This document shows positions 1 to 64,000 of a DNA stretch of 64,000 nt, piece after piece. Made by a program: the position numbers and the translations under genes. Position 1 is the first letter of the stretch. Every line of letters begins with the position of its first letter. The stretch is from Gaertneriomyces semiglobifer (lineage: Eukaryota; Chytridiomycota; Chytridiomycetes; Spizellomycetales; Spizellomycetaceae). The stretch is taken from NCBI GenBank assembly GCA_025558075.1, contig JAHLKF010000021.1:273495-337494 (forward strand), written 5' to 3'. The notes beneath the pieces were generated by a model. The model did not search any database and was not told the origin of the DNA. It worked only from the letters and a program-made list of their open reading frames with translations.

Positions 1-315
1 CGGACTTATGCGACAAAGATCAGGCAGACATAGATCTAGGAAGAATACAAGAGGTTCTACTCAGATCTATAGGTCCCGTCGCATCTGAACGAGTGAGACA
101 TCCGGCAGTTCTAGGACCAGTGACTGATCATCCTGCCCCCTTAGAATCAGCAGTCTTATAAGTTCTCCGACGCCTCTCATCCCTAGCCCTGCAGGCATCA
201 ACACATCTATTATACCGCCGGCGGACACTTAAACGTCCGGCTTTTAACAAAGGAGATCATTAGGAGCGGAGTAATCCTCTTGGAAACCCTACCGTCCGAT
301 CATAATCCTTCTACA
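1..315 (+). repeat. 5' LTR of Gypsy-A1 (truncated by window edge)
   Basis: Matches 34243-34557 of the Gypsy-A2 5' LTR almost base for base. It ends CTACA at 315 and is followed at once by the primer-binding site TGGTGGAGAATCGAG, complementary to the 3' end of a tRNA ending in CCA. About 143 bases of the LTR lie off the window. Confidence 0.93.
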
Positions 316-2157
316 TGGTGGAGAATCGAGTTTGCACTGCACGTCAGGAACTCCTACAACTAATATACAACGGCGCCTCTGCACCAATGCAGAACCCTAT
401 AAACCCTCGGACCGATTCCGAGCACGGCAACAATAGCCGACTTGTACAAGAAGTGGGAAGCTTAGGAGTCGGTTGGAGTGGGTCGGTTCCCCATAGCTGT
501 TGAAAGAGACCCTCTCGATCACCTGCATGCCGCGCATACACCGGCCGATCGATTCGGACCCGCGGCGCTGTATTCGAATTCCAGGCCTAGAAGCAATTCG
601 TTACCTTCCAACGCCCGCATTCCCGGAGCATGGCGTCCTAATTGGAACAGGATGGGACCGGTCGATTCGGTCCGCAATCCCTTCAACGTCCGCACGAGCC
701 ATCAATTCTATAGCGAAACAGATGAAAGCTCAAGGGATTCTTCTCTCGACCGCACAGGTCAGAGAGGTCGAGGTGCTCTCGACCCCCTCGGACAACGAGG
801 CCCTCCTCGTGGCTTGCATCATCCGCAAGCATCAGTGCACTTTCAAGGTTTTCATGAACCGACTCGGGCCGAGCCTGAGGTCGTGCAACCAACTTATACG
901 GCGCAGTCCTCGGCCAACGTACCGACCACCCACGAAGGCAGAGTTCTCGAGGCTCTACTAGCTCAGCTACAGGAGCAAGGGGAGGTCATCGCCAACATTA
1001 AGCGAGAAATAGCAGAGCTCCGACAACAGAGACACCAGTCCAGAGAGCCCTCCGTACCACAGAGTTACAGGAGCACCTATACGCCCAGCAACCCTGCATA
1101 TCCACCGTCCACGGTTCCCGTGGAGCAGTATGGAACCTCCGCGGTCCCACGCCGGTACAAGGCAATTACCGAAGCGGACACCGGGCCGTTTAAAGGAGAC
1201 GACAGTCCTTACATAGATGACTGGCTCGAGGAAGTGCTGGGCGCACAAGGTCGCTTCCTAGCAACAGACCAGGAGATGGTCATGCTTATTCCCGCTATCT
1301 TCCCACCGAAGAGCCCAGCCAGAGTGTGGTTCCAACAACTACCAATGCAAGCAAAAGCCGAATGGACTTGGCACCAATGGCAAGCCGAGTTACAAGCGGA
1401 ATTTGGGGACGAGACGCGTAGGAATCGCGCTAAGACAACTTACGAGCGCTGCACCCCGGATCCACAGGCGCACAGCTCTTTCTTAGCGTATATCGACCAG
1501 AAGTTGCTGCTCAGGGCTCAAGCATTCGGCAACGAAGCCGATTTACGAGCCCCGAAGGATCGACTCCTTCAGGACATGCTAGACTACCTCCCGGGGCGAG
1601 TTCAATTAGCCGCCCTAAGTGCCGGGGTATGTGCTATACCGCAACTTAAATCCTTCCTCAAAAGGTATTTCTCCTCGCCTGAGGCCAAAAACGAGGACCC
1701 CTGTTATAAGTCTCGACGGGCCGAAGAAGGGTCCAAGAGCCGAGACAAGCACAAGCCGAACAAGGACAAGGGCAAAGCCCAACCCCAGGCGGATGACTCC
1801 GCCAACTACCCTCAGGGTAGAGGACCGGCAAACCAGGATTGGAAAGATCTGCCGAACCCGTGGAGGAAACCGCCGAACAACTGCCGAGAATGTGGCCACA
1901 GGCACTGGTTCAACTACTGCTTCAAGAACGCGAAGCGGGTCGATCCCGCTGACGGCGTCGGTGGCCCATACGGTAGACCGAAACCCAAGGACAAAGAGAA
2001 ATCGTCCAGCCGCAAGGAAAAGACCTACTTAGTAAACGACGATGACTCGTCGAGCGAGCACACATATTTGGTGCTGGCGAACGCTCCCAAGGTATTCTCC
2101 CTGGCAGATGCCGAAGGTTTCTGCCCGACGGGGTATTTTCAGAGCGTGTCCCACTAG
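315..2157 (+). pseudogene. gag: Gypsy-A1 gag (capsid/nucleocapsid), frame broken near the N-terminus
   Basis: Encodes the structural protein of the virus-like particle. The intact counterpart in Gypsy-A2 is 616 residues. Here the reading frame opens at 315 with MVENRV, but bases around 470-490 differ from the other copy (GTTGGAGTGGGTCGG in place of a different stretch) and shift the frame. The remaining 559 codons (478-2157) are open. Visible parts are a Ser/Pro/Gln-rich N-terminal half with a short coiled coil, a capsid-like helical region from about residue 240, a Lys-rich stretch, and a zinc knuckle CRECGHRHWFNYC with CX2CX3HX4C spacing, one residue shorter than the retroviral norm. The start ATG is formed by the last LTR base plus the primer-binding site. 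Confidence 0.88.
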
Positions 2158-5100
2158 AGGGGTTTAGCGGGACACAGCGAACAGCTTCAACCCCGCAAAC
2201 TACGTGGCTGGACAACCACGTACTCCTAGCCGAGCTAAGAGAACTTGAACAAAAAGAGAGCGACTCTGCACCGACAGTTGAAGAGCTCCGCAAGGTCGCC
2301 ACCGTCTGGGGCACCCCGGGCATCGACTTGTTCGGACCAAATCTGGAGGAATCACACCTTCACCAAATATTGACTGAACCCATCGCCTGGAGTTCCGGTC
2401 GAATCTATTACACGTATGTCCCGCAGGGATACGCTGCGCCCTTTCTTGAACGAGTCAAGAAGGACGCTACTCGGTCCTTGATCCTCATCTCACACGTGCC
2501 TGAGAGGGATCGAGAGGCTTTCCTGCAGTGGAGCCAGGACCACCCGCTGATCGTCCGCGACGATCAGCACGGGCCCGGACTGGTTGCATTTCTGCTAACT
2601 GGCCTGCCAGCAGTGGCCGACTACTATGTCAGACGCCAATTCCCGCGTTACGTCAAGCTGGAAGAACACCCACGAGTGCTCGCCATGCAAGACCACCCTC
2701 AGGTCACACACCTGTTGGCCCAGGACTCGGAGCCCTTGTCACGCCCAAGAATCCCATTCCGTCCCTTCCTTGACAGGGACGAAGCCTGTGCAACCACTTG
2801 GAGAGAGGTGCTTAAAAAAGGGTCGAGCCCGGCAACCTCCTCAATGCAGCACAGCACTGCGTTTACCATCACCTCGACGGTGGGGAAGCGTGTAACACTT
2901 AGCGAGGTTCCGGTTAACCCAGCTAGTCGCGTCAAGAAACAGCCGTGCTGGACGCTCACAATTATCAACAGTTTGTGGTTCCCAACCGTGTTGGCCACTG
3001 GAGCAAGCGTATCGCTCATTTCCGCCAACCTTAATGGGCCCGCTTACTCAGACAAGGACTTGCAGGCGGCCCCGGCCATGGATTTTTCCGGCATTGGAGG
3101 CCAGCTTAACTCGTCCTCGGTGGTATCGCTTCAGATGTCACTTAGAGGCGAATCAAGCGAGTACCTTACCTTTCGTGGCTACTTTCGGGTGATTGATTAC
3201 CCCAAGCCACTTATCATCTTGGCGAACGATATCCTAGGACCTCTGCGAGTACAGACCCTAGTCCAGGACCCGCCACTCAAAACGTTTGCGGTCACCATGA
3301 CCAACCCCGATATCATCGTTCCTTGCTCAGTCACGGCCGAACTGCCAACGACTCACATGTCCGGCGTTCGAGTACAAACAGCGTGGGGAATGTTCACAAA
3401 GGACTCTTCATTCAAGCAGAAGAAGAAAGCAGCATCAGTATCCGAGGTCTTCAAGGTCAAAGCAGTCGAGGCATCCTCGGACACCTTGACTCAGTTGATT
3501 GACCCAGAGGAGACGCTTACTCGAGACGAAGCCTTAGCGCTCAAGGCCAAGTGGGACATACCGAATGACTTGGCAGTAGCGCCCGATGACTTCGAGCAAC
3601 AACTACGCTCAGAGAAGTTCAAAGTGGAGTTGAGCCGAGACCGGATCATCATCTGGTTCCTCATCCAGCTTCTGCGCAAGTTCCATAAAGCGTTCGCTTA
3701 CGAAGGCAATTTAATTGGGCATCACGACGAAATTCCTTTCGCGCCCAAGTTTATCGGACCACCTCCGCCACGCACAAAACCACGACACTTCTCACCGAAG
3801 GACAAGGAAGTGTTGGACAAGGAAACGCAAACCATGGTTGGCATCAACCGCTGGGAGCGCACCGACGACGCCATAGCCGTCAGCGACCGCGTTATAGTTC
3901 ATTATGTGGACAAACCCCCGCGCATTGCATTTGACTTCCGCGAGGTCAACAAGCGCATGGAATGGGATCCATACCCTTTCCCAAACATGGCGGACATTCT
4001 ACAGTGGCTCGTAGCCATTCCGTTCCGTTTTATTTCAGGTGGAGACGCCAATAAAGGCTTCCACCAAATTTTCATCGCCGATCCGCACGTGCGCAATTGC
4101 CTTTCGCTTCGTCTCCCAGACGGTATCTACCGCTTGCGCTACATGCCGTTCAGCCCACAGAATGCCCCCGCGCATTTCTGTCGGGTGATGGACCACGTAC
4201 TGCGCGGCATCAAGTGGCAAGATGTTAATAACTTTGTCGACGATGTCCACGCCCGATCTACCACAGCCAAGGATGCCCTAGATGCCATAGCGCAATGGCT
4301 TAGTCGGTTCGTTGCCGCCGGCCTCACCCTGCGTCTGGACAAATGCAACTGGTTGTTCCGAGAGCTCGCAGCCTTGGGCTTCATTGCGTCGCAGGACGGG
4401 CTTAGGCCCGATCCAGCCAAGGTCGCAGCCATTACCCAATGGGATCTGCCGCTCTACGTCGGCGATCTCTGGGGCTTTGTGGGTTTGTTGGGGTTCTTCT
4501 GTCGCTTCATTGACAAGCACGCCGAACTCACCAAACCTTTGCATGAGGCAATCCTGGAAGGTGTCCAAGCTTATCACGTACACAAGGCTGCTAGAGACGA
4601 GCGCAAGGGGTCACGCCCCCAAGAATCCGCGGGTAAACCCCGGCAAGAAACCTTTGACGAAGCCCCGGTGTCCGCGCTAAACTCAACCGCCGACAACCTG
4701 GCCAAAGTCACTCTGCAACTCCCGTCAGTGCCATCCAAGGCGGTCAACATGCCCGCGGGTGTCATTGACCCTCTTTACCCAGGCCGCCTCAAACACAAGG
4801 CGCCTGGCCGGGCCATGAAGCGCTTCTTGGCCACCCAGCCGGTCGTCTCGAACGACGACCGAAAAAAGGCCTTCGCAGCCTGCAAGGTGGCCCTCACCTC
4901 TGCACCGGTGCTCGCGGCACCACGTCCGGGCTTCCCGATCACCATACACACGGATGCATGCGTGGAAGCCTTCAAAATTACGGTTGACCAACTGCAACCA
5001 GATACCACGCATCGACCGCTAGCCTACTACTCTAGGCGAACTACAAAGACTGAGGCCAATGCGCCCCCGGTCGAACTAGAAGCCGGTTGCTTAATTTGGG

Positions 5101-6958
5101 GCCTCGACAAAGCGCGCTGCTACCTCGAAGGCGCCCAGTTCACGGTAGTCATAGATCACCGTGCCCTCTTGTGGCTCAAGAACTACAAGGGAACCAACCG
5201 CAAACTACAACGTTGGGCAGTCGAACTTGCCTATTGGGATCAGTGGATGACGATCGTTCACAAACCCGGCCGCTTCCACATAGTCGCGGATACGTTGTCA
5301 CGGCTAGTAGCAGCCCCCACAGTCCCGCCAGACACCTCCATTCCCACTCAGAAGGTCGAGGAGGTCGAGGAGGCCAAGGACATCTACACCTTTTACACGT
5401 TCGAAACGTATTACCAGCACATAGACTTAGAGCCAACGCTGGTGGCGCGCATTCGCGACGCTCAAAGGGCCGAGACGGACAGTCCTGCGACTGCCGCCCT
5501 CACCATATTAAGGGGCTCCAAACCACTTGCCGACTTGTCACGCGCCGAGCTCGCCCTTATTCGCGATTGGCGTCTTAACAACGAGATATTGGAACACCAT
5601 TACGCTCACGCCGACAACTCCCCTTGGCGCACTTACGTGCCCGCCGACCTGCGCACCGAGGTGCTTGGCCTTATTCACGAGGGGGAGGGCACTTTGGCTT
5701 CACAAGGACGTTGGCGAAAGTGGCAGGCCAATTTTGGTGGCCGCACATGTCTCGGGAAGTACGCAACTTCTGTCGGGCGTGCGAAAAATGCCAGCAAACA
5801 AAGCCCGGACCCCGTCACACACCTGGGCTCCTAAACCCAATTGAAACACCTCTGAGACGGTGGGAATGTATCATGACAGACTTTCTCACCAAATTACCGT
5901 TGACGGCACGAGGCCACGACGGGTTCCACATCATATGCTGTAAGAAGACGCACCGGGTGCACATCTACGCGCATAACAATACGTGGAAAGCTGATCGCAC
6001 AGCGCGTGTGCTCGTGGAGCGCTACTACCCGCTGCACGGCCTACCGCGCAAGATTATTTCGGACAGAGACACACGTTTCACCAGCCTGCTATGGAAAGAA
6101 GTCAAACGGCAACTGAACATAGATCATCACCTAACCACGTCTTACCACCCGCAAGGCGACGGCCAATCAGAGCGTGAGAACCGCTTGGTTCTCCAAGTGC
6201 TCCGGACGGTCGTCAATGCGCGACTGGATGACTGGGACCTGTGTCTACCGATGGTAGAGTTTGCCATCAATGACACATTACACGAGGGAATGCAGATGAC
6301 TCAGTTTGAAGCCGATCTCGGATATTCCCCCTCGACTCCTTTGGGCGCGCTGTCCAAGGATCTAGAAAGCGTGCGCAACGCTACAGCAGCCGAGCTGCTC
6401 CAACGCCTGCAGGACATTGACGTCCTCACGAGAGAACTCATGTTCGAAGCGCAAGCGTTACAGAAAAAGTACTACGACAAATCGCACAGAGAAGTCACGT
6501 ACAAGAAAGGGGACAAGGTGTACCTTAGCACCAAACACCTCAAAGGTTACGAAGGGAAACTGACCTCACGATGGGCCGGGCCCTTTGATGTAACTGCAGT
6601 GGAAAAATACGACGTCTACAAGCTCAAATTGCCAGACACCATGAGTCGATTGTACCCCTACTTCCATGTCTCGAAACTAAAAGAGTACATCGAGCCTCAG
6701 CTGGGCCAGAAACGGTACGATAGCCCGGGCCCCTAGATCGTCGATGACGAGGAAGAATGGGAAGTAGAAGCAGTTGTCGGACACAGAGACTTTGGACGGC
6801 GGAAACAGCGGCAATACAAAGTCCGCTGGAAAGGATGGGCCGACTCGGAGGACACGTGGGAGCCCGAGTGGCAACTCACCAACTCCAAGGACGCCATTGA
6901 GGAGTACTGGAAGGGGTTACCCCAAGTTCCAGACACCGCCTTTCTATTCCACTTATAG
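2046..6958 (+). pseudogene. pol: Gypsy-A1 pol: N-terminal domain, PR, RT, RNase H, integrase, chromodomain
   Basis: Polyprotein in the -1 frame relative to gag. The frame opens at 2046 after a TGA, overlaps gag by about 110 bases and has no ATG near its start, so -1 frameshifting is likely. In order: a roughly 200-residue domain of unknown function, retropepsin (VLATGAS at about 2985, where A2 has VLDTGAS, so the catalytic Asp is lost), RT with FVDD near 4234, RNase H, integrase with an HHCC finger and D, D, E residues (TDF, SDRDTRF, QSERENR), and a chromodomain at 6737-6958. Breaks: one G missing from the G-run at 5681-5685, and TAG at 6734-6736 just before the chromodomain. RT also differs from A2 at several normally conserved positions (FSPQNAP for FGPQNAP, GFHQ for GFYQ). 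Confidence 0.93.
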
Positions 6959-7664
6959 ACACAGTCGATCATGATCGATTGTGCCGCTCCGCAATAGCCT
7001 CAATTGGCATCAGGAGTGTTCTAGGGGTAATCAAGCCACCCTACAAATGAAGCGAAAACATGGGAGTCCTTCGTCGCAATCACACTGACACGACAATCCC
7101 AGGAGTTCGTCTCCAAAAAAGGACTCATCCAGGCCGACCAGGACCCATCCAGATCGGTCTTTTCCGAGGCTCGTGCCCGGAATCAGCAAGCGGCAGCCAC
7201 CACCAACGAGGAACGGCTTGTCAGCTAGGAGAAAGCGCAGTGCTCGTTCAACAGCTGTCAAAATTACGTGTTCGCGTATGCTGCGGAGATTTGCTTACGT
7301 ACAAGCTATTTATAGACGTGAACTGGCCCTACGCGCTTCACCTGTCAAGATCTGAACGACTTCCCAATAAACGGCAAACACACGATGGTCGGAGGGAAGG
7401 AGGTTGAAGACAGAGTATCAATAGGGGAAGTACTTTCCCGAAACGAAGAAGAAGAAAGAAGCACACGGATGCTGGCCATACATGCTCCTGGCGTATAAAA
7501 AGAGGGTGCACCGACGCTGTCAGGGGAAGGTTTGTATCGTCGTACAACATCACCAGTACTAGCAAACCGCCAAGCAGTCCAAGACCGTCTTGACCTCCTT
7601 GACCTCTTAATCGCTCCGTCAAACCTTCTAGTACCCTTCAACACCCCGATCAAAAGCACATGCC
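6959..7664 (+). promoter_or_regulatory. Gypsy-A1 internal leader with TATA box ahead of ORF3
   Basis: Some 700 bases between the pol stop and the ATG of ORF3. A TATA box (TATAAAAAGAG) starts at 7494, about 170 bases upstream of the ORF3 ATG, and is conserved in Gypsy-A2 at 52542. This suggests ORF3 is made from its own subgenomic transcript. Short basic ORFs here (for example 7060-7407) are not conserved in frame between the two copies and I do not call them genes. Confidence 0.5.
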
Positions 7665-8408
7665 ATGGCCGCTCAACCTGCTCCCAACCAGATGGTCTGG
7701 GATACCCACAGTCCCTCCTTTATTGACGACACTGGTAAAGAGCATCTGGGTGCTCAAATCGCCGCCCAGGGCCTTGAAGCCGTCCACAACACAGCCGGCC
7801 CCCAAGCTGCCCAGCCGTTCAACTACACGCCCACAGGACTCCAGTTTTACTACAACGGTCCATCCCGCGCGGAAATTGGGACCGTACCGCATTTATTGTT
7901 GCTTAATCCCAACTACGAAGCCCCATCCATCCTCAATGCCCGGATGGGATTGGTAAAGGACGTCAGTAAGACGGGCCAACATCAACGGCCTGCTCCTGCC
8001 GCCGGGTCCATCCGACAAGGCGAAGTTCAGTAACTTACCACGGGAGCTCAGCCAAACCAGTATGTCTACACTCCTTGGCCAACCGACATGATCCGGTTCA
8101 CCAACCATGTGCTGGTAACCGCCCGCAAGTGTATTGCCGCCTCCCACGCCTTTCACAGCGCTCTGGCTGCCAACTACCCCTTGGGGCACCTACGCCACGA
8201 CATTCACCACATCCGGTCGAACTTCGGCATCAAAGGTCACAGGACTCTGACTGCCGTCGCAGTCTTGGACCCCAATAGCACTGGACTCGCCGCCGACGAC
8301 GCCATTTACTTCATCGGCTCTATTGGCGAACGATGGGTTGTCCTTTTCATCGTCAACTGGGATACAATAATCCCGCCCACTAACCAGCAAGGCTTACACC
8401 TGCTCTAG
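7665..8408 (+). pseudogene. Gypsy-A1 ORF3, accessory protein of unknown function, one stop codon
   Basis: Counterpart of the intact 247-residue ORF at 52712-53455. It starts MAAQPAP in good context (GCCATGG) and is interrupted by TAA at 8031-8033, where A2 has CAA; the frame then resumes to a stop at 8406-8408 after the same QQGLHLL end. The copies share roughly 85% of residues by eye, lower than gag, which fits a mosaic origin. No signal peptide, membrane segment or zinc finger is visible, so it is not an envelope gene despite its position. It may be related to the C-terminal domain of the Gypsy-C polyprotein. Confidence 0.75.
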
Positions 8409-8451
8409 GAGCTCTAGCAGCCCTCGGCGTCGGCTTCTTTAGAAGGAGGGA

Positions 8452-8909
8452 TGTAGCGGGTTTAGACTTCCGCTAGTATTAAGTAGGAGTATATAGACGT
8501 GCTAGTGTTAAGGTTAGAGCTATCTTAGTCAGCTGAGTCATATGATGTAATTTCTGTTGTCGCTTAAGTCAGCGGGGCCTACAAGAGGGTCACGCGGACT
8601 TATGCGACGAAGAACAGGCAGACATAGATTGCTAGAGAGAATACAAGGTTCTAAGCATATCTATAAGTCCTATTGCATCTGAACGAGTAGGACATCTGGT
8701 GGTTCTAAGACCAGTGACTGATCATCCTGCCCCATTAGAATCAGCAGTCTTATAAGTTCTCCGACACCTCTCATCCGTAGCCCTGCAGGCAACAACACAT
8801 CTATTATACCGCCGGCGGACTCTTGGACATCTGGCTCTGTATAGAAGAGATCATTAACAGCGAAGTAATCCTATTGGAAACCCTACCGTCGGACCATAAT
8901 CCTTCTGCA
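8452..8909 (+). repeat. 3' LTR of Gypsy-A1
   Basis: 458 bases, TGTAGCGGG to CCTTCTGCA, preceded by a polypurine tract (AGAAGGAGGGA). The length equals both Gypsy-A2 LTRs, but the sequence differs at roughly a tenth of positions from the 5' LTR fragment at 1-315, far more than the two LTRs of Gypsy-A2 differ from each other. Confidence 0.93.
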
Positions 8910-9224
8910 AAAACAACACTTATCTGCAATATCCTCAAATTCTATAAAGGCTATTTTCACGTCATCACTGTCTTCAGCCCAACGTTACACTGTGATAAAA
9001 AGTGGAAAACCGTCCTTTGTTTACCGTTTTTAACCGAAAATACGAAACTCATCAAGTTTCTGAAAACGAAAGGACAGAGTGAAAATCCTGTGGTGGGAAC
9101 ACCCAACATCATCAATCAGGGTAACAAACCCTTCAATCCACATATCCCGGACAGTCATTTCATCAGCGAATACGATGAGTCAACGCTCGATGACATGCTT
9201 ACAGAGCAACGAGCTGGTAATTAA
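8910..9224 (+). pseudogene. Fragment of an A32/FtsK-HerA-type virus packaging ATPase
   Basis: The open frame starts exactly at the LTR junction with KTTLICNIL, which reads as the last half of a Walker A (GKT/S) followed by its helix; the glycine-rich first half is removed by the Gypsy-A1 insertion. It continues FYKGYFHVITVFSPT, then a DKKW, and later EYDESTLDDML. The spacing and wording (FSPT about 20 residues after the P-loop, an acidic Tyr-Asp-Glu segment about 80 residues on) resemble genome-packaging ATPases of nucleocytoplasmic large DNA viruses, virophages and Polinton-like viruses. The frame ends at a TAA eight bases before the Copia-1 LTR. The assignment is by motif memory, not by search. 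It looks like an endogenised viral remnant. Confidence 0.55.
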
Positions 9225-9232
9225 CTAATCCC

Positions 9233-9509
9233 TGTTGCAGAGGATCCTGCTGAGGCTCTGGTCCTTCTAATAAGCTTATGTGTATTCAAGTCTAAGGTTC
9301 TAAGAGTACAGTTGAATGCCCGGCATAAGAGAACCACCCGACGGAAAAGATCACGTGTCAGGTGTTAGGGCACCCAGTCACATGAGTCACGTGCTCATGG
9401 GCACATGACGCACGGGTGTGTGCTGATATGGATAAGAACCCATGTCATAGCACGCGCCCTGGTTAGGGTATCCCTATGACGTGTATGTCACCGGGACCCC
9501 CTTACAACA
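9233..9509 (-). repeat. 3' LTR of Copia-1
   Basis: 277 bases bounded TGTTG...CAACA. Near-identical to 14348-14623 and to the Copia-2 LTR at 32501-32777. The flanking duplication ATCCC at 9228-9232 matches 14624-14628. Confidence 0.95.
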
Positions 9510-9569
9510 CTCCCCCCTCGGTGCATGCACGACATTTCCTGCAAACTGCCCGACACCTTCAGCAACTGT

Positions 9570-12500
9570 TCAGTGCTTATTGTCAGTGGTCGACACCTTC
9601 AGCAGCTTGTCAGCAGTGTCAGGCATTGTCAGCAACCTGTCAGCAGTGTCGGACACCTTCAGCACCTTGTCAGACAGTGTCATCAGCTTGTCAGCAGTGT
9701 CGGACGCTGTCAACAACTTGTCAGAAGCGTCGAACGTGCGGAAACCCATGCGGGGAAGCATGCTGTTCAGAGCAGGTGCTGCTAGGGCCTTGGTAAGTCC
9801 GTCAGCAAGCTGATCATTGGTGGATACATAGCGGAGAGCGATTTCCTGGGTCTGATGGACCTTTTCGCGGATGAAGTGATGACGGAGATCGATGTGCTTA
9901 GTACGGTTGTGATTGACTGGGTTGTTGACAAGTTTGATGGCTGCCTGGTTGTCCTCGTACACTGTCAGAGCACCATATGTGCCGGGTTCAGTGCCGGGGA
10001 GGATGGATCGTGTGGTGTCAGTGCGTGGAAAGTGCTCGAGGAGCGCGATCATCAGTCGACGGAGCCATACCGCTTCCTTAGCGGCCTCAGCTAACGCAAT
10101 GTACTCTGCTTCTGCTGTAGATTGTGCCGTGCAGTTCTGGAGCTTGGATGCCCACGAAATAGCGCCCCCGTTTAGCAAGAAGAGGTACGCCGACGTCGAG
10201 CGTCGATTTTCAGCATTCGCCGCGAAATCAGCGTCAGAATAACCATGTAGAGAGGATACTCCCCCGTCTTGATGGCCATACGAGAGTTTAAGTTTGCGAG
10301 TACCTTCTACATAGCGAAGGACACGGCGGGCAGCACTCAAGTGCTGTTCCGTTGGTTTCGATAAGAAGCGGGACAGCTTGGAGATTGCGAAGGCAAGATC
10401 GGGCCGCGTAGCGATGGTAAGATACATCAAGCTTCCAATTATTGACTGATAAAGCTTTTGATCGGCCAGGACGTCGGTTTCGGATGCAGCGACAAGCGAT
10501 AAACTTGGCGACAGTGGAACAGTGACAGGTGCAGCGTCGACAAGGCCATAGCGGAGGAGCATGTCATCAATGTATTTGCCTTGATTCAGCGTCAAGGTGT
10601 TAGCGGTACGGGTGACCTCGATGCCCAGAATGTACGAAAACTCCCCCATGTCCTCCATCGCGAATCGCCGGGCAAGACCATCCTTAAGGGACGCTATGCG
10701 GGCCGTCGTGGAGCAGATGGTGAGGTCATCAACGTACAGGGCGATGATGTCAGGTGTGCCGCCGGCAGCTGGACCAATGTACAGCGCGGTGTCGAGAACT
10801 GTGGGTTGAAAACCATCGGACTTCAGATAAGTGTCAAGCGTTTGATTCCATAAGCGGGGAGACTGTTTTAAACCATAGATCGAACGTAGGAGCTTAACGT
10901 ACGACCCATCAGGGAGTTGCATATGGATGTCGGTGTCGATGACCGCGTTGAGGAAGGCTGTCAGGACATCCATTTGATGAATAACGAGCCCGAACAGCTG
11001 AGAGAGGGCGAGGAGCAGGCGGAGGGTACTGAACTTGACGACAGGAGCATAGGTTTCGTCAAAATCGATGCCGGGACGCTGAGTGAAACCGCGTGCGACC
11101 AAGCGGGCCTTGTACTTTTTGACGGAGCCGTCGGGGTGATGCTTGATCTTGAAGACCCATTTGGAGTCGATGGCGTAAGCGTCGGACGGCAAGGCGTCGA
11201 CGGGCAACCTTGTCTGATTATCAAGCAGGGATTGGAGTTCCTTATCGATGGCCTGCTGCCAGGCATGACGATCGGGTGAGCGCAGCGCCTGCTTATAAGT
11301 GACGGGTTCCCGGGCACGGGGGCCGTCGAGAGCGGATGCTACTAATGCCTCGACTGCAGGTCCAATTTCCGGGGATTGGTGCTTACGAGCGAAATATTCA
11401 TCAACAACGGGCAAGCCGGGTAAGTTGAACGCGTCGTTCCATTCAGGTTCAGAATACCCGACGTACTTAACAAAATATTGATGCTCCCCTGTCGGTGCGA
11501 TCCGTTCATCAACAATGTACTCGACTTCAAAAACTTCATCATCGGGAGCGTCGGGAGCGGGATCGACATAGTTGGTTTCATCGAACGTGACGTCGCGGGA
11601 CCGATGGATGCGCTGTGTCAGTGGGTCATAGAACCGATAACCCGTGGAGTCAATGTACCCGATTAGTTTCATGCGACGAGCCCGGGGTTCGAGCTTTTTG
11701 TGAGGACAGCGTTCGACGGGGATATGAACATAAGCGTCGGACCACAGGACCCGCAGGTTCGCCACGTCCGCGGGAGAACCATGCCATTTTTCATATGGAG
11801 TTGCATTTCCGATGGCGCGGGACGGGGTGCGCTGACGGAGGTAGTTGACAGCACCGACGATTTCCCCCCACAAGTGCTGAGGTTTGTGACTCGACAGCAT
11901 GACCGCCCAGGTTTGTGTCATTAACGTCTGATTATAACCCTCGGCAATGCCGTTTTGCGCGGGAGAGTATGCGTGGGTAGGACGAACCTGGGTGCCGTGC
12001 TGCCGGAGATCGCCGACAAGGGCATGACTCAGATATTCGCCGCCGTTGTCGCATCGCAGTTCAAGGATTTTGCAGCCATGGAGGTTTTCAGCATGTTGGC
12101 GGAAACCGTGGAATTCAGCGGGGACATCATGGTTATTTTTGATGATGGCGACATGTGCATATCGAGTAAGTTCGTCGATGAACGTGACAAGGTACGGGCA
12201 GTGATCGAGTGTGTCATGCTCGACTGACTGTACGTCGCTGTGGATGCGACCAAAGACACGGGTTGCAGGTTGGGGGTTGTCATGATTGAATGGAGAGCGT
12301 CGGGACTTAGCGACACGACACCCGACGCAGGTGGCAAGGGTGCCGGGCGCGGAAATGCCGTATGCGCGAAGCGCTAGTTGGAGATTAGCAGCGCTCGGAT
12401 GACCCAGATGTAGATGCCAGAGCTTAAGAGTGACAGAGTCGGCAGGACTAGGAGCAGGGTCAGAGAGAGCATGTGAAGTAGGCGTTATATTTGGTGAATA

Positions 12501-12905
12501 AACAGTGTCATCGACAATCGCAGGTGTCGGAGGTGTCGGTGGTGTCGACGGTGTCGACTCGGTCGAATTGGTCGATTCTGGTCGATTTGTCGGAAAGTGC
12601 TGTGCCACCGTGTCGGACGCGTGAAGTTGCTGTGCCATCGGAGGCGCAGTGACGGCAGCGGCGGGCGCAGTCACGGACGAATCGTGGGTGTACTGGGATG
12701 GGCGACGCGCGGTACGTGCGGACCTGCGGCGGGGATGACTGGTGTAGGCTTCATATTCAGTTGGAGAGGTGGTTGTATACCCAGCAATAAAATAAAGTTT
12801 ATTGTGACGTATGACATCAGCTACACGCGCACCCGACTTGCGATGAGTAATCCACCCGGCACTAAGATCAGCCGAAAATTCTAAGGCATAACGCGACTGG
12901 GCCAA
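9570..12905 (-). CDS. pol: Copia-1 pol: integrase, chromodomain-like module, RT, RNase H
   Basis: About 1111 codons, in frame with the gag-protease ORF and separated from it only by the TGA at 12906-12908; the frame begins TTG, so it is not an independent gene. Integrase has the HHCC finger (HLHLGHPS, CVGC) and D (HSDVQ), D (CDNGGEY) and E (NGIAEGYNQ). Residues about 455-507 (roughly 11535-11385) read as a chromodomain: VEYIVDER, YFVKYVGY, then a Trp-containing segment and VVDEYF. This domain normally marks Ty3/Gypsy chromoviruses and is unexpected between IN and RT of a Copia element. RT carries YVDD; RNase H ends near HHFIREK. The last 60 residues are degenerate repeats around SDTADKLL and are encoded by a tandem DNA repeat. 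Confidence 0.92.
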   Translation of the reverse strand: MAQSRYALEFSADLSAGWITHRKSGARVADVIRHNKLYFIAGYTTTSPTEYEAYTSHPRRRSARTARRPSQYTHDSSVTAPAAAVTAPPMAQQLHASDTVAQHFPTNRPESTNSTESTPSTPPTPPTPAIVDDTVYSPNITPTSHALSDPAPSPADSVTLKLWHLHLGHPSAANLQLALRAYGISAPGTLATCVGCRVAKSRRSPFNHDNPQPATRVFGRIHSDVQSVEHDTLDHCPYLVTFIDELTRYAHVAIIKNNHDVPAEFHGFRQHAENLHGCKILELRCDNGGEYLSHALVGDLRQHGTQVRPTHAYSPAQNGIAEGYNQTLMTQTWAVMLSSHKPQHLWGEIVGAVNYLRQRTPSRAIGNATPYEKWHGSPADVANLRVLWSDAYVHIPVERCPHKKLEPRARRMKLIGYIDSTGYRFYDPLTQRIHRSRDVTFDETNYVDPAPDAPDDEVFEVEYIVDERIAPTGEHQYFVKYVGYSEPEWNDAFNLPGLPVVDEYFARKHQSPEIGPAVEALVASALDGPRAREPVTYKQALRSPDRHAWQQAIDKELQSLLDNQTRLPVDALPSDAYAIDSKWVFKIKHHPDGSVKKYKARLVARGFTQRPGIDFDETYAPVVKFSTLRLLLALSQLFGLVIHQMDVLTAFLNAVIDTDIHMQLPDGSYVKLLRSIYGLKQSPRLWNQTLDTYLKSDGFQPTVLDTALYIGPAAGGTPDIIALYVDDLTICSTTARIASLKDGLARRFAMEDMGEFSYILGIEVTRTANTLTLNQGKYIDDMLLRYGLVDAAPVTVPLSPSLSLVAASETDVLADQKLYQSIIGSLMYLTIATRPDLAFAISKLSRFLSKPTEQHLSAARRVLRYVEGTRKLKLSYGHQDGGVSSLHGYSDADFAANAENRRSTSAYLFLLNGGAISWASKLQNCTAQSTAEAEYIALAEAAKEAVWLRRLMIALLEHFPRTDTTRSILPGTEPGTYGALTVYEDNQAAIKLVNNPVNHNRTKHIDLRHHFIREKVHQTQEIALRYVSTNDQLADGLTKALAAPALNSMLPRMGFRTFDASDKLLTASDTADKLMTLSDKVLKVSDTADRLLTMPDTADKLLKVSTTDNKH

Positions 12906-14021
12906 TCATGCGAAAGAGAGCAGATTCCGCGGACATTCGGGAGCATAGAGCACGTCAGTAAGGTTAAGTAAACCATGACGTGTGTTGATGATTAAGGTTC
13001 CCTTGCCGTAAGCGGCGCACGTGCCGATGCCGGAGATTTGTTGAGCCGAGGGAAAAGCTTGAAATTCCGTCAGAAGGAAGCGATCGCGAATGATGCTATG
13101 TGTGGCGCCCGAATCGAGAGCGATGGAGTGCGGCGCGTCACGGTAAGTCGATAAGACAAGGAAGGCCTCGGGATCAGAGTCAGCGTCGTCCGCGGGGTCG
13201 GGTGAATCGGAGAGATCGGCGTCGTCACGGGCAAGTTCAGCGGCATGTGCGGCCGGGCCGGACTGAGCGTGTTTCTTGCCGTCAATGACAAAGGGACAGT
13301 CACGAATGTAGTGGGTACCTTGGGTGCAGACGTCACAGGGACGGGCCGCCGGCGTGGGGCGGTGGCGGCGCATGGCGGCGGCAGCGGCAAAAGCTTCAGG
13401 AGTGCTGGGAGTTCGAGGTTTGGTGTACACAGAGGCATCCAAGTCCAGGGCAGCAATTTGTAAGGCGTCAAGGGTCTGGGTGTCAGCGGCAACTCGATTG
13501 CGAATGCGGTCACGAACCGAGGGTTTGAGACCGCAAATGTAAGTAAGGCAAACGTCGTCAGAGTCCATGTTCGGCAGGGTTAAGCGAATTTTCTCGAAAG
13601 CAGAGTTGTATTCGCCGACGGTACCGGTTTGAGAGAGGTTTCGCGGGGCAAGGCGTTGGGAGTCCAGATAAGCAGCGGGAATGAAGCGTTGATGGAGCGC
13701 ACGACAGAGGGGGTTCCACTGAGTAATAACGGCGGCTTTTGCGGCAGAGCGGTTCCAGTCTTCCAGCCATGTAAGGGCATGGTCGCGGAGATTGCAGACA
13801 GGGACTAAGAAAAGGTCCTCCTCAGTTAGATCGGGGCGTAAGGTGTGAATCATGTTGATCGAGCGGATGAAGGTCAACAGCCGGGGGGCGGCATCCTGGG
13901 GATTGCCGTCGAACGGGGTGATTTTCTTAAGCGTGTCTGTTAACAGTCGTTCAGCGAACAGTGACGGAGGGTTGTCGGGGGCCGAGAATTCCTCCTTGGC
14001 ACTGCGGGTCGAGCGGGCCAT
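12906..14021 (-). CDS. gag: Copia-1 gag and protease
   Basis: 371 codons from ATG at 14021. The N-terminal part is a Copia-type capsid region; a zinc knuckle CDVCTQGTHYIRDC (CX2CX4HX4C) lies near residue 230, and an aspartic protease with LDSGATHS near residue 304. The ORF stops just after CPRNLLSFA, where Copia polyproteins normally continue without a break into integrase; the next codons (LAQSRYALEF) do so in the same frame. The TGA is most simply a CGA-to-TGA change that inactivated this copy; regulated readthrough is possible but the position is unusual for it. Confidence 0.9.
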   Translation of the reverse strand: MARSTRSAKEEFSAPDNPPSLFAERLLTDTLKKITPFDGNPQDAAPRLLTFIRSINMIHTLRPDLTEEDLFLVPVCNLRDHALTWLEDWNRSAAKAAVITQWNPLCRALHQRFIPAAYLDSQRLAPRNLSQTGTVGEYNSAFEKIRLTLPNMDSDDVCLTYICGLKPSVRDRIRNRVAADTQTLDALQIAALDLDASVYTKPRTPSTPEAFAAAAAMRRHRPTPAARPCDVCTQGTHYIRDCPFVIDGKKHAQSGPAAHAAELARDDADLSDSPDPADDADSDPEAFLVLSTYRDAPHSIALDSGATHSIIRDRFLLTEFQAFPSAQQISGIGTCAAYGKGTLIINTRHGLLNLTDVLYAPECPRNLLSFA

Positions 14022-14035
14022 CTAAAAAAAAAGTG

Positions 14036-14212
14036 TTATACACAGGCAAGGTGCAATAAGGGTCAGTTGTCGTTGAACACAGGCAGGGTGTTCAATAAGC
14101 AGTTGTCGTTGATCGCAGGCAGGAGGATCAATGGCAGTCGTCGTTGATCGCAGGCAGGGGGATCAATAAGTGTCGGGCGTCGTTAATCGCTGGCAGGGGG
14201 ATTAACGGTGTC
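14036..14212 (-). repeat. Tandem repeat in the Copia-1 5' leader
   Basis: About five degenerate units of 31-38 bases between the gag ATG and the 5' LTR. On the plus strand each has the form GTCGTTGATCGCAGGCAGGGGGATCAA, with TTGATC and GATCAA able to pair, so the RNA leader could form a row of small hairpins. A packaging or translation-control role is possible but unproven. Confidence 0.7.
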
Positions 14213-14330
14213 GGGAGCGTCGTATGTTGGGAAAACAGCGTGATCGCTCGGGCAAGCGAGGAATCATCGGTAACGGGCCGTTCCACCCGGAGACTGAAGG
14301 GCAGAGGATAAGCAGGTGACAGCTATCGAT

Positions 14331-14347
14331 GCCAGGGGCTCATAACC
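14331..14347 (-). promoter_or_regulatory. Primer-binding site of Copia-1 (initiator-Met half-tRNA)
   Basis: Directly inside the 5' LTR on the minus strand: GGTTATGAGCCCCTGGC. It is complementary to the anticodon arm of a fungal-type initiator tRNA-Met (GGGCTCATAACC), the internal priming mode used by Copia elements rather than priming from the tRNA 3' end. Confidence 0.75.
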
Positions 14348-14623
14348 TGTTGCAGAGGATCCTGCTGAGGCTCTGGTCCTTCTAATAAGCTTATGTGTAT
14401 TCAAGTCTAAGGTTCTAAGAGTACAGTTGAATGCCCGGCATAAGAGAACCACCCGACGGAAAGATCACGTGTCCGGTGTTAGGGCACCCAGTCACATGGG
14501 TCACGTGCTCATGGGCACATGACGCACGTGTGTGTGCTGATATGGATAAGAACCCATGTCATAGCGCGCGCCCTGGTTAGGGTATCCCTATGACGTGTAT
14601 GTCACCGGGACCCCCTTACAACA
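14348..14623 (-). repeat. 5' LTR of Copia-1
   Basis: 276 bases, matches the 3' LTR with one deleted A and about four substitutions. Followed by the target duplication ATCCC (14624-14628). Confidence 0.95.
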
Positions 14624-14628
14624 ATCCC

Positions 14629-15736
14629 AGCGTCCCCACGCTCCTTATCTGCTGGATAACTGGCTGGTGCTTCAACAGTCAACTGAAATACCTTCGAAGA
14701 AAAAGTTGTATCAAAGTGCCTCCGACTGTGCTGCTGAGCTTAATTGAGTGCAGTGTGCTTCCCATCTCAGCCAATGCGAAGGCATGGATATTTTCAAGAG
14801 AGATGATAGGAAAGTTGTTGCGGTATGATGGGAGTTCAAGCCATTGCTCGGCAATCAACCAACCAAGCCCAAACCAAATCGGCATCTGCCATCATGACGG
14901 TGACGACGACATCACAAAGAAGGACGGCCACATACATGGTGCCATGGCATGTCAGACTCTGCAGGGATGACTACTACTTGTACCAGCACAAGTATTGCAT
15001 TGGACGTGCTGTTTTTCTCTGTCGCCAGCTAAGCTCTGCTGTGGCCAGCTTCATCGACGATTTGTTGCAAAGGATCACTCTGATATGTCCTTTTACGCAG
15101 AAGTCTGGAGTATATTGAAGACCCTAACACTGTCAAAACAAAGCCCTCTGCCAGAAACTGCGGCTTACATGTACACTGGCAAACAAAACAAAGGTAATAT
15201 GTGGCAAATCAAAGATAAACCAGGACTTTGATTGATTTTTGACATTGATTGACATTGTATTGACTGTGGCAGTAGATCTAGATCTTGGAGAATGACCATC
15301 CACGCATATATATATGTGACCTCCCAGAGGCATACTTGATTCGGAGTGCCTTCTCCAAAATATACAGAAGAATACAACATATAAATACTTCCTTTTTGAT
15401 TGTCGTTGTTTTGCGGGCTTGGTACGTACGTACGTTTAACCGTGATACGTTGACCTTGTTTTAGACGTTGATCATCATTCGTCATGGCCGCTGTCATTTT
15501 CCCGCACATCGTGATCACGAAACTGACAGAGGTTGTGTGGTCCGATGCTCGTCAGAGTCACGCAGTGGGTGGGGCGGCAGCATCGAGGCCTTTCCTTTGC
15601 AAGCGGCTCCAGATTTTATCGGATCTCCAACTTCTCAAAGGAGGAGTGCCGTGAATCGTCACTCGGAATGATGAGGCTCCAGAAATACTTTACATGTTAG
15701 GCATGGTAAGCTGGTCTTGGCGTCACCCAGGGACCC
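14629..15736. other. Unassigned stretch between Copia-1 and Gypsy-C, with gene debris
   Basis: No clear intact gene. A small plus-strand frame starts at ATG 15484 (MAAVIFPHIVITKLTEVVW), reaches a TGA at 15652-15654 after 56 codons and continues open in the same frame to a GTAAGC that could be a splice donor near 15708. The Gypsy-C insertion follows at 15737, so this may be the 5' part of a cellular gene cut by the element. Nothing recognisable was found in 14629-15480; a 68-codon minus-strand frame (14679-14885) looks protein-like but is unsupported. Confidence 0.3.
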
Positions 15737-16480
15737 TGTAACGGATATTTCTTCGCTCGTGCTGTGATGCGCCGAGCGAAATAAGATAAGATTGGCGCTT
15801 CCGGGATGACCGTGGGCTTTGTTTATGTTTAATTTGGTTGCGACAGAGCGCGTGGGACGCAGCGTGTCTCGGATCCGTAAATACGAGGATCCGTGATTAA
15901 ATGCGAGGGCACGAGAGTGCTGATAGGTGAACCAAGGAGCGATGTTGAGCCGGATGATCAGTCCGTTAACTATGCCGCCGCCGAGCGTGGAAAAGAGGGA
16001 TCAGACCCGTGGGACGCGGTTACTTAGCGTGCGTGCCTTTTCTCACTGGGGTTGTATAGAGTGATTTGTATAGTTCAGCTCGTGTATTGAATTAGAACTA
16101 TCTGACTCTAAGTTTCTACTGTTTCTTGCCCTCCTTGCCTTCACCGCTGCAGCCTTCTATTTATAGGAGCTTTGCGTCGCCTGCTTGCGCTTTCTCTCGG
16201 GCGTTGTTTTATCGCTCTCGGAAATTCCCCTATGTACTTCCGAGCCTTGTGCGCGCCGCTCCTTGACTCCTAAGGTTTCGAGTGCCAGCGGGCGTCGCTC
16301 CTTAACGTCAGAACCCTTGCGATGGTCTCCGTAGTATTTATTTTTAGCTATCAAACCTGTGGGTGTGTTTCGGAGGTGCAGATCTTGTTCTTGTCTTGTG
16401 TTTATTATGCTAGGAGTTGAGGCACGGTCTCCGCACCGCTCCCTTGAGGTTCTGAGATTGCGGTCTTGGGATCCGCGACA
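15737..16480 (-). repeat. 3' LTR of Gypsy-C
   Basis: 744 bases, reading TGTCGCGG...GTTACA on the minus strand. Contains TATAAATAG (minus strand, about 16159-16167), a likely core promoter. The copy at 24688-25431 differs at about four positions. Confidence 0.94.
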
Positions 16481-16516
16481 TCCCCCTTCGAAAAGAAGGG
16501 CCACCTTGATGCTGGT

Positions 16517-18682
16517 TCAAAGTATCAAGGGCCCGTTGACATTGGGATCGTCCCAGTCGGGTTCTCTGACTTGATGGTCGAGTACGGCCACTAACCTTGC
16601 AGCTCCCGCAGCGTCCTTGCACAAAACACCCACCCAGTCTCGAGTCGGATGTGCTACTCCTGTGACTCCAATTTGCGAGGTTCGGCTGCACAGAACGGGG
16701 ACTAGGTTTGTGTAGGCCGCGTGCCAGGCTGCTCGAGCAAGACTGTAGCTGGCTTTGTAGGGATTGTGGGTCTCGGTGTTCCTCCAGAGGGTGTCCGCAG
16801 CCTTATATCGGGCCTCTAGCTTCTTGGCAATGGTGGCCACCCACTCTGTTATGACTGCTTGCACGTCATGATCTAGCACGTCTTTAATGCTGTAAACCGG
16901 GTCCTTGTTTGACTGGGATGGCCGGCCATTCTTGGGTTCGCTCAGTTGAACAAATCCCGCGTCGATGTACGCTCCCTCTCCCCAGTTGAATCCGCGCTTG
17001 GATTGTTGGTCTCGGGACTTCCGTACGTCGGTTCGCAAACCCAAAGTAGAGTGGAATGTGGCCTGAGACTGAGTGATATCTACAAACACCTCGTTGACCA
17101 CTTTTCCGAGGATCGGGGGAACTCCACGCGGAGGCGGATACCAGTCCTTGAGGTGGTAAAGGTCCCACGCTATGTTAGCAGTGACCCTGCCATGAGTGGC
17201 AGTCTTAATTTGTTCGGAGAGATTGAACGAGATACTGCTTGCGACAGCGTCCGCGAAGACCTCCCAGATTTGCTCGTTCTGCCAGGGGGTGGTTACGGTA
17301 CCCAGTTTTTCGGGGTGCGAGATGGCCATCCACGGGTCGTCCGGGTCTTCTCGAACATGGATTTCGGTCTCGTAACACTCTTCGGGGGGGTTCCAAGATC
17401 TTCGGCGGGCGCTCTGTTGCCGACGACGCTGTTGCTCTTGCTGCCGCCGTTGCTGTTCGTCCTGCTGTCGCTGTTGCTCTTCTAGCAGTTCCTGCTGCTG
17501 CCTCTGTTGCTCTAGCAGTTCTTGCTGCTGCCGCTGCTGTTCCAGCAGTTCTTGCTGTTGTTGCTGTTGCTCCTGCGCTCTCCTCCTTTGCCTCCGACGT
17601 TGCCTTTTGAGGCGACGGGTTTCTGCGGGGTCGGAATTCATGTCGTCGGGGTCCGAGCTATCTGATGACTCTGGCGAAGGAGTACTGGGCTGTCGTTGTT
17701 CGTGCACTAAGGTTTTCCCACTGGGCCTGAGGCTGTGTATTTTGTCTCGGAGGTAATTTTCCAGGGGCTCGAGCGGCACACGCTTGTGTGGGAAACATGG
17801 AGACACGCTCGCTGTATGTCTCCTTTTATGCTTGCCCGGTAGTAGTATGGAGGCGGATTTCTTCTCCTTATTGGCGAAAAAGATGGATCGGTCGACAACT
17901 GTCGGGGTAATCTCCTCATCATTTTGATGCATGTTGTTGACTCCGTAGTTTGAGCTGTCAAAGCGCGTGCCGAATTGCTCGCCTTCCTTAAATGCGGGTC
18001 CTGATCTATTTTTAGAAGGTCCGGCTCTGTTGCACCCGTAATTGGGGCGGTTGCACTCAGGTTTTGTTACTAAAAATGTCTCGTCCGTTATACGGGCGTT
18101 TGGTGCGCGAGACCGCCAGTATTCTTCGACGGCTCGGGCAGCATCCGTCAGCGATTCTGCGTATTCCCAAGTATCGTCGTGGGATGGGTACCCTTCCCAC
18201 CGAATGCGGTATTGGAGTCTCTTTCTCAGGCGTCGGTGGTCAACTACTGCTTCTACCACGTAAACCTCTTCTCCGTCGTCGCTAGCCAGAGGGCCCGGGA
18301 GCTCAACCGGTGAAGCTCCGGACACCCATTTCTTGAGCTTCGAGACGTGGAACCAAGGGTACAGGCGTCCAAGGAGTAATGGCAGAGCTAGCTTATAGTT
18401 GTCTCTGTATTTGTCAATGTCCACGACTTCTAAAGGCCCGACCCATTTTTTGGCTATTTTTGATTTGAAGCCCGACAAGTTCTTTGTGCTGAGGGCGACG
18501 TGCTGTCCGACCCGGAATTGGATGTGTCGGTGCTTGCCGTCGTAGTATCGCTTCTGCGTTTCCTGGGACTCCGCCATAAGGTCTCGTATGAGAACGCCGA
18601 TGTCTGCTAGCTCTTCGACTAAGGTTTCGGCGTCCGCGTTGCGTGTTCGCGAGCTGCGCTGCAAAAGTTGCGAAAGTGGATT
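16517..18682 (-). CDS. pol: Gypsy-C polyprotein, C-terminal part: end of integrase, chromodomain, Q-rich coil, extra domain
   Basis: Same frame as the upstream ORF, separated by the TAG at 18683-18685. Starts with the integrase C-terminal region (RVGQHVALSTKNL, YPWFHVSKLKKW), then a chromodomain (VEAVVDHRR, YRIRWEGYPS, DTWEYAESL). About 450 further residues follow, which ordinary chromoviruses lack: a Ser/Asp-rich linker, an Arg/Gln/Glu coiled coil built from QQELLEQQRQ repeats (DNA about 17410-17600), and a globular C-terminal domain of about 250 residues of unknown function. By eye that domain shares a G-L-x-x-D-V element and the overall order of hydrophobic blocks with ORF3 of Gypsy-A. The frame ends at TGA 16517-16519, about 36 bases before the LTR. 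Confidence 0.85.
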   Translation of the reverse strand, partial: NPLSQLLQRSSRTRNADAETLVEELADIGVLIRDLMAESQETQKRYYDGKHRHIQFRVGQHVALSTKNLSGFKSKIAKKWVGPLEVVDIDKYRDNYKLALPLLLGRLYPWFHVSKLKKWVSGASPVELPGPLASDDGEEVYVVEAVVDHRRLRKRLQYRIRWEGYPSHDDTWEYAESLTDAARAVEEYWRSRAPNARITDETFLVTKPECNRPNYGCNRAGPSKNRSGPAFKEGEQFGTRFDSSNYGVNNMHQNDEEITPTVVDRSIFFANKEKKSASILLPGKHKRRHTASVSPCFPHKRVPLEPLENYLRDKIHSLRPSGKTLVHEQRQPSTPSPESSDSSDPDDMNSDPAETRRLKRQRRRQRRRAQEQQQQQQELLEQQRQQQELLEQQRQQQELLEEQQRQQDEQQRRQQEQQRRRQQSARRRSWNPPEECYETEIHVREDPDDPWMAISHPEKLGTVTTPWQNEQIWEVFADAVASSISFNLSEQIKTATHGRVTANIAWDLYHLKDWYPPPRGVPPILGKVVNEVFVDITQSQATFHSTLGLRTDVRKSRDQQSKRGFNWGEGAYIDAGFVQLSEPKNGRPSQSNKDPVYSIKDVLDHDVQAVITEWVATIAKKLEARYKAADTLWRNTETHNPYKASYSLARAAWHAAYTNLVPVLCSRTSQIGVTGVAHPTRDWVGVLCKDAAGAARLVAVLDHQVREPDWDDPNVNGPLIL

Positions 18683-21600
18683 CTAGGGTTCGTAACCCAA
18701 ATCCATTTTGAACCGGGTCATTTTGGTAGATTCGACTACCGTATCATTAATGATGAGCTCGGCGACCGGAAGTAGCTCGTCCCAGTTATCTAGATTTGTG
18801 TTCACCATGGCCGTGAGGACCTGCAAAACAGTGGCATTCTCTCGTTCTGCCTGGCCGTCCGCTTGGGGATGGTAAGCCGTAGTAAGCGAGGTTTCCGTCT
18901 TGAGGATCCGGCACACTTCTTGCCAGAAGCGACTAGTGAACTTAGAGTCCCGGTCTGAAATAATAGTTCGCGGTACTCCGTGAAGCGGGACGTAACGCCG
19001 GACAAACAAACGTGCAAACTGGACTGCCGTGGTGTCAGATCTGTATGGCCAGACATGAATCCTTTTGCTATGGCCCTTATCTACTATGAGCCAGAAGCCG
19101 TCCATTCCGTTCTGCGTTGGAGGCAGGTTTGTCACGAAGTCCATGGCGATAGTTTCCCACCGGCCCTGTTTGGAGGGGATCGGATGTAGGAGCCCGCCGG
19201 GAAGCTGGGGGTTGCGTTTCGACAGTTGACACGTCGGGCACTCCGCACACAGTTTCCGAACATCCTTTGCCATCTTTGGCCACCACACTTGTGATGCAGC
19301 TTTGGCGTACGTCCTTTCAAAGCCAAAGTGCCCTCCCCCTTCGTGAAAAAGACGGGCGAGCTGAGGCACACAATTGGGAGGCACGTAGAGTCTCCAGGAT
19401 GGAGTGGACGTAGGCAAGTGGTGCCAGAGGAGGCCGTCGGCTAGGTGCCAGCGCTGAAGGAGAGGAAGATGGTGGGGCGAGTACTGTGTGGGGTCTGAAG
19501 GTAATTGTAAAATTTCGAGGGCTTCAAAATGCAGGTCGGAACTGCTGGGGGTGAGAGCCCGGCGAATGTCCTCGCAGAGAGCAGGATGCAATGTAAGAGA
19601 AAAGACCGAGCGACCGAGAGAGGCCTCCGGACCAGAAGTTGTGGGGTCGGAGGGTTCGTCGGGAGGCACGTCGGTGGTGGGGTGATCCGTAGCGGCTCGT
19701 TGAGACCGCGTTGTGGCCATAAAAATCGTACCGGAGGGACGAGCACGTCGAGGGGCTCGTGGAGAGGGAGCTGCCTGACAGAACAGTGTCTCGGCTCCGA
19801 TCAGTCTGGAAAGCGTGTCCGGCACCAGATGGAAGCGGCCGGGTTTGTGGACAATGGTCATCCAGTCTTTCCAGTATTCGAGGGCGAGGGCCCAGCGTTG
19901 AAGCTTGCGGTTGTCGCCGCGATATTGGTTAAGCCAGAGGAGAGGCCGGTGATCGACGACTAAGGAGAAAGGGGTGCCCTCGAGGTAATGCCGTACCTTG
20001 CCGAGGCCCCAGATGACGCATCCGGCTTCTAGTTCGACCGGCGGGGCCCGTTTCTCGGTCGCTGTTGTGCGACGCGAGTAATAGCACACAGGTTTCTTGC
20101 GACCGTCTGGTTGCAGTTGTTCCAGCGTGACGTTGAAGGCTTCGTAAGACGCGTCGGTTAATACAAAATAGGGAAAGTCTTTGCGCGGGGGGGCAAGAAC
20201 GGGCTCGGAGGAAAGGGCCTCCTTGGCCTGCTGAAAGGCGCGTTCGCGGGTCGGATCCCAGCGGACTGGGGTCTGGGCCAGGAAGCGGCGTAGGCCAAGA
20301 TCGGGCCTCTTGCGGGCCATGCGACCCACGCAAAACGGGTCAATTGGTTCATCTGAGACACCTGGATTAATGACCGGGAGCTCGGAAACCGATTTGGGCT
20401 GTCGGGAGACAGCAGATGTTGGTTTGGCCATGGTGATTGATTCAGCCGTGGCGCCGTCGGAGATAGATGGAGCTGCTGCCTTAGCGAGTTTGGAAGCAGA
20501 ATATTTAGGCTTGGATGCCTTTTTCTTTTCACGGTAGGTCGCAACACCTTCGTGGATAGCGTCCTGGAGGGGTCCCACCAGTAACGAGTGATTTTTGATA
20601 AATTGGGAGTAAAATCCCACTAATCCAACGAACGACCAGAGGTCTGCAATGTGCCTGGGCCGTCCCCAGTCTTGGATGACGGAGACCTTGGCCGGGTCGG
20701 TTCGGAGACCGGAAGAAGCGAGAACGAAGCCCAATGCGCGTACTTGGCGGAATAACCATTGGCACTTATCCAAGCGAAGCGTGAGCTTATATTGCACAAA
20801 GCGCTGGAGCCAACCCGCGATGGCCTGGAGAGCGCCGTATGCGGTTTCGGAGCGAGTGTGCACGTCATCGACGAAATTGTTGACATCTTTCCATTTGAGG
20901 CCAGTGAGGACGTGGTCTAATACGCGGCAAAAGTGTTGGGGTGCTGTTTTAGGGCCGAAGGGCATGTACACGCATTGATAAAGTCCGTCCGGAAGTCGAA
21001 GCGTGAACCATGGGCGAACTTCACGGTGGATCCGGATCTGATAAAAGCCTTTGTTAGCGTCTCCTCCTGAGGCATACCTGAATGGGACGGAAACCATCCA
21101 GTTAACAATGTCGAGCATGTTGGGGAACGGGTACGGGTCCCATGCCATGCAGTCGTTAATCGGTCGGAAGTCGAACGCAATGCGGGGAGGCTTATTAGCA
21201 TAGTGGATGACGACCGGGTCACAGCATGTGGGGGCTTCGGACACCTTTTCCCAGCGTCCGAGGCTGGTCATCGTGTCTTTTTCCTTGGAGAGGATGTCGC
21301 GTTCTAGTGGAGAGAACGGACGAGGTTTTCGGATTGGCGGGGCCGGCCGAATGAACCTTGGAGTATACGGAAGCTCGTCGTGATCACCTATGAGGTGGCC
21401 CTCGTAGCTGAAGGCTTCGTGAAACCGTCTGAGGATGCACAGCAGTGCGAATGTCACGGGTTTAGCCCTATCGAGGTCGATGATCATGAACTCCGGATCC
21501 AGGAACTGCGTTTCTAGGGCCTCGGGTGCCCGAAAGTTGGGGTCAAGGCTCCATTCTTTGACTAAACGTTCCCACTCGTCCTTTGACAAGTTCTCGTCGT

Positions 21601-24600
21601 GCCAATCCATGGGTTGGAGGTTTTCCGAACCTTGTTCTTCGGGTTCGGAGGTACGCGCGATTGCTGGCGTAGTGCTGTCCATTGCCTCTTGGATCGAGAG
21701 TGGGGTGTCGTGCAGATAAAGATACTTAGTGGCACCGTTATTAGTCATGGCCAGACGTTGATGCGGACGTTCTGGGTGCTTTCCTTGAGAGGGTGTGTCC
21801 TTCATGAACTGTCCCAGGTTGGTGGTGACGGGGACTCCACTGAGGTGGTCCGTGCTAAGCTCACTGGTCACGGAGCATGGTATGGAAATGTCCGGGTTCG
21901 TGAGCGTGATTGCAAAGCTTGGATGAGGCGGTTTTTGCACCAAGGTCTGCATTTTGAGGGCTCCGAGCACGTCGTTGGCCAGGAGCACTAAGGGGCGGTT
22001 ATGTTGGATTATGCGAAAATGAGCCCGAAAGGTGAGATATTCACCGGCTCGTCCTCGTAGCGCGACCGAAAGGCAAACCGAGGAATCGGAGGTCGCGTGT
22101 CCCCCTATCCCCTTGAAATCGGTCGGTTCACAGGCCACCGTTTGGTGCGGCTCATACAGGAGGCCGAGGTACGAGCTGGAAATCAAGGATTCCGATGCCC
22201 CGGTGTCTAATACAACTGGTACCCATAGTTCCTGGATGACAGCTACTATCCAACATGGTTGGGTTGGCTCGGCGCGTCCTTCAACTGTTAGCAGACCCAG
22301 GTCTATGCTGAGGAGTGCTTCCTGTTGTCGTTGCGTTTCCAGATGTGGCACCACTTCCTTCTCCGACGCGGTGACTAGCTCTTGCAAGCTCGTGAATTTA
22401 GGGCACGGAGCCCGTCTTTTCGGGTTCGTTGGTGACTTGTTGGGCTGCGTTAGCATAGCTAGAGCCCGAAAAACGTCTCGACTCCGGGAGTCTTGTGAAG
22501 CTTGTTGGAGACTAGGGTGTGCACCTATGGCTACAATTTTTGGGTTTCCGCGCCTCCAATAATAGTCAGCGCGGACGACGTTTCCTGTGAGCAGGAAAGC
22601 CATGGTAACTTTCGCTGCGTGCTCTCGGGACACCAAAAGAGCATCTTCGGAGCTCCATTTCTGGTATTCCTCGATGTCAGCCGTGTCGAGGGAGGTGACT
22701 AAGATAAGTCGAGGCGTCCCATCCTTCTGGACTTTGAGGAGGAACTTAGCGGCCTCAGTGCTGGGCACGTGAGCATAATAGAGGTGATGGGAGGTCCACC
22801 CCACAGAGAACGGGTCTGTCCCCAGATGTCCGGCCTTGCGTCCGGGATCTGAACTAAAGAAAGATAGGGTCCGAGGGTTTCTGCCGGGTTCACTGAGCGA
22901 GACCTGAGGTTTTCCCCAGATAGTACATATTTGCCTCCAGAGCAAATCCTCGTTGATTTCCCCACTGTGTTCGTCGGCACTCGGGGGAGGTATTCCTGGA
23001 TGTATCCGCGTTGGTCCATCCCTATCTGCTAGCAGAATGCGGGCTTCGGAACTGCCTGATGCAACGTCGAAGAATCCTACTGTGTGGAATCCTTCCCTGG
23101 CTGCCAGGTTCACTTCCGCCTGGCTGGGTTTATCCTCCGGCCCAAATTTTGCAGGGTCGGAGTTGGAAAAATGGACTCCCTTTTCAGAGCGTGGCTTCCA
23201 GCCGTCTGGCCTTGGCGCTCCATAAGGGCCCTTCGCTCCTGGGGCTTCATATTTGGGATTTTGCCAGCAGAATTTGCGCCAGTGGTTTCCGTTGCAGATG
23301 TCGCAATTGCTGGGAGGTTTAACGTTCACATCTGGGCGTTTTCGCTCCTTGTTGTCAGCTCCGCGACCCAGAGACTTGGGTGTCGGAGCCTTATCCTTTT
23401 TGCTTTGTTTGTCCTTTGGGGTGTTGGAATCCCGTTGAGACTGGTCCCGGTCTCGTTTGAAGCACGGGTCACGATGCTTGGTTTCCGGGGACCCGAAGTA
23501 ATGTTTGACGAAGTCCTTGAGCCTTGGAATGGTCGAAATTCCTGAGTTTCTGGCTAGGATACCGACGTCGGGGGGTAAATGCTTGTGAATTTGCCGGTAA
23601 TGAAAGTCTCGCGGAGCCATCATTTCCGCTCGTCGCCCGTAAGCAAGGGTTCGCAGCCGATCCTTTTCATCTATGAACGCTACAAAATTGCGGTGCTTTT
23701 TGGGGTCCGGCGAGCAATTGTAGTATTGGTCTTCCAAGGCCTCGGCGGCCATAGGGTTACTGTACTCCCTTTGTAACTCCTTCATCCATTTGTTCCACGA
23801 CCACGTCTCCACGTCCTCGACGTTCAATGAATCGAACCAGCTCTCCGCCGGGGAGCCGACTTCCAATAGAAGAGGGAGGAGCTGCACCATGCGGGTGTCC
23901 GAGACTTGGTTTAAACGTTGTCGGAGCGAGACTTTTTTGATCCAATCTTCCACTGGGTCGTTCAGTCGTCCTGAGAACTTAGGTAGATCCTCCGGGCGCA
24001 ACTGGTACTTGCGCGTCGCGTGAACGGGCTCCGGAACCGTTTCTGTTGGGCCGGGGCCTTCTTCTTCCTCTTCGACGCTGTCTGCCCAGCGGAACGGAGA
24101 CCTGAGGCCTTGACTGGTACCGTAAAAGTCTTCCTGAATGCTGCTGTTTTTTGGAAAAAGGGTTTTATGAGTTTTTTGTTCAGAAAAGCGAACTTGCGGC
24201 TTAACTAAGGATGGTGTGGGAGTCATCATGTCGGGGGTCGCTGCCTTCTGTGGCCGGGCCTGAACTTTGATATATTCAAAGAGTTCATTCATGCGGGCGT
24301 CGATGCCCTCAAGCCATTGATGTGTGTGTGCCTGGGCGAGTAGTGCTTGGTCTGTTGCCTGGGCCGTTGATCCTTCCAGCGCACATAGGCGCTCATGGAG
24401 ATCCTGGAGGGAGTCAACCGTCAATGGCTTTGGTCCCTGAGTTTCGGTGTCGGAGACTGTTAACTCGTATTCGTCGGGTCCGTAATAAATCGTTTCATCC
24501 GCCGCTTCAGCTGGACGCGGCGTTTGGGAAATGTTGTCGGAAGACATTTTTGCTGGTACTGGAACCTGTCCTTTTTTCAGCAGTAATTCTTGGAAGAATT

Positions 24601-24688
24601 GTGAAAGAGGGCTCTGATCCGCAATCTCGGGAATCGGTGCCTTTGGAGTTGAAGTGTAAATGGGTTCACCTTTGGGTTTCTCCACCAT
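18683..24688 (-). CDS. gag-pol: Gypsy-C gag-PR-RT-RNaseH-IN polyprotein
   Basis: 2001 codons in one frame from the ATG at 24688, whose A is the last LTR base and whose TG opens the primer-binding site. Gag has a CX2CX3HX4C knuckle (CDICNGNHWRKFC, near residue 460). Next is the same unassigned domain as in Gypsy-A pol, then protease with VLDTGAS (about residue 826), RT with FVDD (about 1271), RNase H with TDAS, and integrase with HHCC finger, MDF, SDRDSKF and QAERENA. All catalytic residues I can check are present. Unlike Gypsy-A, gag and pol are fused without a frameshift. The ORF ends at TAG in the segment DLGYEP, where the related Gypsy-A frame reads through. Confidence 0.93.
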   Translation of the reverse strand: MVEKPKGEPIYTSTPKAPIPEIADQSPLSQFFQELLLKKGQVPVPAKMSSDNISQTPRPAEAADETIYYGPDEYELTVSDTETQGPKPLTVDSLQDLHERLCALEGSTAQATDQALLAQAHTHQWLEGIDARMNELFEYIKVQARPQKAATPDMMTPTPSLVKPQVRFSEQKTHKTLFPKNSSIQEDFYGTSQGLRSPFRWADSVEEEEEGPGPTETVPEPVHATRKYQLRPEDLPKFSGRLNDPVEDWIKKVSLRQRLNQVSDTRMVQLLPLLLEVGSPAESWFDSLNVEDVETWSWNKWMKELQREYSNPMAAEALEDQYYNCSPDPKKHRNFVAFIDEKDRLRTLAYGRRAEMMAPRDFHYRQIHKHLPPDVGILARNSGISTIPRLKDFVKHYFGSPETKHRDPCFKRDRDQSQRDSNTPKDKQSKKDKAPTPKSLGRGADNKERKRPDVNVKPPSNCDICNGNHWRKFCWQNPKYEAPGAKGPYGAPRPDGWKPRSEKGVHFSNSDPAKFGPEDKPSQAEVNLAAREGFHTVGFFDVASGSSEARILLADRDGPTRIHPGIPPPSADEHSGEINEDLLWRQICTIWGKPQVSLSEPGRNPRTLSFFSSDPGRKAGHLGTDPFSVGWTSHHLYYAHVPSTEAAKFLLKVQKDGTPRLILVTSLDTADIEEYQKWSSEDALLVSREHAAKVTMAFLLTGNVVRADYYWRRGNPKIVAIGAHPSLQQASQDSRSRDVFRALAMLTQPNKSPTNPKRRAPCPKFTSLQELVTASEKEVVPHLETQRQQEALLSIDLGLLTVEGRAEPTQPCWIVAVIQELWVPVVLDTGASESLISSSYLGLLYEPHQTVACEPTDFKGIGGHATSDSSVCLSVALRGRAGEYLTFRAHFRIIQHNRPLVLLANDVLGALKMQTLVQKPPHPSFAITLTNPDISIPCSVTSELSTDHLSGVPVTTNLGQFMKDTPSQGKHPERPHQRLAMTNNGATKYLYLHDTPLSIQEAMDSTTPAIARTSEPEEQGSENLQPMDWHDENLSKDEWERLVKEWSLDPNFRAPEALETQFLDPEFMIIDLDRAKPVTFALLCILRRFHEAFSYEGHLIGDHDELPYTPRFIRPAPPIRKPRPFSPLERDILSKEKDTMTSLGRWEKVSEAPTCCDPVVIHYANKPPRIAFDFRPINDCMAWDPYPFPNMLDIVNWMVSVPFRYASGGDANKGFYQIRIHREVRPWFTLRLPDGLYQCVYMPFGPKTAPQHFCRVLDHVLTGLKWKDVNNFVDDVHTRSETAYGALQAIAGWLQRFVQYKLTLRLDKCQWLFRQVRALGFVLASSGLRTDPAKVSVIQDWGRPRHIADLWSFVGLVGFYSQFIKNHSLLVGPLQDAIHEGVATYREKKKASKPKYSASKLAKAAAPSISDGATAESITMAKPTSAVSRQPKSVSELPVINPGVSDEPIDPFCVGRMARKRPDLGLRRFLAQTPVRWDPTRERAFQQAKEALSSEPVLAPPRKDFPYFVLTDASYEAFNVTLEQLQPDGRKKPVCYYSRRTTATEKRAPPVELEAGCVIWGLGKVRHYLEGTPFSLVVDHRPLLWLNQYRGDNRKLQRWALALEYWKDWMTIVHKPGRFHLVPDTLSRLIGAETLFCQAAPSPRAPRRARPSGTIFMATTRSQRAATDHPTTDVPPDEPSDPTTSGPEASLGRSVFSLTLHPALCEDIRRALTPSSSDLHFEALEILQLPSDPTQYSPHHLPLLQRWHLADGLLWHHLPTSTPSWRLYVPPNCVPQLARLFHEGGGHFGFERTYAKAASQVWWPKMAKDVRKLCAECPTCQLSKRNPQLPGGLLHPIPSKQGRWETIAMDFVTNLPPTQNGMDGFWLIVDKGHSKRIHVWPYRSDTTAVQFARLFVRRYVPLHGVPRTIISDRDSKFTSRFWQEVCRILKTETSLTTAYHPQADGQAERENATVLQVLTAMVNTNLDNWDELLPVAELIINDTVVESTKMTRFKMDLGYEP

Positions 24689-25431
24689 GTAACGGATATT
24701 TCTTCGCTCGTGCTGTGATGCGCCGAGCGAAACAAGATAAGATTGGCGCTTCCGGGATGACCGTGGGCTTTGTTTATGTTTAATTTGGTTGCGACAGAGC
24801 GCGTGGGACGCAGCGTGTCTCGGATCCGTAAATACGAGGATCCGTGATTAAATGCGAGGGCACGAGAGTGCTGATAGGTGAACCAAGGAGCGATGTTGAG
24901 CCGGATGATCAGTCCGTTAACTATGCCGCCGCCGAGCGTGGAAAAGAGGGATCGGACCCGTGGGACGCGGTTACTTAGCGTGCGTGCCTTTTCTCACTGG
25001 GGTTGTATAGAGTGATTTGTATAGTTCAGCTCGTGTATTGAATTAGAACTATCTGACTCTAAGTTTCTACTGTTTCTTGCCCTCCTTGCCTTCACCGCTG
25101 CAGCCTTCTATTTATAGGAGCTTTCCGTCGCCTGCTTGCGCTTTCTCTCGGGCGTTGTTTTATCGCTCTCGGAAATTCCCCTATGTACTTCCGAGCCTTG
25201 TGCGCGCCGCTCCTTGACTCCTAAGGTTTCGAGTGCCAGCGGGCGTCGCTCCTTAACGTCAGAACCCTTGCGATGGTCTCCGTAGTATTTATTTTTAGCT
25301 ATCAAACCTGCGGGTGTGTTTCGGAGGTGCAGATCTTGTTCTTGTCTTGTGTTTATTATGCTAGGAGTTGAGGCACGGTCTCCGCACCGCTCCCTTGAGG
25401 TTCTGAGATTGCGGTCTTGGGATCCGCGACA
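24688..25431 (-). repeat. 5' LTR of Gypsy-C
   Basis: 744 bases, TG...CA ends. Abuts the primer-binding site (TGGTGGAGAAACCC on the minus strand) with no spacer, so the gag ATG spans the junction. Followed on the right by the duplication ACCC. Confidence 0.94.
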
Positions 25432-25661
25432 ACCCTACTTGGAGTTGTTAACTAAAACGATCCATTTTTGGGTTCAACCGGCTCATATAAGGGCCTTCAA
25501 CGTCTAATTTCTCATCAATGGAAATTACTCCGTCGCATCATCTACAGAAACCATCAGTGCCTTGACAAAAGCATCCTGAAGGACAAAGAAAATGAAGTCC
25601 CTCAATCCAAAACATACTCTTCACCTTCCGACTCCGGCGGAGCATTGTTCTGGGTCAGATC

Positions 25662-26615
25662 CTAGTCATGAATCAGCACGGGGTGATACTTCAGATCGCG
25701 AAGGCGCTTGTGACCTTCGGCGGCGAGTGCCGTGGCGTTGAATGTATTTCGGATGGTAGGCGCAGGAGGTATATTAATTTGATCAAGTGAGAAAGCCGTG
25801 GTTGGACTTGGGCCTGCAAGCTCAGGAGGATAGACGATGTACCCCAAGTAGAGGTAGAATTGATTCGGCTGCAATATAGTCAGTGGTCCTACCGATGACT
25901 TCGACCCATTAAGGGAAAATACATTATTGCATTTCACATTTTCCCATGAACAGCCTTACCATTCCCGCACATCCCGGCCGCGGAGGCAAAAAAAAAACAT
26001 CAAATTAGATGCATCCGAGCGCATTTTGATGCTGGTATTAGCCATCAGATTTTGGTTGATGACATTCCTTGTACGTCGTTTGTCTCCTCAGCTGCAACGC
26101 GTTGATTCATTTGCCACCCCTGCTTCTTGCCACAGCATCCTCCATATTCATTCCGCTGCGTGCAAACCTCTCGGATCTCAGTCACATCGGCAATATTCAT
26201 CCACCCCTCGGCGAGTTCAACTGTCAGCGTCAGGTAAGCGCCTTCATCAATTGATCAGCGCAACCTCCAAAACATTGATTGCGAGGTACGGTGTTCGAGT
26301 TTCGCAGAACTCGGGTGCATGTACTTATTTTTTTACCATTGTACCTAGTCCGTGACGTAGTGACGGATGTGGAAGTCTTGCCCGACCCCGAAGTCCCGGC
26401 GCCTGAAGACATCCTTGATAGTAAAGGATGGCAATCGCCGAATCCTGAAAACCAGAGGGAAAAGAGGTGAAAGACAGTAAGCGCCAATTTGGAACCAGTA
26501 TACCGTCGCCATCAATATCAGATTTGGCAGCACTATTACACCGCTGACGAACCATCCATAAATCTACTTCTCTGATACCAGACCCCAGCCAATTTTGATT
26601 CACCATGTATCCCAT
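25662..26615 (-). CDS. Probable multi-exon cellular gene, only partly resolved
   Basis: Three exon-like blocks on the minus strand. Block 1 (26615-26504) starts at ATG and ends KSDIDGDG before GTATAC. A 59-base intron ending TTTTCAG joins it in frame to block 2 (26444-26345), FGDCHPLLSRMSSGAG and a Ser/Thr-rich run, ending at GTACAATG. The last block (25868-25662) begins after TATTGCAG with PNQFYLYLGYIVYPPEL and ends KYHPVLIHD and a stop. I could not find the junctions between block 2 and the last block, so these may be one gene with another exon or two genes. The DIDGDG run resembles a calcium-binding loop, but I assign no function. Confidence 0.4.
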
Positions 26616-27201
26616 GATGCAGATAAAGAGCGAACGCCCATCACATGCTTTCGGCAACCTACTTTAACCTATCATCAAAGAGATTCCAATCTTGAACCGA
26701 ATCGGTCTAAGGGTCATGCACACGAAGTCCCCTGTCCTGCTGTGTTTTGCCACAGACGCACTAAGTGAACCATATGGGCTCCTGTTAAAAGCTTATCCAA
26801 CAACGATCGTGGGCCCATTTGAATATGACAGCTGATTGTCTTGTGTGATTTCGGAAGCAAGGATGCTATCATGCAGCTTCATGCTGAAGACCAGTTCTCC
26901 ACAGATCTACTAACAAGGGCCCCACGTCCTTTTCTTTCTGTTTCCTATGAGAGGCGTTCATTCTGGAGACGGCTCGCCACTTAACACGCTTGCCACAAAC
27001 AACACTACCAGTTGCCAACATTCATACCCGACATGCAGCAGCAATCAACATACTCCTTGCAATTTCGACATCCCCGAAACTAGACGTTGTCGTGATCTGC
27101 TCCTGGATACTATACTGCTGAGTATGCGGTAAACCGCTAATCACGATTACCGTTAAGTAGTGGGAAAAAGCTCATAGGCTCGACTTCGGTTCCAGCCGCA
27201 G
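26616..27201. other. Intergenic, nothing recognised
   Basis: AT-balanced sequence without a convincing ORF, repeat or RNA gene. A 61-codon plus frame at 26947-27132 has no supporting context. Confidence 0.4.
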
Positions 27202-27247
27202 GATCCACTGTCATATCATACGTACTGTACTGATATGACAGTGGATC
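27202..27247. repeat. Perfect 17-base inverted repeat
   Basis: GATCCACTGTCATATCA (27202-27218) and its exact reverse complement (27231-27247) around a 12-base loop TACGTACTGTAC. It could be a small palindromic mobile remnant, a terminator or a cruciform site. Confidence 0.85.
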
Positions 27248-27368
27248 GTGCACCCTTGCCATCACCAGGAGTACCAATGTATACATACCCAGTGGAATCA
27301 CCCACTGAAAAATCCTCCACTTCCTCTATCTCTCATATTGAAAGTTCGGCCGTATTCGCTTGCTGAGA

Positions 27369-27410
27369 TTCACCCCTGGAGATATACATGTATATATATC
27401 CAGGGGTGAA
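27369..27410. repeat. Perfect 12-base inverted repeat with TA-rich loop
   Basis: TTCACCCCTGGA (27369-27380) pairs with TCCAGGGGTGAA (27399-27410); the loop is almost all A/T and itself palindromic (TATACATGTATA). About 330 bases upstream of the gene at 27736. Confidence 0.85.
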
Positions 27411-27735
27411 CCTTACAACCGACGGTCATACGCTGTCTATGGATCTCGCATATTCCCGATTCCATCCGGCCATTAGCTGCTGAATCTGCGGCCTGCCGTT
27501 TGCCATATGAGATATTGCGGTCACCAATTTGCCTCGCCATTTGGATTGGATGCGTTACACGAATAGTCGTGTCGGATTGATCCCGGTGGCGAGCGATGGC
27601 ATCGCATCTGAAAGAAAAATATTGGCCGTATGGCGCCAGCCGGGAATATAAAAAAGCACTCACCCCATAGCCTTCCCAGTTTCCACATCACTCATTCTGT
27701 ATGGCAATCATATTAATATTCATAACAACATCAGA

Positions 27736-28577
27736 ATGAGCGACGCAGAGATTCCATGCGAACAACTTCTGGGCCGCCAGGTCGAGTATCCCCTGGCTCA
27801 CAACCTCAACCTTTTCGAAGAGCTGCCGGGATCCCAGCATGCAATGTGGAGTACGGTTGTTGACGATATCCTCGCCCATCCCGAGGAATACATGGTGACG
27901 AGAGGATGCCGGTGCGAGCGATCGCACATGACTGTGATTGATCCCGACCGATGCGCCACCCATGTCAGGAGGGTCTTAGAGATAAGGATTCCGGATGTCG
28001 CCTGGAACAGGCACTCCGTGCCGGCTATTGTCGCAGCCAGGTACGTACATCAGAGTGCTCGTCCTGTTGCTGTCATCATACAATGCTGACATTCAACTTG
28101 CAGGTTGCTGGCGACGTCGCACGGCCTGGGTGGGGCCGTCGTGGCCTACGATGCAAGTGCCCGCAACACTAACACCGTCAGGTTAGCATCACTCACTTCA
28201 AATTACTCGTACCCACCGGTTTCATATCATCTAACCGGAAATCACATAGGGTTACCTGGCACTGGGCCAACCACGGCCGGGCGGACGAATGGTACCGAAC
28301 GGTGAAAAACGATCGTGGTTCCTTTGGGAGGCGCTCGGTGTTTTTTCAAACGAGCCCATGGATAGCGCCCCCAGCATCCCTCCCAGCACCCCTCCCCGCA
28401 CCGGCGCCTGCGTCCAACCAAGTGGCCGCTAGGCGACCAGAAGAAGTCGCCCGTGTTGTGGGCGCCAATTTCGCCCAAGTGCCGCCGGTCCTACTCCGAA
28501 TGTTGGCGGAAGGCATGCTGGACGTTGGAGAAGACGTCTGCAAGGAAATGGTGCAAAATCTGTTCCCGAGAGGCTAG
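27736..28577 (+). CDS. Three-exon cellular gene, unknown function
   Basis: Exons 27736-28040, 28104-28181 and 28250-28577 join in frame to 236 residues. Introns are 63 and 68 bases with GTACGT...TTGCAG and GTTAGC...CATAG ends; phases agree at both junctions. The protein starts MSDAEIPCEQLLGRQ, has a Cys pair (RGCRCERSH) and a WHWANHGRADEWY segment spanning the third exon start, then a Pro/Ala-rich linker and a helical tail (VLLRMLAEGMLDVGEDVC). No membrane segment or secretion signal. I do not recognise the family. It is the best-supported ordinary gene between the retroelements, and both neighbours are repeats or debris. Confidence 0.75.
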
Positions 28578-29351
28578 GGTGGTGCCGGTGGGTGTCGGTG
28601 GTGTCGCTTGGGTGATGGGTGATGGTGTAGTTAGGGTGGTTTCGGTGTCTGTTTCTGTGCATGCATGTGCAATGAGGGTAATATCATGGGTGTGCAAAAA
28701 AACCAAGTGACAACAACCTGCCTGTCATATCCCAAATAGGCTCCCATCGCATATCCTGATGCAGCAGCTGAGGATATCTTGCAGGTGTCCTCAAAAGCCA
28801 ATACTGCCGATATCCCAGTCATATTGGAGCTGAGGATACACGGCCTAGGTTCGGACACTTTCGCGACCTCTGCCTGACCGCGTCAGAATGCAAAAGCATA
28901 AAAGCGCCGTCATATCACGGAAACGTGCTTTGGGGAAGTGGAGCGTCATAGGGCCCTGTGACGGCTACAGAAGTCATCCCCACGAAGTTGTGCGGAAGCC
29001 TCAGCGAAGTAAGCTACTAGACTATCCTGCAAAACACCCGTGTGCGCAGTTCCATTAACTCAGTATGGCAGCCCAGAACTTCTCCATGTCAGTTTAGTGC
29101 TCCACGCGTAGTATACCCTGACCCCTGAACTGATTATGTAATACAAGGGCGTAGGTGTCAAATTCCAATCGGTGGCACAGTAGCAATTTCATGGGGTTAG
29201 GGTGCAATCGCTGGAATATAAAGGGAGGCCCCCCTCGCGCTTCCCCTCGCATCCGCGATACATTTCTCACATCTCATGGCGACCTATCCGCAACGGCTTT
29301 CTTCTTGAGGTGGGTGCAGCTACTGTTCGGTTCGATGTGTGCCCGCGAACT
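28578..29351. other. Intergenic, nothing recognised
   Basis: No supported gene. Contains several short dispersed repetitions of GGATATC/TGAGGATA-type words around 28750-28850, too degenerate to classify. Confidence 0.4.
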
Positions 29352-29869
29352 GCTGGGGCCGGTACTGGTGGTCTCTTCTCTAACTTGGTGCGTCCTGCGG
29401 TACGCCGTGAATGGGCGTCTCGCTTGTGATGGGGACTCACTGGTGACGGTATCTCTCGGGGGAGTGGGAACTGTCTGTGGCTCTGCTGGGGCTGGCCCTG
29501 GTGGTCTCTTCTCTAACTTGTTGCGTCCTGCGGTACGCCGTGAATGGGCGTCTCGCTTGTGATGGGGATTCACTGGTGACGGTATCTCTCGGGAGCTGCA
29601 GATGGGCTTACGATTTTTGTGCCTGCTGGGGCTGGTACTGGTGGTCTCTTCTCTAACTTGGTGCGTCCTGCGGTACGCCGTGAACGGGCGTCTCGCTTGT
29701 GATGGGGACTCACTAGTGACGGTATCTCTCGGGGCATGAAGATTGCGCAATGGTTGCTTGCTGGGGCTGGCACTGGTGGTCTCTTCTCTAACTTGGTGCG
29801 TCCTGCGGTACGCCGTGAATGGGCGTCTCGCTTGTGATGGGGATTCACTGGTGACGGTATCTCTCGGGG
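29352..29869. repeat. Four spaced direct repeats of about 110 bases
   Basis: Units at 29352-29461, 29485-29593, 29625-29734 and 29760-29869, each starting GCTGGGGC and ending TATCTCTCGGG, separated by unrelated spacers of 23, 31 and 25 bases. Units differ at only a few positions, spacers not at all alike. On the minus strand each unit can be read as a basic Pro-rich peptide, but spacer lengths do not keep the frame, so a repeat protein is unlikely. Confidence 0.9.
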
Positions 29870-30195
29870 CGACTGTTGCGGATTCATTGTCTCTGGTACA
29901 CTATTCTGACTCCCACTTTCTTTAGCAGGTTGGTTTGGCTTCAAAGAATTTGTACTTTTAGTTGACGGAGTCTGTACTTTACTTGATAATACAATTGTTC
30001 TGTTGCAGAACCGATGTTCAGTCGAATATAATTTAACAAGCGTGCGAGGTATAAATATGACAGAAATGTGCGAGAACACTTCGTCGGCGAGCGCTCTTTA
30101 TATATATAACACGCCCCGTCTTCAGTTCACCCGCATGTTTGGGTCTGGTGACATACACGCCGCAACAGACGATTTCCCCGACGGCGACAAGCGGA
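29870..30195. other. Intergenic with a TATATATA run
   Basis: Contains TTTATATATATAAC at about 30098. This could be a core promoter for plus-strand transcription, but the plus ORF that follows overlaps a better-supported minus-strand gene. Confidence 0.3.
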
Positions 30196-30794
30196 TCACT
30201 GATCCTCTTCCCTCGGTTCACTTAACGGTCTCAGGATGCAACTATTGCAGCCGCGAGTTAACCCAACCTTATACCCTACGAACACGCGCTCCGCTAGCGG
30301 CTTCGTTCCAAGAGTGCGCGATCCAATCTTTCGTTCGTTACAACAGCGAGCACAGTGGTCCGCAACTCTTCCATCTTCTGCCCCTCCTAGACTCTCTTTG
30401 TAATCAAGCAAGCCAGCCTGTTCCAGCCACATGTCGCATTCAAAACCGTAGTCGCTGTTTGCCGCACTTTCCGTCTCCCACGGGTAACTCGGAGCTTACC
30501 AAAGTACCAAAGAGGCTGCGAATAAGGTCGCCCCGCTTGTCCCGACACTTGTCGTCTGTTAGCTCACCGAGTGCCACTACCGACCTTTTCACCTACCATA
30601 CGCAGGCCGATGATATTGTTGGTGCCGAACTTGCGCATGTACCATCGGCGTACGTCAATAAATGCTGCATCTTCCGCAACGCTCTGGTCATATCGAGTCC
30701 TAACGCTGTTCGGCAAGGATGATGTGGGGTAGCGTTTCTTGGTTTTGCCAGTTGGGCACATGGCAGTTCGTCTTCGGTTGACTGCATGCGCCAT
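30196..30794 (-). CDS. Three-exon minus-strand gene, unknown function
   Basis: Exon 1 30794-30597 (66 codons from ATG), exon 2 30555-30500, exon 3 30454-30196, joined over introns of 41 and 45 bases (GTAGGT...AACAG and GTAAGC...AACAG). Phases match and give 170 residues: MAHAVNRRRTAMCPTGKTKK, a short hydrophobic stretch (TSGATLFAASLVLC) across exons 2 and 3, then a Cys-rich tail (HCARCC, RGCNSC) that could bind metal. No family recognised. The long plus-strand frame over the same bases (30057-30722) is treated as a shadow because it ignores these coherent splice sites. Confidence 0.6.
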
Positions 30795-31078
30795 GTTGAC
30801 AACCAACCCTTGTTCGGCTGGAGCAGTGGCGGGCCCAGGCGGTGGCCGGGGTTTTGAACTGAAAGAGGCGAGATATTGAGCCAAAAAACAAAAAAAAAAC
30901 TGAAATACCAACAGTAGCAAAAAAATCATACATTCACGATGAAGGTGGCAATGACCTTGATCTCCTCTGCAATCGGTTGTCTGGATCGGCTGGGTAAGCG
31001 CTCCGCGGCTGACACAGTGGGGATAATTAGCTGTTCAGCTAATAATCCGCACTGCGTCAGTGACCTGCTTGACCCAAA

Positions 31079-31366
31079 CTAGGATTCGCTTGAGAGTTTT
31101 GATGCAAATAGGCTCCTCTCCGGTCTGAGAATTGCCTCTTCTCGCAAAAGCACCAGGTCGAACATGCCGGGTTTCATTTTTTTGAGGACATAAGCCTTGA
31201 GGGACTTTTCAATGCCATCATCCTCGCCGTCGGATTTCTCCGTCTCATCGTCGGGCATTCTGTACTTGTCGAAATCGTAATCCAACCGTGTCGACGAGGC
31301 ATCGCCTGCACTACCCATGACGCCGGGCTCCACACCATCGACCATACGGTTAGCAGCAGCTAGCAT
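31079..31366 (-). CDS. Small acidic ORF, 95 residues
   Basis: ATG at 31366, stop at 31079. Asp/Glu-rich middle (DDETEKSDGEDDGIEKS) followed by an amphipathic helix-like tail (LKAYVLKKMKPGMFDLVLL). A TATTTAAA sequence lies about 70 bases upstream (minus strand). It may be a complete small gene or an exon of a larger one with 31914-32126. Function unknown. Confidence 0.4.
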   Translation of the reverse strand: MLAAANRMVDGVEPGVMGSAGDASSTRLDYDFDKYRMPDDETEKSDGEDDGIEKSLKAYVLKKMKPGMFDLVLLREEAILRPERSLFASKLSSES

Positions 31367-31587
31367 TTTAGAACGGGATAACAGGACAAAACAGGACAAA
31401 ATGAAAAAAGACTGATTGATGATAGGTGCCCAAATGTATTTAAACAGTGGCAAAACAGATTTCCATCCAGACATACCCCAGACACTTTATAGCATGACAA
31501 AAAATCCTTGTGGTCCTGCGATACAGCGGGTGATTAGAAAGAGTGCGCAAGAATGCCACGGATAGTCGTGCCATGAAACCCGCCGGT

Positions 31588-31843
31588 ACTGATCAGTCCC
31601 ACTGAGTGGATAACCGCCAGCACGGACGAGTGCCCTCGGAAGGTCCAATCGCCTGAAGGGTGATGCAGTGAAGCATTACGATCCCTCCAGTTTCTCACAT
31701 ATTTCGGGGTTAACTATATGAGAATACTGCAAACGGGCTTCATGACACACTGGTATGAGCAGTGCTGATCAGTCCCACTGAGTGGCTAACCGCCAGCACG
31801 GACGCGTGCCCTCGGAAGGTCCAATCGCCTGAAGGGGGATGCA
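31588..31843. repeat. Pair of 80-base direct repeats with hairpin potential
   Basis: Copies at 31588-31667 and 31764-31843, about 95% alike, separated by 96 unrelated bases. Each can fold into three short hairpins: CCAC/GTGG, GCAC/GTGC (loop varies GGACGA or GGACGC) and CCT/AGG. The change in the loop leaves the stem intact. No ORF runs through both copies. This may be a duplicated structured RNA or part of a dispersed repeat. Confidence 0.7.
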
Positions 31844-31913
31844 AAACATCGGTATCCTCCGTCTACCCCTGAGCTATAACCCATACCTGTTTCGCTGGAT
31901 CGTTCCCACGTAC

Positions 31914-32126
31914 CTGAAGGAGACGCTGAATTCTCGTGTGAAACTTGCAGATTTCTGCGTGAGTGTCGGCATCTTCCGCCGAGGCGGGAACATGGTCGTC
32001 CAGCTGCCGAAGAAAATTCTGATAGTCGCTGACCTTAGCGAAGGGATGTGACTGTAGAAAACCACCAGGGCCATTGATGGTGGGCAGCGTCAACTTCTTC
32101 TTCGGCCTACTACTGATGCTTTCCAT
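31914..32126 (-). CDS. Probable first exon of a cellular gene
   Basis: From ATG at 32126 (MESISSRPKKKLTLPTING) 71 codons run to a strong splice donor, LLQ then GTACGT at 31913. The segment is rich in charged and aromatic residues and reads like real protein. I could not place the next exon with confidence; the small acidic ORF at 31079-31366 is a candidate. Confidence 0.4.
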
Positions 32127-32447
32127 GTGGTTGGATGAGAGGTGAGGGGAGAGCACCACACGGGAGTGACCTCTGAACGGATGCGTCCGACTATATCAAA
32201 ATCAACACCGACCTGTGCTGCAGAGGGTGACAGACCGGGCGAGCAGAAGGCTTCCTCTGCCTACTTATTCCTATGGGCAATTTTCGGAAAAAATCGGATT
32301 TTGAATTTATGTAGAGCGATGTAGAGAGCTGGAGAGAGACCATAAAAACGACAACTTTGTAAACGTTGTGTTAAAAAACTAGATATGTTCTTTTCTTTAA
32401 AAAACCACGCTTTGTTGCCTGTTGACTGGCTTATGTAGAGAGAGGAA

Positions 32448-32500
32448 ATGATGGATTCCGTTGATAAGGAGGATGCGACTGTAGTAGCTCGCGCACTTAG
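32448..32500 (+). pseudogene. 5' end of an ORF cut by Copia-2
   Basis: ATG at 32448 starts MMDSVDKEDATVVARAL and runs directly into the Copia-2 LTR at 32501. It is preceded by an A/T-rich region with CCATAAAAACG near 32338 that could be a promoter. Only 17 codons remain, so no identity can be given. Confidence 0.3.
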
Positions 32501-32777
32501 TGTTGCAGAGGATCCTGCTGAGGCTCTGGTCCTTCTAATAAGCTTATGTGTATTCAAGTCTAAGGTTCTAAGAGTACAGTTGAATGCCCGGCATAAGAGA
32601 ACCACCCGACGGAAAAGATCACGTGTCAGGTGTTAGGGCACCCAGTCACATGGGTCACGTGCTCATGGGCACATGACGCACGGGTGTGTGCTGATATGGA
32701 TAAGAACCCATGTCATAGCACGCGCCCTGGTTAGGGTATCCCTATGACGTGTATGTCACCGGGACCCCCTTACAACA
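32501..32777 (-). repeat. 3' LTR of Copia-2
   Basis: 277 bases, identical in length and nearly in sequence to the Copia-1 3' LTR. No right-hand partner remains because the element is truncated. Confidence 0.94.
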
Positions 32778-32837
32778 CTCCCCCCTCGGTGCATGCACGA
32801 CATTTCCTGCAAACTGCCCGACACCTTCAGCAACTGT

Positions 32838-34099
32838 TCAGTGCTTATTGTCAGTGGTCGACACCTTCAGCAGCTTGTCAGCAGTGTCAGGCATTGTCAG
32901 CAACCTGTCAGCAGTGTCGGACACCTTCAGCACCTTGTCAGACAGTGTCATCAGCTTGTCAGCAGGGTCGGACACTGTCAACAACTTGTCAGAAGCGTCG
33001 AACGTGCGGAAACCCATGCGGGGAAGCATGCTGTTCAGAGCAGGTGCTGCTAGGGCCTTGGTAAGTCCGTCAGCAAGCTGATCATTGGTGGATACATAGC
33101 GGAGAGCGATTTCCTGGGTCTGATGGACCTTTTCGTGGATGAAGTGATGACGGAGATCGATGTGCTTAGTACGGTTGTGATTGACTGGGTTGTTGACAAG
33201 TTTGATGGCTGCCTGGTTGTCCTCGTACACTGTCAGAGCACCATATGTGCCGGGTTCAGTGCCGGGGAGGATGGACCGTGTGGTGTCAGTGCGTGGAAAG
33301 TGCTCGAGGAGCGCAATCATCAGTCGACGGAGCCATACCGCTTCCTTAGCGGCCTCAGCTAACGCAATGTACTCTGCTTCTGCTGTAGATTGTGCCGTTC
33401 AGTTCTGGAGCTTAGATGCCCACGAAATAGCGCCTCCGCTTAGCAAGAAGAGGTACGCCGACGTCGAGCGTCGATTTTCAGCATTCGCCGCGAAATCAGC
33501 GTCAGAATAGCCATGTAGAGAGGATACTCCCCCGTCTTGATGGCCATACGAGAGTTTAAGTTTGCGAGTACCTTATACATAGCGAAGGACACGGCGGGCA
33601 GCACTCAAGTGCTGTTCCGTTGGTTTCGATAAGAAGCGGGACAGTTTGGAGATTGCGAAGGCAAGATCGGGCCGCGTAGCGATGGTAAGATACATCAAGC
33701 TTCCAATTATTGACTGATAAAGCTTTTGATCGGCCAGGACGTCGGTTTCGGATGCAGCGACAAGCGATAAACTTGGCGACAGTGGAACAGTGACAGGTGC
33801 AGCGTCGACAAGGCCATAGCGAAGGAGCATGTCATCAATGTATTTGCCTTGATTCAGCGTCAATGTGTTAGCGGTACGGGTGACCTCGATGCCCAGAATG
33901 TACGAAATCTCCCCCATGTCCTCCATCGCGAATCGCCGGGCAAGACCATCCTTAAGGGACGCTATGCGGGCCGTCGTGGAGCAGATGGTGAGGTCATCAA
34001 CGTACAGGGCGATGATGTCAGGTGTGCCGCCGGCAGCTGGACGAATGTACAGCGCGGTGTCGAGAACTGTGGGTTGAAAACCATCGGACTTCAGATAAG
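32838..34099 (-). pseudogene. pol: Copia-2 pol fragment (RT C-terminus and RNase H)
   Basis: Collinear with the last 420 codons of Copia-1 pol. Two nonsense codons separate it from that sequence: TAA at 33573-33575 (a Glu codon in Copia-1) and TGA at 33399-33401 (a Cys codon in Copia-1). The C-terminal SDTADKL-type repeat tail is present. No integrase or gag remains. Confidence 0.9.
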
Positions 34100-34557
34100 T
34101 GTAGCGGGTTTAGACTTCCGCTAGTAATAAGTAGAAGTATGTAGACGCGCTAGTACCAGGGTTAGAGCTATCTTAGTCAGCCAAGTCATGTGATATAATT
34201 TCTGTTGTCGCTTAAGTCAGCGGGGCCTATAAGAGGACCGCGCGGACTTATGCGACGAAGATCAGGCAGACATAGATCTAGGAAGAATACAAGAGGTTCT
34301 ACTCAGATCTATAGGTCCCGTCGCATCTGAACGAGTGAGACATCCGGCAGTTCTAGGACCAGTGACTGATCATCCTGCCCCCTTAGAATCAGCAGTCTTA
34401 TAAGTTCTCCGACGCCTCTCATCCCTAGCCCTGCAGGCATCAACACATCTATTATACCGCCGGCGGACACTTAAACGTCCGGCTTTTAACAAAGGAGATC
34501 ATTAGGAGCGGAGTAATCCTCTTGGAAACCCTACCGTCCGATCATAATCCTTCTACA
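34100..34557 (+). repeat. 5' LTR of Gypsy-A2
   Basis: TGTAGCGGG...CTTCTACA, 458 bases. The last A supplies the first base of the gag ATG; the primer-binding site TGGTGGAGAATCGAG follows without spacer. Confidence 0.95.
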
Positions 34558-36407
34558 TGGTGGAGAATCGAGTTTGCACTGCACGTCAGGAACTCCTACA
34601 ACTAATATACAACGGCGCCTCTGCACCAATGCAGAACCCTATAAACCCTCGGACCGATTCCGAGCACGGCAACAATAGCCGACTTGTACAAGAAGTGGGA
34701 AGCTTAGGAGTCGGTGATTCCGGCGTACGGTATCCCTCTCCCATAGCTGTTGAAAGAGACCCTCTCGATCACCTGCATGCCGCGCATACACCGGCCGATC
34801 GATTCGGACCCGCGGCGCTGTATTCGAATTCCAGGCCTAGAAGCAATTCGTTACCTTCCAACGCCCGCATTCCCGGAGCATGGCGTCCTAATTGGAACAG
34901 GATGGGACCGGTCGATTCGGTCCGCAATCCCTTCAACGTCCGCACGAGCCATCAATTCTATAGCGAAACAGATGAAAGCTCAAGGGATTCTTCTCTCGAC
35001 CGCACAGGTCAGAGAGGTCGAGGTGCTCTCGACCCCCTCGGACAACGAGGCCCTCCTCGTGGCTTGCATCATCCGCAAGCATCAGTGCACTTTCAAGGTT
35101 TTCATGAACCGACTCGGGCCGAGCCTGAGGTCGTGCAACCAACTTATACGGCGCAGTCCTCGGCCAACGTACCGACCACCCACGAAGGCAGAGTTCTCGA
35201 GGCTCTACTAGCTCAGCTACAGGAGCAAGGGGAGGTCATCGCCAACATTAAGCGAGAAATAGCAGAGCTCCGACAACAGAGACACCAGTCCAGAGAGCCC
35301 TCCGTACCACAGAGTTACAGGAGCACCTATACGCCCAGCAACCCTGCATATCCACCGTCCACGGTTCCCGTGGAGCAGTATGGAACCTCCGCGGTCCCAC
35401 GCCGGTACAAGGCAATTACCGAAGCGGACACCGGGCCGTTTAAAGGAGACGACAGTCCTTACATAGATGACTGGCTCGAGGAAGTGCTGGGCGCACAAGG
35501 TCGCTTCCTAGCAACAGACCAGGAGATGGTCATGCTTATTCCCGCTATCTTCCCACCGAAGAGCCCAGCCAGAGTGTGGTTCCAACAACTACCAATGCAA
35601 GCAAAAGCCGAATGGACTTGGCACCAATGGCAAGCCGAGTTACAAGCGGAATTTGGGGACGAGACGCGTAGGAATCGCGCTAAGACAACTTACGAGCGCT
35701 GCACCCCGGATCCACAGGCGCACAGCTCTTTCTTAGCGTATATCGACCAGAAGTTGCTGCTCAGGGCTCAAGCATTCGGCAACGAAGCCGATTTACGAGC
35801 CCCGAAGGATCGACTCTTTCAGGACATGCTAGACTACCTCCCAGGGCGAGTTCAATTAGCCGCCCAAAGTGCCGGGGTATGTGCTATACCGCAACTTAAA
35901 TCCTTCCTCAAAAGGTATTTCTCCTCGCCAGAGGCCAAAAACGAGGACCCCTGTTACAAGTCCCGACGGACCAAAGAAGGGTCCAAGAGCCGAGACAAGC
36001 ACAAGTCAAACAAGGACAAGGGCAAAGCCCAACCCCAGGCGGATGACTCCGCCAACTACCCTCAGGGTAGAGGACCGGCAAACCAGGATTGGAAAGGTCT
36101 GCCGAACCCGTGGAGGAAACCGCCGAACAACTGCCGAGAATGTGGCCACAGGCACTGGTTCAACTACTGCTTCAAGAACGCGAAGCGGGTCGATCCCGCT
36201 GACGGCGTCGGTGGCCCATACGGTAGACCGAAACCCAAGGACAAAGAGAAATCGTCCAGCCGCAAGGAAAAGACCTATTTAGTGGACGACGATGACTCGT
36301 CGAGCGAGCACACATATTTGGTGCTGGCGAACGCTCCCAAGGTATTCTCCCTGGCAGATGGCGAAGGTTTCTGCCCGACGGGGTATTTTCAGAGCATGTC
36401 CCACTAG
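34557..36407 (+). CDS. gag: Gypsy-A2 gag, intact
   Basis: 616 codons from the ATG that spans the LTR/primer-site junction (MVENRVCTARQ). The N-terminal 240 residues are low-complexity with a coiled coil (LEALLAQLQEQGEVIANI); then capsid-like helices (WLEEVLGAQGRFL, WFQQLPMQAKAEWTWHQW); a Lys/Arg-rich spacer; and the zinc knuckle CRECGHRHWFNYC, spaced CX2CX3HX4C. Ends in an acidic Ser-rich segment. pol follows in the -1 frame with about 110 bases of overlap. A later ATG (MQNPINPRTD) is an alternative start. Confidence 0.93.
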   Translation: MVENRVCTARQELLQLIYNGASAPMQNPINPRTDSEHGNNSRLVQEVGSLGVGDSGVRYPSPIAVERDPLDHLHAAHTPADRFGPAALYSNSRPRSNSLPSNARIPGAWRPNWNRMGPVDSVRNPFNVRTSHQFYSETDESSRDSSLDRTGQRGRGALDPLGQRGPPRGLHHPQASVHFQGFHEPTRAEPEVVQPTYTAQSSANVPTTHEGRVLEALLAQLQEQGEVIANIKREIAELRQQRHQSREPSVPQSYRSTYTPSNPAYPPSTVPVEQYGTSAVPRRYKAITEADTGPFKGDDSPYIDDWLEEVLGAQGRFLATDQEMVMLIPAIFPPKSPARVWFQQLPMQAKAEWTWHQWQAELQAEFGDETRRNRAKTTYERCTPDPQAHSSFLAYIDQKLLLRAQAFGNEADLRAPKDRLFQDMLDYLPGRVQLAAQSAGVCAIPQLKSFLKRYFSSPEAKNEDPCYKSRRTKEGSKSRDKHKSNKDKGKAQPQADDSANYPQGRGPANQDWKGLPNPWRKPPNNCRECGHRHWFNYCFKNAKRVDPADGVGGPYGRPKPKDKEKSSSRKEKTYLVDDDDSSSEHTYLVLANAPKVFSLADGEGFCPTGYFQSMSH

Positions 36408-39400
36408 AGGGGTTTAGCGGGACACAGCGAACAGCTTCAACCCCGCAAACTACGTGGCTGGACAACCACGTACTCCTAGCCGAGCTAAGAGAACTTGAAC
36501 AAAAAGAGAGCGACTCTGCACCGACAGTTGAAGAGCTCCGCAAGGTCGCCACCGTCTGGGGCACCCCGGGCATCGACTTGTTCGGACCAAATCTGGAGGA
36601 ATCACACCTTCACCAAATATTGACTGAACCCATCGCATGGAGTTCCGGTCCAATATATTACGCGTGTGTCCCGCAGGCATACGCTGCGCCCGTTCTTGAA
36701 CGAGTCAAGAAGGACGCTACTCGGTCCTTGATCCTCATCTCACACGTGCCTGAGAGGGATCGAGAGGCTTTCCTGCAGTGGAGCCAGGACCACCCGCTGA
36801 TCGTCCGCGACGATCAGCACGGGCCCGGACTGGTTGCATTTCTGCTAACTGGCCACCCAGCAGTGGCCGATTACTATGTCAGACGTCAATTCCCACGTTA
36901 CGTCAAGCTGGAAGAACACCCACGAGTGCTCGCCATGCAAGACCGTCCTCAGGTCAGACACCTGTTGGCTCAGGACTCGGAGCCCTTGTCACGCCCAAGA
37001 ATCCCAGTCCGTCCCTTCCTTGACAGGGACGAAGCCTGTGCAGCAACTTGGAGAGAGGTGCTTAAAAAGGGGTCGAGCCCGGCAACCTCCTCAATGCAGC
37101 ACAGCACTGCGTTTACCATCACCTCGACGGTGGGGAAGCGTGTAACACTTAGCGAGGTTCCGGTTAACCCAGCTAGTCGCGTCAAGAAACAGCCGTGCTG
37201 GACGCTCACAATTATCAACAGTTTGTGGTTCCCAACCGTGTTGGACACTGGAGCAAGCGTATCGCTCATCTCAGCCAACCTTAAAGGGCCCGCTTACTCA
37301 GACAAGGACTTGCAGGCGGCCCCGGCCATGGATTTTTCCGGCATTGGAGGCCAGCTTAACTCGTCCTCAGTGGTATCGCTTCAGATGTCACTTAGAGGCG
37401 AATCAAGCGAGTACCTTACCTTTCGTGGCTACTTTCGGGTGATTGACTACCCCAAGCCACTTATCATCTTGGCGAACGATATCCTAGGACCTCTGCGAGT
37501 ACAGACCCTAGTCCAGGACCCGCCACTCAAAACGTTTGCGGTCACCATGACCAACCCCGATATCATCGTTCCTTGCTCGGTCACGGCCGAACTGCCAACG
37601 ACTCACATGTCCGGCGTTCGAGTACAAACAGCGTGGGGAATGTTCACAAAGGACCCTTCATTCAAGCAGAAGAAGAAAGCCGCATCGGTATCCGAGGTCT
37701 TCAAGGTCGAAGCAGTCGAGGCATCCTCGGACACCTTGACTCAGTTGATTGACCCAGAGGAGACGCTTACTCGAGATGAAGCCTTAGAGCTTAAGGCCAA
37801 GTGGGACATCCCGGATGACTTAGCAGTAGCACCCGATGACTTCGAGCAACAACTACGCTCAGAGAAGTTCAAGGTGGAGTTGAGCCGAGAGCGGATCGTC
37901 ATCTGGTTCCTCATCCAGCTTCTGCGCAAGTTTCATAAAGCGTTCTCTTACGAAGGCAATTTGATTGGGCATCACGACGAAATTCCTTTCGCGCCCAAGT
38001 TTATCGGACCACCTCCGCCACGCACGAAACCACGACACTTCTCACCGAAGGACAAGGAAGTGTTGGACAAGGAAACGCAAACCATGGTTGGTATCAACCG
38101 CTGGGAGCGCACCGACGACGCCATAGCTGTCAGCGACCCCGTTATAGTTCATTATGTGGACAAACCCCCGCGCATTGCATTTGACTTCCGCGAGGTCAAC
38201 AAGCGCATGGAATGGGATCCATACCCGTTCCCAAACATGGGGAACATTCTACAGTGGCTCGTAGCCATTCCATTCCGTTTTATTTCAGGTGGAGATGCCA
38301 ATAAAGGCTTCTACCAAATTTTCATCGCCGATCCGCACGTGCGCAATTGGCTTTCGCTTCGTCTCCCAGACGGTATCTACCGCTTGCGCTACATGCCGTT
38401 TGGCCCACAGAATGCCCCCGCGCATTTCTGTCGGGTGATGGACCACGTACTGCGCGGCATCAAGTGGCAAGATGTTAATAACTTTGTCGACGATGTCCAC
38501 GCCCACTCTACCACAGCCAAGGATGCCCTAGATGCCATAGCGCAATGGCTTAGTCGGTTCGTTGCCGCCGGCCTCACCCTGCGTCTGGACAAATGCAACT
38601 GGTTGTTCCGAGAGCTCGCAGCCTTGGGCTTCATTGCGTCCCAGGATGGGCTTAGGCCCGATCCAGCCAAGGTCGCAGCCATTACCCAATGGGATCTGCC
38701 GCTCTACGTCGGCGATCTCTGGGGCTTTGTGGGTTTGTTAGGGTTCTTCTGTCGCTTCATTGACAAGCACGCCGAACTCACCAAACCTTTGCATGAGGCA
38801 ATCCTGGAAGGTGTCCAAGCTTATCGCGTACACAAGGCTGCTAGAGACGAGCGCAAGGGGTCACGCCCCCAAGAATCCGCGGGTAAACCCTGGCAAGAAA
38901 CCTTTGACGAAGCCCAGGTGTCCGCGCTAAACTCTACCGCCGACAACCTGGCCAAAGTCACTCTGCAACTTCCGTCAGTGCCATCCAAGGCGGTCAACAT
39001 GCCCGCGGGTGTCATTGACCCTCTTTGCCCAGGCCGCCTCAAACACAAGGCGCCTGACCGGGCCATGAAACGCTTCTTGGCCACTCACCCGGTCGTCTGG
39101 AACGACGACCGAAAAAAGGCCTTCGCAGCCTGCAAGGTGGCGCTCACCTCTGCACCGGTGCTCGCAGCACCACGTTCGGGCTTCCCGATTACCATACACA
39201 CGGATGCATGTGTGGAAGCCTTCAACATTACGGTTGACCAACTACAACCAGATACCACGCGTCGACCGCTAGCCTACTACTCTAGGCGAACTACAAAGAC
39301 TGAGGCCAATGCGCCCCCGGTCGAACTAGAAGCCGGTTGCTTAATTTGGGGCTTCGACAAAGCGCGCTGCTACCTCGAAGGCGCCCAGTTCACGGTAGTC

Positions 39401-39823
39401 ATAGATCACCGTGCCCTCTTGTGACTCAAGAACTACAAAGGGACCAACCGCAAACTACAATGTTGGGCAGTCGAACTTGCCTGTTGGGATCAGTGGATGA
39501 CGATCGTTCACAAACCCGGCCGCTTCCACATAGTCGCGGATACGTTGTCACGGCTAGTAGCAGCCCCCACAGTCCAGCCAGACACCTCCACTCCCACTCA
39601 GAAGGTCGAGGAGGTCGAGGAGGCCGAGGACATCTACACCTTTTACACGTTCGAAACGTATTACCAGCACATAGACTTAGAGCCCACGCTGGTGGCGCGC
39701 ATTTGCGACGCTCAAAGGGCCGAGACGGACAGTCCTGCGACTGCCGCCCTCACCATATTAAGGGGCTCCAAACCACTTGCCGACTTGTCACGCGCCGAGC
39801 TCGCTCTTATTCGCGATTGGCGT
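36296..39823 (+). pseudogene. pol: Gypsy-A2 pol, left part: unknown domain, PR, RT, RNase H
   Basis: Opens in the -1 frame inside the end of gag. Protease has the intact VLDTGAS motif (Asp codon 37244-37246). RT carries GGDANKGFYQ, MPFGPQNAP and FVDD at 38484-38495. RNase H starts with HTDACVEAF; its frame ends at TGA 39422-39424, where Gypsy-A1 has TGG. The sequence then continues in the same frame to 39823, where element B is inserted. The 200-residue segment before the protease (WSSGPIYYACVPQ, LILISHVPERDREAF) is shared with Gypsy-C and has no assigned function. Confidence 0.92.
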
Positions 39824-40397
39824 TGTGGTATAATGGATGTGATTGAGGGATTTAGGTTTAGAATCATAGGAGAAAGATTTATTAGATGAGTTAGACTTAG
39901 CACGCGTAGCTAGCTAGATTCAAGGGACCGCACACCGCGACCAGATGGTCACATGACCATGGTTTTCCTGTTCGCCACGGTCATATAAAAGGCCCCACGG
40001 CGACGGATCTCTGTGTGTTTCCCCAGAGAACATATAACCAAGAAATATAGTGATAAGGTCTAAAAATCCCAGTCTTCTATAGTGTGATTACCATTAGCGT
40101 TGTCCAGATCCGCACCAATCACCAAGTAGACTAGCACTACTAGGTGTTCTCTCACGTCCATTTTAGAGCCGGTAGATTGATATTTTGCCTGGTTAGATTA
40201 GTAGCTAATTAGTTGAACGTCACCTTCACCAAAAATCAGGACATTTCCACCACAGACGGTTGTTTTGTCCATAGTTAGAAGTGTGAACGTCCTTGTCGAG
40301 GTAGATGTGTGAACCGTGTTAGAATTCCAGTAACGCGACTTTATTAGATTTCTGTGTGAGATGCCGGGAAACTAGTCAATAAAGTCAAGTTGCGACA
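39824..40397 (+). repeat. 5' LTR of element B
   Basis: 574 bases, contains TATAAAAGG at about 39985 as a core promoter and AATAAAGTC near the 3' end as a possible polyadenylation signal. Preceded by the target duplication GCGT. Confidence 0.93.
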
Positions 40398-40399
40398 CC

Positions 40400-40416
40400 T
40401 GGTGGAGAATCGAATC
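40400..40416 (+). promoter_or_regulatory. Primer-binding site of element B
   Basis: TGGTGGAGAATCGAATC, two bases after the LTR. The first 14 bases equal the Gypsy-A primer site, so both families probably use the same tRNA. Here the two-base spacer prevents the ATG seen at the Gypsy-A and Gypsy-C junctions. Confidence 0.75.
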
Positions 40417-40482
40417 GGGTTACCATTGACCCAGAACATCTACTCGACAAAACACGGTGCCGACAATTAAAACACCGTGATA

Positions 40483-42546
40483 ATGGCTTTATTCGACCAT
40501 GACAGCGAGATTTATTCTACCGACCCAGAGGGCGAACGGACCGATGACGTGACTAGCACGACGGTACGCCGTGTCGCCCCACTTCTGCCTGGGCATTCTA
40601 TGGAAGAATCCACGGCTGATGACGGTATTCCGGATGTCCGTATCTATTCTAGCGGAGCGCCAGTGTTTGGCACCGTGGAATATGAGAGGTGCATAGTGGA
40701 ATTCTCCGACGCAGTCGCTGAGGCAGAGGCTGTCCGTGTAGCTGATGGGGATTTTGGTATCATCCACGTGGATTATTATTCTACGGCAAGAGTGCACTTT
40801 GCCGGCAAAGAACATCCACTAGATGGTGATCCAGCACGAGTCCTTGGAGCTGTGCTGCTACAGGCCGCCAAGAGATTTATTGCCACGGGCGTCCCACTGA
40901 ACATCCAAAATGTCCAGGATGATTTTTTCAGAGTAGTCGAACAGATCGGGACTCTGTATGAATCTGCCGCCGTGATGCCGACAGCAAAAGGATGGTTGCA
41001 GGCCGTTCCGGCTGGATACACTGGTATACTGGGGAAGGAGTTTGCCGATCAGCTGTTATTCCTCCAGACATACTACAGTTGGACCGACAGCGAACACCGT
41101 CGGCGGGAGGCAGAGAAACGTAGAGTCCAGAAGGCAATAGACCGTGGCGATTTACCTGCACCACCTGGTTATTTAACTAAAAGGGATCAAGAAAAATGGG
41201 AGCGCAATCACTTACGTCAGGCTCAGTGGCGTGTCGAACAAAATCTCGTGCGTGAGCATTTAGAAGCCGCACGTGAACAGACCGCTGCTCTACGTGAATT
41301 AGTCCAGACCGTACTCACTGGTCGAGAAACCTTAACAGCTAGTGTTTCTCACCGTGGTGTGGTGTCAAAGAGTGATGGTCACTCGGCCCGGTACGCGAAG
41401 TATTCCGGACCGAAGTATCAAATCTCCTTGAACATCTTTCACTGGTTACGGACCTTTGAACGTATCTGTCAGCGGGAAGGTATTACCACCGATCATGACA
41501 AAATGAATTACCTACGCAAAGCTCTGGATCCAAGTGAACTCCGTGTGTGGGATTGGTATAGCGCCATTGACTTTGACCATATGCCTTGGTCCGATATTCG
41601 CTCCTCGATGATTGTCCACTTCACTAGTGAGACTCAGCGTCATCCGAGTACACTGTGGACCAAGTTATCTCAGTTACGCAAATCATCAACTGAATCAATT
41701 CAAACCTTCCAACAAACATCCCAACAAGCGCTTCTTGATTTGCAAGATGCTAACGCCATATCAGCAGTTCCCTTTTTACCGACCAATCACCAGATGGCTA
41801 CTGCCTGGTGGGCCGCTCTAGGAGACCGTGATGTTAACGTTCTGGCTATGGGAATAGACGTTGATTCAAGGATTGAAGATGTCATCTCACGAACCGTTGC
41901 TCAGTACGACCGTCTTGAGAGTATTCGCGCTTGTGATCGCTCTATCGGTAATCCTCGGTCAGCAGCTGGCGACCGTCCGATTAAACCTGTGGCACCCAAG
42001 TTTAGCGGTACTGCCCCAACGGTGATGGCAAAAACAACGACCACCACGGCATTTACCTCTGACAAGCGATCATCTAATCCACCGAACCAGAGGCCGTATC
42101 AGAATAATCGAGTTTCCACGCCCCCTACACAGTCGCGTTTTCGATCAGCGACACCGACAAATTCTAGTGGTAACCAAGGAAAACCAACTTCTCAAGGAGC
42201 TGCACGAACTACGACCGCTCCTACAAAAGATGAAGTGGCGACTCTGACCGATAAGTTACAGAAGATGTCAATAAAATTGGGGAGCCAACCTACCCAGTTT
42301 GATGTTAGCCAGGCGACGTGCTACCGTTGTGGTGACACCGGTCACATCTCACGGAACTGTGAATCCGAAGCCGTGCTACCCACGTGGAGAGGATATCTCT
42401 TGATGTCTGGTGATAACGAGGATCAACCAGAATTAGAGTATCATCCCGGCTTGGAGCAAGCGTATGCTCGGGTGTTCCAATTGGCGTACCATGAAACTGA
42501 TGTTGATAGTGATGGTGATGACGTGGATAACACTGAGGATTTTTAA
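40483..42546 (+). CDS. gag: Element B gag
   Basis: 687 codons from ATG 40483 (MALFDHDSEIY). The N-terminal 200 residues are a novel-looking globular region; a charged helical segment follows (REAEKRRVQKAI, VEQNLVREHLEAAREQ) and then a capsid-like region (HWLRTFERICQREGITTDHDK, WDWYSAIDFDHMPW). A Thr/Ser/Pro/Asn-rich linker leads to a standard zinc knuckle CYRCGDTGHISRNC (CX2CX4HX4C) and an acidic tail ending DDVDNTEDF. The stop codon lies in GATTTTTAAAT; pol continues in the -1 frame right there, so slippage on the T-run could join them. Confidence 0.88.
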   Translation: MALFDHDSEIYSTDPEGERTDDVTSTTVRRVAPLLPGHSMEESTADDGIPDVRIYSSGAPVFGTVEYERCIVEFSDAVAEAEAVRVADGDFGIIHVDYYSTARVHFAGKEHPLDGDPARVLGAVLLQAAKRFIATGVPLNIQNVQDDFFRVVEQIGTLYESAAVMPTAKGWLQAVPAGYTGILGKEFADQLLFLQTYYSWTDSEHRRREAEKRRVQKAIDRGDLPAPPGYLTKRDQEKWERNHLRQAQWRVEQNLVREHLEAAREQTAALRELVQTVLTGRETLTASVSHRGVVSKSDGHSARYAKYSGPKYQISLNIFHWLRTFERICQREGITTDHDKMNYLRKALDPSELRVWDWYSAIDFDHMPWSDIRSSMIVHFTSETQRHPSTLWTKLSQLRKSSTESIQTFQQTSQQALLDLQDANAISAVPFLPTNHQMATAWWAALGDRDVNVLAMGIDVDSRIEDVISRTVAQYDRLESIRACDRSIGNPRSAAGDRPIKPVAPKFSGTAPTVMAKTTTTTAFTSDKRSSNPPNQRPYQNNRVSTPPTQSRFRSATPTNSSGNQGKPTSQGAARTTTAPTKDEVATLTDKLQKMSIKLGSQPTQFDVSQATCYRCGDTGHISRNCESEAVLPTWRGYLLMSGDNEDQPELEYHPGLEQAYARVFQLAYHETDVDSDGDDVDNTEDF

Positions 42547-42632
42547 ATCCGGTGTTGTTGGGGGGGAAAACCAACACCGACACAGACGCACCCCCGCCCG
42601 GCCGTCTATTAACAGCTTTTAGACGACTACTC

Positions 42633-44471
42633 ATGGCCGCGAAACGTGGTCACGACAGTGTAGCTGAGTCGGAAAGCCGTGCCACTAAGAAACAACGTGT
42701 CACTATTGACATTCCAATTATTAAAAAGAAAACACAGAAAATAAAATCAACTGTTGACTCACCACCGACTGGACCCACAGCGGTGACCAAGGTGCAGAAA
42801 CCTCCCGTTGCGGTAACCTCACGTAGTGGTTCACCAGAAGATAATCCGAATATCCCCACACCACCCACCGTTCCGCTATCATCACGTAAAACTCAACCGC
42901 GTACGAAGCCGGCAGTTTTAGACGAGGATGTCGAAACAGTAGGTGATCTATCAACAACTCCACGTTTGATACGTGCTGTTGTAAAAGCATATCAGAATAA
43001 AGGTGGCGCTTTTGATGTCATCAAGTTCTTGAATGCTACCCTGGTAACGGACATGTCATTGGCCGATTTGCTCTGGGTATCACCGTTCCTACGAAAAGAG
43101 ATGGTGAAATCTTTGCGAACCATACCGAGACATGTCCATGTGAATTTATTAGCCACCCACCCGTTTTTGCATACCCTGAACGAGGAGAATGGCGGTGATC
43201 CTGGTAATCAGAATACGTTTAACGCTCGAATAGCTCGCGTGACGGCGACGATCTCCAGCACCGGCACTCACTACCTTAACGGCCAGATAAACGGAGTTGC
43301 TCAACGGATGCACTGGGACAACGGTTGTTGTATCGTGTGTATCCATGCCCGAGTCCGAAAGGCCAACGGTTGGGAATTGGCAGACAACACGACTCCTATG
43401 CATTTACGACTAGCCGACGGTATGTCACCTAGGATCGAAGGCGAGGTCCACAATGTGGTTTTTCGTGTTGCCGAAGGAATAGAAATACCCTTAAATGTGG
43501 TCTCTATCCGCAATCTGGATGGGGATGTACTGTTAGGACGTCCCTTCTTTGAACTAGGCCGTGTCATTGTGGATTCTTACCGTGGACTGTATAACGTCCG
43601 GTGGAATAAACAGTGGGCAGTGGTTCGAGGACGTGACGGTCCGGTTTTTCCACAAAACCAATTGACCAGCTCTGACAGAGAAGAGTGGGAATACAGTCGA
43701 CCGCCGAGATTTGAAGAACCGACCAGCGGCCAGATCTCCACGGTGACTGATGAGAGAAGAGACCGCGTGATGAGATTATCATTCGTACATGATCGGTATC
43801 ACGTAGAACCGGACCCTCAGTTTGACCTACTTAATGCTGTCAAGTCCGACGACATTGAGGATATCTACCAACTCGTCACGGCACCCGGAGATTGCCGACC
43901 ACCTGACACGGTGGTAAATAACTCTATGACCAGAGAATTACGTCAGTGGTTGTTATCAGCAGAGAAACCCACGGTTCGCACGATGCTCACACGATATGGA
44001 TCCGCAACGGAACCGGGCATTGTAGAGTTATGTGAAACCAATCGGCGTGACAGACTCAAAGTCGTGAGCTGGAATGTCAACAGTATCCGTAACTTAATCC
44101 GTGGTAACTCAAGTTTCGTGGAACTACACGGTGGTGTCAGTTCTAGTGCGCTGGGTGTATATCTCGAGAAAGAGGGGATAGATATCCTGTGTCTGCAAGA
44201 ACATCGTTTGACCACGCCCGCTGATGCCAAAGAGGGCATACTACCGCCTGCCGGTTTTGTTGCGTACTATTCTTTTGCTACGCACATCAAAGGTTACAGC
44301 GGTGTATCACTCTACGCACGAACCGGATTAGTCAAACAAGTTTTCGAAGGTTTACCCGGCTCAAAACTTACGTGTGATCTAGAAGGCCGGATTATCGGAG
44401 TGATTTTGGCCAACGATATGGTATTATTGAACCTTTACCTGCCAAACGCTAGAGCAACCGGTTCAGCGTGA
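42633..44471 (+). CDS. pol: Element B pol, part 1: protease-like domain and AP-endonuclease N-terminal half
   Basis: The frame is open from 42537; the first ATG is 42633 (MAAKRGHDSV). A basic linker is followed by a retropepsin-like region: INGVAQRMHWDNGCCIV, where DNG stands at the usual D-T/S-G position, and VLLGRPFFELGRVIV, the usual protease C-terminal LLGR block. From about 44055 comes an ExoIII/APE1-type nuclease: VVSWNVNSIRN (metal Asn), ILCLQEHRL (metal Glu), GYSGVSLYAR, NLYLPNA (active-site Tyr). The ORF stops at 44469 (TGA), but the nuclease continues in the +1 frame, so a single frameshift divides it near 44460. Whether this is mutation or recoding cannot be told from one copy. Confidence 0.8.
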   Translation: MAAKRGHDSVAESESRATKKQRVTIDIPIIKKKTQKIKSTVDSPPTGPTAVTKVQKPPVAVTSRSGSPEDNPNIPTPPTVPLSSRKTQPRTKPAVLDEDVETVGDLSTTPRLIRAVVKAYQNKGGAFDVIKFLNATLVTDMSLADLLWVSPFLRKEMVKSLRTIPRHVHVNLLATHPFLHTLNEENGGDPGNQNTFNARIARVTATISSTGTHYLNGQINGVAQRMHWDNGCCIVCIHARVRKANGWELADNTTPMHLRLADGMSPRIEGEVHNVVFRVAEGIEIPLNVVSIRNLDGDVLLGRPFFELGRVIVDSYRGLYNVRWNKQWAVVRGRDGPVFPQNQLTSSDREEWEYSRPPRFEEPTSGQISTVTDERRDRVMRLSFVHDRYHVEPDPQFDLLNAVKSDDIEDIYQLVTAPGDCRPPDTVVNNSMTRELRQWLLSAEKPTVRTMLTRYGSATEPGIVELCETNRRDRLKVVSWNVNSIRNLIRGNSSFVELHGGVSSSALGVYLEKEGIDILCLQEHRLTTPADAKEGILPPAGFVAYYSFATHIKGYSGVSLYARTGLVKQVFEGLPGSKLTCDLEGRIIGVILANDMVLLNLYLPNARATGSA

Positions 44472-46335
44472 AACATATAAACAACTTCTCATGAAAGCTC
44501 TCACCGATTACGTGCACCAATTGAAACTCAATAATCAGCACGTGATCATCGTTGGTGACTTGAATGTCGTCTACCGAGAAGTGGACATCTGGGACCCGGC
44601 CGAGATGTGTGGTGCACAACGCCAATCACCATGTCTGCCGTGGGAATCACAGTGGGTCCGATCTCTGGTGGCGGATGTTCTCACCGACGCTTGGGTCATG
44701 TTTGACCAAACCGGACATCCTAATTTTTCCACTTGGGAACACGGTAAACTGTGGGGTAAATCACGTCGAGAACTCAACCGTGGACTACGCGTTGATCACG
44801 TTCTAGTGAGCAAGGAGTTAGCACCGACAGTTCACAGCTGTAATCTGGTTGACGTCCCCGGCTCTGACCACATACCCATATCCGTGACTTTTCAGTTCGA
44901 TGAACGATGTCTCGGTAATGACGGTGATAATCCCGTTATTGCTGGTAGAGTCTTTTCGCTCACCGCCAGAAAACGTGGTGGACAAGTACAAACCACCGTG
45001 GCCGGCGCGCGACTCGAATATACCACGTACAATGGTAAAGAACCGACACCCACACGGGAATTAGATCCTGCTCTAACAGAAGGGAGGGTTATTCACGTCG
45101 GTGATTTGCCAGAACTCCAACCGTACCTACCTGCCATAGAGGATATTTTCCGTGATCACCTACCGGAAATCCTTGAACCTGGGGGTATGGCCAGAACTTT
45201 AATTGATGTGCCACCGATGCTCGCTCAGGTAGACCCGTCGAACACGGAACCGTTGCCCTCTGCGAATAAACGACGGTGGTCACCGTTAGAGGAAACAACT
45301 CTAAATGAATATCAAGAGAGGATGGTTCAACACGGTAAAATGGAACCGTCGTCATCCACAACTTCCGCTATACCGATGCTAGTGGCCAAAAAGGATGGCA
45401 CCTACCGAATTGTTGTGTCATACAAGGTCCAGAAATATCTCCTGGCATTGAACTGGCCACTAGAGCCGTGCGACAAGGTCCTTCAAAAAATGGCGAGATG
45501 GGACTGGGTATCGATGTTCGATCAATCCCTTGGCTACCACCAGTGCCCGATGTCCGAGTGTTCCCGATGGTTAACAGCCGTTGTTTTTCCACGTGGACTC
45601 TATCAATACACCGTAGCACCGATGGGATGGAAGGATTCCGCAGAATGGATGACCAAACACATGTGTATCATGTATGATGACATGGCGATCGTCAGAAACG
45701 CTGACCTACAGGATCACATGTCGTTATTTCGTGATGATGGAAGTGTCGGAACCAACACAATTGATGAACACCTTTATTTTGTCCGGAGGTTACTAAACTG
45801 TGTAAAGAGACACAACGGAACTCTCTCGGATAAGAAATCACGGTGGTTCGTCAAGCGTGCCTATGCTCTAGGATTCCTAGTTGGTCAGAACGAGGTCGTA
45901 CCAGAGGAGAAAAAGGTCCGCGCCGTACTCGAGTGGCCAACACCTACGGACCAAACAAAGTTACGATCATTCATTGGGTTCATCAACTTTTTCTGTCATT
46001 GTGTACCTGAGAATGGACGGATCGTCGCTCCACTGTACCGGCTGTTCCGAGCCGATTACTCACCGCCAAAAGAGTATCAGCGTGAGTGGTCCGCTAGCAC
46101 CATCTACGCCGGAACTTTTCTCAAGGTGAAAGAGGCTATTGCCCAAGCCGCTGCCCTACGAACATTTGACAGTAGTCGTGTGATCATTTTAGCGGCTGAT
46201 GGGTCAAAAATTGGATTAGCTGTGGTAGCTGGTCACGCTGTCAACGTTCAGGATGATACCGACCTCCGAGCGGATACCAGCTATTGGCCTTGTGCCTTTT
46301 ACAGCCGACCGTGCACGGACACGGAACAGAGATAA
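44472..46335 (+). CDS. pol: Element B pol, part 2: AP-endonuclease C-terminal half, RT, RNase H start
   Basis: The +1 frame is open upstream of 44461 and reads QRETYKQLL, matching the nuclease continuation. Then VGDLNV (Asp and Asn), REVDIWD, NRGLRVDHVLVS and PGSDHIPIS (Asp-His pair): every catalytic position of the ExoIII family that I can locate is filled. RT follows: PMLVAKKDGTYRIV, MFDQSLGYHQ (first Asp), VAPMGWKDSAEW and IMYDDMAIV. The polymerase motif is thus MYDD rather than Y/F-x-DD. RNase H starts with AADGSKIGLAVV and ends at TAA 46333-46335 in the segment DTEQR. Confidence 0.85.
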
Positions 46336-47163
46336 AGTCAATCAGAACGGGAATTCTTGGCAATCATATACGGTGTCGGGAAAATCCAACCGTACATCGG
46401 CCGACGGCTAGTCATCCTCACTGATCACAAGGCCTGGGTACAATGCCAAAACACAGTTACCAAAAATGCCCGTGTTGAGAAATGGAGAGTTAAACTAGCA
46501 GCATTACCTTTGGACGCTGGTTACCCAAAATTCCTCTTCAGATCCGGTATCCAACAGTACGATGTCGACCCGTTGTTTAGATTAGATCAACGAACACCAC
46601 CGACCGCTGACTTAGACGAAAAGATCACCGCAGAAGTCGAAGATCCGATAGTCCTACGGTTACGGTTGTGTCGACTCGGTTGGCAGCCGTACGATGACAT
46701 TGCCGCGTGGTTACGCGGTGATTTTGATGCCACGTGGGATGCAAAATACCATTGCTCCCTCTCGTTGATGGCAAAACGCTATTTTCTCGATCTGGAGACG
46801 TCCAAGCTGTATCGCCGGTCACGACTAGGCACACCGCCTTGTTTAGTACCATCGGTAGATGAGGTTCAGCGCTTGATCGGTAGTTATCACGGCGAGTGCG
46901 AAGCGATAGGACATCTGTCTGCCGTGTCAACTTATCAGCTGATGGCGGCGAAGTATTATTGGAAAAGGATGTTTGCTGATATAGAAAAATACGTTAAGGG
47001 CTGTAGTGCCTGTGAACAACGACGACGAGCTCACCCCGTTGGTCGTTACCAATTGTTTCGGATTATTTCACCGACTACAATGTTCTGTCTGGTTGGAATG
47101 GACACGTGTGCCCTGCCAAAATCTTATCAAGGGCATATCGGCTACCTTTTGCTGGTGGATTAG
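46336..47163 (+). CDS. pol: Element B pol, part 3: RNase H end and integrase start (after nonsense codon)
   Basis: Same frame as part 2 and separated only by TAA. SQSEREFLAIIYG supplies the RNase H Glu, ILTDHKAWVQ its Asp. Integrase begins with a zinc finger (YHGECEAIGHLS ... GCSACEQ, HHCC) and has its first Asp in GMDTCALP. TAG at 47161-47163 interrupts the core domain. Confidence 0.8.
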   Translation, partial: SQSEREFLAIIYGVGKIQPYIGRRLVILTDHKAWVQCQNTVTKNARVEKWRVKLAALPLDAGYPKFLFRSGIQQYDVDPLFRLDQRTPPTADLDEKITAEVEDPIVLRLRLCRLGWQPYDDIAAWLRGDFDATWDAKYHCSLSLMAKRYFLDLETSKLYRRSRLGTPPCLVPSVDEVQRLIGSYHGECEAIGHLSAVSTYQLMAAKYYWKRMFADIEKYVKGCSACEQRRRAHPVGRYQLFRIISPTTMFCLVGMDTCALPKSYQGHIGYLLLVD

Positions 47164-48372
47164 ACGAGTGATTGGCTCTACGTCAAAGCTTTACGTAAAT
47201 TTACCGGTGATACCATGATCACTAGTGTTCAGACATACACTTACCAGTTTGGATGGCCACAGTGGATTATCGCCGACCTAGCGTCATATTTTGTTGGTGA
47301 TCCGTTTGCCACGTGGGCCGTTAACCAAAAGATCCAACTCTTGCCGACTTCTAGTCAACACGCTCAGGGAAATGGGCGAGCCAAAAAAGCCCACAGTGTG
47401 GTAGTTCCGTTGATCGCCCGACGTCTGCTGAAAGCCGGATTACCGCCAAACCGCTGGATAGACGTGCTCGAAGGTGCCGTCTCTGATTACAACCATCACA
47501 CCTCACGAGTAACGGGATGTTCACCGTATCGGTATGTTTTTGGTCAGGACGTCCGTCTACCGGTAGACACTACGTCCCTGTTGCCCTTTGAACTCGAGGA
47601 GTTACGTGATATACGTGGTTCATTCGTCGAGGCTGTGGAGGAATTACGTGCTACTGCTAGGAAGAATAAAGAGGATCAGCGATTAGAAGATGCTGCCAGA
47701 GAAAACACTGCTGACCAACCCGTAGAGTACATTCCCGTTGACTACGTTTGGGTTCTCAACAAGGCCGATAACTCAACGTTCAGCACGGAAAGGAAACTAC
47801 GTGCCCGGTGGATCCTCTGTCAAGTCGTCAAGGCTTCTCTAGGAGGTACATACATCCTCAACAATGCCACCACCGGTCAACCTTTTGCCAATGGTAACAA
47901 GATTTCTCACTGGCGTATGAGGCCAGCCGTCGAGACGGAAAGTTGGCATACCTACGCGGAGCGTCTGGAAGACAACCCTGACCCCACTAAGATGACTGTG
48001 CCACTAGCGCGATTGTCTCTGCTCACCACAATGGACGTGTCAAACGCGCTCCGTCCAGAGCTTTTCTCAGAGTTGACGCTACCCAGCGTGTACCAGGACT
48101 CTTACTTTGACAGCTCTGACACCGGAACTGTAAACAGAGATAACAGCATGGCCGTCTGTCAAAATAACCGTCTTTGCCTGATGCGAAAAGAAGGAAGTAT
48201 ACCCAGTGGAATATTTAAACAGCAGCGAGCTCACGATGACCCGCTTAGCACCGGCCTGACTAGCCACCACGATCAGGATGTCCGAAGCAACTTCCACTGC
48301 AACACCTATGGATCAGGAAGTGGTGACCACCTCAACGGACCAGACTCTCAACGCTGCCAACCAACCTGGTAG
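47164..48372 (+). CDS. pol: Element B pol, part 4: integrase core end and C-terminal domain (after nonsense codon)
   Basis: Same frame as part 3. The second catalytic Asp lies in IIADLASYF, which departs from the common SDxGxxF. At the third position GNGRAKKAHS has Lys where a Glu is expected (codon AAA, one transition from GAA). The integrase of this copy should therefore be inactive. The C-terminal part (VWVLNKADNSTF, RARWILCQVVK) resembles the GPY/F-type tail. The 3' end overlaps the next ORF by 95 bases. Confidence 0.78.
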   Translation, partial: TSDWLYVKALRKFTGDTMITSVQTYTYQFGWPQWIIADLASYFVGDPFATWAVNQKIQLLPTSSQHAQGNGRAKKAHSVVVPLIARRLLKAGLPPNRWIDVLEGAVSDYNHHTSRVTGCSPYRYVFGQDVRLPVDTTSLLPFELEELRDIRGSFVEAVEELRATARKNKEDQRLEDAARENTADQPVEYIPVDYVWVLNKADNSTFSTERKLRARWILCQVVKASLGGTYILNNATTGQPFANGNKISHWRMRPAVETESWHTYAERLEDNPDPTKMTVPLARLSLLTTMDVSNALRPELFSELTLPSVYQDSYFDSSDTGTVNRDNSMAVCQNNRLCLMRKEGSIPSGIFKQQRAHDDPLSTGLTSHHDQDVRSNFHCNTYGSGSGDHLNGPDSQRCQPTW

Positions 48373-49936
48373 TGCCCATGTCCGTGACGCACGTGGCCGC
48401 TTCGTCAAGAATCCTCTTAGGACACCTACCTTTAAACGACGCCACAGTACCGCGATTAGGAGAAATCCCAGGAGCACTGTATCACTAGGTTCTGTGATAG
48501 CTGAATTGACCACTACCACAGAGTTAAACATCTCACCAGCAGATGTGGATAGTGCATCCGAGGAGACTTCACCATTAACGGATCTAGAGGAAGATTCACC
48601 GACAGAATCCTCTCTGTCAGACACATTAAGAACTCGCGCTTCAGAGGAACCCGAGAATACCACACCGATATCGGTTGCCCACGCTTCATTATTGCCACCC
48701 GGCAGACGTTCCCGTCGCGGTCCGTTACCTGACCACGGAAACGCCCGGTCACCAGTGATTCCACCATGGCTATATGCCCCTCCGGGTAGTTCCGCATCCT
48801 GGAACATGGATCAGGATTTAATTCACCATGGTGAACAGGCTCGGGAACTCTCGCTGTATCCATTAAATCCTTACCTGAATCACTGGAACCAGCGAGTTAA
48901 ACAGTTCATCGTCAACTTCCGAACTTACCCAACACCATCGCTCCGAAGAGACTCCCGTTACGACATCACATGGTGTGCACTCAGTGAAACGGAAGAACAA
49001 CAACGAGGTATCCAGATCATCGATTTTGACCAAGATATTTTATTCTATGGTCAAAGTGAAAACGGTGCCGTACCGTTACTTGCCGTTTTCCGCCAACCGC
49101 CACCTGTCACCGCTTTACTGGACAAAATGAACCGAATTATCAACAAATGGTGTGGCGTACCCCAGATGCAACCTCACCCACCAACTCGTGAAGATTTATA
49201 TATGTCCAACCCGTTGATACCCGGTAGACCTTTTGGTGGAGTACATGAAGGAGTGTTCGTTCGCAGAGCCAGCCGATTACGCATCGTCCATCCTGCCCAG
49301 GAAACAAATCAGCGGTTAAATCCCAACTGCACCGTGGACCAGCAAAATCGAGATGTCTACAGAGCATTGACGTCTATGGAATTCACAGAATTTATGTGCG
49401 CGTGTTCAGAAAACGGTCTCGACGTGTTTCTGGCACAAATCCTCTACCTGCTGGATCCTAGTCACGCCCGCTCACGTGCGACGCTGATCCAACAATTCCC
49501 ACGTTTTGCTCGGCGGCAGTTACTTGACCATGATGTCAATACCACTCATTTCTTTGGATGGAACACCGTTATCGCACCACACCATGACGTGATAGACTCA
49601 GGTCTCGGACTTCAAGTTATGTGGGGCACATACGGGAACGGTGGAGGAACAGTGTTTCCAGAAATTGGAGTTCACGTCCGACATCCACCAGGTGATGTAC
49701 TCGTCTTCCGACCAAGCAGCCTCGTCCACTACAGCAAACCTTGGGCAGAAGGTTCTCGTTTCTTCCACACGATGCACGTGAATAAAGATATCGAGCAGGC
49801 AGCAATTGCCCACACTGACGTCTGGAACATCGCGCCCGATTGGACCACAGATGAGACTCGGAACACCGATATCGATGCTATCACAACTGCTCTAACAGCA
49901 GCCGGCATCTCGGATCCTGGTTACGCGCGGACGTAG
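48278..49936 (+). CDS. Element B 3' ORF: disordered N-terminus and 2OG-Fe(II) dioxygenase-like domain
   Basis: 552 codons, uninterrupted, ATG at 48278 inside the end of pol. The first 170 residues are Ser/Thr/Pro/Arg-rich and probably disordered. The last 160 look like a double-stranded beta-helix oxygenase: an H-x-D triad start (HHD, residues 435-437), a glycine-rich strand pair (TYGNGGGTVFPEI), PPGDVLVF, the distal His in VHYSKP (residue 484) and an Arg about ten residues later (GSRFFH) that could bind 2-oxoglutarate. The layout resembles fungal TET/JBP-like genes linked to transposons (Iyer and Aravind group work), but the substrate is unknown. It is the only large ORF of the element besides gag that is intact. 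Confidence 0.6.
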   Translation: MSEATSTATPMDQEVVTTSTDQTLNAANQPGSAHVRDARGRFVKNPLRTPTFKRRHSTAIRRNPRSTVSLGSVIAELTTTTELNISPADVDSASEETSPLTDLEEDSPTESSLSDTLRTRASEEPENTTPISVAHASLLPPGRRSRRGPLPDHGNARSPVIPPWLYAPPGSSASWNMDQDLIHHGEQARELSLYPLNPYLNHWNQRVKQFIVNFRTYPTPSLRRDSRYDITWCALSETEEQQRGIQIIDFDQDILFYGQSENGAVPLLAVFRQPPPVTALLDKMNRIINKWCGVPQMQPHPPTREDLYMSNPLIPGRPFGGVHEGVFVRRASRLRIVHPAQETNQRLNPNCTVDQQNRDVYRALTSMEFTEFMCACSENGLDVFLAQILYLLDPSHARSRATLIQQFPRFARRQLLDHDVNTTHFFGWNTVIAPHHDVIDSGLGLQVMWGTYGNGGGTVFPEIGVHVRHPPGDVLVFRPSSLVHYSKPWAEGSRFFHTMHVNKDIEQAAIAHTDVWNIAPDWTTDETRNTDIDAITTALTAAGISDPGYART

Positions 49937-50039
49937 TTCTGACTAGCACCACTACTCGTGCGCGTTGGAGTGGAGGTATGAAAGGGGAATTCCTCGCTTG
50001 GCACATGTTGACAGGGACGACAACACGGAGGCATGAGGA

Positions 50040-50615
50040 TGTGGTATAATGGATGTGATTGAGGGATTTAGGTTTAGAATCATAGTAGAAAGATTTATTA
50101 GATGAGTTAGACTTAGCACGCGTAGCTAGCTAGATTCAAGGCACCGCACACCGCGACCAGATGGTCACATGACCATGGTTTTCCTGTTCGCCACGGTCAT
50201 ATAAAAGGCCCCACGGCGGCGGATCTCTGTGTGTTTCCCCAGAGAACATATAACCAAGAAATATAGTGATAAGGTCTAAAAAACCCAGTCTTCTATAGTG
50301 TGATTACCATTAGCGTTGTCCAGATCCGCACCAATCACCAAGTAGACTAGCACTACTAGGTGTTCTCTCACGTCCATTTTAGAGCCGGTAGATTGATATT
50401 TTGCCTGGTTAGAGTAGTAGCTAATTAGTTGAACGTCACCTTCACCAAAAATCAGGACATTTCCACCACAGACGGTTGTTTTGTCCATAGTTAGAAGTGT
50501 GAACGTCCTTGTCGAGGTAGATGTGTGAACCGTGCTAGAATTCCTAAGTAACGCGACTTTATTAGATTTCTGGGTGAGATACCGGGAAACTAGTCAATAA
50601 AGTCAAGTTGCGACA
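50040..50615 (+). repeat. 3' LTR of element B
   Basis: 576 bases, ends TTGCGACA and is followed by the duplication GCGT (50616-50619). A purine-rich stretch (GGAGGCATGAGGA) precedes it as polypurine tract. Confidence 0.93.
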
Positions 50616-52005
50616 GCGTCTTAACAACGAGATATTGGAACACCATTACGCTCACGCCGACAACTCCCCTTGGCGCACTTACGTGCCCGCCGACCTGCGC
50701 ACCGAGGTGCTCGGCCTTATTCACGAGGGGGGAGGGCACTTTGGCTTCACAAGGACGTTTGCTAAAGTGGCAGCCCAATTTTGGTGGCCACATATGTCTC
50801 GGGAAGTACGCAACTTCTGTCGGGCGTGCGAAAAATGCCAGCAAACAAAGCCCGGACCCCGTCACACACCCGGGCTCCTTAACCCAATTGAAACACCTCT
50901 GGGACGGTGGGAATGTATCACGACGGACTTTCTCACCAAATTACCGTTAACTGCACGAGGCCACGACGGCTTCCACATCATATGCTGTAAGAAAACGCAC
51001 CGTGTGCACATCTACGCGCATAATAATACGTGGAAAGCTGATCGCACGGCGCGTGTGCTCGTGGAGCGCTACTACCCACTGCACGGCCTACCTCGCAAGA
51101 TTATTTCGGACAGAGACACACGTTTCACCAGCCTGCTATGGAAAGAAGTCAAACGGCAACTGAACATAGATCGTCACCTAACCACGTCTTACCACCCGCA
51201 AGGCGACGGCCAATCAGAGCGTGAGAACCGCTTGGTTCTCCAAGTGCTCCGGACGGTCGTCAATGCGCGACTGGATGACTGGGACCTGTGTCTACCGATG
51301 GTAGAGTTTGCCATCAATGACACATTACACGAGGGAATGCAGATGACTCGGTTTGAAGCCGATCTCGGATATTCCCCCTCGACTCCTTTGGGCGCGCTGT
51401 CCAAGGATCTAAAAAGCGTGCGCAACGCTACAGCACCCGAGCTGCTCCAACGCTTGCAGGACATTGACGTCCTCACGAGAGAACTCATGTTCGAAGCGCA
51501 AGCGTTACAGAAATAGTACTACGACAATTCGCACAGAGAAGTCACGTACAAGAAAGGGGACAAGGTGTACCTTAGCACCAAACACCTCAAAGGTTACGAA
51601 GGGAAACTGACCTGACGATGGGCCGGGCCGTTTGATGTAACCGCAGTGGAAAAATACGACGTCTACAAGCTCAAATTGCCAGACACCATGAGTCGATTGT
51701 ACCCCTACTTCCATGTCTCGAAACTAAAAGAGTACATCGAGCCTCAGCCGGGCCAGAAACGGTACGATAACCCGGGCCCCGAGATCGTCGATGATGAGGA
51801 AGAGTGGGAAGTAGAAGCAGTTGTCGGACACAGAGACTTTGGACGGCGGAAACAGCGGCAATACAAAGTCCACTGGAAAGGATGGGCCGACTCGGAGGAC
51901 CCGTGGGAGCCCGAGTCACAACTCACCAACTCCAAGGACGCCATCGAGGAGTACTGGAAGGGGTTACCCCAAGTTCCAGACACCGCCTTTCTATTCCACT
52001 TATAG
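50616..52005 (+). pseudogene. pol: Gypsy-A2 pol, right part: integrase and chromodomain
   Basis: Resumes the Gypsy-A2 polyprotein after element B. The zinc finger (HEGGGHFGF ... CRACEKC), catalytic TDF, SDRDTRF and QSERENR are intact, unlike the frameshifted Gypsy-A1 copy. Two stop codons follow, TAG at 51514-51516 and TGA at 51613-51615. The chromodomain (VEAVVGHRDF, YKVHWKGWADSED) is open to the stop at 52005. Confidence 0.9.
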
Positions 52006-52711
52006 ACACAGTCGATCATCATCGATTGTGCCGCTCCGCAATAGCCTCAATTGGCATCAGGAGTGTTCTAAGGGTAATCAAGCCACCCTACAAATGAAGC
52101 GAAAACATGGGAGTCCTTCGTCGCAATCACACTGACACGACAATCCCAGGAGTTCGTCTCCAAAAAAAGGACTCATCCAGGCCGACCAGGACCCATCCAG
52201 ATCGGTCTTTTCCGAGGCTCGTGCCCGGAATCAGCAAGCGGCAGCCGCCACCAACAAGGAACGGCTTGTCAGCTAGAAAAAAGCGCAGGGCTCGTTCAAC
52301 AGCTGTCAAAATTACCCGTTCGCGTATGCTGCGGAGATTTGCTTACGTACAAGCTATTTATAGACGTGAACTGGCCCTACGCGCTTCACCTGTCAAGATC
52401 TGAACGACTTCCCAATAAACGGCAAACACACGAGGGTCAGAGGGAAGGAGGTTGAAGACAGAGTATCAATAGGGGAAGTACTTTCCCAAAACGAAGAAGA
52501 AGAAAGAAGCACACGGATGCTGGCCATACAGGCCCCCGGCTTATAAAAGAGGGTTCACCGACGCTGTCTGGGGAAGGTTGGTATCATCGTACAACTTCGC
52601 CAGTACTAGCAAACCGCCAAGCAGTCCAAGACCGTCTTGACCTCCTTGACCTCTCTGTCGCTCCGTCAAACCTTCTAGTACCCTTCAACACCCCAGTCAA
52701 AGGCACCCACC
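52006..52711 (+). promoter_or_regulatory. Gypsy-A2 internal promoter and leader of ORF3
   Basis: TATAAAAGAGGG at 52542 is followed about 170 bases later by CACCATGG at the ORF3 start, a strong eukaryotic start context. The same arrangement is kept in Gypsy-A1 although the bases in between have diverged. A 98-codon basic frame at 52107-52403 is broken in Gypsy-A1 and not called. Confidence 0.5.
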
Positions 52712-53455
52712 ATGGCCGCTCAACCAGCTCCCGTTCAGATGGTCTGGGATTCCTTCAGTCCCTCCTTTATTGACGACGCTGGTAAAGAGCATCTGGGTGC
52801 TGAAATCGCTGCCTGGGCCCTTGAGGCCGTCCACAACACAACCGGCCCCCAAGCTGCCCAGCCGTTCAACTACGCGCCCACGGGAATCCAGTTTTACTAC
52901 AACGGACCGTCCCCCGCTGAAATCGGTTCCGCTCCGCATTTGTTGTTGCTTAATCCCAACAACAAAGCCCCATCCATCCTCAACGCCCGGATGGGACTGG
53001 TAAAGGACGTCGGCAAGGCCGGCCAACACCAGCGGCCCGCACCTTCCGCCGGATCCATCCGACAGGGCACAGTTCAGCAACTGGCCACGGGACCTCAGCC
53101 GAACCAGTATGTCTACACTCCTTGGCCGACCGACATGATCCGGTTTGCCAACCACGTGCTGGTAGCCGCCCGCAAGTGTATTGCCACCTCCAACGCTTTT
53201 CACAGCACTATGGCCGCCAACTACCCCTCCGGGCACCCGCGCCACGACCATCACAACATCTGCTCAAACTTTGGCATCAAGATCCACAGGACCCTGACGG
53301 CCGTCGCAGTCTTGGACCCCCATAGCACTGGGCTCGCCGCCGACGACGCTATTTATTTCGTCGGTTCTGTCGGCGAACGATGGGTCGTCCTCTTCATCGT
53401 CAACTGGGATACCGTTATCCCGCCCACTAACCAGCAAGGCTTACACCTGCTCTAG
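52712..53455 (+). CDS. Gypsy-A2 ORF3, intact accessory protein of unknown function
   Basis: 247 codons, MAAQPAPVQMVWD to QQGLHLL. It lies between pol and the 3' LTR, where an envelope gene would sit, but there is no signal peptide or membrane segment. Alpha/beta-looking sequence with conserved pieces LLLLNPNNKAPSIL, MGLVKDVGKAG, FANHVLVAARKC and RTLTAVAVLDP. Both Gypsy-A copies keep it, with mostly conservative changes, and both precede it by a TATA box. The end of the Gypsy-C polyprotein shows a similar series of blocks (GLRTDVRKS, ARLVAVLDH), so it is probably a shared module: free here, fused there. It may also be a captured host gene. Confidence 0.8.
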   Translation: MAAQPAPVQMVWDSFSPSFIDDAGKEHLGAEIAAWALEAVHNTTGPQAAQPFNYAPTGIQFYYNGPSPAEIGSAPHLLLLNPNNKAPSILNARMGLVKDVGKAGQHQRPAPSAGSIRQGTVQQLATGPQPNQYVYTPWPTDMIRFANHVLVAARKCIATSNAFHSTMAANYPSGHPRHDHHNICSNFGIKIHRTLTAVAVLDPHSTGLAADDAIYFVGSVGERWVVLFIVNWDTVIPPTNQQGLHLL

Positions 53456-53498
53456 GAGCTCTAGCAACCCCCGCCTTCGGCTTCTTTAGAAGGGGGGA

Positions 53499-53956
53499 TG
53501 TAGCGGGTTTAGACTTCCGCTAGTAATAAGTAGAAGTATATAGACGCGCTAGTACCAGGGTTAGAGCTATCTTAGTCAGCCAAGTCATGTGATATAATTT
53601 CTGTTGTCTCTTAAGTCAGCGGGGCCTATAAGAGGACCGCGCGGACTTATGCGACGAAGATCAGGCAGCCATAGATCTAGGAAGAACACAAGAGGTTCTA
53701 CTCAGATCTATAAGTCCCGTCGCATCTGAACGAGTAAGACATCCAGCAGTTCTAAGACCAGTGACTGATCATCCTGCCCCCTTAGAATCAGCAGTCTTAT
53801 AAGTTCTCCGACGCCTCTCATCCCTAGTCCTGCAGGCATCAACACATCTATTATACCGCCGGCGGACACTTAAACGTCCGGCTTTTAACAAAGGAGATCA
53901 TTAGGTGCGGAGTAATCCTCTTGGAAACCCTACCGTCCGATCATAATCCTTCTACA
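53499..53956 (+). repeat. 3' LTR of Gypsy-A2
   Basis: 458 bases after polypurine tract AGAAGGGGGGA. About ten substitutions from the 5' LTR, mostly transitions. Directly followed by a virus-like ORF. Confidence 0.95.
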
Positions 53957-54240
53957 GATTCATCAACTTGCAGGACTTGTACCATGCGAAATGTATGTTC
54001 GATGATGACTTTGTGGCAGAGACTTGGAATGATATGGTTGCCGTTGATGACATCAACTACAAATTGAGTTGTCTGAGAGCGATTGAAGCACAGGTTGCAA
54101 CCATAAGGTACAAACACCGGAATGCTGTTTTAGCACAGATTCATTCCGTCAAGTCTGGTTTGCAGAGACTTGTAGAGGACAAAGAGACCCAACCGAAGAA
54201 TGGAAATCGTGTAAAACGCATAACAAAAGGAGACCTGTGA
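53957..54240 (+). pseudogene. 3' part of a virus-like ORF, 5' end removed by the Gypsy-A2 LTR
   Basis: The frame is open from the LTR junction (FINLQDLYHAKCMF) to TGA 54238-54240, about 93 codons. Helical, charged, with no recognised domain (ETWNDMVAVDDINYK, RYKHRNAVLAQIHSV). It is grouped with the next ORFs because of similar AT-richer composition and compact spacing. A CACTA/TAGTG hairpin at 54279-54292 follows the stop. The original start is lost. Confidence 0.45.
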
Positions 54241-54400
54241 GAATCCTTCAACGAGTTGAGAGTCAAGTAAGTAGGCACCACTAATGATAGTGAACACAGT
54301 TCGATGCAAAGCTGGAAGTCGATGGAAATTTTAAAATGGCATATAAAGAGTAGAAACTGTATTCAGTCAAAACTCAGTGTACTAGAGTCAATTAGCAACC

Positions 54401-55918
54401 TTGTCGGATCTATTCAAGGACATTTTATCCAAATGTGATATCCCTGCGGAATTAGATACACCGCTGCTGAATCTTTGTAGAAACAAGGCTATTTCATGTG
54501 ACGATGTTCTGACAATTCTCAGAACAATTCCTGACGATGCACTTGCCATTATTAGAACCCTTGAGTCTCGGTCAGACGCGTCTTCTGAGGCAGCCAAACC
54601 CGAGCCGATTCCCATCTCCTTGAACAAAATCGAATCCATTCTGAAATCTTGCTATGTTACGAGTAGAAAAGGCGAGAAAGTCAATGACTCAAAAACAGAA
54701 CAAGGTTGGAAAGACTATGCGACGAAGTGCCGTGATACAATAAGACGGTTATCTAATGAGTTCCCTGATACATTGCACTTATGGAAACTGAATGACCTGG
54801 TAGACTATATCATGAGCAAACAGCGTTGTGGTCATGAGTGGAGTGCATCAACAGCAAAAACGCATTTAAGCCACATCAATACTCTGTTTGTACATTTGAC
54901 AAGTGCGGAAAAAAATAGATATGGTGTAGATCCTGATCACCTCGACTACATCAGAGAGAACCAAATTCTATGTTCAGAAATTATTAGCGAGGTGTATGAA
55001 AACCAACGATTGACGCAAGCCGAAGAGAAGTTGACCATGTCGCAAGAAGATCTGGTGACGGCCACAGACAAGTATGAACAGGAGAATCCAGTAACTCAAA
55101 TCAAGAATCATGCTGATTTTGTTGTAGCAAGAACGATCTTCCTGGGAAGAGTAAACGTGAAGGATCATCAATCTCGTCGACTAGACAGTTTGACTCCGAA
55201 GATCACGAGTATTACTCCACAAGATAACTACATTGACTGGGATACGGGCTGTCTAGTTCTGAATGACTACAAGACAGTGAAGATGTACGGAACGTACAAG
55301 ATGAAGTTGAGCGATGAGACCCTTAGAATTGCTGCCTTGATGCGTGATTACATACTGAAGCAAGGAAAACAGCATCTTGTAGGGTGTGATGATAACGTTA
55401 GAAATTATTCCTACATGCTTCAGGATGCGTTCCGCAGAATATGTGGTAGACCCCTGAGTTGTAACCTCTTGAGGAAGATGTACATCAACCATGCCTGAGG
55501 AACAGGTTCGCTCCGGTTCTCAAGAGAAAGGCAGAAACTTGCATCGAAGATGGGACATAGTATAGCGACTCAGCAACTGATACATACAAAACGTCCTTGC
55601 CGTATGGAACCCGAAGAACAAGGGCAAGAGGAGAGTGCTGATGACATAAGTGACAGCGACGAAGATGCTGCCGTAATCACGCCTGAAGCGGAAAATGACT
55701 CATCACGCCCGGCGAAACGACAATGCTTAACATATTCTCAGAGAACGTTGCTTAAAGAAGCATTGACAGAGTGGGAAGGGTCTGAAGAGTACGCAAGCAA
55801 GGTTTGACAAGGTAAGAAGCCGAGGTTTTCGTGGAAAGGCTTGCAGCGACGTGTACCGGAACTAGCAGAAATCGACCATACAACATTGCAGGCGTACGGG
55901 AGACACCACAAGGCGTAG
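54401..55918 (+). pseudogene. Tyrosine recombinase/integrase of viral type, decayed
   Basis: One frame of 506 codons with two in-frame TGAs (55496-55498, 55805-55807), both explained by CGA-to-TGA. It starts TTG TCG GAT, about 55 bases after a TATA box (TATAAAG, 54342), so an ATG-to-TTG start loss is likely. N-terminal helical domain, SAM-like core-binding region (WSASTAKTHLSHINTLF), catalytic region with DWDTGCLVLNDYKTVKMYG, the box-II-like NLLRKMYINHA, then LASKMGHSIATQQLIHT, where the nucleophile Tyr is expected but His is found. The tail (SQRTLLKEALTEWEGSEEYA, then RFSWKGLQRRVPEL) looks like an HTH. The wording resembles recombinases of large DNA viruses and Polinton-like viruses more than fungal Cryptons. 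Confidence 0.65.
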
Positions 55919-55973
55919 ATGTCTCTGCTTCTTTTATGTGCTGTATGATTTGCCATCAATCGATGAATCGGAG

Positions 55974-56002
55974 CTTTTTCTTCCTTTTCAAGGAAGGGAA
56001 AG
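55974..56002. terminator. Hairpin after the recombinase gene
   Basis: CTTCCTT (55980-55986), loop TTC, AAGGAAG (55990-55996), extended outward by six more pairs including two G-T. It lies 60 bases after the last stop and 70 bases before the TATA box of the next ORF, a suitable place for a transcription end signal. Confidence 0.5.
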
Positions 56003-56072
56003 AGCCACCCTTTGCGATTGAAGAAAGGCAAGGTTGCTATTTTTATCCATTGTAAGATACGTGAAATCCAAA

Positions 56073-56080
56073 TATAAAAG
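56073..56080 (+). promoter_or_regulatory. TATA box of the virus-like ORF at 56162
   Basis: TATAAAAG about 70 bases upstream of ATG 56143 and 90 bases upstream of ATG 56162. Same spacing class as the TATA box before the recombinase. Confidence 0.5.
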
Positions 56081-56161
56081 GAACCTGTCGTTGCGTCCCC
56101 GAACATTTTGAACATCAGAATTACTGACCACAAGCTTTCGACATGGAACCTTCTCATAGTA

Positions 56162-57250
56162 ATGGCTAACAGGGCTGAGAACATGCCCGATGCGCAGCAA
56201 CCTATCCCCCAGCAACCGCTTCCAAATCGATTCGGTGATATGAACGTGGCGTGCACGCATGTTAATGCTTTAATGAACTGTATGGACAAATATTCGAGCA
56301 CTTCCTCTATGTACCATCGAGAGAAGCTGCTACCGCCGCATTCCTTTTATAATGAATTTGAAATGGAACTTACATCTCAATTATCAAACCTGCGCAACTT
56401 GGACAGTTATCTAGGAGAACTGGCGAAACCATTGGCCGATAAGTTAATGCTGGAATTTTTGTTTAAGGCCGTACATCGGTGCATCAAAAATTGGAACGGA
56501 TTTAATTACAAGGTTGTCTTTCCACAAGAGCGTCATGAATTTCTTTTTCCTGCTCTGCTTACATTTGATGTGGAGCTTAGAGCTCAAATGATCATGCTGC
56601 GTGAGATCATAACACGGATTGAGAAAACTGAGATGACAGGCGAATGTCTGCGCAAAACAACTGAGCAAAACGAAATAACTACTCAGCATCTTTACCTGAC
56701 AAGCGTAATTCAACCTGAGCAAACTGAGCAAACTGAGCAAACATACGTAACTCAACCTGAGCAAACTGAGCAAACATGCGTAACTCAACCTGAGCAAACT
56801 GTTGCAACAGCCGTAACTCAACCTGATGCAACAGCCGTAATCCAACCAAAGCAAACCGAGGTAACAGCTCGCCCGACAATCGTATCCCTATCTGACCACA
56901 ATGAAGGATCAGCGAAATGTCTGCGCACGACAACCGAGGCTGGGACAAGAGTGAAACGTCCGCGCAAGACAACCTCTGACAAATTTGAGAACAGAGCTAT
57001 AAAGCTTGCTAAAATACTTTTGACGGGCAAAAAGCACTTGAAATCCGCTAAGCCTGTTGGTTCTTTCGAACCTGATCTAAAAAGCATAACCAGCACAGAG
57101 TTGAACTTGATAACTTGTATGAAGCTCGAAAGCTATGCTTTAAAAGCCATTAAACGTCATCTGACTGCTGGACGCGATATGAAGCGTTACCTTCTTCATA
57201 CGTGGTATTATACAGCAGTAGCCCTCCCGCGTAAGACCGACGGCCGTTGA
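56162..57250 (+). CDS. Virus-like hypothetical protein with PEQTEQT repeats
   Basis: 362 codons from ATG 56162 (MANRAENMPDAQQPIPQ). Helical N-terminal half (FYNEFEMELTSQLSNLRNLD, FLFKAVHRCIKNW), then a Gln/Glu/Thr repeat (QPEQTEQT, four or more degenerate units at about 56700-56860), then a Lys/Arg-rich C-terminal part. An ATG 19 bases earlier (56143) gives only MEPSHSNG before a stop and is in another frame, so a small frameshift at the true start is possible. No family recognised. Convergent with the next ORF over a shared hairpin. Confidence 0.5.
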   Translation: MANRAENMPDAQQPIPQQPLPNRFGDMNVACTHVNALMNCMDKYSSTSSMYHREKLLPPHSFYNEFEMELTSQLSNLRNLDSYLGELAKPLADKLMLEFLFKAVHRCIKNWNGFNYKVVFPQERHEFLFPALLTFDVELRAQMIMLREIITRIEKTEMTGECLRKTTEQNEITTQHLYLTSVIQPEQTEQTEQTYVTQPEQTEQTCVTQPEQTVATAVTQPDATAVIQPKQTEVTARPTIVSLSDHNEGSAKCLRTTTEAGTRVKRPRKTTSDKFENRAIKLAKILLTGKKHLKSAKPVGSFEPDLKSITSTELNLITCMKLESYALKAIKRHLTAGRDMKRYLLHTWYYTAVALPRKTDGR

Positions 57251-57382
57251 CACAGTGGATCCGAGTAACTTCGGCTAAATGTGTTTGAAGTATGAAGCCA
57301 GTTGCGGAGGACAGCAACCTCACTCATTTTTCTACTGTTCCTGTTTTACTTTGTGAGTGTACCGTTTGGTATTGAAAATAAC

Positions 57383-57403
57383 ACACGTGGTTTTACCACG
57401 TGT
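57383..57403. terminator. Perfect hairpin between convergent virus-like genes
   Basis: ACACGTGGT, loop TTT, ACCACGTGT, followed by ATCATAAAAAAAC. It lies between the plus-strand ORF ending at 57250 and the minus-strand ORF ending at 57523, so it can serve both directions. Confidence 0.6.
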
Positions 57404-57522
57404 ATCATAAAAAAACATACATCAGCCGAAAATTCCACCGTATGGATCTTGATACTGAAATTGTTGAAGGTCACCAGAATCGTCAGTACTGTCCATTTTC
57501 ATTGTTACTGTTTTTCGTGGAG

Positions 57523-57900
57523 CTACACTGGATTTTCTAGTACGCGTAGGTGCGGGTTTCTTCTTTGCCGGTGTTTTCTCGCTCTTTCCTGTCGTTTCCT
57601 CTCACGTTCCTCCGCGAGGATGCGTTTAGCTTCCTCCAATTTCCTTTTCTTTTCTTCTTCAGCATCCAATTGACGCTGTCTCACGTGCATGTCCTTCAGC
57701 TTCTTGCTTCTTACTTCATTGGCTTTCTTCAATGCCTGTCTTTGCTTCTCAGTCATCGGCTGCTTCTTCTTCACCGGTCTAGGCGGCTCAACAACTGTCT
57801 CTTCAACTGGCTCGGTTTCTGACTCATCAAGAGTGGGTTTTAAAAATAGATGTACAAAAAATATTTTTAGAAATTCGGTGAACCTTTTAAACAAGGTCAT
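57523..57900 (-). CDS. Virus-like coiled-coil protein, 125 residues
   Basis: ATG at 57900. The first 20 residues are hydrophobic and aromatic (FKRFTEFLKIFFVHLFL), possibly a membrane anchor. An acidic linker is followed by PVKKKQPMTEKQRQALKKAN and a long Lys/Glu/Arg helix to the C-terminus. Short proteins with a TEKQ-x-AL-KA block and a charged helix are frequent in Polinton-like viruses and relatives, as I recall, so this supports the viral reading of the block. GC content rises sharply just right of its start codon, which may mark the edge of the viral segment. Confidence 0.5.
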   Translation of the reverse strand: MTLFKRFTEFLKIFFVHLFLKPTLDESETEPVEETVVEPPRPVKKKQPMTEKQRQALKKANEVRSKKLKDMHVRQRQLDAEEEKKRKLEEAKRILAEERERKRQERARKHRQRRNPHLRVLENPV

Positions 57901-58114
57901 CTATATCGTGCGAAACGTCCTCGCCTCGAACGGCTCGCCTGAACTGTCTGCCGTCGTCACGAGGCTCAACCAAACCCTTGTCGCACTAACCACAGAAGCC
58001 GGCTTGGCGGGGATACTGGATTGTGTGATTGAGAGGCGGAACGGGACCATCCACTACGCCAACCGACGGATTTTAGAAACCAGCGCACTGGGGCCGGCGC
58101 GCGACCTTCTTTGA
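57901..58114 (+). pseudogene. Possible 3' exon of a cellular gene at the edge of the viral block
   Basis: GC-rich frame that continues to TGA 58112-58114: NVLASNGSPELSAVVTRLNQ, ILDCVIERRNGTIHYANRR. It reads like genuine protein and has host-like composition, whereas the open frame left of 57900 lies over the viral coiled-coil gene. It could be the 3' remnant of a gene disrupted by viral integration. No start or splice acceptor can be named with confidence. Confidence 0.35.
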
Positions 58115-59058
58115 GGCATCCGCAGCTCAGGGCAGCATGTCCCCAAGAGGTCTTAGTGGTTGATAACTACGATACATTTCGGACGGCGTTTGGGTTTTAG
58201 CCTTTGCGTAATTTTTTGTTGCGTAGTTTTTGTAAAAGGAAGACAACATATTTCAATAAACAACCTGCCGCATGGCATTGGAACTGACTCCGCTCACAAG
58301 ATGGACGGCGCGCTGGCTTCAGACAAAATGAAAGAGAGTGAGTCAATTTCAAGGCAGGTTCTTTGCAGCAAAAAAAGGCGAAAAGATAAAAGAAAGAAAG
58401 AAACATAAGCGCTAGACGACGGCCACAACAAACCCAGAGTCAACAAAACCCCATCAAAACAACGGGGGGACGGGCCTCCTACCGATCAGACATCGACTAC
58501 GTCCACTTGAGGGAAGTATGAGAAATCACTGGAGAGGCAGGTAAACCTCCTCAATTAGCCCTTGAGAATGCACCTCAGCTCAGGCTCTTGTATGGTGTGC
58601 TGGCCGCCAAGCTATGCCATGCTGTGCTGTGCTGTGAGAGGTCCTTCTGTGTCGTGTGCATTGGCACGCATCGACGCAACACGCGGCGCGAGAACGATGA
58701 CTGTGCCACGTCCGCGTCCATTGATTATCTTCTGGGTGTAGGAATTTATTCCAAAGGGCTGTCCTGTTTGTTCTTCCCCCAGTTGGCCAGCGGATACGAC
58801 TATCCATCCTCCTATCCACACACTCACGACGATTATCATTATCACTATTACCACCACCAACAGCACTACGAGCAACAACAACAAGCACAGCGAGATCATG
58901 ATCACAGTTATATATATATCAGAATATTAGATGATTATTACATTTGTTTATTCGTACAGCAATAGAACGTAAGTAAAGGACGGATGCATGCTGTGATGTC
59001 CCGTTTGATATTACTCAAAGCCTGATCATACATTCCACAGTAGTCAGCATAGAGTAGA
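58115..59058. other. Intergenic, nothing firm
   Basis: Contains low-complexity CAC/TAT/CAA runs around 58800-58930 and a short frame (58160-58408) with a hydrophobic start (FSLCVIFCCVVFV) but no ATG. No gene is called. Confidence 0.4.
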
Positions 59059-61597
59059 ATGACGTTCGGCGTCAAGATCAAGGATGTCGACGCACCGGCA
59101 GAGTTCATCGAGATTCACCCGGGCAAGAGCTGGTCCGATTACCTCGCATATCTTAAATCTTTCGAGTCCTCTCTTCCGGCGCGACCAGCGGATGCGAAAG
59201 GTGCGTCGACGTATGACAAGCTGATAGAGAAGATACATCTATATAAGTCGGTAGGTTGTTATCGCCGCGTTTTTTGAAATTGTGGTGAGTTGCGAGGGCC
59301 TATGGGCCGGGAGGAGGTGGGGTCCATAAACGCTATCCCTTCCTGGCACGGTATGGCGGCTTCGCTGCGATGCACGTGTCCGTTGTGAGGCCGCAGTCTT
59401 CGACTGGGTTATCCAACTGCTCATGACACTCCGGCTTGAAGAACCAGGATTGTACTGGTTGGGAGCAGGTGGGGCCGACAAGCGCTACCTCTTCCTGGCA
59501 CGGTATGGCGGCTTCGCTGCGATGCACGTGTCCGTTGTGAGGCCGCAGTCTTCGACTGGGTTATCCAACCTTGCTGTTCTGTCCCTTTCTTACCAGCGCT
59601 TGATTTGAACAGGCAGCGCTGGATTTGAACGTTGCTGATTATGTACCTGTTTTTTTTTTTTTTTGGCTGCGCCTCGCAGAGCAGCGCTTCCTTTTTCAAA
59701 AAAAAGGCCACGATTGGGGCCCAGCAGGTGAGAATGGCGTGGTCAGAGTATGCTCTTATGATAATGCTTCCAATACTCAAGCGTATTGTTATCAGAATGC
59801 CACCACGTTGGTGGACACATACTCGAAGGCTGTGAATGGACAGTGGGAAATGGGATTAAACCTTCTTAACGTCGTCGCAGGACCCAGCACCAAGAAGCGA
59901 TACGCACCTACAGCACCGTACATGTCCCCAAAGCGCCGTCTCCTCCTGCCGTCCTCTTTGTCTCCTACGCCTGGTGATCTCACCGCCCTTTCTAATGACG
60001 CAAGCGATGTGGGGTCCTCTTCGTCTCAGGAATCGTCCCAAGAATTTGAAGAAACTGAAGTGCGGCGACTACTATTTTCAGAAGGTGAAGTGGATGAAGA
60101 AGAAATTGCTGCATTGAAGGGCCTCGACTTTCTTTCTCAAGGCGACGACCTACCGTGCTGGGACATGGTATGGCGATAAGCCAAGGTCTTCAACCCACCA
60201 GTTGGATCCACAACTAATATTGTTTTTGTTAGACGCAACCTTACATAATGGGCGACATTAACGTTAGCGAGCTGGTGGCGACGCTTCAGGGCGCGGCGTT
60301 TGCAAAAGCAAAATCCAGACAGTTGACGTTTTGCAAGCAGGATATGTTCCAAATCGGGCTCTTATATAACCTGGTCATTATTGAACGGGGACTTTCTCAC
60401 TTCGAGGACGACCTCCTCGACATGTTGTTGCTAGAAGATGTGGTCGGTTTTCATGCCTTGGATGAGACTATATACCAGAACGCTGTCGATCAGGTGCAGA
60501 GGCATGTCCGCAAGCTGATGAAGGTAACCGATAGGGCCACTCTTCATGTGGATCAATTACTCACGTTAACATTTTTAGGTGAAGGCTGGGGTGAGAATTT
60601 CTAAAGAGAAAGTCCTTGAAGCTGTGGTGGACGAACAGGCACGCGTGATCGTTGAGAAAGGAGACAATTGGAAACTGATCAGCAGAATCTATCATATTGT
60701 TCACTCTTGGTATGAACTTTAACACTTGGACCATTAGGCGCGTTTTTACTGGCAGAGCTGACTTCCTGTTATTTAGGTTACGGGATCTCCCAGAGGCCGT
60801 TCCACAGGATATGGACGAATGTGCGTATACAATGCAAACGGTGCAGCCTTTGATGGCCTGCCTGAACTCACTCGATCATGTTTACGTATTGTGGTGAGCG
60901 TCGAAGATGGATTGGGTTGCTTATATATGTTCAGGCATTTAGCTATGGGTCTGTGCAGGAATACGCCAGAAAAGGCTGGGGGTTATCGTCTTCAGAAGAC
61001 GGAAAAAAGACGCTTGCGGAGACCCGATATCACTGTCAAGTACCGGTCGACGTGCACCATTTTCGGTGAAATCAAAACTGCACTTAGGGCCCGACAGGCG
61101 CCTGCGCGGGTGTGGTATGACCTCTACCGCCTCTGCCAGTTCTCGAAGGCTTCAATTGATGAAGACCTGGGCCAAGACAATGGAGACGGAACAATGTTTT
61201 GTGTGCATATTTTCGGTCAGTCCGGGATAGTTGTGCGGCTACGCAAATGCTCACTCATACTCACTGACGTCGTCTCCTCATTCATTTGCAGGGGACAAGC
61301 TCAAACTGTACGCCGTGTCTTTGAGGTATTCCAACTTCTACGAATTCCGGTTCATTTTTGACCTGAAGTTACCTACTCATACGGCTGGAGTCGTGGATGC
61401 CATTCCTCATTTAATATCATGGTTACAATTTATTGTGAGTTCTCGTGGCTTGTTGCAGTCCAGTGTATTCTCGCCAAATTGCTTACTTGTGTACGTAGGA
61501 TGTGTTCAAGTGTCTGGCCCCCAAGGACAATAAGCGCGCCCGAGACTTGGCCAGATTGCGCACATCAAACACAATCCTGACACCGCTGCGCCGCTGA
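59059..61597 (+). CDS. Eight-exon subtelomeric gene with a PD-(D/E)XK nuclease-like domain
   Basis: Exons 59059-59250, 59796-60167, 60233-60523, 60579-60709, 60777-60893, 60935-61215, 61292-61434 and 61499-61597 join in frame to 541 residues; every junction has GT and AG ends with consistent phases. Introns 2-7 are 41-76 bases; intron 1 is 545 bases and contains a duplicated 108-base segment. Exon 1 is short (MTFGVKIKDVDAPAEFIEI), exon 2 Ser/Glu-rich, exons 3-5 helical. Exon 6 has RRPDITVKYRSTCTIFGEIK, a PD...E-x-K pattern of the restriction-like nuclease fold, after a conserved-looking GGYRLQKTEKRR. The C-terminus has LKLPTHTAGVVDAIPHLISW. From memory, similar genes are numerous in Mucoromycota and chytrids. 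Role unknown; possibly a defence or effector nuclease. Confidence 0.7.
59310..59569. repeat. 108-base direct duplication inside intron 1 of the subtelomeric gene
   Basis: Copies at 59310-59417 and 59461-59569, nearly identical over CTTCCTGGCACGGTATGGCG and neighbours. A poly-T tract (59651-59664) follows, next to the exon 2 acceptor region. The size and repeat content of this intron contrast with the other six. Confidence 0.8.
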
Positions 61598-62926
61598 CCA
61601 TCAATTACACCGTACCATTACACTCGTGGCATCCTGGGGCCTGGGCCTTGCGCGCCGAGAGGAGATCCTGATTAGCAATCTTTTTCATCCACCTTACCAC
61701 CACCTCTACCACCTTTCTGCCCATCCAAATAACTACCTGTACTCCTTCGCCCTCGTCTTCCCACTCCTCTATCTCGCCACCCATTCCCCCAACGCCCGCC
61801 CAACCACATCCCCCTTCCGTCACTTCATCGCCTCAATCCATTCTCTCCTCCGCCAGAAACCTTTTCATAACAACCTCCCACATTCGGCACATCCGTCATA
61901 CACGATTCAACGCTTGATATCCTATCAACGGGTGCCAGTACGCTGCCTTGAGGTTCAATCCCACCCCACACGAAATCCGCATAAATACCTTACCCAAATT
62001 CTCCGCGAAGGTCCACTCACATCCCGTCTCACTCATACCAAGCCCTTCCGCATCCGCATTCCAGCACCCAAGGTCCGCACCCCGCTGTGGTGATGTGTGT
62101 GACATTTATATTTATGGACTTATGATTATACCTCGCATTAATTCATGTTAGATTATTAGATCGTGTATTTGATGAGCTGTCGTTCTTAGTATATGGGAAC
62201 TAGAGGAGTAAAAGAGGCGACCGTTCCCCGCCTCATTCAATCAGATAACTTTACCCTCTCGATCCTCATCGCTGATGGTACCACTGCATCTGGTAGAGAA
62301 TCAGCGTTTTCTTCATGAGTACGAGTATGACTTTGGACATTCTTGTTATATTGCACTGCGGGCCGTTTTCCCGTGCATGAGCATGCATTTCGCACGGTGC
62401 ATAATGCATGCATAAGCGCTCCATTATGCATGCATATGAATGGCAATAAGTAGTAGTAATACTGATGCTTGTGCGTTGTGAATTATGCATCCTCATGCAG
62501 CGGACGGACGTCTATTCATTATTCCCACACCTAGAACCTCTAGAACTGCTCTTTCGATCTACCTCGATCTACTACCGGGCTTTCTACAATCCCGCAGTTA
62601 GTTGGGGGCCGGTATCTCGTTGCGCACGGTGTGCTTGGAACCGGGATCTCGATGAATTGATTCTCACCGACTGCGATCTAACTAGCTAACTACTCCTCCT
62701 GATCCTCATCCTGATCCTGCTGCTGCTCCTGCTACTGCTAAGCGCTAACGGGGCTCGTAACCTGCTGTGTTTGAAGCAAAGGTATATATAGATCGAGTCT
62801 TATAAAGAACAAGAAATCCTGCGAGCGCTGAAATGCGTCCTTCACCAAAGCGTGGCACAGTTTCGCACTTCACCGCACTCTTATACTGGAGACGTACGAC
62901 TACAAGACTCAGCTATGTTGTTATCC
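61598..62926. other. Subtelomeric non-coding region
   Basis: No supported gene. 61680-61860 is strongly pyrimidine-rich on the plus strand and gives a spurious 155-codon frame. 62380-62440 holds a cluster of ATGCAT palindromes able to form alternative hairpins. 62700-62745 is a CTCCTG/CTGCTG-type microsatellite. Confidence 0.5.
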
Positions 62927-63018
62927 CTCTGATAAGCTCGGTGTATTCAAGTCTAGAGATCTAAGTTCTATGTAGGTGCCCGACGTCAGCAAAACTACCC
63001 GACGGAAAAGGTCATGTT
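62927..63018 (-). repeat. Old Copia LTR fragment
   Basis: About 90 bases clearly related to the middle of the Copia-1 LTR (compare GTGTATTCAAGTCTA and CCCGACGGAAAAGGTCA with 9275-9355) but with many changes and no element attached. The same family therefore inserted here much earlier than Copia-1 and Copia-2. Confidence 0.7.
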
Positions 63019-63022
63019 GTAA

Positions 63023-63037
63023 CTTAGGGTTAGGGTT
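63023..63037 (+). repeat. Short interstitial telomere repeat
   Basis: TTAGGGTTAGGGTTA, two and a half units, 720 bases before the telomere and between the Copia LTR relic and the 115-base duplication. Confidence 0.85.
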
Positions 63038-63263
63038 ACATAGTGCTGCTGGGTTCGGGTTCAGATCTTCCATTTTCGACTTTTTGAAAGAAAACGCGAA
63101 AATGCATGCCCTGGGATTTGAACCAGCGACCTACAGATAAGGATAGCAGGTTACATAGTGCTGCTGGGTTCGGGTTCAGATCTTCCATTTTCGACTTTTT
63201 GAAAGAAAACGCGAAAATGCATGCCCTGGGATTTGAACCAGCGACCTACAGATAAGGATAGCA
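63034..63263. repeat. Perfect 115-base tandem duplication with a Pol III B-box-like motif
   Basis: Units 63034-63148 and 63149-63263 are identical. On the minus strand each contains GGTTCAAATCC, a match to the tRNA-type B box, within GTCGCTGGTTCAAATCCCAG. No complete tRNA cloverleaf could be drawn. It may be a tRNA-derived SINE fragment. Confidence 0.85.
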
Positions 63264-63497
63264 AAGTACTGACCATGAAGCTATTCTCATAGCTTTATAT
63301 GTATATATATGTTTTTTCCAGGATATGTTCGCCCGCACTTCGGCTATTACTGGGCGCTGGTGGCGACCATGTCCGTCCAACGTAATGGGGGCTTCCAAAG
63401 TACGCCACTACTACCACCGTATAACGACATATCGACGGCTTATGTGACTTAAACGGCGTATGTAAATTGGATTTCGGAATTTGGACTTGACTTAGTC

Positions 63498-63740
63498 GAC
63501 CGTCGGAACCGATGGAACCGATTAGTAGGTCCGGAGTTGCAACTATGTCGGGTCAACCGAATGGAGATGCCAACTTCTGTTGCTTTGATCACAGCGTAGA
63601 GCCAAGTCTGGTCCATTGATAGCATCAATAACGGTATGCAACCCACGGAGGATTTGCCACGTTGCCTTGTGGACTGTTGGAACCGATTAGTAAGTTCGGA
63701 GTTGCGATTAGGTCGGCTCGACGCAATGGAGATCCCAAGT
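63498..63740. repeat. Degenerate subtelomeric tandem repeat, period about 167 bases
   Basis: GGAACCGATTAGTAGGTCCGG near 63510 recurs as GGAACCGATTAGTAAGTTCGG near 63680, with GGAGTTGC and AATGGAGAT following at equal distances in both. Two units are visible before the telomere. Confidence 0.7.
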
Positions 63741-63757
63741 CGTATCCTTACTACCAC

Positions 63758-64000
63758 TTAGGGTTAGGGTTAGGGTTAGGGTTAGGGTTAGGGTTAGGGT
63801 TAGGGTTAGGGTTAGGGTTAGGGTTAGGGTTAGGGTTAGGGTTAGGGTTAGGGTTAGGGTTAGGGTTAGGGTTAGGGTTAGGGTTAGGGTTAGGGTTAGG
63901 GTTAGGGTTAGGGTTAGGGTTAGGGTTAGGGTTAGGGTTAGGGTTAGGGTTAGGGTTAGGGTTAGGGTTAGGGTTAGGGTTAGGGTTAGGGTTAGGGGTT
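63758..64000 (+). repeat. Telomere (TTAGGG)n
   Basis: About 40 perfect units in G-rich orientation toward the window end, with one GGGG irregularity in the last ten bases. Marks the right chromosome end and a TTAGGG-type telomerase template. Confidence 0.98.

Follow-up and report, generated by a model that had tools for sequence, protein, structure and literature searches.

What role might a nuclease of AP endonuclease type play inside the pol gene of an LTR retrotransposon, and does an additional open reading frame downstream of pol have any part in it? The question is raised by a 64,000-nucleotide stretch of the genome of the chytrid Gaertneriomyces semiglobifer (hereafter the window), positions 39824-50615 of which comprise a single Ty3-type LTR retrotransposon (Table 1). 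The TG...CA LTRs and GCGT target-site duplication described in the initial annotation are present, and to these can be added an empty site. The host sequence of the insertion is a chromovirus: joining the outer flanks yields the continuous ORF of this interrupted element, and a paralogue of it, at about 1-8894 of the window, is unbroken at that place (ORF 2328-5834). The LTR pair differs at 10 of 576 aligned columns (eight substitutions and two gap columns), and the element's own 5' and 3' LTRs are the only full-length LTR matches found in a search of the genome. The candidate primer-binding site begins with TGG two bases past the 5' LTR, with no tRNA matched to the site.

Table 1. Features of the retrotransposon, in positions of the window
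Feature	Position	Strand	Basis
Target-site duplication GCGT, left	39820..39823	.	sequence
5' LTR, TG...CA, 574 bp	39824..40397	+	sequence, genome search
Candidate primer-binding site, starts TGG	40400..40417	+	sequence; inference
gag ORF, CCHC zinc knuckle at aa 614-628	40477..42546	+	ORF list, Pfam
pol ORF part 1: protease-like region and nuclease N-terminal half	42552..44471	+	ORF list, Pfam, TIGR00633
Aspartic protease-like region	43278-43547	+	within pol ORF part 1
Nuclease N-half: SWNVNSIR, LQE, LYLPN	44055..44465	+	TIGR00633; PDB ExoIII/APE matches
Nuclease C-half, different frame: GDLNV, RVDHVLVS, GSDH	44443..44892	+	TIGR00633; PDB ExoIII/APE matches
pol ORF part 2: nuclease C-half, RT, RNase H start	44491..46335	+	ORF list, Pfam, PDB
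RT	about 45250-46050	+	catalytic box FRDDG; within pol ORF part 2
RNase H remainder and integrase H2C2 zinc region	46357..47163	+	ORF list, Pfam
Integrase core remainder and pol C-terminal region	47215..48372	+	likeness to RT-bearing relatives P0004-P0006
3' ORF, 552 aa, overlaps pol end	48278..49936	+	codon use, own HMM, pattern
Possible 2OG-Fe(II) oxygenase core	49577-49777	+	within 3' ORF
3' LTR, 576 bp	50040..50615	+	sequence
Target-site duplication GCGT, right	50616..50619	.	sequence

The gag zinc knuckle (PF00098, E 1.1e-5) and the Ty3/Gypsy order of protease (PR), RT (PF00078, E 3.1e-11), RNase H and integrase are as originally proposed, with the protease (PF13650, E 0.0018) and RNase H (PF17919, E 2.9e-4; PF17917, E 1.5e-4) falling under the curated Pfam cut-offs. 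The integrase of the window copy is recognised by its H2C2 finger (E 6.7e-14), its core being unmatched by Pfam; the pol piece 47215-48372 alone likewise has no Pfam match, and no glycosylase or dUTPase match is seen anywhere in the element with Pfam. The pol frame changes within the nuclease, at the overlap of its two halves, and in-frame stops occur at 46333-46335 (the end of pol part 2) and 47161-47163 (inside the integrase core), so the window copy is non-functional as it stands: a dead yet fairly recent Ty3-type copy. The frame change and stops do not appear in the initial annotation.

The best two PDB matches of the RT are 4ol8 (E 4.8e-32), named reverse transcriptase/RNase H and derived from Ty3, and 7q5b, Ty3-G Gag-Pol (E 5.7e-31); both favour grouping it with Ty3 RTs. 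LTRs, a gag zinc knuckle and the PR-RT-RH-IN order are common to this element and the Ty3/Gypsy elements (Metaviridae), but it differs from them in the ExoIII-type nuclease that separates PR from RT, in an RT box that reads F/Y-R-D-D-G in six of seven rows of the family rather than the canonical Y-x-D-D, and in a family protease motif of D-N-G or D-G-G rather than the canonical D-S/T-G. In the RT tree the family branches on its own, separate from the 13 other rows of Ty3 RTs; the support is 100/100 and comes with a warning of long branches. This tree leaves out the copia row, P0011, P0013, P0005 (which has no first half of RT), P0008, P0009 and P0015, as well as loci L011, L014, L015, L017 and L020; the RT trees are built from Ty3 rows, apart from a single copia row that was included in another tree only and sits there on a very long branch. 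The host group of the element's lineage is probably the chytrid fungi.

Evidence that an ExoIII/APE1-type nuclease with the motifs given in Table 1 lies between protease and RT, as had been claimed, comes from profile and structure searches. TIGR00633, the ExoIII equivalog, recognises each half of the nuclease (E 3e-15 and 4e-20; 56.4 and 72.4 bits, each partial and under the whole-protein cut-off of 99.05), PF03372 does so too, and the PDB matches listed are ExoIII, APE1 and their kin. The motif blocks N, E, Y, D-x-N, D and D-H, which contain the residues with catalytic roles in such nucleases, are all present in the window, across two frames. Judged by sequence, the nuclease is close to the cellular ExoIII/APE enzymes: it shares family and motifs with the ExoIII/APE1 (xth) AP endonucleases but sits in a retroelement pol. 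Elsewhere in the host genome TIGR00633 matches just two pieces on C5, both weak and of exon size, so the nuclease was not copied recently from any host gene that can be recognised.

The same protease-nuclease order is found in a second element (L025) at the opposite end of the same chromosome and in a Fimicolochytrium jonesii protein (P0016) that is 30% identical. Between the window copy and L025, amino acid identity is 33% in the protease, 36% in the nuclease N-half and 29% in gag, indicating at sequence level that the nuclease N-half is as conserved as the protease and more so than gag. At the divergence of these two DNA copies dN/dS is not applicable, so we used codon-position differences instead; across 119 codons of the N-half these are 0.54, 0.36 and 0.77 for positions 1, 2 and 3, in a protein-guided alignment that favours conserved columns. 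WNVNS, QE, the Y/L-x-PN block and GD-x-NV are common to all three sequences, and in L025 and P0016 the first four motif blocks are present, with the last two beyond their sequence ends. Against TIGR00633, P0016 scores 148.9 bits, over the cut-off, whilst L025 scores 78.1, a partial match under it. None of the three copies has a complete uninterrupted nuclease: in L025 a stop intervenes between the protease and the nuclease and the telomere truncates the element, and P0016 ends upstream of the last two motif blocks. That the order recurs in such divergent relatives nevertheless points to an ancient fusion that appears to be under constraint. Copies lacking both the nuclease and the oxygenase-like 3' ORF, which the initial annotation had named as the case against its reading, did not turn up; both protease-bearing relatives carry the nuclease, although the query that retrieved them spanned protease and nuclease, and neither sequence reaches its own 3' end. 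Recurrence in the same position is seen for the nuclease; of the 3' ORF a single copy is known. Two further pieces, an RT relic (L026, 45% identity) and a 58-bp LTR-like piece (L027), have no further ORF of the family visible by eye among the listed ORFs of at least 100 aa, and scans of viral contigs and genome contigs confirmed no relatives.

The 3' ORF itself is coding, as judged by its length and composition: 552 codons are open (a chance of about 3e-12 for any one start, given base composition) and its codon use resembles that of gag-pol in its own frame only. The H-x-D...H...R reported earlier is present, at residues 435/437, 484 and 494, and we lean slightly towards reading the ORF as a PF13640-type 2OG-Fe(II) oxygenase. 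With an HMM of 10 PF13640-type references the ORF scores 6.3 bits, above 99 decoys and as high as none of 2000 shuffles. One reference, L046, had joined the set through a weak match to the 3' ORF; without it the score is 4.9 bits (0/2000 shuffles as high), without both L046 and L052 it is 0.7 bits (12/2000), and with an HMM from three host references alone it is -3.2 bits (295/2000). Because the score depends in this way on its references, we have reduced what was a fairly confident assignment to that slight preference. The held-out L047 (8.8 bits) is a weak control, having been recruited via a match to the 3' ORF and with its own PF13640 match under the cut-off. The pattern H-x-D...GG-x-T...G...F...H...G-x-R, defined after the fact, occurs in all 10 references and the 3' ORF, in none of the 99 decoys and in 32 of 100000 shuffles; hhalign gives 27% probability (E 0.00066), and the reversed ORF returned no row. 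The proposed 2OG-type ORF retains modest support, its profile score resting largely on two of the ten references, and it matches no Pfam family at E 10, PF13532 included.

More specific assignments were rejected: TET/JBP, with no match to Tet_JBP (PF12851), and AlkB, with no PF13532 match and none to an HMM from four host loci. Tet_JBP has no match in the host genome either, a weak control given that it matched 1 of 14 genomes and none over the cut-off; with PF20515 no control gave a match. No protein homologue of the 3' ORF was found at E<=10 among 8000 candidates scored, its own genome contains itself alone and plasmids gave nothing at E<=1. Phages gave only E 0.8-9, in 6 records; the match to phage S-MS29 (E 6) is annotated as a 2OG oxygenase and that to a Dickeya phage (recorded twice) is antisense to a gene. 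PHROGs gave one weak 2OG match (E 0.26), from a C-terminal fragment of the ORF only, and a PDB match to tricorn-interacting factor F3 (E 0.55) was taken as chance.

What, then, might the nuclease do? Being encoded inside Pol, it would be packaged with RT in the virus-like particle and released by the protease. It could then cut abasic sites and clean blocked 3' ends in new cDNA, leaving 3'-OH ends for RT to extend, and damaged or uracil-bearing cDNA would thereby be repaired ahead of integration, itself the presumed task of a DDE-type integrase and the LTR ends. We give an even chance to this reading, in which the particle carries an AP endonuclease/3'-end cleaner that works together with RT on cDNA; of the two guesses made in the initial annotation, a nuclease aiding reverse transcription is the better, ahead of demethylation by excision. 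The alternative that survives best is 3'-end or RNA-DNA processing during reverse transcription in place of base repair. ExoIII has 3' exonuclease, 3'-phosphatase and RNase H side activities, and the nuclease adjoins RT in Pol and matches TIGR00633, but the element has an RNase H region of its own (below cut-off), and we consider this alternative unlikely.

Precedents for repair of cDNA come from fungal and retroviral systems. In PosPlaTy3-5 and other dUTPase-bearing fungal chromoviruses a uracil-control enzyme is likewise located between PR and RT, a dUTPase where the window element has an AP endonuclease-type nuclease (PMC2864245). HIV particles hold UNG2 and, according to one contested report, APE1, and HIV lysates are able to repair uracil, but other groups find no APE1 in the particles or find virion UNG2 dispensable, and APE1 in HIV is reported mainly as degrading uracil-bearing cDNA (PMC2427051). 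The 3' ORF may be a separate PF13640-type 2OG-Fe(II) oxygenase, perhaps for direct reversal of nucleic-acid modification. It is a doubtful further step to a chytrid Ty3-type lineage with a repair kit, in which the Pol AP endonuclease would act with RT on cDNA inside the particle and a 2OG-Fe(II) oxygenase, expressed on its own, would directly reverse alkylation or methylation of the element's RNA or DNA; the dependence of the HMM score on its references makes this slightly less likely than it first seemed.

Could these be functionless foreign sequences acquired by one copy? The 3' ORF is single-copy with no homologue found, all copies seen are broken, and Exo_endo_phos, perhaps host-derived, is sporadic in the Kuafuorterviruses (PMC11673190). 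However, the nuclease occupies the same place in three elements that are about 29-36% identical, with its motifs kept, and the 3' ORF is like gag-pol in its choice of codons; chance capture of the nuclease is unlikely, and that of both parts looks quite improbable. In non-LTR elements, APE-type nucleases nick target DNA for priming. Belonging to the same superfamily (PF03372), the nuclease could in principle do this here, with LINE-like target-primed reverse transcription replacing or aiding the integrase, but the LTRs, exact 4-bp target-site duplication and integrase H2C2 finger are in keeping with ordinary integration and, whilst PDB structures of LINE endonucleases exist, none is named among the 57, 59 and 43 PDB matches listed, making this a poor prospect. 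Least probable, and unsupported here, is the joint demethylation first suggested, in which the 3' ORF would oxidise methylated bases and the nuclease complete their removal, undoing silencing: a possible 2OG-type 3' ORF, 16 C5-methylase (PF00145) matches in the host genome and the carriage of TET/JBP by fungal DNA transposons (PMC12730594) favour it, but the Tet_JBP (in ORF and, as a weak control, genome) and AlkB-HMM searches gave no match, the element has no glycosylase match, and, the 3' ORF being known from a single copy, its pairing with the nuclease has no known counterpart outside the window.

Other mobile elements resemble this one in part. The Kuafuorterviruses are LTR elements also reported with Exo_endo_phos but, unlike the window element, are animal elements that carry it only sporadically and are proposed as a separate LTR superfamily (PMC11673190). 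Orchid Ty3/Gypsy elements have an extra ORF for an AlkB m6A demethylase, with clear homology and tested activity (PMC9289625), whereas the extra ORF here is possibly 2OG and PF13640-like at best, and the window element also has the nuclease in pol. Fungal DNA transposons with TET/JBP likewise carry a presumed oxygenase of 2OG type, but the window element is a retrotransposon whose ORF has no Tet_JBP match; according to that source, TET/JBP was found in no retrotransposon (PMC12730594). Among the papers listed in searches of the open-licence PMC literature, we saw no LTR family with both nuclease and oxygenase.

The APE-type nuclease, considered a hallmark of LINEs, is now placed in a Ty3-type pol. 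Known retroelement answers to damaged or uracil-bearing cDNA are dUTPases in Pol and packaged host glycosylases, and a conserved Pol-embedded AP endonuclease, if confirmed, would be a further one and would allow base repair within the particle to be tested using the domain in isolation. Should the more doubtful repair kit also prove real, a single LTR retroelement would combine a base-excision with a direct-reversal enzyme.

The element under study is inserted in another retrotransposon, a chromodomain-bearing Ty3 element (Chromo PF00385, E 1.3e-13). Alignment of the LTRs, the joined flanks and an empty-site paralogue confirmed the TG...CA LTRs and GCGT target duplication described in the initial annotation. 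The two LTRs differ at 10 of 576 columns (3 transitions, 5 transversions and 2 gap columns), the outer flanks form one continuous ORF once joined, and a paralogue of the interrupted element is uninterrupted at the insertion point, providing a natural empty site. In a search of the host genome, the only full-length LTR matches were the element's own two, with a single further 58-bp piece found on contig C31.

The window takes in the right end of contig C21 (337,494 bp, in a host assembly of 20.9 Mb and 66 contigs), and both ends of this contig consist of TTAGGG repeats. The right subtelomere is transposon-rich. Separately, matches to PF00145 (C5 DNA methylase) number 16 in the host genome and are spread over several contigs.

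Features of the two ends of contig C21 (L025, related element at the left end)
Feature	Sequence	Coordinates	Strand	Remarks
Paralogue of interrupted chromodomain element	window	about 1-8894		natural empty site
Ty1/copia-like ORFs	window	9570-14021		judged by eye
Further Ty3-like element	window	15733-24983		direct repeats at both ends
Interrupted chromodomain Ty3 element	window	34243-53941		
Studied element	window	39824-50615		flanked by GCGT
LTRs of studied element	window			574 bp and 576 bp, TG...CA ends
3' ORF	window	48278-49936		552 aa
ORF resembling tyrosine-recombinase-type integrase	window	54401-55498		365 aa, judged by eye; no Pfam match at E 0.1
Tandem units	window	63034-63263		two identical units of 115 bp, adjoining telomere
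TTAGGG repeats	window	63758-63997		right end of C21
Gag	L025	4047-2293	minus	
Protease ORF	L025	2182-1025	minus	
Nuclease ORF	L025	1024-245	minus	
Left telomere array	L025	1-245		

Gag carries a CCHC knuckle, and the Pfam signatures in pol place the nuclease after the protease and ahead of RT, followed by RNase H and integrase, in agreement with the Ty3/Gypsy order first proposed; the matches to protease and RNase H fall below their cut-offs. The third expected acidic residue of the integrase core is absent from its usual place when read beside P0005, an RT-bearing relative. Despite little LTR divergence this copy is dead, because a frame change splits the nuclease and pol contains two in-frame stops.

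Both halves of the nuclease match the ExoIII equivalog profile TIGR00633 (E 3e-15 and 4e-20, each below the whole-protein cut-off) as well as ExoIII/APE enzymes of known structure, upholding the assignment of an ExoIII/APE1-type enzyme between protease and RT. The same protease–nuclease order recurs in L025 and in P0016, a 761-aa protein of the chytrid Fimicolochytrium jonesii, although both came from a protease–nuclease query and do not measure how frequent nuclease-free relatives are. In L025 an in-frame stop separates the two ORFs and the nuclease ends directly in the telomere array, just past GDLNVAH. P0016, the sole match at E<=0.01 among 8000 scored candidates (30% identity over 97% of the 510-residue query), holds both domains in a single ORF and exceeds the TIGR00633 cut-off. 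The motifs WNVNS, QE and GD-x-NV, together with a Y/L-x-PN block, occur in each of the three elements. Identity between the window element and L025 is 33% in protease, 36% in the N-terminal half of the nuclease and 29% in gag, with nuclease differences by codon position of 0.54, 0.36 and 0.77, and the only other TIGR00633 matches in the host genome are two weak pieces on contig C5. Taken together, these comparisons indicate that the nuclease is an old, apparently constrained part of the element lineage and not a recent host capture.

A search with the RT ORF gave 15 matches at E<=0.001 (8000 candidates scored), six of which (P0001–P0006) show 41–68% identity over 33–70% of the query, the remaining nine being distant (24–32%). 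The named relatives come from Spizellomyces 'palustris' (Chytridiomycota) and F. jonesii, which makes a chytrid the probable host. In an RT tree built without P0005 (which lacks the first half of RT), P0008, P0009, P0011, P0013, P0015, a copia row and loci L011, L014, L015, L017 and L020, the window element groups with P0001–P0004 and P0006, apart from the 13 remaining Ty3 RT rows; support for this clade is 100/100, and the tree carries a long-branch warning. The catalytic box reads F/Y-R-D-D-G instead of Y-x-D-D in six of seven rows (window element, P0001–P0006) and S-C-D-D-G in P0002. Since the ORFs of P0001–P0004 start just past the expected nuclease end, the family may possibly use a separate RT frame, rather than having undergone decay alone; P0016 ends near the nuclease end, and the frame change of the window element falls within the nuclease.

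The 3' ORF, which overlaps the end of pol, is coding: its codon score per codon is +0.078 in its own frame, whereas the two alternative forward frames score -0.031 and -0.045 and the reverse frames lie between -0.009 and +0.004. Its C-terminal part holds PHHD (with H435 and D437), GGGTVFP, GDVLVF, H484 and GSR, and so includes the H-x-D...H...R residues behind the initial reading as a 2OG-dioxygenase-like protein, but it has no Pfam match at E 10 and its HMM score depends on the references chosen. An HMM of ten references (three host loci and seven phage loci, L049 being assigned by likeness alone) scored 6.3 bits over aa 454–500, stopping short of H-x-D, against 2.5 for the best of 2,000 shuffles and 0.7 for the best of 99 other ORFs; references left out singly gave 13–94. 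One reference, L046, had itself been recruited by a weak match to the 3' ORF. Without it the score was 4.9 bits, a value that none of 2,000 shuffles reached (the top decoy scored 1.4); it fell to 0.7 (reached by 12/2,000) on also removing its look-alike L052 and stood at 6.3 (0/2,000) on removing L043 instead; the three host loci alone gave -3.2 (295/2,000). A full-length 2OG pattern, set post hoc, was found in 10/10 references, the 3' ORF, 0/99 decoys and 32/100,000 shuffles. Against the assignment, the hhalign probability was 27%, no homologue was found among 8000 scored proteins, and the ORF is single-copy in its own genome. On balance, we lean slightly towards placing the 3' ORF among the 2OG oxygenases.

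Searches of the open-licence PMC literature brought up no match to the architecture of this element. Related pieces are described: Exo_endo_phos occurs sporadically in Kuafuorterviruses (PMC11673190), methyltransferases in LINE- and DIRS-type elements (PMC5890265) and AlkB reportedly in orchid Gypsy elements (PMC9289625), whereas the 3' ORF has no AlkB match. Fungal Exo_endo_phos has been linked to LINEs (PMC10799480); that the nuclease serves LINE-like target priming is less likely here, because the element has LTRs, a target duplication and an integrase. The proposal that nuclease and 3' ORF jointly oxidise and excise modified bases lacks support, Tet_JBP matching neither the 3' ORF nor, with a weak control, the host genome.

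A fungal Ty3 element is described with a dUTPase at the same Pol position (PMC2864245), and uracil repair in HIV particles is reported, if contested (PMC2427051). By analogy with these, the most likely working mode of the Pol nuclease would be particle-borne repair of cDNA: Pol processing inside the particle would free the nuclease alongside RT, the freed nuclease would cut abasic sites and clear blocked 3' ends, and RT would then fill in.
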